Shown here in pieces: positions 1 to 64,000 of a stretch of DNA of 64,000 nucleotides (positions are counted from its first letter, which is position 1; each line of letters begins with the position of its first letter). Under the pieces are notes generated by a model that had not been told where the DNA came from, did no database searches, and saw nothing but the letters and a program-made list of their open reading frames with translations. Position numbers and translations under genes: made by a program. Origin of the DNA: Hemileia vastatrix (taxonomy: Eukaryota > Basidiomycota > Pucciniomycetes > Pucciniales > Zaghouaniaceae); NCBI GenBank assembly GCA_030280995.1, contig JASXTE010000013.1:14287501-14351500 (forward strand). Direction: 5' to 3'.

Positions 1-54
1 AATCAGTTAGAGCTGACTAAGAAACACAATTTCCAAATGGTGAAAAAAATAAAA

Positions 55-71
55 CCCCACATTGGGCACCA
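55..71 (-). other. Primer-binding site of a truncated gypsy element
   Basis: On the minus strand this reads TGGTGCCCAATGTGGGG. It differs by two C-to-T changes from the PBS of the 12.9-kb element (35310-35326). The spacing to the LTR edge is identical (4 nt, then TGTAG at 76 on the plus strand). It marks the start of the internal region of a third copy of that family or a close relative, which runs off the left edge of the window. Confidence 0.6.
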
Positions 72-75
72 GAAA

Positions 76-1734
76 TGTAGAAAAAATCTAAGAGTCACCT
101 TGATGTAAGTTGAACCCAGAAAATTTGGAGAAGTTAAAAAAATCCCTTGTATTTCAAGAAAAGTAACATGGAATTATCTAAATTAAGAAAAGGGTGACTG
201 AATTTCTATGGCTTGATATTAAGAAAAACATGAAAGTGATTTTCTCAAATAAATGAGGGTAAAATTCTCAGTCTAGAGATGTGTAGAAATGCTATAAAAT
301 CTATATTATATTACTTAGAACCCATATGTTAACTAGTAAAAGATTAAGTAAAGTATACTCTAATAATAATCCTGATCAGATTGTACTAGTAAGAGGTTGA
401 CTCTCTTCCTCTCAGTATATTCCAGTACTTGAGTATGATTCAATAGTAAACATCAATGGTCCTACTACTTAATATTAAATTATTTATGGATTAAACCTCA
501 GGGAAAGACTAATAAAACTCTTATAATCAATTCTAAACTCACAATATTTGGATTGGTGTGGACTAGTGGTGGAAAATTGGCTAATAAAATATAGTTATAG
601 CTAATATAAAGATAATATCAATTTATAAGGGCTTTGAAATATATTTATATATTCTAATAATTTTTTAATAAGATTTATTTTATGTTTAGTAAGTATGAGA
701 TTTCCAATAATCCATCAAATCATCCCTTACTTATACCAAAATCCACTGGAGTTCACAGACCTTCAATCCAGATGATGTCACTGCTATCCCCAGCAATTAC
801 AGAACTGTGAGGGCCCATCACCTCCCCATGGTGTCTACTTCAAGCAGTTTAAACACCCAGACATCCTGTAAGGGCCCTCCATTACAATTAAAGATACTAT
901 ACACCCATACCATAAATAAAGAAAACAGACAAAAGCAGATAACATAAAGAAATAGGTAAAAAAAACTCCTCCAAAGAATATAAAGGATCCAAATCAACTT
1001 TCCAAGGCCCAATAGCATTGCCAAGCATTCATATTAACCCAGTAAACATATCCCAACACATAAATCTGTGAAAATTCATTAAAGGAAGCAGGTTAAGTTG
1101 TCCAAACTGGATGTATATGCCTAAAAAGGGGTATATTCTTTTTTAGGAATGGTGAGCCCATTAAATATGTCCCTATTACCTGAAATAAGCAGAAAAATTA
1201 GGGTTATAGGATATTAAGAGGGTTAAACCCTCATATAGACCTATATATACATAATATAACTACATGTCAGGCTGAGGTAAAGTACAGAGACATGAACTAG
1301 CTTGAATGGTCAGTTGTGTAGAAGATTTTAATGGTCCTATATGAATACTGTAATACAAATCTAATAAGTATTAAAATATAAAACAATATAAGGGTCTCAA
1401 TAATTCTAATCTCACTAATTATATATGGCTTACAATCTTTATAGTTCCTAGAAAAAAAGATTTAAATAAATTCAGATACTATTCAAAGACTTTATAAGTA
1501 CTATTGATATGTAGTTTAATTGTATTGGTTATATGTTTTAATTGTAATGATAAAGAATGTAGAAAATAAGACCAAAAACCCCCTCCTTTTATACACAATT
1601 ATTTCCCCAATGACACCTTTAATTTACCAGCTCAATACACATTTAATGACGCCTCATTCAAGCTGATAGAAATTTCCAGAAAAAAAAAAGAGTTAACAGT
1701 AACATAATTAGAATGATATCACCAACCAAAATCC
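76..1734. other. Noncoding AT-rich stretch beginning with an LTR end
   Basis: The first bases (TGTAG) are where the LTR of the element whose PBS lies at 55-71 should begin. The rest does not obviously match the 1.09-kb LTRs at 34215 and 46024, so the LTR is either diverged or from a sister family, and its outer edge is not resolved. I see no coding potential; the short open frames here have no recognisable motif and are AT-rich. Confidence 0.4.
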
Positions 1735-2761
1735 TGTCGTAAAAGGGATAATCCATCAAAAATAGAGAATAAGCAAAAAAGAGAGTATATGCGTATTATA
1801 CATTAATATAAAAGACTAAAAAGGGAAAATTAAGACTAATTATTATTTAATAATGAGGGTGATATACAGTAGAAATGTTGGGGCTAATCATGACATTATA
1901 CTACATGAAATCCCCAATCAAAAATACCTAAAATTGACTGAGAAACCACCAAAAAACCCAAAAAAGGGCATGAGATGTGGGGTAACTACATGCAGTTCTT
2001 GGAAGGCGCTTGCACAGGTAAATCCTTGACTAATTTAGGCAAATTTAAGCGTGGTAGTGAATTAAAGAGCCAAGAATGAGGTTATTAATGAAATTAGTGC
2101 ATATAAAGAGGGTCAATGGATTTATAATTAAGCTAGGACACTAAATAAGCGCCTGTTGCCTATTTTAGTGTGTTTCCCCACAGTGGGCGTAGAATGTGGG
2201 GTAAGTATAGTGTGAAAAAGTTAACTTTGCTAAAAATGAAGCTATTCACACAGGAAAAATGCAGGCAGTATGTGGCCAGTACACAGAAGCAATTTCTGGC
2301 ATAAAAAACACCAAATTTTAAAAGTGTTATTTTTATGCATTTGAGTAGCCAAAGCAATATTCCTAATTAAGAGACATTGATCTGTAAAAGTGCATTTTTA
2401 ATATTTTTAAATTTATAGCGCATATAATCAACTTTTAAGTGATTTAAAGCGCATTTCCTGTTTTTTACATAAAACAATGAAAACAACAGCTTTAAGTGTA
2501 CTTAAAAATTATGTAGCCTAATACTTAAGGCTCTTAAGATTACCCTAACATATTTCAACTTGATATTAAGTACATAAGGCTTATTAAAGGTGGATATATG
2601 CGTGTATTTAAGGTGTTATAATGGCATATTTTGTATATTATCATAATTTTACTTATGTATACTATTTGTGTACTCTAATTTATTGCTCCCATGTATAGTC
2701 CATGTATTCAACATAACTTATAAGTACTTTTTACTCAGGACTTGTGATATCTAGGCTGACA
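1735..2761 (-). repeat. LTR (about 1.03 kb), 3' LTR of a gypsy fragment
   Basis: It matches 3794-4822 base for base over long stretches in direct orientation. On the minus strand it begins TGTCAGCC and ends in CA, as LTRs do. A polypurine tract lies immediately upstream (2762-2779), which identifies it as the 3' LTR of the integrase fragment at 2940-3789. Confidence 0.8.
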
Positions 2762-2779
2762 CTTTCCCCCCCAAAAAAA
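2762..2779 (-). other. Polypurine tract (plus-strand primer site)
   Basis: Read on the minus strand this is a run of T, then G, then GAAAG, directly abutting the TGTCAGCC start of the LTR. Its position between the chromodomain gene and the LTR is that of a retroelement PPT. Confidence 0.7.
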
Positions 2780-2939
2780 CAATAAAAAAATGATAAGTTA
2801 TACACTTTATTTATTTTATATTATTTTTCAGGTATTCAGAAAATTCTGTAGCATTAAAGATTAATTCTTTAAAGAAGTAAAACATAACAAACTATTATGA
2901 GTACTGGTTTTTTAGCCCCTCAGCTGGTTGAACAGTAAT

Positions 2940-3789
2940 TTATTTCTGTTTAAATTTTTTAAGAAGGTAGGATAGATTTGAAATTTCTTTTTCAGGTATC
3001 AATTTATCAAATTCATTTGATTTCCACTTAAATCTTAATAAATACTCAGTTCCTTTCTCTTTAGTAAGAATTCTTTTCTTGAGTATTTTTTCAATCACTG
3101 ATTTTTCCACAATCTCTTCAGGTTGCTTTTTTTTAGGCCTTCCTCTTCTGTTTGGAGATAAGTCAGGATCATTTGCATGGTAAGTTTTTAATAATGAGAT
3201 AGGGAAAACTGGATGTTTCCTAACATATGGGGCATATAATATGACTTCCACAGCATTATTACCAACCATTTTGATTACTACAAAAGGTCCTACAAAGGGA
3301 TCCTTCAATTTAACATTACCTTGTAAGTTAAAATGTAGTGTTGAAATTAGGACTTCATCTCCTTTTTTGAATTCAAATTCTTTATGAGATTTATCCCACC
3401 TTTTCTTTTTATATTCAAATGCTTTCTGGATGCATTCCTCTGCTTTCTTTCTACACATTTGTTGCATATTAATAAAGGATTTAGTACTACGGTGTATATC
3501 TTGGTAATTTATTTAAATGATTTACTGGGGTATTTGGTACATATCCCAGCCAGAGTTCAAATGGTTTTTTCTCTGTTACAGAATGAGTTGTGCTATTATA
3601 AGAAAATTCAAGGCCAGGAATTAATTTTACCCAGTCATGTGTGAATTTCTCATTGTCTTTGTATTCCAATCCAAAGGCGCAATATCTTCTGATCATATCC
3701 TCTAGAGTCTGTATCATTCTCTCGGCCAGCCCATCAGTTTGTGGATGGTGGCCTGTAGAAAATTTCAATTGACAACCTGATAATTCCAT
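2940..3789 (-). pseudogene. Ty3/gypsy integrase C-terminal half with chromodomain
   Basis: Two overlapping minus-strand frames encode the end of a chromovirus integrase. The first (3789-3487) carries the integrase core motif GHHPQTDGLAERMIQTLEDM, containing the catalytic Glu. The second (3467-2940) carries the GPY/F-type region (KDPFVGPFVV) and a chromodomain (EYLLRFKWK through the C-terminus). A one-base frameshift near 3480 separates them. The N-terminal zinc finger, the first catalytic Asp and all of gag-PR-RT are absent, because the sequence is cut at 3794 by an LTR. The same protein family is found at 5390-6803. It cannot be active. Confidence 0.85.
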
Positions 3790-3793
3790 CTCC

Positions 3794-4822
3794 TGCAGTA
3801 ATAGGGATAATCCATCAAAAATAAAGAATTTAGCAAAAAAGAGAGTATATGCATATTATACATTAATATAAAAGGCCAAAAAGTAAAAATTAAGACTAAT
3901 TAATACTTAATAATAAGTTGGATTGACAGTAGAAATGTTGGGGCTAATCATGACATTATAGTATGTGAAATCCCCATTCAAAAATAACCAAAATTGACTG
4001 AGAAACCACCAAAAAACCCAAAAAAGGGCGTGAGATGTGCGGTAACTACATGCAGTCCTTGGTAGGCGCTTCCACGGGTAAATCCTTGACTAATTTAGGA
4101 AAATTTAAGCATGGTAGTGAATTAAAGTACAAAGAATTAGGTTATTAATGAAATTAGTGCATATAAGGAGGGTCAATGCGTTTATAATTAAGCTAGGACA
4201 CTAAATAAGCACCTGTTGCCTATTTTGGTGTGTTTCCCCACAGTGGGCATAGAATGTGGGGTAATTATAGTGTGAAAAGGCTAACTTTGTATAAAATGAG
4301 GCTATTTACATGGGAAAAATGCAGGCAGTATGTGGCTAGTACACAGAGGCCATTTCTGGCATAAAAAACACCGAATTTTAAAAGTGTTATTTTTATGAAT
4401 TTGAGTAGCCAAATCAATAGTCCTAATTAAGACAAATTGATCTCTCAAAGATCATCTTTAATATTATTAAATTTATAGAGCATATAATCAACTTTTAAGT
4501 GATTTAAAGCGCATTTCTTGTTTTTTACATAAAACAATGAAAACAACAGCTTTAAGTGTACTTAAAAAATTATGTAGACTTATATTTAAGGTTCTTAAGA
4601 TTACCCTAACATATTCCAACTTAATATTAAGTACATAAGACTTATAAAAGATGGATATATGCGTGTATTTAAGGTGTTATAATGGCATATTTTGTATATT
4701 ATTATAATCTTACTTATGTTTACTATTTGTTTACTCTAATTTATTGCTCCCATGTATAGTCCATGTGTTTAACATAACTTAAAAGTACTTTTTACTCAGT
4801 CCTGGGGATATCCAGGCTGACA
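3794..4822 (-). repeat. Second LTR copy (about 1.03 kb)
   Basis: Direct repeat of 1735-2761, ending GGCTGACA on the plus strand. No primer-binding site follows it: the LTR abuts the middle of the integrase coding sequence directly. It is therefore not a normal 5' LTR. It is either a solo LTR inserted in the gene or the product of recombination or deletion that removed the 5' internal region. Confidence 0.75.
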
Positions 4823-5127
4823 CTACATATTTGACTTAATATGAGGTTTATGCATACATATGAACTTGTGAATAACTATAATTACTTAATATCACTTAAG
4901 ATAAGTATATTAATTCTACATTGGAAGATTAATAAGAGTTATTGGGCTATTAATAAGCTATTTAAACTCATATAAGTCATATAACAGGGTAATAAATATA
5001 TATAAAAGCATAATAACCATATATATAAGTATTATAAGCATAATTTTGACTTACAAGCTTAATACAATTAAGGTTATTATATTCTAAACTTAAGAAATAC
5101 TCAGTCCTGGGGATACCTAGGCTGAAA
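4823..5127 (-). repeat. LTR-derived segment of the adjacent gypsy remnant
   Basis: The right edge (plus-strand CTAGGCTGAAACA) resembles the edge of the 1.03-kb LTRs (CCAGGCTGACA), including the preceding ACTCAGTCCTGGGGATA block. It is followed by a purine-rich stretch (on the minus strand, GTTTAGGG before TGTTTCAGCC). This is probably the truncated 3' LTR of the element at 5390-9500. The left edge is not definable. Confidence 0.5.
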
Positions 5128-5389
5128 CACCCTAAACAGAAAAAACAACAAAAAAAAGCCAAGATATTTTATTTATTAAGTATGAAGTGGTTATAAAAAT
5201 ATTTTATAAATTTCTATATTACATACAAAGGGGAGAGAAATTGGAAACCAGGAATAACTTTCAGCTCACATACTGAATTTTTTTGATTCAGTATGTGAAC
5301 TGAACCCAATTCATGGTTGCCATTTTTTCCCCCTGTGATATACTGTAATTTTAACAGTATTATTTGGGCTTAAAATTTTTTAAGAGTTT
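5128..5389. other. 3' untranslated part of a gypsy remnant; no gene seen
   Basis: Between the LTR-like edge and the last chromodomain codons I find no frame with recognisable motifs. It contains an inverted pair around 5265-5300 (CATACTGAATTTTTTTGATTCAGTATG) that could form a hairpin. Confidence 0.4.
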
Positions 5390-6803
5390 TTAAATATCAG
5401 AGATTTAATTTTCCAAAATCTACTGGTAATGTTCACTTGATTTATTTTAAAACCTTAATATATACTCAAAACCCTTTTCTTTAGTAATGTGTCTCTTTTA
5501 TGTAGATTTTCAATTTCTTCTTTTTCAACTATTTATTCAGGTTGATTTTTATGCCTTTCTGATCTTCTTGGAAATAGAGGAGTGTCATTAGAATGGTATG
5601 GTTTTATAAGAGAAATAAGAAATACTGGATGTTTCCTATAGTATGGTGCATATAATATAACTTCAACAGCATTGTTACCAACCATCTTTTTTACTACAAA
5701 TGGTCCAATGAATGCATCTTTCAATTTAACGCTACCATTTAAATTAAAATGTAGTGTAGAAATAAGGACTTTATCACTCTTTTTCAAAATTTGCTCTTCA
5801 TGAGCTTTATCCCATCTTTTCTTCTCATAATCAAATGCCTTACTTATACATTCTTGGGCATGCTTTCTGCATAATTTTTGCATTTGAAGAAAAGATTTTG
5901 TAGCTGGATGGATATCCAATTTTGGTAATTTATAAAGAGTTTTAGCAGGGGTATTAGGTACCTAGCCTAACTATTACTTAAATGTAATTTTGCTAGTGAC
6001 GGGATGTACTGTAATATTGTATGCAAAGTCTAAACCAGGGATAAGGGCTACCCAATTATGAGTGAATTTGTCATTGGCTTTAAAGTTAAGACTAAAAGTA
6101 CAATATCTTTTTATCATATCTTCCAAAGTTTGTATCATTCTTTCTGCCAGGCCATCAGTTTGTGGATGTGTGCTGTAGAAAGTTCTCATTGACAACTTGA
6201 AACATCCATAAGTGATGTCCAGAACTCAGAAGAAAATTTTATATCTCTGTATGAAACTATTGCTTTAGGGAATCCTACTATATTTTTAAAAAAAAATTCC
6301 ACATAAGAAAGATAAGTCCCTTTCAGAAACCTCTTTGTGGGTTGGAATAATTTTACACATTTTTGTAAAACCATCTACAATTAACAAGCAGGATCTATAA
6401 CTCTTATGCCCTGTTACTGGTAAACCTGTTACAAATTCCATGTTAACTATTTCCTGTGGAGCTTTTGGTTTCTCAATTTTTTATAACAAACCAGCTTTTT
6501 TTCCCATCAATCTTTTAGATTTTTTTCAAGAATCACATGTCTCAACATAATTTTGAAAATCATCAGAAATTTTAATCCACAAAGCTGTATCTTTACTCTG
6601 GTTAATGTTTTATGGAAGTCGAATTGACCTGCTAATATATCATCATGAGATATACTTAAGATTAACTCCTTCATTGAAAGAGGAATCACTACTACATTAC
6701 TTAATTTTTTTCTATAATATATAAAATCATCTTCAATGAAAAATTTACCTTTGTATAATGTTTCCATATATTTCAGTGGAAATGTTTTTATCAAAACACT
6801 CAT
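5390..6803 (-). pseudogene. Ty3/gypsy integrase with chromodomain, decayed
   Basis: In minus-strand order: an N-terminal part (6803-6507), the central core (6374-6186, with IVSYRDIKFSSEFW, where a catalytic Asp is expected), the HPQTDGLAERMIQTLEDM block with the catalytic Glu (6195-5974), the GPY/F-type region (FIGPFVVKKMVGNNAVEV, 5919-5533), and chromodomain remnants (KEKGFEYILRF) down to about 5390. Multiple stops and frameshifts break it. It is closely similar to the fragment at 2940-3789, so the two belong to one chromovirus family. In the family, this protein inserts the cDNA and the chromodomain guides it to marked chromatin; this copy cannot work. Confidence 0.8.
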
Positions 6804-8225
6804 TGAAGAATTAGATGGATATTTAATATTGTAGTTATTTTACTCAATTCAGGATCTGAAGTATAATTATTGAGAATTGATTGCATAAATTCATCCTCAA
6901 GATCTACAATATAAATTCCATAAATGTTAATGATCTCTCTTTCAGGAATATAAGCTAAATTATCATCTTCATTAGGTAGAGGTACTCTAGATAAAATATC
7001 TACATTAGCATGTAAAGTTTCTACTCTATGTGTAATAGTCATTTGTCCTCTGTATTCTTGTACAGCCAATTTCCATATAAACATATGCCTATTAGTGGTT
7101 TTCATGTTTAAGAGTGAATTAACTGCACTACAGTCAGTTATTAACTCAAATTTTTGGTCTTCAAGGTAATAATGTAGCTTCTCAAGAGCCCATACTACTT
7201 CCAAACACTCAAGTTGAGTAACACCATATTTCAATTTACTACTTCTTAGAGTTCTTAAAATATAGAAAGTTACCAATTCTGACATTTTCCCTTCAATAAG
7301 TTGTTTTTGATGCAAAGCAGCACCCAAACCAATAAAACTTGAGTCAAGATACCATACAAAAGAGAGTTGGAAATCTGGTAATCCCAAGAAGGGAGCTGTC
7401 ATCAAACATTATTTAAAATTATGAAAATCTTGTTGTCTTTCATTGTCCCAAATGAAAGCCTCTTATTTCTTTTTCAGTCTGCTCAATGTTGCAGTAATTA
7501 ATTGATAGTTCTTTATATATTTTCTACAATAACCACATATACCAAGAAAAGATTTTACATACTTAAAATTTTGAGGAATTCCAATATTCTTAATTGAAGC
7601 AACTTTGTTTTGGTCAACACATATTTTTAAGCCAGATACATTATTAACAAGAGCCTTTAAAGACTCAAAACCAAATTTACATTTTTTCAATGCAAGAGCA
7701 ATTTTTATTTCATCCATTTTCTAAAATACCTTCTTCAAATTGATTAAGTGTTTATCATATGTCTTAAGAACACTATGATTTTATCAATGTATACCATCAG
7801 CCACCCTTCAATCATTTCATTATGGAATGTTATATCCATTCATTTTTTAAATACTGAAGGAGCATTTTTTGGTCCAAGTGGCATACTGACATATTTATAA
7901 ATTCCCATATGTGTTGTTATCAATTAAAAGTTCTGTGAACTCTTTTCAACAGGAATTTTATGGTACCCTTTATTTCCATTGAGACAACTATGTACTTAGC
8001 AACGTTCAGGGTAGCATGTAAAGAGGAAATACTTGGCAAGGGGTAAATATCATCTACTCTAAATGTTTTTAATGCTCTATAATCAACACAAAGCCTTTCC
8101 TTATCTTTTTCATCAGAAATAAGCACTGGTGATATCATACAATATATTGGTGTAGTTTTTAACTTTTCAATAATTTTCATGTTTATCAACACCTTAATAT
8201 TTTTCTCTTTGTCTTTCCTTTTCAT
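6800..8225 (-). pseudogene. Reverse transcriptase-RNase H region, decayed
   Basis: The RT fingers are in 8225-7920 (VLISDEKDKERLCVDYRALK, then DDIYPLPSI). The palm active-site box reads as VYIDK near 7780-7795, where YxDD is expected, so the second Asp is lost. The RT connection is at 7717-7463 (FLGICGYCRKYIKNY). RNase H follows at 7405-6800 with a first Asp in WYLDSS, the Glu region (LECLEVVWALEK) and an Asp in ITDCSAVNSLL, and ends with the typical ANVDILSRVPLP. The domain order is that of Ty3/gypsy, on the minus strand upstream of integrase. Frameshifts separate the blocks. Confidence 0.8.
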
Positions 8226-8308
8226 TGGTGAATCAGGGTATGGTTTTTTTTAACACTAGAAAGAATATTATCTATTTCACAGGTCAAAATAATTTTTATT
8301 TCATGATC

Positions 8309-8996
8309 TTACACAAGGCCAAGTCCATTTGTCCCATTTGCAAAAGCCATTGGAAATGCATTAATTAAGTACAAAATATTTTTTTTCTCATCTTTAATTA
8401 TCTGAGTGCCAAATGCTGCTTTGTAAATTTGTGTTTCCAGAAGTTCCATCTTACTGGTTTCTCTTCCTTTGCAAGGAATATCTACTACTGACACAATGTT
8501 CAACACTGTGTTAAAAGGATTTATTTTAAATTTTTTTCTTTTACCATTCATTCCAATTGTAAAAATATTATTAGAAGGGTTTAATTTCACACCAAACTTT
8601 GTCAGAATGACATTTTCAATGATAAAAAAGCTACTACAATTAGTATGATCCATTACTACAAAGTCACAAGTTACTCTAACATAACCATGTTGATGTTTAA
8701 AGAAAACAGCAGCTTTGTATCTACCAATGGGGTGTAGTACTGATCAAAACCCCTTTCCAATTATCACTCTGAAGGGGTTGAAGATTTGGCTTAAAATCAC
8801 TATCAATTATCTGTAATGTACATACAGAAACAACAGAGCTAGAAGCTCCTGTGTCCAAAACTATATTTAAAGTTGCTCCAGAAATTATTGCTGGAACTGT
8901 GATAGGTATCATTCTTAATTTATCAGCTTGTATATCTTTAAATATCACAGCATCTTCAAAGATAATTAGTGATAAATATGAGTCCATCCTTAACAT
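8309..8996 (-). pseudogene. Retroviral-type aspartic protease and PR-RT linker, decayed
   Basis: The 8996-8721 frame contains the pepsin-like catalytic motif NIVLDTGASSSVVS (DTGA), preceded by a PITVPA segment typical of gypsy proteases. The following frame (8653-8309) covers the rest of the protease and the linker to RT. In an intact element this enzyme cleaves the Gag-Pol polyprotein in the virus-like particle. Several frame breaks make it a pseudogene. Confidence 0.7.
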
Positions 8997-9123
8997 TAGA
9001 TTTTTGCAGATGGAAAAATTATCTTACAACATACAGACCTCATATTCATCACTATATGAGATATTACTGTCACAATCACATGAACATATAATTTTTTCTG
9101 TCTTATGTTCAGATTCTTGCTGA

Positions 9124-9500
9124 TTTTCAGAAATGTTTATATTTTTTCACATTTTTGAACTTTAACCCAAAGCTTATTACACTTATAAAAAGTTTTTCTC
9201 TCATACCTTTTAGGTACTACAGGTGCAGTAAGCTATTTCTGCTTTTCCTGAAGTAGTTTTGAATTCTGAGTTTTTACAGGTTCATTATTTTGTTTATAAG
9301 TGGTGTACCTTGCTTCATACTTATGGTTTAATATTATTCTATTACAAATATTAATAAATTCAGAGTACTCATGTACCATTATTGTTATAGCTACAACAAT
9401 TTCTCTGACAGATATAGTTAATTAATATATTACTTTACTTTTCATAAGTTAAAATAAATATTTGGTTCAATGGCTTTTAATATTTTATTTCAATTCATTA
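9124..9500 (-). pseudogene. Gag C-terminus with degenerate zinc knuckle
   Basis: The minus-strand frames read through a lysine-rich segment and a partial CCHC-like knuckle (FYKCNKLWVKVQKC) lacking the first Cys and the His, and then an acidic Cys-containing tail (CSCDCDSNISYSDEYEVC) leading into the protease. The upstream part of gag is cut at 9571 by the LTR of another element. Confidence 0.5.
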
Positions 9501-9570
9501 AAAAAACCATAGTTTTTTCACCATTCAATTTATTATACCTTTTTTCTCAAATAATAATTGCTGAGTACAT

Positions 9571-10465
9571 TGTAGACAATCCTATAGTACTAGCTATAGG
9601 CCATGATCAAGAGATTTGGAGAAAAACCAGAGAGAAAATACCCTGTCCCTTTAAGAAATACCTGGTAAGATCTATTTGCTACAGCAAATTAGAGACTGTT
9701 ACAATACCCTTTCCAACACACTTCTTGAAAGCTTAACATGTAAAGAAAGTATCCTAGATAGACCACAGACCAAAGAAAACCAGAAATTCAGAAAGATCCA
9801 CACCAGAAACCCAAAACACTGTGCACGTTTTGCACAGAATAGAGCAATAATACTTGATGCAGGTTGAAAAGCTACACCAGAGAAACCAGTTTTGAAATTT
9901 GAGTTAAATGAAAAACTAAACTAGAAACACACCCAGAAAATTGTGGCCAAAAAACAGTGAAAACAGAGTAAGAAACAGTGATCTAATTACCAGATGGTTG
10001 TACAATAATTACAGTTGCCCCAAACTGTCTTATTCAGTATGTACACACAGACTTCCATCTAAAAATCTATGCTACAGCAACTAATTTTGTATTTCTGCCA
10101 GCCAAATTGCATAAAAACCCTCTAGAAGTGCTCCCCAGCATGCTATGGTAGAGACGGGCGGGCCCCCTGAAGCCAGAAAACCACTAAAAACAACTAAAAA
10201 ACCAGAAAACAACAGAAAACACCTTAAACCTTAAATTATACTAAAAAAACATCAGGAAATAAAACTTAGAGAAAAATCAGGGCTATCTAATTGTACTAAG
10301 CACTTAACACTAAAACTTAATGTTAGCCTAGAAAACAAAAATAAAATTAAACAGCTATAGTAAAAAAGAAAAGTGACCAAAAAGAGCACTTAAAACTTAG
10401 AATATAAAAATATTCACAAAAAATAAAATATATATAAAAACCAGGGCTATCCAATGATAATTTCC
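9571..10465 (-). repeat. 3' LTR remnant of the large gypsy copy
   Basis: It matches the 1.09-kb LTRs at 34215-35305 and 46024-47115 from their 3' edge (TGTAGACAATCCTATAG on the plus strand here) back to the ATTGGATAGCCCTGG block. It then joins directly to sequence found just 3' of integrase in the intact copy, so a deletion junction lies near 10455-10470. The GC-rich patch of the LTR is present at 10150-10172. Confidence 0.75.
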
Positions 10466-10732
10466 TAGAGGACTAAAAAAACTGTGAAAAGAAACCAATA
10501 CTAGGTTTCAACAAAATTAAGAGAAGGGGTTGGAAACAGACAATCTGGGGTAACTGTTGATAGAGAAGCCAGCCCATCAGTAACCCCCACACTTGCCAAG
10601 ATCAAATCTAGAGCCCCACACATGGGTACCTCTAACAATAAGTTTTCAACACAAAAACTGCTTTGAAGCAAACAAAATCTAAATTTAAAGAATGGTCCTT
10701 AGTTTATCCTCATTTCAGATTCAGTCTTCTTC
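10466..10732 (-). other. 3' noncoding region with one hairpin-repeat unit
   Basis: Homologous to 41960-42240 of the plus-strand copy. It contains one copy of the repeated unit (about 10530-10640) with the block whose plus-strand edges are GGGGTAACTG and CAGTAACCCC. One stem position is mismatched relative to the other copies. Confidence 0.6.
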
Positions 10733-11964
10733 TTATCTTGTGCCTCTAGGATAAAACCACTTCACTTGATCTGCAGCCACTCTTTTATTTAAGACTGCAC
10801 CATCCAACTCTTCCAAAAAATAAGAACCTCCAGATACCTGAGATCTGATTCTGTAAGGTCCATTCCATCTTTCAGCAAACATTTTTCCCCACTGACTCTC
10901 CAAACTTCTATTATAAACCAACACCAAACAACCAGGATTTAAGGGATATCTGAGTCTATGAGCCACATTCTTGTCCTAGTATCTGACTGATTTATTTCTA
11001 ATCTTCATTTTTCTACAGTATTCTTTCTCTTGACATTCCTCTTTACATTCTGACTGTTGTATCCTAGAACAGAGAGAATCTTCTGTTGAATGCACCTCAC
11101 CCCAATCAATCCCAAGATAAGAAACAGCTTCCAAGTCCACCATTAGAACTGCTTTCTGCCCAAAAATTAACTCATAAGGGGAACAGCCAGTTGTCCTTTT
11201 CACATCAACCCTATCAGCAAACAACACCAAAGGTAAATAATGCCTCCACTTTTCAGCACTATCTCCATACATTTTTTCAAACCATTGTTGATAAATTGAT
11301 GACCTCTTTCAACTATGCCTTCAGCTTCAGGATAATATGGCATAGCCACTCTAACTTTAGAACCAATGCTAGCCACAGCCTCTTTGAATTCGGCTCCAAA
11401 CTCTGGCCCACCATCAACAGTCACCAACTTCATTAATCCATATCTATAAATGCATTCCTTTTTAAGAGATTCTTCCACACTTTTAGCAGTAAAATTAACC
11501 AGAGGCACAGCCTCAGCCCAGCCAGATAAATCATCCCTGGAATCAATCAAATATTTTTACCTGCCCTCTTTAATATGGACAGCATCCAGACTGACTCTTC
11601 CAAACACAGTTGATTCACCAGTAGAATGACCAAGTTCATTTGGTTTCAGATGAATTCTTCTTTGACACTCTTCACATGATTGGACCCAGCCCTGCACAGC
11701 CAACTTCATACTATGCCACCAAAATCTGTCTTCTACTTATCTGTAAGTCTCCCCAAAGCATCTATGACCAAGGTCTTCATGCAAATACTTCAACACCACC
11801 TCTTGACACTTTTTCTGAGTCACTACAACATTAAGATTTGGATGCCTCCTCCTCATCAACCTTCTCCCTGAAACATAAAATCCAGAACTCTTCTTCTTGA
11901 TTGCTAACCAAGTATCATCATCACAACTATCTGGCCTCTCCAAAGTCAACAGATATTCCACCAT
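10733..11964 (-). pseudogene. Integrase of the large gypsy copy, decayed
   Basis: From the N-terminal side (11964) the minus strand encodes the zinc-binding region, then the core with VTVDGGPEFGAEFKEAVAS (catalytic Asp) and YYPEAEGIVERGHQFI (catalytic Glu), and the C-terminal GPY-type segment (RWNGPYRIRSQVSGGSYF) ending QVKWFYPRGTR at 10733. No chromodomain follows. Frames change several times. It is nearly collinear with the integrase at 40800-41960. Confidence 0.8.
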
Positions 11965-13059
11965 AAAAAATTAAAACCCAGACTGACCCCAGGTCTCATC
12001 TTCAAAATCCAACAAAATAACATACAAGGGCACAACCCTGTTGTCAAAATAACCAGTATACACATGGGCCAATCAACCAGCCCATCCAGGAGACCAATCT
12101 TTAAATTTTGGCACATCTTTCTCTTTCCACTGAGTTTTTTGAGAATCCAGTGCACCAACAAAAACACAATTTTCTAAATTTGAGCCATCCCAAACAACAG
12201 CCCCTTTTTCATCAATAAAAAAATCCTGATTACCAGAATTAAAATCAGATCCAGCCAGTTAAACCTCCTGGGGGAAGTATAAACCTTCATCAGAAACACA
12301 TTTTTCACTAGCCAGTTTAACCTCATGGGGGAGGGTAGAAAAATCTTCAGCACCTTTTGTGCTAGCCCTAACCAGTGGAAAATCTCTTTCAAACTCCCCA
12401 GAATCAGAATCTTTATCTTTTGGTGGCCTACTTAAAAACCCATCAGGCATAGTAAAAGTTTTACCTGGCTTGTGAACCAGGTCAAAAGAAAAATTTTGAA
12501 TAAATGCCACCCACCTAGTCATTGGAGCATTTGGAAGACTAGATGTGTTGATCATCTGAGCCAAAGATCTTGCATTCACCTGCAGCTCAGAATTCTGACC
12601 CCACAAAACAACCTGTAGCTTCTTCAAGATTTTAGCTACCCCACAAAATTCCAACTGAGGCTGAGAATACCTAGATTCCACCTCATTAATCACCACCAAC
12701 TCATTTCTTACTGGTCTGACCCTCCCAGTTTTATCTTTCTGATACAGAATAGCACCAGCAGTAATATAGCTTGAGTCCACTTCCAGATAAATTTTTCCAG
12801 CACCAACACCATAATCCAGCTTGTGAAGAATAATATCTTCACCTAGCAGCTTGTTCAACTTCTGAAAAGCCTCTTCACACTCTTCAGTCCATTCCCAGTC
12901 TGCATATTTTCTGATCAGCTTCCTTAAAGGTGAAGCCAACAAATGAAAATCTTTAATGAAAATTCTTACATACACACACACTCCCAAAAATCCCCTGACT
13001 TCAGTAGTATTTTTAGGTCTTGGCCATGACTGGATTTTATTAATCTTTTTCTTTTCCAT
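11946..13059 (-). pseudogene. RNase H and tether of the large gypsy copy
   Basis: The 13059-12259 frame is largely open: RT connection (KNTTEVRGFLGVCVYVRIFI), RNase H with IYLEVDSSYITAGAILYQ (first Asp) and RYSQPQLEFCGVAKILKKLQ (Glu region), then an Asp in the QVNARSLAQMINTSSLPNAP strand region and VHKPGKTFTMPDGFLSRPP at the end. A tether of acidic character leads to integrase. In the plus copy the equivalent region is 39637-40800. Confidence 0.8.
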
Positions 13060-13071
13060 AATCCTTCCCTC

Positions 13072-14173
13072 TTAACACACCACATGACCCAGAATTTCCA
13101 AAGCAGGAACACAAAAACAAAATTTTGACCCAGATATGGTCAAACCAGCCTCTTCAATCTTTAAAAACACACTCTCTAAAGTTATTTCATATTCCCGAAC
13201 AAAACTCCTTATACCAGGATTTTCTTTCAACACCTCATTACCATAATAAGTGGATGGTCCTTTAATTCCACCATCATCAATAAAAATTCCAGCAGGAGTA
13301 GGAGCCTCATTCTGGAAAATCCCATCCATTTGTGCTTGATAAACTTCCACTGAATTTGTTGCTCCTTGAGGCAGCCTCATGAGCTTAAATCTTTCCAAAA
13401 GAGTCTTAAAAGTTGTGAGAGGCCTTGAATCTACATGAAGTTCCCTCTCATCATAACCACCCATAATATTACCTAACCCATAACACACTCTTGCAGAAAA
13501 GCTTCAAAAAACTCCTCTTCACTTGGTGGCATACCAGCATCTTTGATAGTGACTCTATTCAAAGCTCTAAGATCATGAATCACTCTTAACTTTCCATTAT
13601 GCTTCTTTACACAGAAAACCGGACTTGAGTAACTGGATGTTGATTGTTTGTATAACCCAGTCCTGAATCTTTCCCTAACAATCTCCACAAAATCCTCTCT
13701 GATAGCAGCTGGAATTGGAATAGGTTTGATTTTCCTAGGTTCATGACAAACCACAGGAATCAAGTAAGGTTCCCCATAAGAGTGTTTCAACACCCCCTTT
13801 CATCCTCTAAAAGTACCACAGCCTTCTCTATCAGCACAATAACATGCAACAAAAACTTCTTTTCCTCTTCAGACAACCACCCATCAAGACCAAAATTAAC
13901 AACTTTCAACCTCTCCACAGTCACTATAGAAGTTTCCACAAAGTCAAGAGGATTCTTCACAAGAGGAGTACAGTACATATCTCATGAAAATGGAGGTCTC
14001 TTCAAAGGATGATTCAAACCCACAGGAATAGGCTCATTGAAAGGCCTAATCTTCCGAGATACCTTCTTATATTTTGCTGCTCCACCTTCAACTTGAGGAA
14101 TCTTCAGGAATTCTTCTTTACCAGACATAGAACAAAAACCAAGGGCTTCCCCATTTCTCACATTTGTGGCCAA
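13072..14173 (-). pseudogene. Reverse transcriptase of the large gypsy copy
   Basis: The frames from 14173 to 13072 carry PIPIPAAIREDFVEIVRERF, SPVFCVKKHNGKLRVIHDLR, ALNRVTIKDAGMPP, MGGYDERELHVDS and GIFIDDGGIKGPSTYYG. The FIDD box matches YxDD, so the active site is retained, but a frameshift near 13480 splits the domain. The N-terminal leader contains the repeated module SFGVVRLGSKSK discussed for the plus copy. Confidence 0.8.
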
Positions 14174-15479
14174 TTTAATGTTTTTGAAAGGTGTAGAAGG
14201 AACCCTAGAGGTGCACAGCTAGGAGAACTTACTTTTAGACCCTAATCTCACCACTCCAAAGCTTTTCCTCACATCTGCATCATCATCTTCATTCAAATCT
14301 TCCAAATTTTCAAATATTGACTCATCCACATGATCACCTCTTCTAAACTTGTGCAGTTTAACTTCATGCTGGAGGCCCAAATTGTGCAGTTTAACCTCAT
14401 TTTGGATGACTTTATCTTTCTGATCTTCACAAAAATTGATTTTAGTTTCTTTCTTCATTATCTTCAAATTTTTTGTTGATTATCTTTAATAATCTTGAAA
14501 TTTTTTCCTCTTTTCTTGAGTCTTCTTCTGACCTACAAAAATAACCAGGGGTTTCCCCAATGCACATAGGTGTGGCCAAGGTAATGTTTTTGAAATTTAT
14601 AGAAGAAACTCTAGTAACCACACAATATAGGGGGTGGACTTGCTAGCAATTACACAACCTTGGACCCAAACTCACCACAGATTGAATGCACATTGAGCTA
14701 TTGAAAAAGGAAGCATAAAATCAGGGATGAACACCACTCAGCAGAACAGTTTTAGGTGGGTGTTCAAGTAGATTTCAGTATGGGTTTAATATGAGTTCAG
14801 TCTTGGTTCCATATGAGTTCCATCTGAGTTCAGGTTGGGGACTTGCTAGCAAGTCCACCCCCTATATTGCGTAGTGAGTGGTGCACAATTGGAAGGACTT
14901 ACCTTTAGGCCCCCATCTCACCACTCCAAAGCTTTTCCTCATATCTTTCAATAATGATATGTAACTAATCTTCTTTCTTGAACTTTGATAAAAAATAATT
15001 GAAAATCTTAAGAGATAGCAGAGACTTGATAAAAAACTTGAAGAATACTTGCAGAGAAGAGAAACATTAAAAAGAGAAAGTTTAAAATCCACTTAGTATA
15101 TCTCTAAGGGATCTGACCTAATACAACCTGGGATTTCCTCATCTTGAGGAGAGGTTGTAGCACTAGGTTGATCAGCCCTCATTACTCTAAAAAAGACAGA
15201 CTCCTACTAGAGCCTGAGCTGCACTCCAAAAAAACCAGAGGCAGCACCCACTTCTCTTCTTTTCTTGCAACAATCCATACACAAGCACATAAATGACAAG
15301 ACAGGCCTGGTTTTCAACCATCCTCTCATGGGTATGATAGCCTCACGTGAAGCCTTCTTTCATCTTCACCAGTCAATTCCAAAATGATTACCACATCAAA
15401 CTGATATCCAAATCTTGCTTGAAAATCCATCAAGAATGGCCAACACAAAACTGCTTTCACTTCCCCCTTGGCAACTTAA
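14174..15479 (-). other. PR-RT spacer with duplicated module, split by a MITE
   Basis: Collinear with 37780-38640 of the plus copy. It contains two copies of the RKSFGVVR-type module (around 14220-14270 and 14880-14940), each followed by the GTGCA...CTAG...TTCAAAAACATTA block. The MITE at 14616-14876 sits in the second module. The stretch at 14990-15110 is AT-rich and resembles the pyrimidine-rich segment of the plus copy at 37860-37975. Confidence 0.6.
14616..14876. mobile_element. CACTA-like MITE, copy 1
   Basis: A 261-bp nonautonomous element. The right end, read inward, is CACTACGCAATATAGGGGG followed by TGGACTTGCTAGCAAGTCC; the left end matches with a few transitions. It is flanked by AGT on both sides. 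Uninterrupted paralogous sequences at 38077-38093 and 38521-38533 show the empty site (CTAG then a purine/pyrimidine and GGTGC), which confirms a 3-bp target duplication as in the CACTA/EnSpm superfamily. It has no coding capacity. A second copy is at 51553-51813. Confidence 0.85.
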
Positions 15480-15805
15480 AAATGAACCTTCCCTGAGGCT
15501 CCACCAACATCTAATTTGACAAATTAATATGCTCCCACCAATTCTGTGACATGGCTACCAATCTTTCTTAAATTTCCACCAATACCAGTCTTAATGGGGA
15601 GGCACAAATTAGTAGCCTCATATAAAGAAATCAGGTTAATCTGAGAACCTGAATCCACAAATGACTTAGCCTCCCTACCATTCAGGGTGACATTGAAAAA
15701 ACTCAGAGGAGCAGAAAAAAAAGCTTTAAACCCTTCACCAAACCTTTTAGCAGAATAACAAATGTATTCCACCTCCCCAGAAGAAACTCTTCTCCTGGTC
15801 AACAA
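15480..15805 (-). pseudogene. Aspartic protease of the large gypsy copy
   Basis: Minus-strand frame with the catalytic motif AKSFVDSGSQINLIS (DSG) followed by NLCLPIKTGIGGNLRKIGSH. It is in the same frame as the preceding gag segment (TRRRVSSGEVEYIC), so Gag and PR were probably one polyprotein; the frame shift in the plus copy is then damage, not a programmed event. Confidence 0.75.
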
Positions 15806-15826
15806 CTTCTATTGTCTACCAGCCAA

Positions 15827-17583
15827 TCAAGGACTGATAGCATACAGCTCCCCATAAGTAAGTGAAACCTGACCCTGATTCATCCTATCCAACACATAGT
15901 CCATAAAATTAACTTGAGAAGTGACACATAGCCTCTTAAAGTGAGCCCTTAGCTTCACCACCTTGGTCCTAGAAAATTCTTGAGGACTAGAACCACCAAC
16001 AGATTTTCCTTCAACAGAAATCAAACCAGATCCCTCACCAGACCCTCTAACTCCAGCAGGCTTTAGGAATGAAGCCAAAGAGACATCCTCCTCAGTGACA
16101 GGATCAACATCCATAGGCATTGGCTCACCATTCATGTCCAATTCTCCAAAACTAGTGGGGCCCATATCAGCTATACCCTTCTGCATTTTATACAGCTCCT
16201 CTTTGCTGTACTTCTTCTTAGCTGCACTCAGATTAAGATCCATCTTTGAAGCCTTAGGCTTTGGTTGAGCCATAGAGCTTCTCTTAGTCCTACAATATTT
16301 CCTGCTTCCACATCATACACACCAGCCAAGCATTCCCCCCTTGACTTTACACCACAATAATACAACTCCAACCCACAAAAAAAAGATGTTAATGAGACTA
16401 TATTAGCCTCCTTACCTATTCCCTTGATATGCTCTCCACCTTTACCAGAAGAGGAAGCCTCATTAGGAAACTCTTAAAAACTTTGCTTCCTTGAGTTGAC
16501 ATTATGTCTCCTCCTCACCAAGTCCACTGGAACCTGACCATCACTAGGCTTAACAAAAGAAACATCAGGAAACTTAAAAATTTTCCCATAAAATTTCATC
16601 TTCCTTCCAGACACATCTTTATTCAGTGGCCAACAATTATTGGACTTTTGTCCTTTCCTGCTACAGTAAGAACAGACCCAAGGATCACTTCTACCAGCTC
16701 TCCTTTCAAAATCCCTAGGCAGAGAAGGAGCCTTATTGGCCTTATGAGCCTCCTGAACAAACATATGTAGATTTTTTTTAGATAAGCCAACTACTCCACT
16801 TCTGGATTAACCTCTTTAAGCTTCTCAGGAGCCTTCCCCTTTTTCACACTCTCCTTCTTCCTCCTTGAATCCTCCACATTTTCAGCAAAGGCTTCACTGA
16901 CCTTGCTAACATACTTGGTGCTGGCTTCTTGGAAAGAATCCAGCTCCAATAGTTTGAGGTGGTACTCCACAAACTCCTTCACCATAGAAAGAGAAGGAAA
17001 CTCCTGGTTCCAATTGGGAAGAACCTTCACTTTGTCCTTCCTTTCCAACTCCTTCAACACATCAACCCTGACCTCTCTTGCTAGAGGGGACCAAAAAATA
17101 TCCTTTGAAGAATCAGTACTTTCCATCTCCTGCATATCCACCAAATAATCCACCATTGGCTTTGAATGATCCACAAACTTCCTATAGAAGTGAAGATTAT
17201 CCACCCCACCATAAAATTTCTATTAAATTGTAATTATATTGAGATTCACTATAGAGTACCTGGATCCCCACCTGTCTGTCATCTTCAGACACAACTGTTT
17301 CCAATACTTTCTCCTATAACCCTCCATATCAGCTACCTCCTTTAAAAGAGCCCTGTCACCAATGTAGAAGATGACTTGCTTCACCATGTTCAAGTGAGAA
17401 GCACCATCCAGATTCCCAGAAGATTCAAACATTTCCAGAAATAACTTCACACTCCCCCATAAACATAGGCCCCTTCCAGGACTTGATCCTGACAGAAGGC
17501 CTAAAAGAAACAGGATGGTTAACATCCTCAAAAGTACCTGCAGTGCCACAACCTACACTATAGAAAGAGGGTCCAGAGGCCAT
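15827..17583 (-). pseudogene. Gag of the large gypsy copy
   Basis: Start at 17583 (MASGPSF), matching the MASGSS start of the plus copy at 35397. The frames then give the capsid-like region (HLNMVKQVIFYIGDRALL), a coiled basic segment, a zinc knuckle CSYCSRKGQKSNNC in which His is replaced by Gln, and an acidic linker (MNGEPMPMDVDPVTEEDV). Frameshifts lie near 17210, 16780 and 16470. The other copy keeps the His but has lost the first two Cys of the knuckle, so each copy decayed independently. Confidence 0.75.
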
Positions 17584-17670
17584 GTTCAAATCAAATCCAG
17601 AAACCCAATTTCAAACCAAAGAAGAGAAACCAACAGTAACACAAAATCCAAAAAGCTGAAAAATCCTCCT

Positions 17671-17728
17671 TCTACATTGGGTGCCAGAAATGTAGACAAT
17701 CATATAGTACTAGCTATAGGCCCTGTCC
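17671..17728 (-). other. PBS and 5' LTR stub of the large gypsy copy
   Basis: The PBS (17671-17686) reads TGGCACCCAATGTAGA on the minus strand, against TGGCGCCCAACGTGGG in the plus copy: all differences are G-to-A or C-to-T. After the same 4-nt gap the LTR edge TGTAGACAATC starts at 17691, and the match stops after about 38 bp. Confidence 0.7.
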
Positions 17729-19137
17729 AAAAATTTTACTCTCTGAGCACAGTTTTTTAATACAGTATGGAAATATAGGCCACAGAAAGAAAAAACTTAG
17801 AGGGAAGTGTATACTAGACTATAGGACAGGAGTATGGTATGTACTTGAGGAAATTGTGGCTAGCCCTAGAGAAATAGTATAGAATTAGAGAGCAGTGTCA
17901 AGCAAGGGTATATATTTCACACTTAGATAAATGAAACAGCTCTTAAAAAGTGAGCTAAAAATAACCATTGCTAATAGAAACTTTTAGGAATTCTTAAACA
18001 TGGTGCTAGAAGAACAAGTGACAAAAGAGAGGGTCAAATATGCAGCACTCGATGACAATGATAAAAGTAAAAGTAAGACTCTAGATAGGGAAGGGTACAT
18101 AATTAGCATGAAGGGTTTCACAATTAGTGGATACTCATATGGAAAGCACACATTTCATAAAAAGAATTGAAAGCAGTACAATACTTATTATGAAGTTAAG
18201 GGTCTCAGGAAGTGCAGTGTAAGGTGCCCCAAGTTGATTTTGTCTTGATAATGGAAGCTCTATTAAAATGAACTGATACTAATGTTGTAATTAGATTACT
18301 GAGATAGTTAGGTTACCATTTGATACACTTAGATTAGTGTTAAACATGTGTAGAGAATCCAGTAGGGGAAGAAAGCATAGGGAAGGGCACTAGACATACA
18401 GTTTATATATAAAAGAGGACTCACTCTTTGATTAAGGGAGTGTATGAAAATAGTTAGACTGGAAAAAATAATTGTGTAAATATAATATTATTATATTAGA
18501 TATAAAGAAACATAGATATATTTTATTTTTGTGTGCATAATGGGTGTACATAGCCAGAAGTAGCTCTGTAGAGTTTTTTTACTGCTAAAGTAAGGATAGT
18601 ATTGGATAGAGCACTTAAAAGTGGGAGAGACTGAGAATACTAGCACTTAATCAGAATAGATCTAGCCATCAGTAGATTAATTATATTCTAAATATATTGA
18701 TTCTTTTTTTTAAAAATTCTCTATTAGAAAATTCTCTCTACTCTTCTTTTCTCCACCACCACACTTACATCTATTTTATCAATGTCTTTTTTAAATTAGA
18801 GTGGCAGGCGCTTATTTCTTAAATTAGTTTTTGATAGGAGAACCAAACCATATTGGATTGTGTCAATAGTTTAGTATTATAGGAATCTCCTTTCTACAAT
18901 AAGCTTCCCAACAGTAGAAAATGGATTGTAAGTGTAGTTTATTTATAGATATTTTTTAGGGCTTTGTCATTAGGACGTAATCAAGCAGGTTCTTCAAGGA
19001 ATATTTGTAGGGTCTATAATAAGTGGATAAGATAAAGCTGTTATCACAAGATAGAATAGGGCTGTATTGAAATAATATAGTCAGTTTAGTTTTTTTGTGA
19101 TTGTTTAATTTTTAATAGAATTTTAAAGTTAGATAGG
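17729..19137. other. AT-rich noncoding stretch, nothing recognised
   Basis: I find no open frame with a motif, no second copy in this window and no structural RNA. It lies between the broken LTR stub and the next LTR, so it is probably older repeat remnant. Confidence 0.4.
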
Positions 19138-19454
19138 TGTTAGGATTTGATTGAGAGGTGAGAAGGAGGAGCACTATGGGTGCTATGCATTGTGAGAGGT
19201 AGAAGAGGGGATATTGCATAAGGGGATTATACCCAGAAAGCACTGTGGAACACTTCTAATCAGACAACATATCTAGTAATTTAGTTACTCTCTAGTCTCA
19301 CTTCTCAATTATCATAGTCATTACCGTCTTCCCTCACTTTTAGAAGCCCCAAAATAGTCAGTCTTAGTTAGTCTCACTACTGTACACAGAATATTCACTC
19401 CCATCTCAGGCTAGTGTAAGCACTAGTAGTAGTCTGCCTTCTTAAGTCTTAACA
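19138..19454 (+). repeat. 5' LTR (317 bp)
   Basis: TGTTAGGATTTGATTGAGAG at the left edge and AAGTCTTAACA at the right edge; clearly the same sequence as 24324-24641 with scattered transitions. Confidence 0.85.
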
Positions 19455-19509
19455 ATTTTTCTGATCTTGATTGATGCACTACTGGAGAGAAATGGATCCT
19501 TAAGGTTAA

Positions 19510-20540
19510 CCTGATGCAGAAACCCTTGCTGCAATGTAAGAGAAAGTGGCACACTTGCAAGAAAAAAATTCCAGACTCATGGAATGTCTAGCAGAAGAAA
19601 GGCCCTCATATTGCGGCCCCACTAAAGTGGATCTGGATGCTGCTGAAGCCAGGGCACAGGCACTGCCTACGACACCAGTGCCACTTGTTGAAGGCCCAAA
19701 GATTGCAGTCCCAGAAATCTTTGATGGGAAAAGGGGCCCCCAGGAAGATCAGTATGTGTTACAGGTAAACCTCTATGTCTTGCTGAACAGGAATAAGCTC
19801 CCAGACAAGTAAAAATAGATTGGGCTCCCAAAATTGTACCTCACAGATGAGGCAGCATTCTGGGTAATTTTATTCACCAAGGAGCTCCTTGAAAAATACA
19901 AGTAAGCAACAATGTCCCGCCAGTTAGTGGCCACATTTTAGTTAGCTTTTGGTGACCCTGACATGGTCAAAAACTCTGATCATGGGCTAAACCAGCTATT
20001 CCAAAAAAATTCAGTGGCCAAGTATGTGTCAGAATTCCAGGGCCACACCAGCTACATCACAACATGGGGAGAAGGGGTGCTCAGTTCTCACTTCAGAAAT
20101 GGGCTCTCATCAAAAATAAGAAATGCCCTAATCAGCTACCCTTGTCCAATTTCCCTCCAAGCACTCATGGAGCTGGATTTCCAAATTGATAATGAGTTTA
20201 CACATCAGAAAATAGATGGTTGAAGGGGAGCTTTTCAGTGGCACAACTATGCCTCATCAAGTGGGGCCAGTACCAGGGACCCAAATTCCATTGATATCAA
20301 TGCAGTAAATGCACACGGTGCTAGTGGGAGAAGAAAGTTGCCTGATGAGAAAAACCAGAGGCATATGAGTAGAGGTCTGTGCCTCCAATGTGGGAGTGGT
20401 GGTGATTTTGAGAGGGATTTTAGGGGGAAAATAAAGGTTAATGAGGTGGAGAATAGCACAGGAAATTCACAGGTAAAAGACAGTTCTCTGGAGTTAAGGT
20501 TGAATCCTCCTTCAGTGAATTGGAGGGAAAGTATAAGGTT
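19510..20540 (+). pseudogene. Gag of the 5.5-kb chromovirus
   Basis: The frame starting near 19534 reads EKNSRLMECLAEERPSYCGP and then the capsid motif PEIFDGKRGPQEDQYVLQVN; 19963-20223 continues it (AKYVSEFQGHTSYITTWGEG). A degenerate knuckle CLQCGSGGDFERDF lies near 20380-20420 and has lost His and the last Cys. There are several in-frame stops. Gag would form the virus-like particle. Confidence 0.7.
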
Positions 20541-20578
20541 TATTTAGAGAAGAATTATAAGCATTTAAACCACTTGAC

Positions 20579-20890
20579 GTGAATGATAATTGTATTATAA
20601 TGAGCTTTCCTTTAATGACCCTTGACACCACAACAAATTTTCAAGCCCTACTGGACTTTGGGGCCACAAAATGTTTTACTTCTAACAAGTTCTTACATGG
20701 AAATAAAATGAAAAAATTAAAATCAGACCACCCTAGGTATCTAACTATTTTTGATGGATCCCCAGGTTGGGGAGGAGAAGTAAGTGAGAAGGTTTTTTGC
20801 AGGTTCTGGTGTGACAGAAGGGGGTCTCAGTGCAAGGAATATGGGAAAAACCTGAAGGACCAGTATGACATGACTGGACTTATATAGCCC
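20579..20890 (+). pseudogene. Aspartic protease of the 5.5-kb chromovirus
   Basis: The motif FQALLDFGATKCFTSNKFL is the protease flap/active-site region, with DFGAT in place of DSGAT. The nucleotide change TCT to TTT would explain it. The catalytic Asp is kept, but the downstream frame is degraded. Confidence 0.6.
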
Positions 20891-21429
20891 ACAAATTGTT
20901 TGGAAGGAAAGGGGATTCTGGCACTAAAGTATTGGCTCCCTGGCCCATCCTGGAAAGTATTCTGATGTTTTGTTATCAGCAGTTGACTTTCCACAAGATC
21001 TGATGCTTCCTCTTGATTTTAAGCAGAATTCTTTGAATGGGGCACCAGCGGGAAGCACCTGGGAGGAGCAGAAAGGGAGTGAAGTGCACCAAGAAGAGGA
21101 GAAGGTGCACAAAAAAAGGGGAAGGCAGAAAATGGAAAGGAGGATGGCACAGAGAAAGCTTTTGTCCCCTGGCCTCTTAAGGGTAAGGGGCCCCTCCCAT
21201 TGAGTTTCTTGTGTTTAATTATCATCAGTAGACTTTCTGCAAGAACTGAAACTTTCTCTTTATGCTAATTTTCAGGACTTGAAGGGGGCGCTGGAGGAAG
21301 AGGAGGAGCTGGAATGTGACACAACAGCTTGGAACATATCTGCCAAGATTGAAGCCAAGGTCCAGTCTTCAAAGCCAAAAGAAAGCCTCAAGGAAGTGGT
21401 CTCTAAAGCTTATTGGTGATTCTTACTGC
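20891..21429 (+). other. PR-RT linker, low-complexity charged
   Basis: The frames alternate between acidic/lysine-rich segments (EVHQEEEKVHKKRGRQK near 21075-21125 and DLKGALEEEEELECDTT near 21280). In chromoviruses this is a variable linker. No separate gene is indicated. Confidence 0.5.
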
Positions 21430-22760
21430 TTTTTGAAGATGCAGAAGTCAAGACCCTACCACCTCATTTACCATATGACTTTGCCATTGATCTGATGCCA
21501 GGCGCAACCCCTAAATTCAGCTGAATGATCCCATTATCAACCCTAGAGTCAAAATCTCTAAGAGAGTTGATTGATGTGAATTTGAAAAATGGCTTTATTA
21601 GGGAATTTAAATCTCCCTGGGCTACCCCTGTGATCTCTTCAGGAAAAAAAGTATGGTTCATTAAGAACTTGCATGGATTTCAGATGGTTAAATGCACTGA
21701 AAGTAAAGAACAGTTATCCCCTTCCTTTTACTAGTAGCTAATTGATAGTCTTCAATGCGCAGAAATCTTTACATTTCTAGATCTTAGGGAAGTTCACCAC
21801 AACATACATGTAAAAGAATGTGATGAACACAAACTGGCATTTTGCACTAAATTTAGTCATTTTAAATGGTTGGTAATGCCATTTGGTCCATGTAATGCAC
21901 CTGAAACTTTCTAACACCTCACCAACAGTATCTTTAGAGACAGAATAGGGATAGATGTAGTGGTACACCTGGTAACATTTTTATTTACTCTAGATCAATG
22001 GAGGAGCACTAGATACTTATAAAGGATTGTTTGCAGCACTTGAGGGAGGCACAGATATGGATAAACTGGAGAAATGTCTCTTCTCAGTGAGTGAGATCCC
22101 ATACTTGGGTATGGTAATTTCAATGAATAAGGTTAAAATAGACCAGTAGAAATTAAATAAGGTAAAATAATGGCCAAGACCAGATTCAGTAAAGGAGCTC
22201 CATTCACTTCTAGGCTTTGCAAGTTTTTTCCACCATTTTATTGAAAATTACTCCCACATTAGCTAACCATTGCACAACCTCACAAAGAAGGAAGCCAAAT
22301 TTATCTGGACAAGTAGTCGACAAGATGTGTTTCACTACCTGCAAATGCAATTTGTGACACTCCCCATTCTTGCAACCCCTGACTTATTAAAGCCATTTGT
22401 TATGGAATGAAACTTCTCAGATTTTACACTAGGTACATTATTATCTCAATACAATTCTGAAAATATTTTTCACCCAGTAGCTTATTTTTCACAAACACTT
22501 CTAGGCCCCAAATTAAACTATGAAATATATGATGAGGAGTTATTGGCACTAGTAGAAGCAGTATGCACCTGGTGCCACTATTTGGAAGGAGGGCCTCACA
22601 GGTTACAATTTATTATTTACATGGATCATAAAAACTTGGAAACTTTTTTAACCACTAAAAAGTTGACTCACCAGGCAGAAATGCTAAGCACCATTAATTT
22701 TGATGTTTTATTCTAACCAGGGAAGAAAAGAGGAGAAACTTATGCTCTATCACAACATCC
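21430..22760 (+). pseudogene. Reverse transcriptase-RNase H of the 5.5-kb chromovirus
   Basis: Characteristic gypsy RT blocks: HLPYDFAIDLMPGATPKFS, KNGFIREFKSPWATPVI, FLDLREVHHNIHVKECDEHK (first catalytic Asp), WLVMPFGPCNAPETF, then a ruined YxDD box (HLVT near 21965-21980). The RNase H part follows at 22190-22760: LHSLLGFASFFHHFIENYSH, NYEIYDEELLALVEAV, FIIYMDHKNLETFLTTKKLT. At least six stops interrupt it. Confidence 0.8.
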
Positions 22761-22764
22761 TGAC

Positions 22765-23870
22765 TTGCGCCCAGTACTGGGTCAACTACACACTGTTGGG
22801 GTGATGTTGTTGAAGGGAGATCTTGAAGAGGGGGTAATCCTAGACAATGTGGAATTGGTGGATGAGGATTTGATGGAATGGGTAAGAAGGAGGCATGAAA
22901 ATAATGAGGGAGTGAATGAGTTGGTGAAGGCACTGTTATCAAAGGAGGTATGGGTAAGTAAAGGATTGGAGGAGTATCACCTGGAAGGGGGAGTGCTGTA
23001 TTTGAATGGGAGAATAGTGATGCCAAATGATAAGGAGCTCAAGAGGCAGGTGGTCAAGTCAAGGAACAATTTCACAATGGAAGGACACACAGGACTGCTG
23101 AAGACTGTGGAGTTTGTGAGTCATAACTTTTACTGGAAGTCCATGAAGGCATATGTCCAGTGCATGTAGTGGCATGTGACTCTTTACACAGGAACAAGCT
23201 TATTCCTACAACAGCACCACTGACACCAATAGACATTTCCAAGCAGCCATGGAAGGAGCTCTCCTATGATCTTATAGTGGAATTACCCAAGTCTCAAGGA
23301 AAGAATGCTATCCTCCCAGTAGTTAAATGCTGCACCAAGATGCCACACTTTGTCCCCACCACTACCAAGGTTACATCAGAGTGTATTTCAGACTTAATTG
23401 TGGTGTATTTCTGGAAACTACATGATTTTCCTGAAAGTATAGTATCAGATAGGGGAAGTATTTTGAACTCTAAGCTGTTCAAATCAATGTATGAGCAACT
23501 GAAAACTAATCCCATCTTGTTAACACATGGCATATACAGACTAACAGGCAATCTGAGGTTCTAAAAAAGGTAATTGAACAGTATTTTTACCATTCCTTTA
23601 ACTATCAGCAAGATGATTGGTTTCAGCTGTTACCATTGGCTGAATTCTCATACAATAGCCAGACACATGATGCAACAGGCATGTCACCTTTTTTCCAGCT
23701 ATGGACATCACCCAACATTCTCAATTGGTACCCCATCCATGTTACAAGTCCCAGAAGCGGAAGAAATAATTCAAAGAATATTAAGCATATGACAAGAACT
23801 AGAAGCAGCTATCAAATTATCTCAGCAGTCAACAAAGAATCATCATGATCAAGGAAGGACCCAGAGTTTC
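22765..23870 (+). pseudogene. Integrase of the 5.5-kb chromovirus
   Basis: The zinc-binding region (EGHTGLLKTVEFVSHNFYW...YVQC, 23085-23168) is followed after a frameshift by the core (KQPWKELSYDLIVELPKSQG, first Asp in YDL; ESIVSDRGSILNSKLFKSMY, second Asp) and the segment LPLAEFSYNSQTHDATGMSP at 23630-23700. The domain with the catalytic Glu (near 23530) is broken by frameshifts. Confidence 0.8.
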
Positions 23871-23879
23871 ATGCTACAG

Positions 23880-24312
23880 GTAGGTGACAAGGTTTAGCTA
23901 AGCTTTTTTTCCCTTTCCACATTGAGACCAAGCACTAAGTTAGATCACAAGAAAGTGGGGCTATTCAAAGTCAAAAGCAAGGTATTTGACTCAGCTTATG
24001 AACTGGAACTACCAATCTCAATTAGACAAGTACATTCAGTTTTCAACATTTCATAGCTCACAAAGCATAAAGAAGATACAATCCCAGGACATCAAGAAGA
24101 GCCATCAGCACCAATCCAGGTAGAAAATCAAGAGGATTTTGAGGTGGAAAAGGATGTTTATAAGAGGTTTCACAGGGGAAAGGTTCAGTACTTAGTGCAC
24201 TTGAGAGGACATTTGATTAGAGATAGGTCTTGGGAACCAGTGGAAAATTTGGCAAATGCTAAAAAAAAGTTGAAGGAGTTTGAGAAAGAGCGCAGGGGGC
24301 AGGAGGGGTAAA
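23880..24312 (+). pseudogene. Integrase C-terminus and chromodomain
   Basis: The frames in this interval give the GPY-like region (degenerate, KKVGLFKVKSKVFDSAYEL) and then a chromodomain: EVEKDVYKRFHRGKVQYLVH and DRSWEPVENLANAKKKLKEF, ending at a TAA near 24312. The aromatic positions Y, W and the SWEP motif are visible. It is followed within 12 nt by the polypurine tract and 3' LTR. Confidence 0.75.
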
Positions 24313-24323
24313 AGAGGGGGTAA

Positions 24324-24641
24324 TGTTAGAATTTGGTTGAGAGGTGAGGAGGAGGAGTGCTATGAGTGCTATTCGTTGTGAGAGGAAGAAAAGGGGATAT
24401 TAAATAAGGGGGTTATATGGGGCAAACACTGTGGAACACTCCTCATCAAACAACTTACCTAGTAATCCAGTAACTCTCTAGTCTCACTGCTAAATTAGCA
24501 TACTCAGTCACATCTTCTCTCAATTTTGGCAGCCCCAACATAGTTTTAGTCCTAGTTAGTTCACTGCTGTACATAGAATAGTCAGTCCCATCCCAGGCTA
24601 TTGTCAGCATTAGTAGTAGTCCTCCTTCTTAGGTCTTAACA
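24324..24641 (+). repeat. 3' LTR (318 bp)
   Basis: Begins TGTTAGAATTTGGTTGAGAG directly after the purine tract AAAAGAGGGGGTAA (24310-24323) and ends GGTCTTAACA. It is paired with 19138-19454. Confidence 0.85.
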
Positions 24642-24807
24642 CTCCAATTACAATGGGGAGAGAATGGGTAGGGTCTTGAATTCATTTAAAGCGCTTTTTA
24701 AAGGGACTGAATCTTTCTTAACTGTTATCTCCAAAAAATTTTGTTTTAATATGGAGCTTGTGAATCATTAGTTAAAGGATATTTAAAAATATTTAATTGA
24801 TACTTAC

Positions 24808-25681
24808 TGTGGTGGTATTCTCAATAACACCCACTTCAGGAACTGGAACAGCCTCCACTTCCACAACTGGGAAAACTAGTTTAACCTTAATTTATTATAA
24901 TTATTCACCATAAAAAAAAACCTGGCACCTGATATCAGGTGCCAATCCCTATATTTGACTTTATTCAATTTCATATCAGCTGTAATTCTTCTGGAAAGCC
25001 TAAACCCTTAACAATGAGAACACTAGCTCATGCAAAATCAAATCAAATTTACTTTTTTAATCAAAACTGAATATAAGGATAGGCACCTGCTAGCAGGTTC
25101 CACTTGATTTTTTGTGGTGAGTAGTTTATATAACCCAATACTAAAATCTGAATAATACTTAAAATTAAATTATTATCAAAAAAGTTAGGATACTCTTTCA
25201 ATTCCAGAGGACCGTGAAATAGCAGTTGTGCTTCTATAGGTTGTTCTGCAGCAATCTCTTTACTACTGTTCAATAACACAATTCACCACCTCTACTTCTT
25301 CATTTTCATGAGGGATAATCAACTGTAAAGTTTTGTCTCAATCCACTGGATTGGCTGTATCTTAAAACTCATATGTAGCCAATTAAATGACCTCTTCTTC
25401 AATTGGGTACTTATTTTTGGCCTCACTTGTTAATGCTTGAAAGGAGAGACTGTAAAAACCTCAATACCAGGAGCTCAATACATTTTTTGTCTGATAATAT
25501 AAGGAAGGGACCTAACTAGGGATGATAAAAGGAGTCACCAGATTGTCCTGAATCTCCTGAATGACAAACCAGGGCTCAAAATTTGACCAGTAAATGTGGG
25601 GCATAAATTTATTTACACCAAGATCTTTAATCATTTTTTCACACTTCACCTGTTGCCACTGACAGAATTCAACTTTCTTTT
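24808..25681 (-). pseudogene. Zinc-cluster-type gene, 3' part, interrupted by two insertions
   Basis: Minus-strand frames read VEFCQWQQVKCEKMIKDLGV (25679-25620), YWSNFEPWFVIQEIQDNLVT, then acidic segments (LIIPHENEEVEVVNCVIE) and, past a MITE, FPVVEVEAVPVPEVGVIENT ending at a GTAAGT donor (24808). The FCxWxQVxC block matches the antisense gene at 26587-27457 (FCRWRQVTC), and VEAVP matches its second exon, so this is a relative. Its 5' part lies at 34018-34157, beyond the inserted retrotransposon. The two halves differ by one base in frame, and stops are frequent. Function is unknown; zinc binding is inferred from the Cys pattern. Confidence 0.5.
24906..25119. mobile_element. MITE with palindromic ends, copy 1
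   Basis: A 214-bp element that is the reverse complement of 48736-48948. Ends are CACCA and TGGTG; the terminal inverted repeats are about 45 bp. Within each end lies a near-perfect palindrome (CACCTGATATCAGGTG on the left, ACCTGCTAGCAGGT on the right). No target duplication is evident. It interrupts the zinc-cluster-type pseudogene. It has no coding capacity and I cannot assign a superfamily. Confidence 0.75.
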
Positions 25682-26490
25682 TGTCACTGGATGACCTACA
25701 CACAAGGCCGAGGGTGTTCCTGGGAAAGTGAGATTGGAGGAAAGAGTTTAGAGACTTCTTTGAAGTACAGAGGAAATACTCAAGGAAGTGATTTGAAGAT
25801 GAGTTGAAGGAAAAGCTTTTTCTTCAAGATATGTTCAATAAGAATCTTAATATAATTTAAAGGTAAAATTAATATTCTTAGGGTCTCACAAAGGGTTGGA
25901 AATTCAATAATCAAAGATTTAAGTTTTAGAAATGATTACTGAGAAAATAAGGAAATGTACAATAACAATGATTTAACCTGAAGCTTTACCACTATTAAAT
26001 ATATATATGTTTTATAATTTAATTCTAAAGAATTTCAAACCAAAATCCCAACCCTTTTATATCCACTACTCCTCCTCACATTGACCTCATGTCCATCCAT
26101 TATTCCGCACACCACAGACCTCCAAAAAACACCTGTTACACCTGGACCCTCCTCACTAACATCCGTTAAACCCTTGAACCTCTACTAACCATCCCGTCCA
26201 TGCTCACTACCCCTGTTAATAACCCACAGACACACAATAAACCTTTAGCGGAATATTGCATTGGCCGTTGCGCTCTGCGTCGCCTATCAAAGAAAAAGAC
26301 TGAACACACTGTTGAGAGATTAACTAATTTAGATTTAAAGTTTTAGATTAGCACGGTTGAATAGTGAGTATACAAAGGAAAGTTGCAATTGCTATGTAGA
26401 ATCACTTCTGCACTTTGAACATGGATTTAGACCTCATTATTATTGATTTAATGAGCTGCTTTTGCCTCAAGTGTCACGTGGTGCATGACA
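25682..26490 (-). repeat. 3' LTR (809 bp)
   Basis: Direct copy of 33209-34017, same length, with scattered substitutions. The inner edge is followed by a palindrome ATGCCCGGGCAT rather than a clear polypurine tract. Confidence 0.9.
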
Positions 26491-26586
26491 GATGCCCGGG
26501 CATAAGACGCAAGCTCTGTTGAGCATGAGAACACATTCTTCCCACACTATAATTTTTCCCCTACTTCTTCTTTAAATAATTTTATT

Positions 26587-27457
26587 ATGTCTAACTGCCC
26601 CACTCCCATTCCCAAGCCTCCACACCCCAAAGCTGATGGAAGTGTTGTTACCCGCCAATATACCCACGCTTGCACGGCTTGTGCGTCAAAAGCATGGCCA
26701 CACAAGGCCCTCGCCAGAAATGCAAATTTTGTCGCTGGAGACAGGTAACCTGTGATTCCCTTATGAAAAACGGGGATATCGAGAGGAGTTTTACGGGGAC
26801 TAAGTACTGGGTGATCCCTAAGACCAAAGATGTGGTCTGGGATAATTGATCAGTGGAAGAAGAGGAAAATTAGGTCAAAGATACTGTGGTGACTTGGGTA
26901 TCCCAGACCACAGACCAAAAACAAGGGGTGGAAGAAGAGGTGGATGAGGATGAGGTTACCATCTCGAGCTTTCCTCCAAAAAAACAACGGATGATCATTG
27001 AGGATGATGATGAGGAGGAGAAGGGAGTGACAATAGAGGTCACCCCGAAGCTGTTTTTAGAACCCAATCCTGTTTTTGAGGTGAGTTTTACCTTTTTCTT
27101 GTTTCAAGTTTTTTAGTTTATACTGATGACTATATGTTATAATTTTAGAATTCGGATGTCATTGAAGAAGCTCTGATTGTGGAGGCTGTTCCATTGCTGC
27201 CAGTTGAGGCCAGTCAACCGGCAGTTGATTTGAAGGAGGAGGATGAAGAAACCCTTGACCAGGTGTGGTCAAAGAAGCCTTGGCAGGGTCAACAAGTTTG
27301 ATTCCTCAAAAACTTAAGTGACAAGATTGACAAGATTGTTGATGCCGCCTCCTTTGATGTGGCAGAAGAGTTACTTGAAATTGGAGAGGAGGAGGTATTT
27401 GAAAAATGCAGAAAGGTAATAAGGGTGGTGTTGGAGAAAATGCAGGAGAAGATTTGA
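26587..27457 (+). pseudogene. Antisense zinc-cluster gene inside the gypsy element (2 exons)
   Basis: It lies on the strand opposite to gag-pol, with its ATG 97 bp from the inner edge of the 3' LTR. Exon 1 (26587-27080) encodes two Cys groups, THACTACASKAWP and QKCKFCRWRQVTC. The second is C-x2-C-x6-C as in Zn(II)2Cys6 domains; the first has C-x2-C with its third Cys lost near a frameshift around 26695. An acidic region (EEEVDEDEV, EDDDEEEKG) follows. The intron 27081-27148 has GTGAGT...TTTTAG borders and joins in phase. Exon 2 encodes VEAVPLLPVEASQP, then, after an in-frame TGA near 27300, a helical tail (LSDKIDKIVDAASFDVAEEL) to the stop at 27457. In-frame TGA and TAG also lie near 26848-26875. 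A DNA- or RNA-binding role is inference only. Confidence 0.6.
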
Positions 27458-28386
27458 AATGGGTAGGGAAAAAAGAAAAGAGAAAAGCAAAAGTGAAAAA
27501 AAAAGGTAGAAAGCAAATGTAAATTGTTTATTTATTTATTCTATTGGTTTTGTTGTTTTAATTAAAATTTTATTATATGTTTTTTAAGATTTTGAAAGAG
27601 AAAGAAAGAAAAAAATTTTTGAATGAAATTTTTGTTTTGAACTTTGAAAGAAGAAAAGAAAGAATATTTAAATGAGGATTTTTAGTTTAAGTTTTGAAAT
27701 GCAAAAAAAATTTAAGTAAAAAAAAAATAGTTGATTGAAAATTTTGGTTTTATGTTTTTAAATCAAAATTTAATGAAAAAAAAGAAAAAGGAAAAATGTT
27801 ATTCATGAAAATTTATTTGAGGTTATTTTTGAAGTTTTGAGAAATTTTGGTTATTTGAAGAGAAAGGAGAAAAAAAATAGTTTTGAAAAAAAAAGAATTT
27901 GAAAGAAAAGAGTAATTTGTTCAAAAAATTTTAAAAGAGAGATTTAAAGGTGGAAGTGAAGTTTGAGAAAGGTTGTCATATTGAGTTCATGAAATATTTT
28001 GATAGTTCAAAGAAAGAGAAATAAGGAAAAAAATGTATTTTGAAAAGATAAAAAAATTTTGAAAGAAGAAAAGAAAGAAAATTAAAGGAATTATTGATTC
28101 TTAAGATTTTATTTTAATGAATTGTTTAAGTCTTTTTTTTTTGTTATTTTTTTTTTAATTTTAATTTATTTTTATTTTTAATTTATTTTGTTTTATTTAT
28201 TTTTAAAGAAGGTTGAAAGAGAAGAAGAAAAAAGGAAACAGAGTAATGATTTTTAGAAGAGAAGAAGTTTTAGATTTTAAGAAAAGAAAAGAAAAGAAAA
28301 GAGAAGAGAAGAGAAGAAAAATAATAATAAAAGAGAGTTTTAAGGTTTTGGTTTTAAAGGATATTTAAGATGAAAAGATTTTAGGA
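27458..28386. repeat. Purine-rich low-complexity tract (GAAA/AAAG-rich)
   Basis: Over 900 bp the plus strand is dominated by A and G with T runs, including simple stretches such as AAAAGAAAAGAAAAGAGAAG (28280-28310). It separates the chromodomain of the gypsy element from its antisense gene. I see no coding capacity. Confidence 0.7.
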
Positions 28387-29640
28387 ATTCAGGGTCATTA
28401 GAAACATTGATGGCTGGTTCCCAGGATGTTTTGCCTGAGTCATTGAGGAAGCCTTCCCATTCCACAAGGTATTGAAGTTTCCCCTTGCACATTCTTGAAT
28501 CAAGGATATGGCTTACTTCCCACTCTAGATGGTCTTCTACTTCGACCAGTTCTGGAGGAGGTTGGTTCCTGCCCAGGTATGTTTCTCAAGCCAGTTCCAG
28601 GAGAGATACGTGGAAAACAGGGTGAATAGCCTGCCATTTAGGAAGTAGAATGAGTCGAAATGAAGTTTTAGAGCCTTCGGAGTAAATTTTGAATGATCCC
28701 AAGGGCTTTTCGGCCAGTTTCTTAGATGGTCGAGTTGTTTAAATGTTTTGTGTGTTTAGCCATACTTTGTCGCCTGGTTTAAAGGAAGGAGCAGATTATC
28801 AATGTTTGTCGGCCTGTTCCTTGTACCTTCGAATTGCTAATTCCAAGTTTGATTTAAGTTCTTCTTGGAGTCGTGATATGGTTCGAAGATAATGTTCCGC
28901 AGGATGACTAGTTCCTACATGTATTGAGTTGAATCGAGGATGTCTTCCATAAACATTTTCAAAAGATATTGTTGTGTCGAAGAATGAGTCAAGTTATTTT
29001 AAGCCAATTCAGCCAATGGTAACCATGTGGTCCAATTGTCTTGTTGGTAACTGACATACATTTAGAGGTATTGCTCAAGGATTTTGTTGACCCTTTCTGT
29101 TTGCCCATTGGTTTCAGGATGATAGGCCATGGAGATATTCCTCGTGATATTGAGTTGCTGACACAATTGAGTCCAGAATGTGGATAAAAACAATGATCCT
29201 CTATCTGAAATAATATCATTAGTTAAGCCATGTTTGGAAAATACATTTTCTAGAAACAATTTTGACAAATCTTCTGCTGTAGCAGTAGTGGTGGTTTTTA
29301 TGAAAATAGACATTTTTGAAAATCTATCTACTATTACTAATATAGCATCAAAATTATTTGAAAGAGGAAGTTGAGAAATAAAATCCATTGATAAAGATTC
29401 CCAAGGTTTAGAGGGAATAGGAAGTGGTTGAAGCAACCCATGCTTTTGGTGAAGGGGAGCCTTATTCCTATTACATTTGTAACAAGATCTTATATAGGCT
29501 TTGATCTCTCTGGTCATTCCTGGCCAGAAGAAATCCCTTGCTATTAACTGGTTGGTTTTATCAACACCAAAATGACCAGCTAATGGAGAATCATGTCGAC
29601 TATTGAAAATCCATAATTTTATTTAATTGTTGTCGGGTAT
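28387..29640 (-). pseudogene. Integrase and chromodomain of the 8.3-kb element
   Basis: The minus strand gives the H2C2 region (HFGVDKTNQLIARDFFWPGM, SCYKCNRNKAPLHQ), the core (WESLSMDFISQLPLSNNFDA with the first Asp, TNDIISDRGSLFLSTFW with the second, MAYHPETNGQTERVNKILEQ with Glu), a broken GPY region, and a chromodomain near 28390-28510 (EVSHILDSRMCKGKLQYLVE, TSWEPAINVSND). The core at 29062-29517 is open and all three catalytic acids are visible. Downstream, frames change around 29000 and 28740. Confidence 0.85.
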
Positions 29641-29739
29641 GACTACTTTACCTTCGAAGACTAATAGACCGGATTAAATACTAAATTTTTTAGCACTTTG
29701 CTTCAAGAGTATTTCGTCTTTTAACCCTAAACAATAATT

Positions 29740-31160
29740 TTAATTTGACTGAGCTTCGAGGATGTTGGATAGTGGATTTTGAAAAGATTGAATTGTCATC
29801 GAATTAAGTTGATGAGTTGTTAACATTGATTTGTTGAAGATTGATTTCACATTTGCTAGGTTCTTGTCAGCAAATACGTCCCCCCACTGTGTGTAAACAG
29901 CATCCCAATGTGACAGGATATCTGGGCAATAGGAAATAGAGAAAGGAAATTCAGACAGAAATTCAGCCCACCTGGCCTGATGCCTGGTTAACACTTTGGA
30001 AGACATAAATTATTTCAAAGCATTATGGTCAGTCAGAATCTGAAAAGGACTATCCAGGCTGAGAAGAAAAGAGCACCATTTTTTAAGACAATGAATGATA
30101 GCTAATAGCTCTTTGTCATGAATTTCATAATTTAATTCTGCCGCAATAAGTTTGCAGGACTCAAAAGTAACAGGATGAAATAATTTCATTTCAGGATTGA
30201 ATTGAGAGATGACCCCTGCAATAGCATAATTGCTAGTGTCTGTCTCAACTATTTTCGAAGCAGAAAGATTAAAATGACAAAGAATAGGAGCTGTGGTGAG
30301 CGCAGTCTTCAATGCTTTGAATTCCTTTTGTGCTGTATGAGTAAAAACAAAAGGAATATCTTTTCTAAGAAGAGAAGTAAGATTAGAGATAGTTTTAGAG
30401 TAATCTTTGATAAATATTCTATAAAAATTTGCAAAACCCAAAAATTCTTGGAGGGATTTAACAGTTTTGGGCTCAGGCCATTCTAGGACTTTTTGGACCT
30501 TTTTGTCATCCATGAATAAACCATCAGTGGACAGCATAAAACCTAAAAAATCAATAGATTTAAGATGGAATTAGCACTTATTGTGCTTGGCATAGAGACC
30601 GTGATCCCAAAGGCAATTTAGAACCTGTCAAACATGATGAATATGTTCATCAACGGTCTTTGAGAAAATTAAAATATTGTCTAAATAGACAACAAAAAAT
30701 TGTTCAACAACATCTTGAAAGATGTTATTAACAAAATTTTGAAAAGTAGATGGTGCGTTACACAATTCAAAAAGGTATGATTAAGTATTCAAAACTACCA
30801 AATCTAGTCCACATTGCAGTCAGTGGTTCATGACCTTCCGCAATGCAAATAAGATTATAAGCGCCTCTAAGATCAATTTTAGAAAATAAATTAGCACCAT
30901 TGAAAAAGGTAAGAAGCAATGACATAGGGGGAACAGGGTATTCATTCTTCTTAGTGACTGTATTGAGCTTTCTATATTCAACACACAACCTAAGTCTACC
31001 ATCCTGGGTCTTTACAAAAAGAACAGGGGAGACGATTTACTGGCTCTGATGAAAACTTTGGCTACATTCTCTGCAATGTAGTCTCAAAGAGCTTGAGATT
31101 TGTCCTTTGACAAAGAATAGACAGGACCTGCCAGAGGTACTGAACCTATTAACTCTATTT
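29740..31160 (-). pseudogene. Reverse transcriptase-RNase H of the 8.3-kb element
   Basis: RT: MCVEYRKLNTVTKKNEYPVP, LFSKIDLRGAYNLICIAEGH (first Asp), and VVYLDNILIFSK near 30690, where the second Asp of YLDD is Asn, so catalysis is lost. RT connection and RNase H follow in a 175-codon open frame (30537-30010): FLGFANFYRIFIKDYSKTIS, VETDTSNYAIAGVISQFNPE (Asp), NYEIHDKELLAIIHCLKKW (Glu), FQILTDHNALK (Asp). The end (RHQARWAEFLSEFPFSISYC) is in 30006-29740. Confidence 0.85.
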
Positions 31161-31740
31161 AATGGTCATAGGGTTGATGAGGTGGTAACTTATCAGCCTT
31201 GCAGATTGAGAAAAAATCAAGGAAATCATGATAGATTTACAGTAGAGATTATTTAATGGCTTCAACATTGATTTGGTTGTCCTCATCTTCTTTGAGAGAA
31301 TCTGTCAAGGGAAGACCAGAATTGTGAGAGCATGATTCAACTACTTTGAGGCAATTTAAATCCTCTTTGAGTGAAGTGATTGAGCTAAAAGGGTTAGCCA
31401 ATTGCTCATTTAGAGAATGATCAGATGCTTGCAAGTCATCTGGCAGAGATTTGTCCTCTAGCAGGACATTGTCAGGCGGGTTTTTTAACTCCCTATTGAC
31501 CTGCATTGAAGAATCAGAAATATACTTAGCATGTGGGGTGATCAATACCCATGACCAATCAATTTCAGGATTCCAATGCATTAAAAAGTCATGGCCAAGA
31601 ATGGTATCTTACATTCTTGGGGTGTCCAAGACTGACAATTCCCACTCAAATGGGGGAAAATTCAGAAAGTTGAAAACCCATAAAACTTTCTTACTTACCC
31701 AATATTTGGGTTCCTCTGATTCGACCAAATAAATTGGAAT
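31161..31740 (-). pseudogene. PR-RT linker of the 8.3-kb element
   Basis: An open stretch at 31581-31249 encodes an acidic linker (NPPDNVLLEDKSLPDDLQAS) that joins the protease core to RT. The adjacent 31590-31740 encodes the protease tail in another frame (opposite strand of the plus-strand open frame seen there). Confidence 0.55.
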
Positions 31741-32133
31741 TCAGTCAATATCTTTGAATTTCAGCTTTAACTTCTTGGCAAAAGATAAACTGACAAAATA
31801 AATTGAAGCTCCAGAGTCTATAAGACAACTGAAAGGGGTATCCTCCTTAAAAAGAATGAATCTCATGCGGTTTAAGGCAACTCCAGTTCTTAAGCCATGG
31901 AGGTTCTGTGCACTGGGAGAGATAAGATGGTTTGCTTTGCACACAAGTAAACTATCTACTAGGTTTTTGACTTTAAAAGTAGTACCTTCTCTTTCCTTCA
32001 ACTTCACACAATCTTCTAGCTTGTGCTTACCCCCACAATACATACATATCCCATTATCTGCTTGTCTCTTCCTCTCAGATTCTTTAAGTTCCCCTTTTGG
32101 GTCCAATACCTTACTGATATTGCCTGGGGTCAA
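31741..32133 (-). pseudogene. Nucleocapsid knuckle and aspartic protease
   Basis: A 130-codon open frame with a short zinc knuckle CMYCGGKHKLEDC (C-x2-C-x3-H-x4-C), one residue shorter than the usual CCHC spacing, then FSCLIDSGASIYFVSLSFAK, the DSGAS protease active site. NC binds genomic RNA; PR matures the polyprotein. The frame ends in a stop before the linker, so PR and RT are not continuous here. Confidence 0.8.
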
Positions 32134-33152
32134 GCCTTTTGGTCAAAGTTTGTCCTTTCCCTTATTGGGTTTGGATTTAGTTGGCCGTGGGTGTGAAGAA
32201 AGTCCCGATTTAAAATTAGGCCCTGAGATTTGTTGGCATATCTACAATGTTGTAGTTGTCCTTGGTAAACGCTGTTGAGTTCGAGAGTTTGATACATTAA
32301 ATCCTTTAAGGTAGTCATCTTCTGACCATGAAGATTTAATTGATTTAGAATCCTTGAAGGAAGTCCCTTTTTGAAATGATACTTGAGGGCAGCATCATTC
32401 CAACCTACTCAAGTTTGAAGCACTCTGAAGTTCGAGATATATTCAGAGGCTTTACAATTATCACTCATGCGGAGGAAATCAAGTTCTATTTCCGCTTTGT
32501 CAGTTTCATTAGGGTTACCGAGCAATGTAAAGAGTTGGTCTTCGAACTTTTCCCAGTTATTGATAAGTAAGTGGGTTTCTGTCGAAGAGAGCATGAGAAG
32601 ATAAGGTTTGAACCATCTGGCTTCTTTTCCAGCTAAGAATGAAGAAGCGTAAACAAAATTTGATTGGTTGTTATTGAATGTTTGAGGGTCATTATGGAAA
32701 AGGAGCTTGCAGGTTTGCAAGAAGGGGTGAAATCTGTCTGGGTGTTCTCCATCAAATTTTTCAGGAGATTTCATGGAAGGAGTTTTGAATTTTGATCCCT
32801 CCGAAGATGTTGGATTTGAAATCGTTTTCATGAAAAGTCTCATGAAGTATTCTAAAGAATTAGATGGTCCAGGTTCCAGAGGTTGACCAGAAGGGTGAGT
32901 AGCAGGGGCAGACAGTGCCTCATGCATTGTATCCTCTCCTTCTGCTTCATTGCTAGAATCATCAAAATCCTGGGGGATGTCTTCCACAGATTGGACTGAG
33001 TGTTTCTGTTCCCTAATTTCAAGAGGTTCCAGAGAGTGATTGCAGGAAACAGGCTGTGTGGCTGTTGGCCTGCCTCTGGCGCGAGCCCTAGTAGTAGCAC
33101 CCGTAGGAGGAGTGCGTTGAACAGGTGCCATTTTTAAAGAATTTAAAAACAC
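32134..33152 (-). pseudogene. Gag of the 8.3-kb element
   Basis: A 247-codon frame (33152-32409; the more likely start is MAPVQRTPP at 33131) with a basic N-terminus (TTRARARGRPTATQP), an acidic linker and a capsid domain (SPEKFDGEHPDRFHPFLQTC, SSFLAGKEARWFKPYL). It continues after a frameshift near 32405 with ALKYHFKKGLPSRILNQLNL and stops near 32130, just before the knuckle frame. The capsid pattern is that of Ty3/gypsy Gag (retrotrans_gag). Confidence 0.8.
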
Positions 33153-33208
33153 CTGAAAAAGGATGTAGTAGTGCGAAAGAATGAGAACTATGGAGAATTA
33201 AATTATAC

Positions 33209-34017
33209 TGTCACCGGACAACCTATGCACAAGGTCAAGGGTGTTCCTGGGAAAGTGAGATTGGAGGAAAGAGTTTAGATACTTCTTTGAAGTACAGAGG
33301 AAATACTCAAGGAAGTGATTTGAAGATGAGTTGAAGGAAAAGATTTTTCTTCAAGATATGTTCAATAAGAATCTTAATATAATTTAAAGGTAAAATTAAT
33401 ATTCTTAGGGTCTCACAAAGGGTTGGAAATTCAATAATCAAAGATTTAAGTTTTAGAAATGATTACTGAGAAAATAAGGAAATGTACAATAACAATGATT
33501 TAACCTGAAGCTTTACCACTATTAAATATATATATGTTTTATAATTTAATTCTAAAGAATTTCGAACCAAAATCCCAACCCTTTTATATCCACTACTCCT
33601 CCTTGCATTGACCTCATGCCCATCCAATATTCCGCACACCACAGACCTCCAAAAAACACCCGTTACACCTGGACCCTCCTCACTAACATCTGTTAACCCC
33701 TTGACCCTCCACTAACAATCCCGTCCATGCTCACTACCCGTGTTAATAACCCACAGACACACAATAAACCTTTAGTGGAATATTGCATTGGCCGTTGCGC
33801 TGTGCTTCGCCTATCAAAGAAAAAGACTGAACACACTATTGAGAGATTAACTAATTTAGATTTAAAGTTTTAGATTAGCATGGTTGAATAGTGAGTATAA
33901 AAAGGAAAGTTGCAGTTGCTATGTAGAATAGCTTCTGCACTTCAAACATGGATTTAGACCTCGTTATTATTGATTTAATGAGCTGCTTTTTCCTTGAGTG
34001 TCATGTGGAGAGTGACA
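33209..34017 (-). repeat. 5' LTR (809 bp)
   Basis: Pair of 25682-26490. Immediately 3' of it, on the minus strand, the sequence GTATAATTTAATTCTCC follows instead of a TGG-type tRNA primer site, so the priming mechanism is unclear. Confidence 0.9.
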
Positions 34018-34157
34018 CTTTTTTGCACCTTTTGTGGAAGTACTTTTGACACAATACCATTTTTGGTCAATGCATTTGAAGCAGGGGATCCAAACTCACA
34101 CATCTGAGCAAACCTATCATTCATTGGGTGGGGTGAAGTTTGTTGTGGATTGGTCAT
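34018..34157 (-). pseudogene. Zinc-cluster-type gene, 5' part
   Basis: The minus strand opens with MTNPQQTSPHPMNDRFAQMC and reads on to LPQKVQK, where the retrotransposon cuts it. The continuation is at 25681. A Pro/Thr-rich start followed by a Cys-containing segment is the arrangement seen at the start of 26587-27457. The fragment is short; assignment rests mainly on the 3' half. Confidence 0.45.
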
Positions 34158-34214
34158 ATTTAATAATTAAATATATATACATAAGTAGATTAAAATTTAA
34201 AATTAAAATTAGGT

Positions 34215-35305
34215 TGTGGTCTTCCAACATTGGAAGGGGCCTTTGTTGTGTTGTTTGGTGCTGTTTGTGCATGTCTTAATTGGCATCTGTTAAAGAATTG
34301 TGTGCTTTTCTGGTTTTATTCCCTGAATAATGGGACTGCGAGTATGTGGGTACTATAATTGGATAGCCCTGGTTTTTCTCTATATTTCATGTCTTGATAA
34401 TATTTTTATATTCTAAGATTTAAGGGGTCATTTCCTCATTTTTCAGTTACAAAAGATAGCTGTTTAATTTTGTTTTTTGTGTTTTACGGGCTAACCTTAA
34501 GTCTTAGGGTTAAGTGCTTAGTGCCATTAGATAGGGCTAATTTAGCTCTATATTTCATGTCTCAATGTTTTTATAGCGTAATTTTGTGTTTTAAGGGTTT
34601 GAGTAGTTGTAGTGAATTTTTCTAAGTAGATTAGATGTTTTTATTGGTTTTCTGGCTTCAGGGAGGCTGGGCTGCTTCAGGCGGCACCTCTGACATTGGG
34701 CGGCCCGCCCACCTCTGTTTTAGAAGGTTGGGGAGCGCTTCTGGAGGGTTTTTATTCAATTTGGCTGGTACAGGCGCCAAATTTGTTGGTGTGCATGGGC
34801 TCTTAGTTAGTGGTCTGTGTGTACATACTGAATAAGACAGTTTGGGGCAACTTTAATTATTATACAACCATCTGGATGCGATATCCTTGTTCCTCACTCA
34901 GTTTTCACTGTTTTTTTGCCACAATTGGCTGTGTTTGTTGCAAGGTTAGTTCTTCATTTAACTCAACTTTAGCAACAGGTTCTCTGGTATAGTCTTGCAA
35001 GCCATGTCAAGTATTATTTCTGTCTCTGGTGTGGATTTGCAGCCTACATCAAGTATCTTTGCTTTCTCTGGTGTGGGCATTGGTCTACATTTCAGTTATT
35101 TGGTCTGGTAGTTTGTCTGGGGACTACTTTCTTGGCTCATCAAGCAGTCAAGTGTGTTGAAAAAGGGGCTTTAGCAAACAGGAACCAACTTACTTTAGCA
35201 AGTAAATCTCACTCTATTTTTCTAAAGGGACAGGGGTTTTTCTCTCTGGTTTTTCTCCAACTCCCTTGGTCAAGGCCTATAGCTAGTACTATAGGATTGT
35301 CTACA
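34215..35305 (+). repeat. 5' LTR (1091 bp)
   Basis: Begins TGTGGTCTTCCAACATTGG and ends GGATTGTCTACA. It contains a GC-rich patch (about 34660-34735, GGGCGGCCCGCCCACC) that stands out in AT-rich surroundings and is also present in the other LTR copies. A short open frame over this patch exists in both LTRs but has no recognised motif. Confidence 0.9.
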
Positions 35306-35309
35306 TTTC

Positions 35310-35326
35310 TGGCGCCCAACGTGGGG
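35310..35326 (+). other. Primer-binding site, tRNA-Lys type
   Basis: TGGCGCCCAACGTGGGG, 4 nt after the LTR. This is the sequence class that pairs with the 3' end of tRNA-Lys(CUU) in many retroelements (established knowledge). It starts minus-strand DNA synthesis. Confidence 0.8.
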
Positions 35327-35396
35327 TAGAACTTGCTAGTTCTTTGGAATCTCTGTTTTCTTTGGTTGGCTCTTTTTGGTGTTTTGGTCTGGAGGA

Positions 35397-37080
35397 ATGG
35401 CTTCTGGTTCCTCTATTCCTGCGGTGACTGTCAGTGGGGGAGATGGTCCTCCTGCTGTGATGGTCAAGGAGTGTGTTAGGATTAAAACTTGGGATACTAC
35501 CAAGTTTAATGGGGAGGATGTCAAGTGGTTTCTGGAGAAGTATGAAACTGCTGCTGGAGTGGATGGTGCTTCTTAACTGGACATGGTGAAGCAGATTATC
35601 TTCTTCATTGGTGATAGGGCAGTGGAGATGGAGATTGTGGCCATGTCTGGCTACAAGAAGAGGGATTGGAAGTTATTGTGTAGGGAGATGGTAGATAGAT
35701 GGGGTGTTAGTTTCACTATGGTGGATCTGAACAAGGTTGTCAGTGAATGGCAATCTTATGGTAGTGTTGGTAACTTGCATAGTTACAGAAAGTTTCTGCT
35801 ACAGCTTGATCCTGTGGTGGAATACTTGGTGGAAGTGGAGGATCTGGCACATGAAAATGTTTCCAAGGATGTTTTTTGGTCTGCCCTGGCTAGAGATGTC
35901 AGGATGGATGTGTTGAAGGAGCTGTCAAGGAAGGACTTGATGAAGACTCTTTCTAATGGGGACCAGAAGTTGCCTGCCTTGGATAAGGTGAAGGAGGCTG
36001 TTGAGGCCCATTCGAAGTTATTGGCTGTGTACACCTATCAGGAAGGGTGTGCCAAATATGTCAGCAAAGTCAGTGAGGCTTTGGCTGAAGAGCAAGTTAG
36101 GGTGAAGAAGGAGGAGAAGAATATGGTGCAGGTTCCCAAGCAGGAGAGGGACCCAGTGTTGGAGCAGTTGGCTGATCTCACTAATCAGCTGCATATTTTT
36201 GTTCAGGAGGCTAAGAAGGTCAATAAGACACCTTCTCAGCCTAGAGATTTTGATAGGAGGGCTGGTAGGAGTGATCCTTGGGTCTTCTCTTATTGAAGCA
36301 GGAGGAGGCACAGGTCCAATGATTGTTAGGCATAGAACAGGGATGTGTCTGAAGGAAAGGTGGAATTTGATGGCAGGGCTTTCAAGTTCCCTGATGGTTT
36401 ATTTTTGAAGCCCAGTGAGGGACAGGCTCCTGTTGATTTGGTCAGGAGAAGGGGTGGTCTCAATCAAAGGAGGCCAAGGTTTGAGGAGATTCCTGATCAG
36501 GGGAAGTCTTCTGGTAAGGAGGATGATGATGTCAAGGGAAAGGGGAAGGAGGTCAATAAGTTCTCTTTTTCTACTTCCTTTGGTGGTTTGGAGTTGTATT
36601 CCTGTGGTGGACAGTCAAGTGGAGAATGCTTGGCTGGTGTTTATGATGTGGAAGCAGGGAAGGTGGGAAGGCCTAAGAGCAGTTCTCAGGCCCAATCAAA
36701 GCCAAAGGCTTCAAAGGTCGATCCTAAGCTGAGTGCAGCTAGGAAGAGGTACAGCAAAGAGGAGCTGTACAAGATGCAGAAGGGTATGGCTGACATGGGC
36801 CCCCCTAGTTTTGGTGCATTGGACATGAATGGTGAGCCAATGCCAATGGAAGTTAATTCTGACTCTGAGGAGGATGTCCCTTTGGCTTCATTGCCAAAGC
36901 CTGCTGGAGTTAGAGGTTCTGGTGAGGGATCTGGTTTGGTTCCTGTTGATGGTAAATCTGTTGGTGGTGCTGGTCCTCAAGAAGCTTCTAGGACCAAGGT
37001 AGTGAAGCCAATGCTCACTTTGAGAGGCCAGTGGTTTCTGGTCAATCTAATGTTTTGGACTCTGTTCTTGAAAGGATGAA
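35397..37080 (+). pseudogene. Gag of the 12.9-kb element
   Basis: I chose the start at 35397 (MASGSSIPAV) because the second copy starts with MASG at the homologous place. One frame (with stops at 35574 and 36294-36330) encodes a capsid-like region (MVKQIIFFIGDRAVEMEI, HSYRKFLLQLDPVVEYLVEV), a basic region, a ruined zinc knuckle (FSYxSRRRHRSNDC, its two N-terminal Cys lost), and an acidic/Ser-rich linker (MNGEPMPMEVNSDSEEDV). It overlaps the protease frame at 37031-37080; the other copy has both in one frame, so this is a secondary frameshift. Confidence 0.8.
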
Positions 37081-37777
37081 TCAGGGTCAGGTTTCCCTTT
37101 CTTATGGGGAATTGTATGCTATCATTTCAGGGTTGGCCGATAGACAAAAAAAGTTGTTGACCAGGAGAAGAGTTTCTTCTGGGGAGGTGGAATACATTTG
37201 TGATTCTGCTGAAAAATTTGGTGAGGGGTTGGAAACTCATTTTTCTGCTCCTCTGGGCTATGGTATTGTCACTCTAAATGGCAGGGAGGCAAGGTCATTG
37301 GTGGATTCAGGTTCTCAGATAAACCTGATTTCTTTGTTTGAGGCTACTCATTTGGGCCTCCCCATCAAAACTAGTATTGGTGGGAATTTGAGAGGGATTG
37401 GTGGCCATGTCACTGAATTGGTTGGAACTTCTGAGTTTGTGAAGTTAGATGTTGGTGGAGCCTCAGGGAAGGTTCATTTTTATATTTCTAAGGGAACAGT
37501 TAAAGCTGTTTTGCGTGGGTCATTCTTGATGGATTTTCAGGCAAGAATTGGTTATCAATGTGATTTGGGAATCAGTTTGGAGTTGACCGGTGAAGATGAA
37601 AGGAGACTTCAAATGAGGTTATCATCCCCTGGAGAGGATGGTTGGGAGAACAGGCCTGGTTTATCTTCAATGTGCCAGTGCATGGATTGTTGCAGGAGAA
37701 GGAAAGAAGTGGATTCCGCCTCTGGTTTTTTGGAGTGTTGCTCAGGCTCTATTGAGAGTCTGTCTTTTTTAGAGTAA
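37031..37777 (+). CDS. Aspartic protease region of the 12.9-kb element
   Basis: A 248-codon open frame. RSLVDSGSQINLISLFEATH holds the catalytic DSG; NLRGIGGHVTELVGTSEF and GTVKAVLRGSFLMDFQA follow, matching the flap and C-terminal psi-loop of retropepsins. Its tail (LSSMCQCMDCCRRRKEVDSA) is Cys-rich and ends at 37777. It would process Gag-Pol. The frame is intact, but the element around it is not, so this is a fragment of a polyprotein and not an independent gene. Confidence 0.75.
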   Translation: MVSGQSNVLDSVLERMNQGQVSLSYGELYAIISGLADRQKKLLTRRRVSSGEVEYICDSAEKFGEGLETHFSAPLGYGIVTLNGREARSLVDSGSQINLISLFEATHLGLPIKTSIGGNLRGIGGHVTELVGTSEFVKLDVGGASGKVHFYISKGTVKAVLRGSFLMDFQARIGYQCDLGISLELTGEDERRLQMRLSSPGEDGWENRPGLSSMCQCMDCCRRRKEVDSASGFLECCSGSIESLSFLE

Positions 37778-38060
37778 TAAGGGCTGATCACCCTAGTGCT
37801 ACAACCTCTCTCCAAGATGAGGAAATCCCAGGTTGTAGTAGGTCAGCTCCCTTGGAGATATACCAAGTGTATTTTCAACTTTCTCTCTTTAATGTTTCTC
37901 TTCTCTGCAAGTATTCATCAAGTTTTTTATCAAGTCTCTGTTCTCTCTCAAGATTCTCAATTATTTTTAATTCCAGCTCAAGGAAGAAGATTGGTTATAT
38001 ATCTTTATTGAAGGATATGCGGAAATGTTTTGGGGTGGTGAGATTGGGGTCTAAAAGTAA
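37778..38060 (+). other. Spacer between protease and RT, possible intron
   Basis: A non-conserved, pyrimidine-rich segment with TTTTTAATTCCAG near 37955-37977 looks like an intron 3' end. The protease frame stops at 37777 and the RT frame is a different one. Whether splicing joins them cannot be decided by eye. Confidence 0.35.
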
Positions 38061-38630
38061 GTCCTCCCAGTTTTGCACCGCTAGGGTTTCTTCTACACCT
38101 TTCAAAAACATTACCTGGGCCGCACCTGTGAGCATTGGGGAAACCCCTGGTTATGTTTGTAGGTCAGAAAAAAACTCAAGAAAAGAAGATAAAAATTTCA
38201 AGATAATTCAAGAAAATCATGAAAAAAATCTGAAGATAATGAAGGAAGAAGATTCAAAATATTTTTGTGAAGATTGTCAAGATCAATTTTTGGGCCTCCA
38301 GCATGAGGTTAAACTGCAGAAAATTATGAAGAAAGAAGATCATCAAGATCAATTTTTGGGCCTCCAGCATGATGATAAACTGCACAATTTTAAAAGAGTT
38401 AATTCTGAAGATGAATCAAGATTTGAAGATTTGGAAGATGGAAGTGAAGATGAAGATTTGGAATTGAGGAAAAGTTTTGGAGTGGTGAGATTGGGGTCTA
38501 AAGGTAAGTCCTCCCAATTGTGCACCGCTAGGGTTTCTTCTACACCTTTCAAAAACATTACCTTGGCCACACATGTGAGCAATGGGGAAACCCTTGGTCT
38601 TTGTTCCAGGTCTGGTGGTGAAGATTTTCT
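38010..38630 (+). repeat. Duplicated module in the PR-RT leader
   Basis: Two in-frame copies of a module beginning FGVVRLGSK, including STPFKNITxAxxVSxGET, at about 38017-38170 and 38464-38610. Between them a second, smaller repeat appears twice (FLGLQHEVKLQK and FLGLQHDDKLHN). Each large module contains a GTAAGTCCTCCC string that could be a splice donor. Confidence 0.7.
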
Positions 38631-38639
38631 GAAGATCCC

Positions 38640-39615
38640 TCAAGTTGAAGGTGGAGTGGCAAAGTATAAGAATTTAGCGCAGAAGATTAGGCCTTTCAAT
38701 GAGCCTATTCCTGTGGGTTTGAATCTGCCCTTGAAGAGAACTCCTTTGTCAAGAGATCTGTACTGTACTCCTTTGGTGAAGAATCCTCCAGAATTTGTAG
38801 AGATGGCTAGGGTGACTGTGGAAAGGTTGAAAGTTGTTAATTTTGGTCCTGATGGGTGGTTGTCTGAAGAAGAAAAGAAGTTGTTTTTGCACGTTATTAT
38901 GCTAAGGGAAAAATCTGTGGCTTTTTTTCAGGAGGAAAGGGGTGTGTTGAAGCACTCTTATGGGGAACCTTACTTGATTCCTGTGGTTTGTCATGAACCT
39001 TGGCAAATCAAACCTATTCCAATTCCAGCTGCTATCAGAGAGGATTTTGTGGAGATTGTTAGGGAAAGAGTCAGGACTGGGTTATACAAACAATTGACAT
39101 CCAGTTACTCAAGTCCGGTTTTCTGTGTAAAGAAGCAGAATGGAAAGTTGAGGGTGGTTCATGATCTTAGAGCCTTGAATAGAGTCACTATCAAGGACGC
39201 TGGTATGCCACCAAGTGCAGAGGATTTTGTTGAAGCTTTTTCTGGAAGGGTGTGTTATGGTTTGGGTGATATTATGGGTGGTTATGATGAGAGGGAACTT
39301 CATACGGATTCAAGTCCTCTCACAACATTTGAGAATCCTTTGGGAAGATTTCAGCTCACTAGGTTTCCTCAAGCAGCAACTAGTTCAGTGGCAGTATATC
39401 AAGCACAGATGGCTTGGATTTTGCAGGATGAGGTTCCTACTCATGCTGGTATTTTTATTGATGATGGTGGAATTAAAGGACCATCCACTGATTATGGTAA
39501 TGAGGTGTTAACTGAGAACCCTGGCATAAGGAGGTTTATTTGGGAATATGCAATAACTCTAGAGAGAGTGTTGTTTAGGATTGAAGAGGCTGGTCTGACC
39601 ATTTCAGGGTCATAA
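38640..39615 (+). CDS. Reverse transcriptase domain of the 12.9-kb element
   Basis: Part of a 587-codon open frame (37852-39615). Blocks in order: PIPIPAAIREDFVEIVRERV, SPVFCVKKQNGKLRVVHDLR, ALNRVTIKDAGMPPSAEDFV, YGLGDIMGGYDERELHTDSS (first Asp), and GIFIDDGGIKGPSTDYGNEV at about 39447-39500 with FIDD for YxDD. The catalytic triad is intact. The frame ends at 39615 with TAA; the next residues (CCCVPALEILGHVVC) continue in the RNase H frame. The minus-strand copy has SKFCFCVPALEILGHVVC here, so the TAA is a recent loss. Confidence 0.85.
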
Positions 39616-40644
39616 TTCTGTTGTTGTGTTCCTGCTTTGGAAATTCTGGGTCATGTGGTATGTAAAGAGGGAAGAATTATGGCAAAGAAAAAGATTAATA
39701 AAATTCAGTCATTGCCAAGGCCTAAAAATACTACTGAAGTCAGGGGATTTTTGGGTGTATGTGTATATGTCATGATTTTTATTAAGGATTTTTATTTGTT
39801 GGCTTCACCTTTAAGGAGGTTAACCAAGAAATATGCAGATTGGGAATGGACTGAAGAGTGTGAAGAGGCTTTTCAGAAATTGAAAAAGGTTGTTGGGGAA
39901 GATATTGTTCTTCACAAGTTGGATTATGGTGTTGGTGCTGGAAAAATTTATCTGGCAGTGGACTCAAGCTACATTTCTGCTGGTGCTGTTTTGTCTCAGG
40001 AAGATAAAACTGGGAGGGTCAGGCCATTAAGATATGAGTCTGTGGTATTTAATGAGGTGGAATCTAGGTATTCTCAACCTAAGTTGGAATTGTGTGGTGT
40101 AGAAAAAAATTTAAAGAAGCTATAGACTGTTTTGTGGGGGCAGAATTTTGAGATGCAGGTGGATGCAAAATCTTTGGTTCAGATGATCAATACACCTAGT
40201 CTTCCAAATGCTCCAATTACTAGGTAGGTGGCATTTATTCAACATTTTTCTTTTGACCTGATACACAAACCAGGAAAAACTTTTACAATGCCTGATGGAT
40301 TATCAAGGAGGCCACTTACAGATGAAGATTCTGAGGCTGAAGAGTTTAATGAAGATGTTCCAGTGGTTAGGGCCAGCACAAAGTGTGCTGAAGATTTTTC
40401 TGACCTCCCCCAAGAGGCTAAACTGGCTGGATCTGATCTTGATTCTGGTGATCAGGATGTTTTTGTTGATGAAGATGGAGTTGTTGTTTGGGACAGCTCA
40501 AATTTGGAAAATGGTGTTTTTGTTAGTGAACTGGATTCTCACAAGATTCAGTGGAAAGAAAGGGTGTTCCAAAATTTAAGGATTGGTATCCTGGTTGGGC
40601 TGGTCAATTGGCTCATGTTCACACTGGTGATTTTTATGACATAG
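39616..40644 (+). pseudogene. RT connection and RNase H of the 12.9-kb element
   Basis: 39637-40125 reads KNTTEVRGFLGVCVYVMIFI, KIYLAVDSSYISAGAVLSQE (Asp) and RYSQPKLELCGVEKNLKKL, then a TAG. After a second stop near 40227 the frame 40228-40644 resumes with FSFDLIHKPGKTFTMPDGLS and an acidic tether (EDSEAEEFNEDVPVV). Both stops are where the other copy has sense codons. Confidence 0.85.
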
Positions 40645-41960
40645 TTGTACCCTTGGATGTTGTTTTGTTGGATTTTGAAGATGAGACCTGGGGTCATTCT
40701 GGGTTTTATTTTATTATGGTGGAATATCTGTTGACCTTGGAGAGGCCAGATATTTGTAATGATGATACTTGGGTGGAAATCAAGAAGAAGAGTCCTTGAT
40801 TTTATGTGTCAGGAAGAAGGTTGATGAGGAGGAGACATCCTAATCCTCAAGTTGTGGTGACTCAGAAGAAGGGTCAAGAAGTTTTGTTGAAGTCTTTGCA
40901 TGAAGACCTTGGTCATAGAGGCTTTGGGTAGACTTATAGAAGAGTAGCTGACAGATTTTGGTGGCCAGGTATGAAGTTGGCTGTGCAGGGTTGGGCTCAA
41001 TCTTGTGAAGAATGTCAAAGAAGAAGTCACTTGAAACCTAAAGAGGTCAGCCGTGCTACTGGTGAATCAACTGTTTTTGGAAGAGTCAGTCTGGATGCTG
41101 TTCATATTAAAGAGGGCAGGTATAAATACTTAATTGTTGCCAGGGATGATTTTTCTGGTTGGTTTGAGGAAGTGCCTCTGGTTAATTTGATTGCCAATAA
41201 TGTGGCAGAGTTTTTGAAGAAGGAGTGGATTTATAGGTATGGGTTGATTTAGTTGGTGACTGTTGATGGTGGGCCAGAGTTTGTTGCCAAATTTAAAGAA
41301 GCTGTGGCTAGTGTTGGTTCTAAAGTTAGAGTGGCTACACCTTATTATCCTGAAGCTGAAGGCATGTTTGAAAGAGGCTATAAAGTTATCAAGAATGCTT
41401 TGGTTAGGATGTGTGGGGATAGTGCTGAAAATTGGAGGCATTATTTACCCTTGCTGTTATTTGCTGATAGGGTCACTGTGAAGAGGACAACTGGCTATTC
41501 TCCTTATGAGTTAATGTTTGGTCATAAAGCTGTTCTACCAGTGGACTTGGAAGCTGTCTCTTATCTGGGAATTGATTGGGAAGATGTGCACTCAACAGAA
41601 GAATCGCTCTGTGCCAGGATGCAACAGTTGGAATGTAGAGATGAATGTCAAGAGAAGGCATACTCTAGAATGATGAAGATTATGAATAAATCAGTCAGAT
41701 ACTGGGACAAAAAGTTGGCTCACAGACTCAGGAATCCCTTGAAACCTGGTTGTTTGGTTTTGGTTTATAATAGAAGTTTGGAGAGTCAGTGGGGAAAAAG
41801 GTTTGCCGACAGATGGAATGGACCTTACAGAGTCAGATCTCAGGTTTCTGGAGGTTCTTATGTTTTTGAAGAGTTGGATGGTGCAGTCTTAAAGAAGAGA
41901 GTGTCTGCAGATCAGGTGAAGAGGTTTTATCCCAGAGGCACTAGACATGAAGAAGATTGA
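40645..41960 (+). pseudogene. Integrase of the 12.9-kb element
   Basis: The N-terminal zinc region is degraded (HEDLGHRGFG, SCEECQRRSHLKPKE). The core has VSLDAVHIKEGRYKYLIVAR (first Asp), VTVDGGPEFVAKFKEAVAS (second Asp) and YYPEAEGMFERGYKVIKNAL (Glu). The C-terminal GPY-type part is RWNGPYRVRSQVSGGSYVFE to QVKRFYPRGTRHEED, stop at 41958-41960. A TAG near 41252 splits the core. No chromodomain. The 41253-41960 part is open for 235 codons. Confidence 0.85.
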
Positions 41961-42029
41961 CTCCACAATGAGGATAAACTATGGAACGTTCTTTAAATTT
42001 TGGAATTTTTGGTGTTGCAGAGCAACTTT

Positions 42030-42235
42030 TGTGTTGAAAACTTTTTTTAGAAGGTACCCATGGGTGGGGCTTCTAGATTTAATCTTGGCAAGTGTAGGGG
42101 TAACTGATGGGCTGGCTGCTCTGTAGAACAGTTACCCCAGATTGTCTGTTTCCAACCCTTTCTCTTAATTTAGTTGAACCGTAGTATTGGTTTCTTTTAA
42201 CAGGTTTTAGTCCTCTATGACTTTAAACTGGAATT
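42030..42235 (+). repeat. 3' noncoding hairpin unit A
   Basis: The unit starts with AGAAGGTACCCATGGG and TTGGCAAGTG, then a hairpin: GGGGTAACTG (42097-42106), 22-nt loop, CAGTTACCCC (42129-42138), and ends about 75 nt later with the short motif ATGACTTTAAACTGG (42217-42231). Units B and C repeat this. Confidence 0.8.
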
Positions 42236-42289
42236 TCCTTTGGTTTTCAAGTGCTGGACTCTTCACTCTTATTGGTTTTTGTTCATTGT

Positions 42290-42495
42290 GTTGGATGTTG
42301 TGTTTTTGTTAGAAGGTACCCAGGGGGGCTTCTAGATTTTATTTTGGCAAGTGTGGGGGTAACTGATGAGCTGGCTGCTCTGGAGAACAGTTACCCCAGA
42401 ATGTTGTTCTCAAGTCTTTTGTTTTTCCTAGTTGAATTCTAGTTCTGTAGTTTATTATTCAGGTTTCAAGTCCACTATGACTTTAAACTGGTTTG
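42290..42495 (+). repeat. 3' noncoding hairpin unit B
   Basis: Same layout as unit A: stem GGGGTAACTG at 42356-42365 and CAGTTACCCC at 42388-42397, loop of 22 nt, then the motif ATGACTTTAAACTGG near 42476-42490. Confidence 0.8.
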
Positions 42496-43438
42496 GGACT
42501 GGCTTCTTTATCATTGGTTTTTTTGGGTTGGTGGTGGATCACTGGTAGTCTCCTATCATTTTCACATATTGGAGGGAGCCCACCCAGTGATCATTTCTGT
42601 GGACTGGACTTTCTCTTACTAGACCTTCTCTTAATCTGGACCATCCATGGAACTGGACTTTATTTGATTTTTTTATTTATGATTTTGCTAGATAGTAGTT
42701 TCAGATTATTTTCTTTTTTCTCTTTTTTTCTTTTAATTTTTTATGGGGGTTTTTAAAATTATAAAATCAAAAATATAGGGTGTTACCACATCAGGGCACC
42801 TGGATGTGGGCAAGCATTGGTGGGGAAAGGCTCATCAATCGGCTGGGCAATGCTATTTTATCATTTTGTTTTATTTTATTTTTATTTTCATTAAGGTCAT
42901 TTTTTATTTTTTATTCTCATTATTACTCTTAATTTATGTTTCTTATTTCAAATCATTTAAATTATTTAAGGTGTATCAACATCAAGGTGCACTTGGATGT
43001 GGGCAAGGTATCAGGGGATCAGCTCATCAATTGGCTGGGGGATACCATTTGTATTATTTTTTATCATTTATTTTATTTCATTTATTTTTATTTTATTAAT
43101 TAATTTTTAATTTTAGTATGTTAGTAGACTGTAAAAAAAAAAATAGAATTTATAGTTATTAATTGTTTTTTATTATTTATTTATTATTATGTTTTTAATC
43201 TTTTTTCAGGAGCTCATTTTCTGGATGATGAAGTTTCTTGAGGCTGGTCCGGATTATGATGTTGTTTTTGTTTTTTGTTGGGGTTGTGGGAAGCACTGTG
43301 TTCTTTGAAGTGCATCCTTCTGGAGAGATTATATGGATTATAATGGGCAGGAATGGGTTTGGATGGAAGTTCAGAAGAGGAAGAAGAAGAGGCAGGAATG
43401 GATTTTTTGAAGGTGTGCTTAATGATCCTAGAAATCTT
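42496..43438 (+). other. AT-rich 3' noncoding stretch of the element
   Basis: Contains two copies of a short block around CATCAATxGGCTGGG (about 42830-42850 and 43023-43040) with CATCA(G/A)GG/TGCACxTGGATGTGGGCAAG before them (42789-42815, 42979-43005). T-rich runs fill the rest. No gene seen. Confidence 0.5.
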
Positions 43439-44760
43439 CTAGTGATTGTCCAATAGTTGTTTCCTCAAGGTTTTCTCAAAGTCATTTAAAGGTCCATGGA
43501 GGGCAAAGGCTTTCAGCATGTTTGAACATGTGGTGCTGAGGTGTTGTTTCATGTCTCCATAATCCAGGGTCAAAGAAGTTTCTAAAGGTTGTCCAACTCC
43601 AATAGTAGATTCAGGAGGAGGGGTGCCAACTAGACAAGAAGAATTGGATCAGTAATTATTTTTGTTGAAGAAATTGGCTGAATTAATGTGGTACTTACAG
43701 ATTCGAAGCTCATCAAATTTGTAAGCGGCCGGAATTTGGACTTCTGAAGATTTTGGAATGGTGATAGTAGGTGGATAAATCAGGGAAAGATATGGATTCT
43801 CTTGGTCTTCCTCTGAAAGGTTTTGAGAAGGTGAACTAGGAGGCTGATGTTCCTGGGACCTAGTTGGAGTAGCAGGCCTGTTGTTGCTGTTGTTAATATT
43901 TCTGCTTGATTCAGTTGGATGGGGTGCTGGTGATGGAGTACCAGGGTTGTTATAAGATTGGGCAGGAGAGGGTGATCTGGAAGTGGATTGATCTCTTCTG
44001 GATGGAGATTTTGAAGGAATGGAACTGTCAGAAGAATAGTTGGATGACAGAGGAGAGGTGTAGTTTTGTTGCCTTAACTGGGGTCAAAGTTGTTGCTTTG
44101 GTGCAGTGTTGGGTGCTCTGGTGTCTTCCTGGGGTCCTCTGGCAGGTCTCCTAGAAGTTTGGGAAATTTGGAGTTTTTGGACCTTGGAAAGGTTGGCTGC
44201 ATTGCTTTGGGAGCAGTGGGAGGTGGCTGCGTGGAGTTGTTTTTGTTGATTGGAGGAATTTGGCTGTTTTCTGGTTGTTTTTGGAGGTTTTGAGCCTGAT
44301 TTTCACTGTCTAGTGAGGCGGGCGGGCCGTCCGACGTTGGCCATGCTGCCTGGACACGGTCTAGCAGCCTAGGAGCTAATTTAGTAGAGATAAAAGCTGT
44401 TTCTTGGGTAGTTAAAGCAGGCCTTTTTGGGAGAGTTCTGGAAACTGAGTTCCTGGATTTTCTGGATGGTGCTGAGGATAAAGATGAAGAGGCTAGACCA
44501 AGCTCTAGGGATCTGTTAGGGGATCTGGAGAGGTATTTATGAGAAGGTGAAGGAGGAGGAATAGGGTAGTTGGCATCTCTGTCACATTTCTTTATTTTGG
44601 AGTAGCAAGAATCACAGGCCCTGTTGTAGAATTTGGCTTCAGGAGTTGGAAGAGTGAATGTGCAACGTCTGCACATGTGGATGCACTGTTTCCAGGCATA
44701 GTCCTTGGGAGCAGTGAAGCAAGGAAGATTGGAGGGGTTAAAATCAGGGGATCCAGCCAT
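43439..44760 (-). pseudogene. Antisense gene B: cysteine-cluster protein, 2 exons
   Basis: It lies opposite to gag-pol, between integrase and the 3' LTR. The ATG at 44760 opens 228 codons: CIHMCRRC, a 15-residue gap, then CDSCYSKIKKC (C-x2-C-x6-C, as in the second half of Zn(II)2Cys6 clusters), and a long Ser/Pro-rich region. A frameshift near 44080 leads into SSNYSSDSSIPSKSPSRRDQ and further Pro/Ser-rich sequence up to a donor at 43699/43698 (GTAAGTACC). The 69-nt intron (43630-43698) ends TTGTCTAG; exon 2 (43439-43629) joins in phase and encodes TPPPESTIGVGQPLE and a helical tail (DFEKTLRKQLLDNH) ending TAG. About 415 residues in all. The clean intron argues that this was a real gene. Partner and target are unknown. 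Confidence 0.6.
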
Positions 44761-44904
44761 GATCTGTGGTGAGAAAAGATGATGGAAAGAGATAAGAAGG
44801 AGATTTTTGTCAGTGATGGGTAGATGATGAAGTGAAGGTGGAAAATCAGCAGGTTGGCTGTAGGTGTATTCTGTATGAAATTGGCTGGGTCTATTTTATG
44901 CAAA

Positions 44905-45275
44905 ATTCTGTTAGTCCATCAAGACTCTAAACTGAAAAATCTATGGTTTCAAGATTAGTCCATCAAGACTTTAAACTGAACATTGTGTTAGTCCCCCAAG
45001 AATTTAAGCTGAGGATTTTTTGATGGTGTAGTCCCCCAAGACTATAAACTGAGGAATGGGTTTTTGTTGTTGGAATGGGTTTGAAAGATTGGCGGAGGGT
45101 ATCCACAGGGGGAGCCTCTGAATTTAGCAAAGGCAAGTTTGGGGGTAATTGATGGGCTGGCAGCTCTATTCACAATTACCCCAGAATGTTAGTTTTTTTG
45201 TGTCTTAATGTGGTTGATCTCCAGTTCTGGGTTTATGATTTAGATTTTTGAGTCCCCCAAGACTTAAAACTGAGG
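44905..45275 (+). repeat. Short-motif cluster and hairpin unit C
   Basis: Five copies of a motif of the form TAGTCCxxCAAGACTxTAAACTGA lie at about 44911, 44956, 44990, 45030 and 45250; two more are in units A and B. Hairpin unit C is at 45090-45275: stem GGGGTAATTG (45142-45151) and CAATTACCCC (45173-45182). Compared with units A and B one C-G pair is replaced by T-A on both sides. Confidence 0.75.
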
Positions 45276-45333
45276 GTTGTTTGTGGTTACATCCTATAGA
45301 GGCTGTGGTCAATTTTTATTTTCTGAATCAAGC

Positions 45334-45975
45334 TCAAGTACTAGTGGATTTACAGAGGGAATCAAGAGATGAAATGATGTGTTCAGAATTATCCTTGAAC
45401 TGGTGAATGAGGTGTCTTCTGTTCTCAATGTCATGTGGATCTCTAGCAGGAGTGGATTGGAAGTAGTTTAGCAGGAGGTGTTTCTGTTGTGATGTGTGTT
45501 GATAGAACTTGGCCTTAATTTTGGGCAAGTTCTTTGGTGTTGTTGGTTCAATGGATCCTACATTGTTATCATCACTGTCAGAAGATTAAGGAACTGAGAA
45601 GTCATCATTTTTATAAAGTGGAAAGAGTAAATGGAAGTTTTTACCATCAGATGGACCAGGGATGGTGGAACTTGTTGTTTTAGTGGTTTTTCCACTCTTC
45701 TGGGAAGGGTGTAGCTTTTTGATTAATCTGGGAATCAAGATGGATGGCCCAGATCTTTTGGTGCTGGTAGAAGATGGACCAGGTTGAGGTGGAGGTGAAG
45801 CTGTTGCGGAAGATAATGGACCAGGTCTGTGGCAGGTCTTCTTTCTGGATTGGCAGACATCACAGGACGTTCTGTATGGATGTACAGGAGGTGTGATGGT
45901 GCAAATTAGATTATTGTCAATGCAGTATCGGCAAGGACCCATTTCAGAGGCAGATTTGGGAAGAAGGTTAAACAT
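45334..45975 (-). pseudogene. Antisense gene A: Zn(II)2Cys6-like protein
   Basis: The ATG is at 45975, only 49 bp from the inner edge of the 3' LTR, reading away from it and opposite to gag-pol. The N-terminus (MFNLLPKSASEMGPC) runs into six Cys spaced C-x2-C-x6-C-x12-C-x2-C-x6-C, exactly the fungal Zn(II)2Cys6 binuclear cluster pattern, with basic residues in the second half (CDVCQSRKKTC). A Pro/Ser/Lys-rich middle follows. One in-frame TAA (45586-45588) interrupts it, after which the same frame continues (SSDSDDNNVGSIEPTTPK) to a helical, His/Gln-rich end at 45334: 213 codons in total. In the family such clusters bind DNA; here the role is inference. Confidence 0.65.
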
Positions 45976-46007
45976 GGTGGTTTGATGAAGAAAGAATGTG
46001 GAAATTC

Positions 46008-46023
46008 TTAATTGGAGGGAGGA
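46008..46023 (+). other. Polypurine tract of the 12.9-kb element
   Basis: AATTGGAGGGAGGA directly precedes the TGTGGTC start of the 3' LTR, the position of the plus-strand primer. Confidence 0.7.
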
Positions 46024-47115
46024 TGTGGTCTTCCAACATTGGCAGGGGACTTTGTTGTGTTGTTTGGTGCTGTTTGTGCATGTCTGAAGTGGCATCTGTT
46101 GAAGAATCGGGTATTTTTCTGGTTTTATTCCATGAATATTGGGACTGCGGGTATGTGGGTATTATCATTGGATATCCCCGATTTTTCTCTATATTTCATG
46201 TCCTGATAATATTTTTCATATTCTAAGTTTTAAGGGGTCATTTCCTCATTTTTCAGTTACAAAAGATAGCTGTTTAATTTTGTTTTTTGTGTTTTACGGG
46301 ATAACCTTAAGTCTTAGGGTTAAGTGCTTAGTACCATTAGATAGGGCTAATTTAGCTCTATATTTCATGTCACAATGTTGTTATAGCCTAATTTTGTGTT
46401 TTAAGGGTTTTAGTAGTTGTAGTGAATTTTTCTGAGTAGATTAGATGTTTTTATTGGTTTTCTGGCTTCAGGGAGGCCGGGCCGCTTCAGGTGGCACCTC
46501 CAACGTTGGGGGGCCCGCCCGCCTCTGTTTTAGAAGGTTGGGGAGCGCTTCTGGAGGGTTTTTATTCCATTTGGCTGGTACAGGCCCCAAATTTGTTGGT
46601 GTGCATGGGCTCTTAGATAGTGGTCTGTGTGTACATACTGAATAAGACAGTTTGGGGCAACTTTAATTATCATACAACCATCCGGAGGCAATATCCTTGT
46701 TCCTCACTCAGTTTTCACTGTTTTTTGGCCACAATTGGCTGTGTTTGTTGCAAGTTTAGTTCTTCATTTAACTCAACTTTAGCAACAGGTTCTCTGGTAT
46801 AGTCTTGCAAGCTATATCAAGTATTATTTCTGTCTCTGGTGTGGATTTTCAGCCTACATCAAGTATCTTTGCTTTCTCTGGTGTGGACATTGGTCTATAT
46901 TTCAGTTCTTTGGTCTGGTAGTCTGTCTGGGGACTACTTTCTTGGCTCATCAAGCAGTCAAGTGTGTTGAAAAAGGGGCTTTAGAAAACAAGAACCAACT
47001 TACTTTAGCAAGTAAATCTCACTCTATTTTTCTAAAGGGACAGGGGATTTTCTATCTGGTTTTTCTCCAACTCCCTTGGTCAAGGCCTATAGCTAGTACT
47101 ATAGGATTGTCTACA
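46024..47115 (+). repeat. 3' LTR (1092 bp)
   Basis: Same sequence as 34215-35305 with scattered changes, including the GC-rich patch (46475-46530, GGGGGGCCCGCCCGCC) which here keeps CpG sites that have changed in the 5' LTR. The antisense genes point away from this LTR, so an antisense promoter in it is possible. Confidence 0.9.
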
Positions 47116-48735
47116 AAGTAATGTGGAAAAAGGTAAATTATAGTTCAAACACCCATCAGAGCCCACTTTTATTCCCCCTGGGTATTTGTTGCATAACATG
47201 TGACACATTACTTATTCAAAGTACAGAGAGTAGCCTCAATGCAACCTTTCCATAATTGTGCACTTATTATTTCTTGTTTATCTGTACTGCACCAGCTAGC
47301 TCAAAAGCAACAATTGTGCACATAGGAGATATATTTGTGTAGCTGAAAAAGGATTAGTTAAATTAATTTTGAATAGGTATTATTTCCTTACTCTTTACTT
47401 CTTAGTTCATCAAAATAGGGACCTAGTCCAGTTAAAAGTATTATTTACTTAGCCAAGTTAGTAAATTTCAGTAATCAATAATTAAGATTAAGGATGGTCA
47501 GTAATGTAAGGAGTTCATATCTCAAGTGTATTAAAAATATATAATAGGGGTCACTTGCATTAATTATCCCTTAAAATTCAATGATTTTAAACTTTACTTA
47601 TCCATTTCTTAGTGGCACCTTCTCCCAGAATTGGAGATCATATTTCTATTTGTGTAGTAAGATAAAACTTTAAACCATTTGGAGATTTTCAATTTTGATA
47701 CTTCTTATAATGTCTCATCTCACTTTCTCCCTCCTCCCTCTCTAGAAAAAAATTATTAATAAATAGATGAAAAAAATAAGTTAGGAAAGTTTCAAAATGA
47801 TGTCCTATCCCTATTCATAGATAAACATATATAATAGGAGTCACTTTCATTAGTTATTCCTTAGAACTCAATCTCACAAAATTGGAGATCATATTTCTAT
47901 TTTTGTAGTACAAGAAAACTTTAAACTAATTGGAGATTTGCAATTTTGATACTTCCTATAATGTCTCATCTCACTTTCCCCCCCCCCTCCCTCCCTAGAA
48001 AAAAATGATTAATAAATAGATGAAAAAAATAAGTTAGGAAAGGTTCAAAATGATTTCCTATCCCTCTTCATAGAAATATTATATTTCTAGGTAAATTTCA
48101 TCAAAAGGAAAAATGATGATACAAATCAACACATTACTTTTCTATGCTTTATTGATACTCATGGAAGTATTCTTCAGTATGCTACTTTCTTAAGATAATT
48201 AGAAAATTAAAATTGGGAACCTCAAAGGAAATGTGGAGTGAAAGAAAGAAGTAAGTCAGGATGTGCCTCTTTGTATCTATGGCTAAATTTAAATAAATAT
48301 TGCTAAAAATAAACAAGAATAATGCAAAAAATTGAATGGGTTAAAAGATTCAATTAAAGCTTTTAGAAGCAGATTGTGAGGGATCAATTATATAAATTAA
48401 GCTATTGAAGACAGAGGTCTAAAAGACCTCTCTTGAAATATGTTTTCTAGATTTCTAAGAGAATCTACTACCATTGCAGTAAGTTTTCAGTAGAAAAATA
48501 AATAAATTCTGAAAAAAAAATTATGAAATTGACTGGAATGAATATCATATGAAGAAACATTTACTATTGGCAAGGTATATTTAAATCCTGACCTTCATTT
48601 ATGAAACTGATTCAGTAAAAAGCTACTCATTGAAAATTTCATTTATAGAAAATTTATGGTATCTTCTGACATACTCTAGTTTATATGACTTTAAATTTTG
48701 TAGGAAATAGTGTGAAAAATTTAATAGTGCCAATA
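47116..48735. repeat. AT-rich noncoding stretch with a 290-bp direct duplication
   Basis: 47537-47820 and 47827-48073 are two tandem copies of one block (landmarks ATATAATAGG, TTGGAGATCATATTTCTAT, ATGTCTCATCTCACTTTC, ATAAATAGATGAAAAAAATA); the second copy lacks about 45 bp. The rest shows no coding potential. Confidence 0.7.
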
Positions 48736-48948
48736 CATTGCAAAAAATCAAGTGGCACCTACTAGCAGGTGCCTATCCCTATATTTAGTTTTTATTTAAG
48801 AGTAAATTTGATTTGATGTTGCACAAGCTAGTGTTCTCATTGCTCAGTGAGAAGTCTTTCCAGAAGAATTAAAGCTGAGCTGAAATAGAGTTAAGTCAAA
48901 GATAGGGATTGACACCTGCTATCAGGTGCCCAGGTTTTTTTTCTGGTG
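48736..48948. mobile_element. MITE with palindromic ends, copy 2
   Basis: A 213-bp reverse-complement copy of 24906-25119, differing by scattered substitutions. Ends contain CACCTACTAGCAGGTG and CACCTGCTATCAGGTG, imperfect versions of the terminal palindrome. No clear target duplication (ATA and ATC flank it). Confidence 0.75.
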
Positions 48949-49369
48949 ATCGATACTTTTTTATGGTGCTTGAAGAGATTTTAAGTGAGAATGAAAAATT
49001 GGAGAAGAGTTTGGTAACACATAAAAGTGACTGAGAGTTGCAGATGAGTTTGAAAAAAATGAAAGAAGTGGACATGATTTATGGCTTTTTATTCAGAATA
49101 CATCAGTAAATTTTCTTAAAGGGTTTGATTATCTACCAAGTTTTTTAGTTAATGCAAGATTTTGAAGAAATGGAGATGAAAATTTGAAAAAAATTTTGGT
49201 AAACAAGTCATACCAATAAATGTATCAAAACAAAGTTAAATCCTCTAAACTCATTCATTAGTCTAATCTGCTCTATATTAAAATTAAATATCTTAAATTC
49301 ACCTCAGATACATTCTTTAAATCTAAAAAACTGAAGTTTTACAGCCATATTGAGAAATTTTGTTGTAAA
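48949..49369. other. AT-rich noncoding stretch
   Basis: No recognisable gene or repeat; low-complexity A/T sequence up to the edge of the Tc1-like element. Confidence 0.4.
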
Positions 49370-50470
49370 AAGCCAACCCAGTGGCAATTTTGTCACTGTA
49401 TTTTTAGTCCGAAAAAGGTGATAAAACTTCTACTACTGTTGGATCCCTGAGGTTGAGTAAGGAGTCTTGAATCAGCCAACATGTGGCCACTAGGCTCCCT
49501 GATTTTGAATATTTCTCTCCCTCCCATCCAAGCCACCATACCCAACCAGCCCAATCCTACCTCTGGATTGTGATTTCCTCTCTCTCATCAATCTGTGTTT
49601 TTGTTTGGTAATAATTTTTTATAAAAATAATTGAAAAGATTTATAAATATATTACTAATAAATATGAAAGATACTATTTAAAATTGTAGTAAAAACTAAA
49701 CTACAACAACTTGACTCTCTATATATATTATAATACACTGATATATGCATGGTATGGCATGTCTTTTCTCTCATGAAATTTTAGAAAGTAGTTTATTAAG
49801 TTTTCCTCCATAACTTCTCATTTAGTATTTTCACCAATTACCCTTTTAACTATCACTTTTCCAATATTCTGAGCTTTAAGTTTGTGCATCTTTTTGGCTT
49901 TTAATGTAAGAGCTTCTGGTTTTCACTTGTGATTAACTGAATGTTTACATGACAATATTCTATATCTTCTCTTACCATAGTTACCAATTTTTGCTTTTCA
50001 CATTTTATGCCTTCTCTTAATCATTTCATGCCATCTAACCATTTTTACTTTCCTGTAAATAAAACAATTAGTTTTTTATAGTCTTCTTTCTTCTTGTTTT
50101 CATGTTCATTGTTGAACATTTTTAATTAACTTTTATTGAGACTATTTAACTCTTCCAGAATAGTTTTCATTGAATTAATTGATGATCTGAGATGCTTAGT
50201 GGACATATGATAGATTTACAATGGTAAAATTATAAAAAATCTCTCTTTTTTGGTTTTTTTTTTCTGAATTTTTTTTTTTTTCATCATTTTAGATTCCTTG
50301 ACTGGACCAACACAACAATTCCCATCTTGGGGTTTTAAAACCAATGTAACAACTCACATTTCTGGATCACAATTGGGTCTCTTTCTCTCAGCCTGTGGCA
50401 TGTTTTTTTTGGTAAAGTTTTTCTTATCACTTTTTTTTTTATTTATTTTCCAAATTTTTTTCTCTTTTTC
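49370..50470. repeat. Left inverted terminal region of the Tc1-like element
   Basis: Inverted counterpart of 59345-59903. Outer 50 bp and the blocks at 49440-49615 and 50290-50420 match; the segment in between is an insertion or was lost from the right arm. Confidence 0.7.
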
Positions 50471-51118
50471 TGTGATAAAATATGTTTGATCTTTCTTACA
50501 TTCTCAGTGAATCAGTAGAGGGTCCTCTCACTTACAACTTTTACTTCAATAGTCTGGAACTTTAAAATCATGACCCTTAGCTTGATAACTCACACTCCCA
50601 ATCATGTCTGAAAAATGTTGAGCTTCAATTACCAAATAAGATTCACAATATCATTCCTAGTCTGGCTCCTCTTGTTGAAAGAAGAAATAAATTTAATGAA
50701 ATAATTCCCATGTGAATTACAATAAATCTAGACTTTTTTTGTGTATGTCAGGAGTCAATCAAGGCCATTATCATCTGATTTTAAAAGAAAATCAACCACT
50801 GATGATCAAACAATGATGTATAAAATATTTTTTGGTACTAAAAAAGCTTTATTTTGTCTGTGATGTTTTAAACAAAAAACCTTTAACCTTTTAAATAAAA
50901 AGTGATTAAGACTAATTTGGATAAAGAATAACTGGTATTGATTAAGTGTTTATGAAGAAAAAAAAAATAATCAGTCAAAATGTAGTTTCTTGGGTTGACA
51001 TCATCTCAAAAAGTGAAGATTTCTCAAACCAAAAAAAAAAAAAAAAAAAAAATAGTTGATAATAATGATTTTTAAAAAAAAGATTCCTCAGCATAGTAGC
51101 TTGTGATTTTTTTGGACC

Positions 51119-51152
<34 letters not shown>

Positions 51153-51242
51153 TTATTTTTATTTTTATTTATTTTTACTTTTGGAGAACAATGATCCACA
51201 TTTCACAATTATGATATATGTGAATTTTTTGTTTGTTTTATT
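50471..51242. other. Interior of the Tc1-like element left of the nested insertion
   Basis: Mostly AT-rich, with a poly-A/T pair and an ATT microsatellite (51120-51150). A short plus-strand frame around 50755-50830 (SQSRPLSSDFKRKSTTDDQT) could be an exon of the accessory gene seen at 57046-57950, but this is weak. Confidence 0.3.
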
Positions 51243-51552
51243 AGGGGGTATCAATGTTGACCCATCCGCAATTAAATTAATTGCGGAAAATAATCTGCAT
51301 ACCCCAATTATCTTCCGCAATTATTTTTGCTAATAATTGGGTTATTAGACACTTTACGTGTCAATGTTCACCTCTTATCTGACATTTTTATCCTCAATAT
51401 TTGATAACCACATCTTGGACAACTTTCTGGATATCCCAGCCTTTTACCTTGCTGCGCACTTCCATTCTCATCCCATCCTGTTCATTCTATCCGCTCAGAA
51501 TTTCTCCCCATTTCATCTATTTGATTCTTCTCCTTTTCATCTCGCTATCTCA

Positions 51553-51813
51553 CACCACACAATATGGGGGGCGGACTTGCTAGTGAGTCCGCAACCTTGG
51601 ACCCAAACTCACAACAGATTGAACACACATTGAGCTATTGATAAAGGAACCATACAATCAGGAATGAACACCACTCAGCAGAACAGTTTTAGGTGGGTGT
51701 TCAAGTAGAGTTCAGTTTGGGTTCAGTATGAGTTCAGTCTGAGTTCCATCTGAGTTCCATCTCAGTTCAGGTTGAGGACTTGCTAGCAAGTCCACCCCCT
51801 ATATTGCGTAGTG
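51553..51813. mobile_element. CACTA-like MITE, copy 2
   Basis: 261 bp, same length as copy 1 at 14616-14876 and in the same orientation. Flanked by TCA on both sides (3-bp target duplication). The right end is CACTACGCAATATAGGGGG when read inward. The left end differs from it almost only by transitions. It sits just upstream of the plus-strand gene of the Harbinger element, 44 bp before its ATG. Confidence 0.85.
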
Positions 51814-51857
51814 TCATCTGCTTGTTTCTGCTCCTTTTCATCTTCATTTATAATAAC

Positions 51858-53255
51858 ATGCCTCGTCATCCTAGATCTTCTCAAAGGCAGCCATCACCCA
51901 GTTGTTCTTCAATTCCCACTACTTCCTCTTTCCCCCACTCAGCCAAGAAATCAAAGACTGTTCAATTAAAAAAAGATGAACATCTCATTCTTATCAACTG
52001 GCTGAAAACCAAATCTAACTATGATTCTTGTTTTGGTACTGAGTATGCCACTAAAGTAGGACGGCCCCCCACATCAAAAGTTAATGGCTATCTTCTAATG
52101 GCAAATGAATTACGCAATAAGACCAAGGGAAGGATCGATCTTTTGCCTAAACAGATGTCTGAACGCTTCAAGCATTATTGAGCAAAATACAAGAAGGCAA
52201 AGGCTCTTTCATCTTCCACTGGTTTTGGGGTTACTGACATTGATATAACTAAGGGTATAAAATCCATAGACAATAAACTTGATTCTTTATGTCCTTACTT
52301 TAAAGAGATGGATGCAATTTTTGGAGAGTGAGCCGATGTTAATCCTGTAAACATGTTGGATGGAGAAGATCCTATCTCCGAACATGATGTCGAAGCAAAT
52401 CTTTTCCCATCCTCTTCCTCCACTCAAGCCTCCCCTCTTCTAAATTCTACGAATCTAGATAGCTTTGCTATTGATCCTATTGGCGATTTAACCCAACCCA
52501 ATCTAACTCAGGTCTGTTTCTTTTATCTTATCAATTCTATTTTTTTATTTACTTATCTTTTTCTTATTTCTTAAAAGGCTGATGAACAAACCCAGGATCC
52601 TCAATCAACTGAGTCTGAAGCTAGTGACAATGATGAGGAGGAAAATTCTACGTTGAACAAAAAGAGAAGGGCTTCAACTAGTCTAAATTTCCTCTCCCAA
52701 AGAAGACAAAAAAGTGATACTTCATCACAAACACCTTTTTCTTCGATGGAACATTTTTTAGAGAAACGTGATGCTGGTAAGTGATATCATACCTCTTATT
52801 ACTTTACTCTGCTTTTCTTCTACTTTATGTTAATTTTTATTCTCACTCTAGAACAAGTGGAAATTGCTAAAGAGACACTGAGATTTGAAAAGAAGAAATA
52901 CAAGCTCTCTTTAAGGAGGGATGACAGAGTACAAGATTTGGAAGAGAGGAAGTATGAGCTCTCCTTACGGAAGGATGATCGGATCCAAGATTTGGAGGAG
53001 AAGAAGTTTGAGCTCTCTTTACAGAAGGATGGTAGGGCCCAAGATTTGGAGGAGAAGAAGTTTGAGTTAACTCTTAGTATTGAAGAATCCAAAAATAAGG
53101 AAAAAACACTCGAGCATCAAAACTTAATGGAACAGATGAAGTATAAGCATGATCTCCAAGAAAGTTCTAAAAAGAAAGATTTCTTGATCAAATGCATTAA
53201 AGCAAACAAATCTGTTGAAGAAATAGAACGTTTAATGAAATTTTTTGTTGACTAG
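51858..53255 (+). pseudogene. Harbinger DNA-binding-type gene with coiled coil (3 exons)
   Basis: Start at 51858 (MPRHPRSSQRQPSPS); an upstream in-frame Met lies within MITE sequence and was rejected. Exon 1 to 52511, exon 2 52578-52776, exon 3 52852-53255; both introns have GT/AG borders and join in phase. The N-terminus (DEHLILINWLKTKSNYDSCF, VNGYLLMANELRNK, PKQMSERFKHY) resembles the Myb/trihelix-like proteins that accompany Harbinger transposases. Two in-frame TGA codons (52179-52181 and about 52329) break exon 1. Exon 3 has an 18-residue unit (KKFELSLQKDGRAQDLEE) repeated three and a half times, predicted to form a coiled coil, and ends IERLMKFFVD. In the family this partner helps the transposase bind the ends. 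Confidence 0.7.
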
Positions 53256-53397
53256 TTTCTTTTATTTCTTTCACACTTCATGTGTTCATATTTATTTGTA
53301 CATAAATTTTACAATTATTTTCTGTATTTCTTGAAATATCGTATTTTAATGATAAATATTCTTTTTTTAAATAAAATTTTCAAGTCTCCTTTGAAAA

Positions 53398-53803
53398 TTT
53401 GACAATCCCCCACCCCTGGATTTTTTTGAAGTAAGGGGTGGGTATCACAAAAATTCTTTCATGTCATGAATCTTGAAAGTTTTATATGAAAATTTGGCTT
53501 TACTACCCCCTGCATTTTACCAGTATCCTAAAAATTATTACATGTCAAGAATTTCACAAGTCTTATAAAAAATTTTGGCACAACCCCCCATGGATTTTAT
53601 TGAAGTAAGGGACGGGTATCACAAAAATATTTACAAGTCAAAAAAATTCTATATCTGTTTAAAAAAATTGGCAATACTCTCCCCTGCATTTTATTGAAGC
53701 AAGGGGTGGGTATCACCAAAATTTTTCTAAGTCATCAATTTCACATGTCAGATTTGAAAATTTGGCAATACCCCCCCCTGCATTTTATTGAAGTAAGGGG
53801 TGG
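53398..53803. repeat. Tandem array of about 94-bp units
   Basis: Units begin with TTGGCAAT-like sequence at 53398, 53494, 53575, 53669 and 53762 and share CCCCTGCATTTTATTGAAG and AAGGGGTGGGTATCAC. About four and a half degenerate copies. It lies between the 3' ends of two convergent genes. Confidence 0.8.
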
Positions 53804-54103
53804 AAGTCATCTAAATTTAATATAATTACATAAATTATTAAATAAATATCTAATATATATCAATTTCCCTAGTTTAAAGTAATGACAATCCCTCAAGCCA
53901 AAATGCAGACCAAGTCGAGAAACATAAGTTTGGGACTTTCTACAGGTATAGGAAAGAGGAACCCCATGAAACAAATAAATGTTATCATGATTACCTGTTA
54001 TACAACACAAGGTCGATGGCTCATCACATTATTTGAGAAAATTGATATATAAAAAATATTTATTAAAAATTTATGGAAAAATATAAAATTTTCGATGACA
54101 ACT

Positions 54104-54724
54104 CTAATCCCCATACTTTTTGGATCTAGATAAAGTTTTTTTAAATCGAATAACTTTACCTTCTTTCTTTACCTTATTGATTCTTTGTATCAACTTATTA
54201 CTGATTTGAAATGAGCAACCGAAATGAGTGAAATCTTGACAGGATTTCAAACCAGGAGGAGCTTTGGTCGTTTGATGATTATCCTTAGAAGAATTCCAAA
54301 TAGTTTCAATGATACCATTTCCCAAACCAAAATCAATGATGCACCGGTGGTCTGGAAAATATAAACCATGTCCTTTGATTTTAGCTGGAGATGGTATTGG
54401 GTGGCCAGTTATCAGATTGATATATGAGAATATTCCAAAAGTAAGAAAATTGGCATCATTCCTATCGATATGAATCCTATTGTGGAATCCAGAATGAGTG
54501 ATAATAACATTAGAAAATAAAAGATATTCGTGGCTGATATCTTCCAATTCGGAGTCACACCAATTCGGTATTCCAACTTTGGTTGCAAGTTCATGATTTT
54601 TTTCAAATGCTTTATTACAGAGCTTGTTGAGTTGAAAAGCAAGAAAAGAGTCAAAGGAAGGTAGAGTGTCCCATAAGCTAAAATCTTCATCTTTTTGAGC
54701 TTTAGTGATATTCTTGACCAACAA
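54104..54724 (-). pseudogene. TET/JBP-like 2OG-Fe(II) dioxygenase, C-terminal exon
   Basis: An open minus-strand frame of 206 codons. SNVIITHSGFHNRIHIDRND holds H85-x-D87, the HxD iron-binding pair of the double-stranded beta-helix; LTFGIFSYINLITGHP, GHGLYFPDHRCIIDFGLGNG and IIETIWNSSKDNH follow, with His126 or His150 as candidate third ligand. This pattern is that of the Tet-like proteins expanded in basidiomycete transposons, which oxidise 5-methylcytosine in related families (established for TET/JBP). The first Met may be internal: no complete N-terminal part is visible upstream, and a splice acceptor could precede it (ATATAG near 54735). Whether it is functional is unknown; the visible frame has no stop. 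Confidence 0.65.
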
Positions 54725-54841
54725 ATATATGCCTATATAATTGAAATGCCTAGATAATAATCATATAAGAGTTTCAGAATCCTTATCCTCTAAATATGCA
54801 ATATAAAAATGTGAAATAAGACAAGTGAAATTTGGAAAAAA

Positions 54842-55152
54842 GGCTCAACTTCAAAGGTCAAAATCTCAGCAACCACTGAACCTAATTCAAACCTGTTTGT
54901 GGAAAATGAAAGATATGCTTTAGTAGAATCTTCAGTTAAAGGACATGCGATTTAAATAAACCTAACCCTAATTTGTTACATAAAAAAATGAAATAAAAAT
55001 TTAAATTGGGAAAAAAAAGGCTCAACTTTAACGGTCAATATCTCAGCAACCACTGAATCAAATTCAAATCTGTTTGCAGGAAATGAAAGGTAGCCTTCAG
55101 GAGAATCTTCAGTAAAAAGAACATTAGATTTGAATAAACCTAACCCTAATTC
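54842..55152. repeat. Two direct repeats, period 177 bp
   Basis: GGCTCAACTTCAAAGGTCAA and following (54842-54975) recurs at 55019-55152 with few changes; both contain ATCTCAGCAACCACTGAA and end AATAAACCTAACCCTAAT. No coding sense seen. Confidence 0.75.
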
Positions 55153-55994
55153 CGAGTCTGATTTTCAAAATTTTACAAAAACTTGAAAAGTGGTAATGAA
55201 GATGAGATCAAAAGGAGTTTTATAAGTTCACTGTTATCCAGATAAGAGTCATACATATATTTAAGTATGAAGTTTTCATAAAAGGAATGAGATATCATAT
55301 AGGCATGAAAAAAAGGAGATGAAACTTACCTTGATTGAAAAGTAGGAAAAATAGAGTGAGAAAGATTGATGTTGGAATTGTGGGGAAATTGAATATGGAG
55401 TAAGTGAAATGCATAAAGAATGTGCAATGTATGTGTTTCAATGAAATGGAGCCAAAAAAAAGTGAAATAAGGGAAAGGGGGGATAATGACAATGCCAAGG
55501 AGGGATGAAGAGTAGGGTGATGGAGCTAAAAAATAAAGTAAAGAGGGAGAGAAAAAAAAGGTTAATTATACCATTGAAATCCAAAATAACCACTTACAAA
55601 AAAAATTTAGATAAAAAAAATAAAATAAACAGAAAAAAACAAAAAAAATTATAATTAGTAATCAAAAAATCAAAAAAAAAGAATAAAATGACTTACCTGG
55701 AGAGATGAGATGACAAAATGAATGAAACCAAATTGTTTGAGGGATGTTGGAGGAGAATAGGAAAAGGATATGAGGGATGAATGAAAAAAAAAATCACTGA
55801 CAAAATATGCAATTTCAGAAAATATGCGATTTCATTTTGAGCTGGTGAAAGAAAACCAATGAGCCATCCAAAAAAAAGATATTCACCGTAAATTCAAAAA
55901 AAAAATGAATATGCAACAAACCAAAATACAAAACCAAGTGATCAAAGTACACAAAGAGGACATTTGGAAAGTATGAAAACATAAAAATTAAAAA
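55153..55994 (-). other. Interior of the Harbinger element, no clear gene
   Basis: AT-rich. Two minus-strand splice-donor-like strings occur (AATCAAGGTAAGTTTC ending near 55325 and TCTCCAGGTAAGTCAT near 55692), so untranslated exons of the dioxygenase or transposase gene could lie here, but no motif supports this. Confidence 0.3.
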
Positions 55995-56678
55995 TTAAAA
56001 GGGTGAAGAGAAATGTTGGAGAGTAATTGCAGGCTTTTGACTCAAAGGGATGGTTGTGCCATCAACAAAACCTACACAGCCAGGGAAACCTTCAGCTTGC
56101 ATTACTTGAGAGGATTCAAGTCGCTGTTCTGGAGTTGGCCAAGCAAGAGTTTGAGACTTGAGGGAAAGGATAGCAATCATACAGCGCTTGGTGTATAATA
56201 TCACGGTACCATATCCTATGTTAAAGAGATTATTCAAACGTCTTATGGCAGCACCATTTCCATTTGAGCCAAAGCGACATAGAGCAACAGCAAGTTGGAT
56301 GGCAGGATTACGCTGTTTGTTATGAGAATTGTTATGGAAGATAGGATGATCGGAGATGAGTTGATAAAGTTTGAAGAAAGAATCGGGAGAAGTTCTAAAA
56401 AGTTGTGTGAAGTTTAAATGAGGAATGTTGAGAATGGAGGCCAGATCATATCGGGGATCATGATAAAGATTTGGCCCCCTGGTGATGATGTAACGCTTTT
56501 TGGAAAGAAAACACATATAAGCTAAAGCATCTTCCAAATCAGAGTCAGATTTATAGTAAAGAACTAAAAGAAAAGTAATAGCATTCATTGTTGAGTGAAG
56601 TAGCTTCCTAGTAGAGAGGTGTTTCATTGTTGCCGGTGGAAGGGTTATGTGATGAGGGAAGTGGGAATTCACCGCCAA
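55995..56678 (-). pseudogene. PIF/Harbinger transposase, N-terminal half
   Basis: A 227-codon minus-strand frame. The helical N-terminus includes NKQRNPAIQLAVALCRFGSN, GNGAAIRRLNNLFNIGYGTV and LYTKRCMIAILSLKSQTLAW, and it reaches the first catalytic Asp in GFPGCVGFVDGTTIPLSQKP (D206) of the DDE_Tnp_4 fold. The frame then ends within 15 residues; the second Asp and the Glu are absent downstream, where only AT-rich sequence is found. It is thus a truncated transposase. Confidence 0.8.
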
Positions 56679-56891
56679 ATGTGCAGTTGGGGTGTGTAGA
56701 TAGAAAAAAAACTTAAGTGTTTGCCACCAAAATTAAGTAGCATAGAGTGAGGAAATACTTAAGGATGGCATCAGCAATTATAAGTCATGTGACTTTCTTA
56801 AAAATCCATCATGGATGAGATGAGTTTGGGATCAGGAATTAGGAATGGAAATTGGGGTATAAGAGACGGGATAATGCATTATCGTGGATTT

Positions 56892-56923
56892 CTTATCCAC
56901 TAGCCCTGGGGCTAGTGGATAAG
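56892..56923. repeat. Perfect 15-bp palindrome near the right end of the Harbinger element
   Basis: CTTATCCACTAGCCC, 2-nt spacer, GGGCTAGTGGATAAG. At the left end of the element a different palindrome (CCGCAATTAAATTAATTGCGG region, 51268-51288) is found; CCGCAATTA also recurs at the right end (56930-56940). Confidence 0.8.
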
Positions 56924-57045
56924 AATATTCCGCAATTAATAATGTCTGATCCCGGGAAAAAAAATTCCTGATCCCTAATTGCGGATCCCTGAACATTGAT
57001 ACCCCCTATTGTTTCCTACACTTTTTTTTCCCCCCTTTCTTTCTC

Positions 57046-57950
57046 TTTATTTTTATTTTACCAGCATTATTTAGTCAGTAAATATCTTCAAGAGGCTGGT
57101 GATTCCTCTCATGAAATTGAAAATGATGTGTTACGTGCTTCTACTCCTGGTTTAAAATGTGATGCTCTTCACTTTGAGAGAGTGAACACAATGTTTCAAA
57201 TTCACAAAAAATAAAAAACAAAAATAATAAGAGATTTAAAAAGAAGTGAGCTGGTTCATTGAATCAACCCTAAAAGTCACCAAGAATTCTTCATTCATAT
57301 GTTTGATAGAGCAAAGACTTGGGCTAATGCAATGGTAAGTAATTATATGTTAATTTCACTGTGCTCTCATTTCTTAACTTATGTTTTTTTTTTTTTTTTT
57401 TTTTAAAAAAAAACAAAAAAAAAAAAAAAAATCTTCATGAGTTAATGTACTTGATTTCTCCAATATTGCCTGAATTTGATTTTCAAAGAAATGAGAGAGA
57501 GAGAGAGAGAGAGAGAAAAAAAAATCCAAACTTCTGTACTTGTAGCTGGTCCAAGAATTTAGTTTTCTTCACCTCTTAAAATTTCAAGCAGCAATCAAGA
57601 ACTTTCTCCCACTCTCCCTTCCCCACTCCCCCTAAGATGCCTGATCTCAACCAATCACAGGGTCCCAATTCTATGTCTTCTTTCTTTCTCAAAGTGTGTG
57701 TTGATGGTGAAGACTTAAATCTGAAAGATGGTTTGGGAAAACTAGGACTTATTTATTGATCATACTTCCAAGATGAATCACCTGAAGAGCTTATAGGAGC
57801 TGGTACACCTGATGCTCTATCTAGAGCTTGTATCCACAACTCAAGGGTATCCAGTGCACATGTCAAAGAAATCCAAAAAGCTTGTAGAAAGGGGGAAATA
57901 AAATGAGTATTTGATGCAGTTGAGGTGGTTGAAGTTGATATGGGTTAACA
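57046..57950 (+). pseudogene. Unidentified accessory coding region of the Tc1-like element
   Basis: Plus-strand coding-like frames: 57064-57210 (QHYLVSKYLQEAGDSSHEIE, STPGLKCDALHFERVNTMFQ), 57250-57340 (SHQEFFIHMFDRAKTWANAM, ending at a GTAAGT donor), and from 57637 (MPDLNQSQGPNSMSSFFLKV, CVDGEDLNLKDGLGKLGLIY, SPEELIGAGTPDALSRACIH, VSSAHVKEIQKACRKGEIK) to about 57950, with a few stops. A low-complexity stretch (57380-57520, poly-T/A and GA repeats) lies between and may be intronic. It converges with the transposase gene. I do not recognise the protein. Confidence 0.4.
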
Positions 57951-58289
57951 CTGGTGTATTTACATATAGGCTCATTCAACTGAGTTAAACAAATAGGTAT
58001 AGCTTTGAATATTTGTGGCATACAATCCATTATATTTACCTTTTTCAAGCAAAAACCAAATAAATTTAGGTAACATGTGAGAATCCATTATCTTTACTCT
58101 TTGCAATCATTTGGTGACATCTGAGATGATACACATTTCTATACAAATCAACTCTAGCTCACCAACTGCAACTGATGTCAAATTTATATTTATTTATTTC
58201 TAATATAAATTTATCATGTATAGTAGCCAAGATACATTAATCATAACATTACAAGCTGAAATCTTACTCAGCATACCCACTGGCATTGA

Positions 58290-59345
58290 AGAGAGAATGC
58301 ATTAACTATCTTATTATAAGAATGTCTAAAAACATATGTATCATATTGACATCCTCTTTTGCACCAGTTATATTTGCATAATGTCACAGAACATTTTTTA
58401 AAGCACAAAATATTTTTTCAATAAGATTGAAGTATAGGGAATAGGCAGGAAGTTAAACAAGCTAACATTTAAACTTATTGACTATCTCAGCAATGCGACA
58501 TCCATGATGAAAGGCCACATTGTCAATTACTAAAACACTTTTTAGATCTGGAAATGGGGACATCATTGGCTACTTATAGACCAGGATTAAACCCAAAAAT
58601 AAGTCAGATTAAAACAAAACAGACAGAGACAAAAACTTACTAAAATATTTTCAAGATAAAACTCAAAATGAGCACAACACACAATTTTAGTTTGTATTGT
58701 ACAAGTAACTAGGCCTGATAATGACACTGCAGGTATAATATGAAATTCAACCTTTCCTCTTGACTCGGGCATTCATTTGCTGCAGTCACCCACTTTGGTC
58801 CATCCTTCACCCTGTGCAACATCTTCCAAAGAGATCCCAGACTGATCTAGCATATAATCAAACAATTATAAGTATAATAAAGATGAGAGAAAAAAAACAC
58901 CTATGCTTACCTGTGAAAACAAGAGATAAAGGATTATACTCTCCAATGTTAGACATATATCAGATTCTTTGAATATAGTCCTGCTTGGGATAATATGTTT
59001 GCGTGACTTTTTTTGCAGATGTTTATACAAATAACTAACTCTTGATGAATATTTAATTGAGCAAACTCCAAGCCATACTTTTCCATCAATGAAGCCTGCA
59101 ATTCAACTTGATATCTAGTTGGGTTGTCTTCAAGAATTTGTTCTATGAAATAATGTTGTTCTTCTGAAATTCTAAAGGGCTGCCCACACTTAAAATAAGT
59201 TGAAAGGTCAGTAGCCACCGCACTTGTCTCTCTATACAAATTGAACCAGCGAGATAAAGAATTTCATTGAATTGAAGAGCCATGTTTCGAATAAATCTAA
59301 TCAAGAGTTTCACCATCTAAATAAGCCATCGCAGCTAAGACCTTT
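58290..59345 (-). pseudogene. Tc1/IS630-type transposase, decayed
   Basis: Minus-strand order: a helix-turn-helix part (AMAYLDGETLD; QPFRISEEQHYFIEQILEDN, PTRYQVELQASLMEKYGLEF, CKKSHANILSQA), the first Asp in LDQSGISLEDVAQGEGWTKV (about 58850), HIIPAVSLSGLVTCTIQTKI, an intron-like stretch near 58590-58640, then SVLVIDNVAFHHGCRIAEIV (second Asp) and LPAYSLYFNLIEKIFCALK (Glu). All three DDE positions are recognisable, but stops and frameshifts break the frame. It sits next to the right inverted terminus. Confidence 0.8.
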
Positions 59346-59903
59346 AATAGAGGATTGTATTTGAAATACGTTCTTGAAAGTAAAAGAAATAAGAAAATAA
59401 ACAAACAAAAAAAAGAAAGGAAAAAAATCTTACCAAAAAAAACCAAGCCACAGGCTGAAAGAGAGACCAAATTGTAATCCAGAGATGTAAGTTGTTGCGT
59501 TGGTTTGCAATCCAGAGATGGGGGGATTGTTACGTCAGTCCAGTCATGGAATTTAAAATTCAGAAAAAAAAGCAAAAAGAAAATTCAGAAAAAAACAAAA
59601 AACAAAAAAGAGATAAAAATAATTACCAAAAAAAATATATAAAATAAAAAATAAAAATAAAAATAAAAATAAAAATAAAAATAAAAAAAACCTACAGATT
59701 GATGAGAGGGAGGAAATCACGATCCAGAGGCGGGAGTGGAGTGGTCAGGTATGGTGGTTTGGATGGAAGGGGGAGAAATCTGGGTGATGGGGGAGCCTGG
59801 TGGCCACATGTTGGTGGATCGTAGACTCCTAACTCAACCTCAGGGATCCATCACCTTTTTTTGCACTTAAACTGCTGTGACAAACTTGCCACTGGTTTGG
59901 CTT
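59346..59903. repeat. Right inverted terminal region of the Tc1-like element
   Basis: Inverted counterpart of 49370-50470. It includes an (ATAAAA)n microsatellite (59640-59690) and the outer block ending AAGCC on the minus strand at 59903. Confidence 0.7.
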
Positions 59904-60099
59904 CGTGCACCAACCGTTTTCGATATGTCTGTAATCAAACAATTAATGAGGACGAGTGCAAATTTGAATGACAAGCCAAGGCAACTAGAAATGTTGAGCT
60001 CAATTAATCATACTTTCTAATGATGAAGTGAATAATGCTATACAGTCACATTAGGACGAGAAACAAGTATGTATATGTATGTACAAGAATCCAAAAGCT
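59904..60099. other. Intergenic sequence between the transposon and CENP-X
   Basis: About 200 bp without coding features; presumably the 3' untranslated region of the gene to the right. Composition is less AT-biased than in the transposons. Confidence 0.5.
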
Positions 60100-60597
60100 T
60101 CAAAAGTCAAGTAACACACCCGGAGCAGCCTTTCTCAAATGTCGAACCTATAAGATCAATCAATATCAGATCCAAAAGAATGTACACAAGAGAAACCGTC
60201 CAAGATGTTCAAATGATTTCCCCACTAAAAAGAGTGAGAAAAAGTAAAATAAATAAACTGATAAACATTAATGATTCACCTCAAGAAGACCAGCGCTCAC
60301 GCCGGTGTCGGACAATTTATCAGATTCGACCTCTTCTTCAACTGCGAGTTTTGAAGAACGGTGAATGATTTCGACTACAAATAATCGAAGATACTCCGCA
60401 CTCAGATTCAAAGCAGCGTCATTTATTTTCGGTTGGGTGTCCAGTTCTCCCAAGGCAGAAAGACGATCAGTCGCCCAAGCTTTCTTAAATATTTCGTGAA
60501 TAGTAGCCTAAAAAAGAACCATTGATAATGGCGAATAAGGCGATTGCGAATGAAAAACGAGCAATCATCCAAGCACAAATCAATGCACCGATCCCAT
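60100..60597 (-). CDS. Centromere protein X / MHF2 homologue (3 exons)
   Basis: Exon 1 60589-60597 (MGS), intron 60508-60588 (81 nt, TTCTTTTTTAG acceptor), exon 2 60280-60507 (76 codons), intron 60148-60279 (132 nt, GTGAAT...TTATAG), exon 3 60100-60147 (VRHLRKAAPGVLLDF, stop TGA). All junctions are in phase 0; total about 94 residues, the usual size of the family. TIHEIFKKAWATDRLSALGE, NLSAEYLRLFVVEIIHRSSK and the LLxDF end are the histone-fold hallmarks of CENP-X. With CENP-S (MHF1) it forms a tetramer that acts at kinetochores and with FANCM-type helicases in DNA repair. Exon 1 is the least certain: its donor (GTGCAT) is weak. No stops; probably functional. Confidence 0.75.
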
Positions 60598-61273
60598 CAC
60601 GATAACGTGGACGAGAACGAACTGGCTTAAACCTGGGCACTTCAGTTTCTTGCATGTTGAGGATAAATCGGCGTGCACTTTGCGGGGTATTTTTTTCTCC
60701 AGAAAAGGCAACGTCAATTTTGTCTCTCTTGCAGTTAGGTTTCCACTAGCACCATCCAACTGCCTCTCGCTCACTTCTTCCACTCATCCCAAAAACAAGT
60801 TTTGTTTTCTTGCTCGCTTACTTTCACAGTCTTTCCCTTTCTTTCGATCATTATTGAAGCCTTTACTTCGAGACAACGCTCCATTTCATTTCTTTTTTTC
60901 TTACTTTTTCGCTGATTTCTCACCAAAAGTTTTTTTTTTTTTTTCCTTTGTTTTTTTTCCTCCCTCAGTGCTACTATCAGTAATTATAAGAGGGATGTAT
61001 GTCAAGATTAGCGACACCATAGAGAAAGAAAACCTGGGTGGCGATTACCACTATTATAATGGCAAACACCCAAATATTATCCAAGGTCTCGTTAATTAAC
61101 GAGATCCGGTCATATGTTAAATACCGATTTTGAATCAGATTTTGGTTTTGTGTTTGATCTTATCGCAATTTTATAACAAAAATTTAGACCGCGTTCATAG
61201 GAGAAGACAAGAATCAAGGTAGAAGGAAGTAAATTATATTATAATATGAGTAGCAACAATGTGTTTTGAAGGT
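60598..61273. other. Intergenic / promoter region
   Basis: Contains pyrimidine-rich tracts (60890-60965). Long open frames on both strands at 60580-61099 are low in motif content and overlap the CENP-X leader; none is convincing. Confidence 0.4.
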
Positions 61274-61990
61274 TTAATTTTCTCCCCAGATCACCCGTGT
61301 ACCTGCTTTTTCTGCTCGTCCGGAATCTGAAGATTTAGGCTGATACACTAACTTGACGTAACAATCAGGTGAAAGAAAAAGCTGACGCAACACTTGCTCT
61401 TCAATCTTTTCCAGAGTAAATGAGCTCGAATTGCCCGATTTCTTCATGTCAGAGTAAATTTGAGCTCCCACATTCTTAGCTAACTCAGGAATGCTGAGTG
61501 GATTAGGATAAGCATCATGCAGCATTCGCTTTGCCATTTTGCCAATATGGAATTCAGAAATATTTGGAGAAGTGGGAGGTAAAGTGGATATAGCATTCAG
61601 ACACAAGGGGTTGGAAGTTGTTTTTTGAGTATCGGTCTTCATTGAGATCAACTGGGGGTCTGTTTTGCTAGTAGTGGAAAAAGAGAGGGGGGATTGAGTG
61701 GTGAGATCGCGATCATGGTGGCTTTTTTTCTTTTTATGCTTTTTTCTCTTCTTTTCTTCTTCATCTTTATCTTTATTTATACCCTTAGCGTCTTTGTCAT
61801 CCTCTCCTGCTTGATATTTTTCACATGTAGGATGTCCTATAGTTTCTTCTCTAGTTTTTATCGCAGGCCCAGACTGCGGCTCACTGTGTCTCTTTCGTTT
61901 TGATTTTTTGCTGTTCTTGAAATCTAAATCATATCCATCTCGCTTAATCTTTCTCTCAGATTGTTGGGCGGATTGAGAAGCATGGTCCAT
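61274..61990 (-). CDS. Lysine-rich protein, function unknown
   Basis: An intact 238-codon frame. The first half is strongly basic and polar (KNSKKSKRKRHSE; DEEEKKRKKHKKKKSHHDRD near residues 75-95, a likely nuclear localisation signal); the middle is Ser/Thr-rich. The last ~90 residues look folded: FHIGKMAKRMLHDAYPNPLS, IPELAKNVGAQIYSDMKKSG, FTLEKIEEQVLRQLFLSPDC, YVKLVYQ. I do not recognise the family; a small helical DNA- or protein-binding domain is possible. An upstream noncoding exon is possible: CTTTAG precedes the ATG at about 62020, and a GTAAGT donor lies at 62796 after ATGCCGAGTTTTAGC. Confidence 0.6.
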   Translation of the reverse strand: MDHASQSAQQSERKIKRDGYDLDFKNSKKSKRKRHSEPQSGPAIKTREETIGHPTCEKYQAGEDDKDAKGINKDKDEEEKKRKKHKKKKSHHDRDLTTQSPLSFSTTSKTDPQLISMKTDTQKTTSNPLCLNAISTLPPTSPNISEFHIGKMAKRMLHDAYPNPLSIPELAKNVGAQIYSDMKKSGNSSSFTLEKIEEQVLRQLFLSPDCYVKLVYQPKSSDSGRAEKAGTRVIWGEN

Positions 61991-63574
61991 GGCAGAATGA
62001 TGTGAGCTGGCAATGCTAGCTAAAGTAGAGTGTGGATGGTAAGTTAAAACTCAATGAGAGACGGATGAATAGAAGGATGTGAGAAAATGACAAACTGATT
62101 TTAGGAGTTGATACGGATATTTGGGGCTGAGCGTGGTTGAGGATGTGTTTCTGTTTTGGTGGTTTGTAGACACTGTTGAAGGATAAAATGAGGACAGTGG
62201 AAAAGATGGTAAAAGAATAGATAAATAAGATGGGGTGGTAATGAGAAGAATAGATATAGAGAAGACTGACGATTTGTGGTATTTCTGCTCTTCAGAGATG
62301 CAGCTAGTGTGCGTTTTCCATTGATGTGAGTGGGTAAAAGTCACAGAGCAGTCGAGGCACGTGACACTACTCGAACATTTAGCTGCATGACTATCGAGCT
62401 AAAGAACGAAAACAATGAATTGAGGATAATGAAAATGAAGAGGATGAGGATGAGATCATGTTTGAAGGGAAACAAAAGTCTTGTCATCAAAAGACATCAA
62501 AGATATGGGTAGTGAAAATGATGATGACTGACCTTGGGTTTCTTAACACTTTAAAGAAGGAAGATTTTCAGATTCAAAATAAATGTAAAACAAAATAAAT
62601 GCCCGTATCATTCTCATCAAAATGAAAATAAAATTCGACTCACACATCGTTGCAACTGTCCAATGAAAGGATAAAAACAACGGTCAGAAATCCATCTCAG
62701 TTTACTCAGCCAAACAAACTATAACACCCATTCTTAATCCCCCCCCCCTACCTTTTCTTCAGAAAAAAATAAAATAAAAACAGAAAACAGAAAACTTACC
62801 GATCGCAGCTAAAACTCGGCATCGCTTTTGCAAGAAAAAATAAAATGAAAAATTCAATGTGACGTTAATATCCAACCCTAACGAAATACATACAGCCCAG
62901 CGCTTGAATGCCTGTTGAATTGAATAGTGAAGTCGATAGTATTATTTTGCATCAAAATAATGGCAAAAGTATATAGCCTCTTCATCTGTTTTCTCAATCT
63001 AAAATTATTGAAAAACAACTATCTGCATTGAGATCAGAACTGCACTAGAATTATGAACATAAGCACTTTATTTACTGATGATGACGCTGTAGCCAATACG
63101 TAAAAATAGTGTGTTTGTGTACAAAGTTAAATGGTTACTTTTTTTAGATCTCAGATTGAACTTGGATTGATGATTACTTAAAATGAGCATGAAATCTGTT
63201 TTTATCATAGTTTTATTCTATTCTTGCACTTAAAATCAATGATTGTCAAACAATACGATATAGAGCATTATATATACATCTAGAGTGCTAGTGGTTAAAA
63301 ATCCAAGCTCTCAAGAAATTAAAACATTAAAACATTCTAACAGGTGCAGCAAAAACCCACAAAAAAGCATTGAACCTGTGATAATTAAGGTTCACCTTGA
63401 AAAGGATGGTACTATATTGGAATTGGACCTTATTTCAAAGATTCAATGAAAATACAATTCAAAATTCACAAACATGTGTAACCTTTGTTTCTACTCCTGT
63501 AACTTGTGTGGAGGATATGAGAATATATTTGAATGTAAAAGTCTCTTATAATATAGGTTTTTCCAGAAATTAAA
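61991..63574. other. Intergenic region, possible 5' exons of the lysine-rich gene
   Basis: A minus-strand donor-like string (CGATCGGTAAGTTTTC, about 62785-62800) and another at about 62530 (CCAAGGTCAGTC) suggest leader exons. The 97-codon minus frame at 62051-62344 is Ser/Pro-rich with no motif. The remaining sequence shows nothing recognisable. Confidence 0.35.
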
Positions 63575-64000
63575 TCAAGGTCCAGCTGCCGTTCTCCAAA
63601 AACTAATAATTGTTCATTGAAACAAAAAATGACTTTTTTGATTGTTTCAGAAAAACATTTGTTAGAATTCTCTTTATGCTATATCAAAAGGAGAAAATGG
63701 GTGATTCAAAAATAATCTACTTACAACACTTTAAAACAATACCAAGTTATGAAAGTATTTATTTTATAGTGAAGAAGGTGAAGCCATCTTTCCGACGAGA
63801 TACCTGAACATCTGAAGTGCCGCTCGTGGTTGATACTCTGATTAAAGAGGGAAAAAATAAAAATAAAAATGATTTAAGCTTTTTTCTCCCCATCTCAAGA
63901 ATTTTTGCAATTAAAATCTTACGAGGAACCATATGGCCACACAACTCTAACTCCAAGTATGTTAAATTACGTTCCGTGTGCTGTTTAATTTCAAGACAAA
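63575..64000 (-). CDS. Serine carboxypeptidase (S10), C-terminal exons, partial
   Basis: The gene enters from the right edge. The exon 63923-64000 reads EIKQHTERNLTYLELELCGH and MVP, then an 86-nt intron (GTAAGA...AATCAG); a 34-nt exon (63804-63837) joins in phase to give MVPQYQPRAALQMF. GHMVPxxQPxxAL is the block around the catalytic His of S10 carboxypeptidases. A further intron (GTATCT...TTATTAG) could lead to a last exon at 63575-63602 ending TGA, giving a short C-terminus. These enzymes act in the vacuole or are secreted and remove C-terminal residues. The Ser and Asp of the triad lie outside the window. The last exon is tentative. Confidence 0.65.

What the first reader, a model, noticed from the sequence alone, without database searches (positions are those of the whole stretch)
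26587..27457. The same antisense arrangement in an unrelated gypsy family
The 8.3-kb chromovirus (809-bp LTRs, chromodomain, different RT) also has, between its chromodomain and 3' LTR, a gene on the opposite strand that starts about 100 bp from the LTR, encodes two Cys groups including CKFCRWRQVTC (C-x2-C-x6-C), an acidic middle and a helical tail, and has one 68-nt intron. Two distinct LTR families with the same position, orientation, architecture and intron presence suggest a shared accessory module, acquired once and spread or captured twice. I know of no described fungal element with this layout, but I could not search.
Basis: partly seen in the sequence, partly recalled or inferred. Interest (0 to 1): 0.85.

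Follow-up and report, generated by a model that had tools for sequence, protein, structure and literature searches.

The report
Antisense zinc-cluster gene inside fungal retrotransposon
A jumping element that occurs many times in this fungal genome carries a second gene, written backwards next to its end, that looks like a DNA-binding zinc protein and may control the element; the backwards layout is known from plants and one mould, but I found no report of this zinc version.

Summary
Confirmed, with corrections. The 8.3-kb chromovirus (LTRs 25682-26490/33209-34017, 95% alike, TSD CTTTT) holds an opposite-strand gene 96 nt from its 3' LTR, with a 68-nt intron. The window copy is a pseudogene (one frame shift, three stops). 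In the same 748-Mb genome, of 39 further copies 38 have the LTR on the gene's 5' side (gap 66-114 nt, median 96) and 36 show the chromodomain on the other side. 19 of 40 copies show a complete C-x2-C-x6-C-x12-C-x2-C-x6-C in one frame; these cysteines are kept better than other codons. The second gypsy family likewise has its own antisense cysteine gene, 48 nt from its LTR in the window and in 6 of 6 copies examined. In these copies it is an element gene, not a chance host gene. But the two families' proteins share no detectable sequence beyond cysteine spacing: one shared module is not shown. A third copy, split by the chromovirus, is a true homologue, probably of a sister element. [quoted passage not shown] fungal Boty/brtn). 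Most likely function, inferred: an HBZ-like, LTR-driven nuclear regulator. New variant of a known kind.

The parts
25682..26490 (-). 3' LTR of the chromovirus
   Evidence: 809 bp, 95.06% identical to 33209-34017
33209..34017 (-). 5' LTR of the chromovirus
25677..25681 (.). target site duplication CTTTT (partner 34018-34022)
28340..33208 (-). chromovirus gag-pol with chromodomain (28340-28585), broken
   Evidence: Pfam RNase H, integrase, chromo hits and a weak gag hit, RVT_1 below cut-off; ORF chain
26587..27080 (+). exon 1 of the antisense zinc-cluster gene (broken: frame shift between Cys groups, two stops)
27081..27148 (+). 68-nt intron, GTGAGT..TTTTAG
27149..27457 (+). exon 2 (one internal stop)
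26491..26586 (+). 96-nt gap between LTR edge and ATG; TATA-like and CT-rich stretch (promoter-like by eye)
   Evidence: gap 66-114 nt in 38 of 39 further copies
27458..28339 (.). purine-rich spacer between antisense gene and chromodomain
34018..34157 (-). [not shown]
25200..25681 (-). [not shown]
47116..47720 (.). [not shown]
34215..35305 (+). 5' LTR of gypsy 2
   Evidence: 95.05% identical to 46024-47115
46024..47115 (+). 3' LTR of gypsy 2; purine tract just before it
45334..45975 (-). gypsy 2 antisense gene A (C-x2-C-x6-C-x12-C-x2-C-x6-C), one stop in this copy, 48 nt from the LTR
43224..44760 (-). gypsy 2 antisense gene B (paralogue of A; 69-nt intron 43698-43630), frame broken; lower edge approximate

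Best explanation
The feature is the decayed local copy of an accessory gene that belongs to a multi-copy chromovirus: an antisense gene between chromodomain and 3' LTR encoding a small protein with a six-cysteine, Zn2Cys6-like cluster, an acidic middle and a C-terminal part. Shown: constant place, orientation and distance in the copies examined, coding signal, intron, conservation of the six cysteines. Inferred: an antisense promoter at or beside the inner edge of the 3' LTR makes a spliced mRNA, independent of the gag-pol transcript; because the intron is on the antisense strand it is not spliced from the genomic RNA and survives retrotransposition; the zinc-cluster protein enters the nucleus, binds DNA (most simply the LTRs) and tunes or de-silences transcription of its own family, the kind of role that HBZ has for HTLV-1. 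A second gypsy family in the same genome carries its own antisense cysteine-cluster genes in the same place, by common origin too old to see or by convergence.
For: Element gene: 38 of 39 further copies have the LTR at the gene's 5' side in the same orientation (median gap 96 nt), 36 of 39 show the chromodomain beyond (places, 40 scored of 3404 candidates; sequences). Protein: 19 of 40 copies hold the full x12 cluster in one open frame; ligand Cys codons kept in 218 of 230 cells against 2802 of 3634 for other codons (Fisher p 1.4e-12, cells not independent), non-ligand Cys 30 of 39 and 15 of 39. Codon-usage z 3.4/2.4 on the gene strand only. Shared non-CpG variants fall more on codon position 3 in 21 copies (p 0.037 and 0.016). 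Pairwise indels are multiples of 3 in 195 of 410 cases in exon 1 against 350 of 1794 in the spacer (not independent). Intron 68 nt. Zn-cluster resemblance: 62-aa core of gene A PF00172 E 4.8e-4, 20.6 bits; two of four chromovirus copies 11.2 and 9.7 bits. Precedents: Retand antisense TRP28 proteins predicted to bind DNA (PMC11963269), HBZ (PMC9822710), Grande gene23 product nuclear (PMC7264820).
Against: No transcript, protein or DNA-binding data. The PF00172 cut-off (21 bits) is not reached by any piece tried: the whole 191-aa ORF of gene A gives only E 0.38, two of four chromovirus copies give nothing, and in the PDB search Ppr1, CYP1 and Hap1 match the second Cys group only at E 1 to 7.6, behind a histone methyltransferase at 0.31. 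The codon-position signal is not significant with CpG columns kept (p 0.23 and 0.31) or for exon 2 alone; RNase H of the same copies shows no third-position excess either, so the test is weak. CGG..CCG pairs, the usual targets of this class (recalled), are marginal: 1 against about 0.1 expected in three of the four LTRs, none in the chromovirus 5' LTR. The copy in the window is dead; 21 of 40 copies lack the full motif in one frame. No homologue among 5.8 billion proteins with the decayed queries used.
Confidence: 0.55

Rival explanations
1. Captured or neighbouring host gene: a host zinc-cluster gene was hit by, or picked up in, this one copy.
Confidence: 0.04
2. The antisense RNA matters, not the protein: antisense transcription makes dsRNA or small RNAs, or blocks sense transcription, and the frame is incidental or a relic.
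For: Antisense LTR RNAs can silence elements (Ty1, cited in PMC12786077; discussed in PMC7264820). 21 of 40 copies lack the full motif in one frame.
Against: The six ligand cysteines are kept far above other codons; an intron with frame continuity exists; gene A keeps the aligned frame free of stops in 113 of the 150 matches listed (my count, window included; best-scoring of 11,110 candidates, so biased to intact ones).
Confidence: 0.2
3. One ancestral zinc-cluster module was acquired once and passed between the chromovirus and gypsy-2 families.
For: Same place, strand, Cys spacing including a 12-residue loop, small introns in the chromovirus gene and gene B, weak hints that in both types the halves of PF00172 are in swapped order. 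Gene A against the window's second Cys group: 9 of 1000 free shuffles, but 96 of 1000 with cysteines fixed.
Against: hhalign Prob 0.6%, P 0.1; 1066 of 2000 Cys-fixed shuffles reach the real score for A, 916 of 2000 for B.
Confidence: 0.3
4. The protein is an RNA or particle component (a nucleocapsid-like or packaging factor) rather than a transcription regulator.
For: Cys clusters also occur in Gag proteins; function has not been tested.
Against: The spacing is not C-x2-C-x4-H-x4-C; an antisense, separately promoted gene is a poor way to make a structural protein (inference).
Confidence: 0.1

Closest known systems
[quoted passage not shown]
   Same: Same place and strand; present in most copies of a family; long pol-3'LTR region with repeats in Retand as in gypsy 2; Retand TRP28 proteins predicted to bind DNA (PMC7264820, PMC11963269)
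   Different: Different protein domain (TRP28 or others, not a six-Cys cluster), plant hosts; Retand is a non-chromovirus lineage (abstract start), the element here has a chromodomain
Boty (BcGypsy1) of Botrytis cinerea with antisense gene brtn
   Same: Fungal gypsy element with an antisense gene between pol and 3' LTR (cited in PMC7264820 and PMC8365987)
HBZ of HTLV-1
   Same: Antisense gene from the 3' LTR, spliced, encoding a regulator of its own provirus (PMC9822710, passages)
   Different: bZIP instead of a zinc cluster; start sites lie in the LTR; function shown there, not here
Fungal Zn(2)-Cys(6) binuclear cluster (PF00172, Gal4/Ppr1/Hap1 type)
   Same: Six cysteines with spacing C-x2-C-x6-C-x12-C-x2-C-x6-C
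   Different: Below the Pfam cut-off; halves seem to be in swapped order, the basic half second (weak)
TET/JBP-carrying DNA transposons of rust fungi
   Same: Elements with an extra gene thought to counter silencing (PMC12730594)
   Different: DNA transposons; the paper states that no retrotransposon was found with TET/JBP

Membership tests
aORF-3R (antisense additional ORF between pol and 3' LTR) | Coding region antisense to gag-pol, between pol and 3' LTR | tested here: met
   Window and further copies: LTR side 38 of 39, chromodomain side 36 of 39
aORF-3R (antisense additional ORF between pol and 3' LTR) | Present in most copies of the family | tested here: inconclusive
   Copies were found by searching with the gene itself, so copies without it were not sampled
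aORF-3R (antisense additional ORF between pol and 3' LTR) | Transcribed antisense | not testable with these tools
   No RNA data held
Zn(II)2Cys6 binuclear cluster (PF00172) | Six Cys, C-x2-C-x6-C-x5-12-C-x2-C-x6-8-C (pattern recalled) | tested here: met
   19 of 40 copies in one open frame with x12; gene A
Zn(II)2Cys6 binuclear cluster (PF00172) | Profile score above the Pfam gathering cut-off (21 bits) | tested here: not met
   20.6 and 20.3 bits for core pieces of gene A, 11.3 for its whole ORF; 11.2, 9.7 and no hit for four chromovirus copies
Zn(II)2Cys6 binuclear cluster (PF00172) | Basic half first, then linker and dimerisation helix (recalled) | tested here: inconclusive
   First Cys group matches profile 16-35 (gene A) and 20-37 (one copy), second matches 3-15 (one copy), i.e. 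swapped, all weak; models had pLDDT about 51-52
Chromovirus (chromodomain Ty3/gypsy) | Gag, protease, RT, RNase H, integrase and chromodomain between LTRs | tested here: met
   Integrase, RNase H and chromodomain above cut-off, gag, protease and RT pieces below it; LTRs
HBZ-like antisense regulator | 3' LTR antisense promoter, nuclear protein acting on the LTR | not testable with these tools
   Only position, intron and domain type are analogous
Boty brtn | Sequence homology with brtn | not tested
   brtn sequence not at hand

The most novel reading that the evidence does not exclude
In this rust-like fungus, separate LTR-retrotransposon lineages each run a private transcription factor: an antisense, LTR-driven zinc-cluster gene (with swapped Zn2Cys6 halves) that recognises its own LTR and counters silencing or sets the level of transposition, a fungal counterpart of HBZ that arose at least twice at the same place in the element.
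Probability: 0.2. Interest if true: 0.85.

Novelty: new variant of a known kind. Interest (0 to 1): 0.6.

Why it matters
The function of antisense accessory genes of LTR retrotransposons is an open question in plants and fungi (PMC7264820, PMC11963269). Here two families in one large genome carry such genes with a recognisable DNA-binding-type cysteine cluster, conserved ligands in one family and, in the other, many copies with readable frames. That makes the 'element-encoded regulator' idea directly testable by expression and binding data, and it may bear on how rust-type genomes came to be dominated by gypsy elements.

Full report
1. What was checked. The element at 25682-34017 is a chromovirus on the - strand: LTRs of 809 bp, 95.06% alike (K2P 0.051), flanked by CTTTT on both sides, with RNase H, integrase and a chromodomain (PF00385, E 3.5e-11) above Pfam cut-offs and gag, protease and RT pieces below them. 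Between chromodomain and 3' LTR lie 1.85 kb that hold, on the other strand, a gene from ATG 26587 to 27457. Its first Cys group (CTACASKAWPH) and its second (CKFCRWRQVTC) are in different frames here, and three in-frame stops follow, so this copy is dead. The intron (27081-27148, 68 nt, phase 0) joins open frames. A codon-usage score trained on long ORFs of the window is above dinucleotide shuffles on the gene strand only (exon 1 z 3.4 against 0.4; exon 2 z 2.4 against 0.8).

2. Is it part of the element? Yes, in the copies examined. When the whole-genome search answered (own genome 747,610,610 bases in 791 contigs; 3404 candidate places, 40 scored, the 39 others matching at 80-88%) I fetched all 39 other places (20 at 9.9 kb; 19 at about 2.2 kb). 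In 38 of 39 the chromovirus LTR lies at the gene's 5' side, in the same orientation, with a gap of 66-114 nt, median 96; in 36 of 39 the chromodomain lies on the other side. The exceptions are L043 (no LTR hit within 400 nt) and L024, L032, L037 (no chromodomain in the stretch; L024 has an insertion in the spacer). The copies were found with the gene and are the best-scoring ones, so this does not say how many copies lack it.

3. What does it encode? In 19 of 40 copies (39 and the window) the complete pattern C-x2-C-x6-C-x12-C-x2-C-x6-C stands in one open frame (12 of 21 in the first batch with a looser spacer). Scored against one natural copy, the six ligand Cys codons are kept in 218 of 230 cells, the other codons of the first 101 in 2802 of 3634 (Fisher p 1.4e-12; copies are related, so p is only a guide); two cysteines outside the cluster are kept in 30 of 39 and 15 of 39. 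In 21 copies, shared variants outside CpG sites are more frequent at third codon positions (p 0.037 with minor count at least 2, 0.016 with at least 3), but with CpG columns included the excess is not significant (p 0.23, 0.31), nor in exon 2 alone. An earlier count with another copy's frame gave 15 of 129, 9 of 130 and 17 of 127 variable non-CpG columns at positions 1, 2, 3. Integrase of the same copies shows 16, 6 and 19, RNase H 17, 12 and 13, so the test is weak even for pol (there the labels of the antisense exon 1 were shifted by one base, corrected). The cluster resembles the fungal Zn2Cys6 domain, with weak scores: 11.2 and 9.7 bits for two of four chromovirus copies and none for the other two, 20.6 bits for a 62-aa core of gypsy-2 gene A (cut-off 21) but E 0.38 for its whole ORF. 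In gene A and one chromovirus copy the first Cys group matches the second half of the profile; in another copy the second group matches the first half. I read this as a hint of swapped halves, not proof. Structure models of gene A were too poor to use (mean pLDDT 51-52).

4. The other family. Gypsy 2 (LTRs 34215-35305 and 46024-47115, K2P 0.051) has two antisense genes, A (ATG 45975) and B (ATG 44760, with a 69-nt intron that removes a stop). A and B are paralogues (1 of 1000 shuffles, 3 of 1000 with cysteines fixed; tblastn 1.2e-5). Gene A has 150 scored matches of 11,110 candidates, the 149 others at 87-94% protein identity; 113 of 150 have no stop in the aligned part by my count (the best-scoring are listed, so intact ones are favoured). 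In 6 of 6 copies whose edge I fetched (of 149), the first bases of a gypsy-2 LTR start 48 nt from the ATG, as in the window (the 201-bp stretches show only the first 130 or so bases of that LTR, and nothing of pol).

5. One module or two? The chromovirus-type protein and gypsy-2 A/B share no detectable sequence beyond cysteines: hhalign Prob 0.6%, P 0.1; with cysteines held in place, 1066 of 2000 shuffles of A and 916 of 2000 of B reach the real score against three chromovirus copies. Without that restriction A reaches 100 of 2000 and B 320 of 2000. Single acquisition is therefore possible but not shown.

7. Host. The integrase piece of gypsy 2 has 62 relatives, the named fungal ones including Austropuccinia psidii, Cronartium quercuum and Phakopsora pachyrhizi (44-60%), and two records labelled as bacteria that are probably contamination (Xanthomonas sp. 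A2111, 79%; Streptomyces fumigatiscleroticus, 52%). The host is rust-like but not named by any search.

8. Known or new? An antisense gene between pol and 3' LTR is known: Grande, RIRE2, Retand, PvRetro13, and in a fungus Boty with brtn (PMC7264820: passages and sections 5 and 6; PMC8365987: passages; Zhao 2011 itself not read). Retand antisense proteins are predicted to bind DNA and suspected to regulate (PMC11963269: passages, abstract among them). HBZ is the retroviral precedent (PMC9822710: passages). A survey of fungal chromoviruses, P. [quoted passage not shown] I could not see the figure, which might show a relative. A survey of rust mobilomes has no 'antisense', 'zinc' or 'chromodomain' in its text (PMC12210899: passages). 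PMC9289625 and PMC12786077 were seen in passages, PMC12730594 in passages and section 26. The listings (titles and starts of abstracts) showed no report of a zinc-cluster antisense gene in a fungal element; the library is open-access only.

9. Mechanism. Shown: place, strand, distance, coding signal, intron, cysteine conservation. Inferred from layout and precedents: an antisense promoter at the LTR edge (a TATA-like and CT-rich stretch precedes the ATG, by eye), spliced mRNA, nuclear DNA-binding protein, regulation of its own LTR. The window is strongly depleted in CpG (observed/expected 0.18), and 9 of 26 and 9 of 27 transitions between the LTRs of the two elements touch a CpG, as expected under methylation-linked silencing, so an anti-silencing role is as plausible as simple activation. 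Binding sites were not found.

Noticed in passing
window 54107-54724 (-): ORF with a Tet-like 2OG-Fe(II) oxygenase domain (PF20515, E 9.8e-29), as carried by DNA transposons of rust fungi (PMC12730594).
   Followed up: partly
window 34215-47115: Gypsy-2 pol-3'LTR region holds repeated blocks (about 42042-42156, 42305-42404, 45085-45196) flanking gene B, reminiscent of the repeats reported in plant Retand elements.
   Followed up: no
[not shown]
   Followed up: partly
proteins P0001 and P0031: Rust-like integrase proteins filed under Xanthomonas sp. A2111 and Streptomyces fumigatiscleroticus: likely fungal contamination of bacterial assemblies.
   Followed up: no
[not shown]
   Followed up: no
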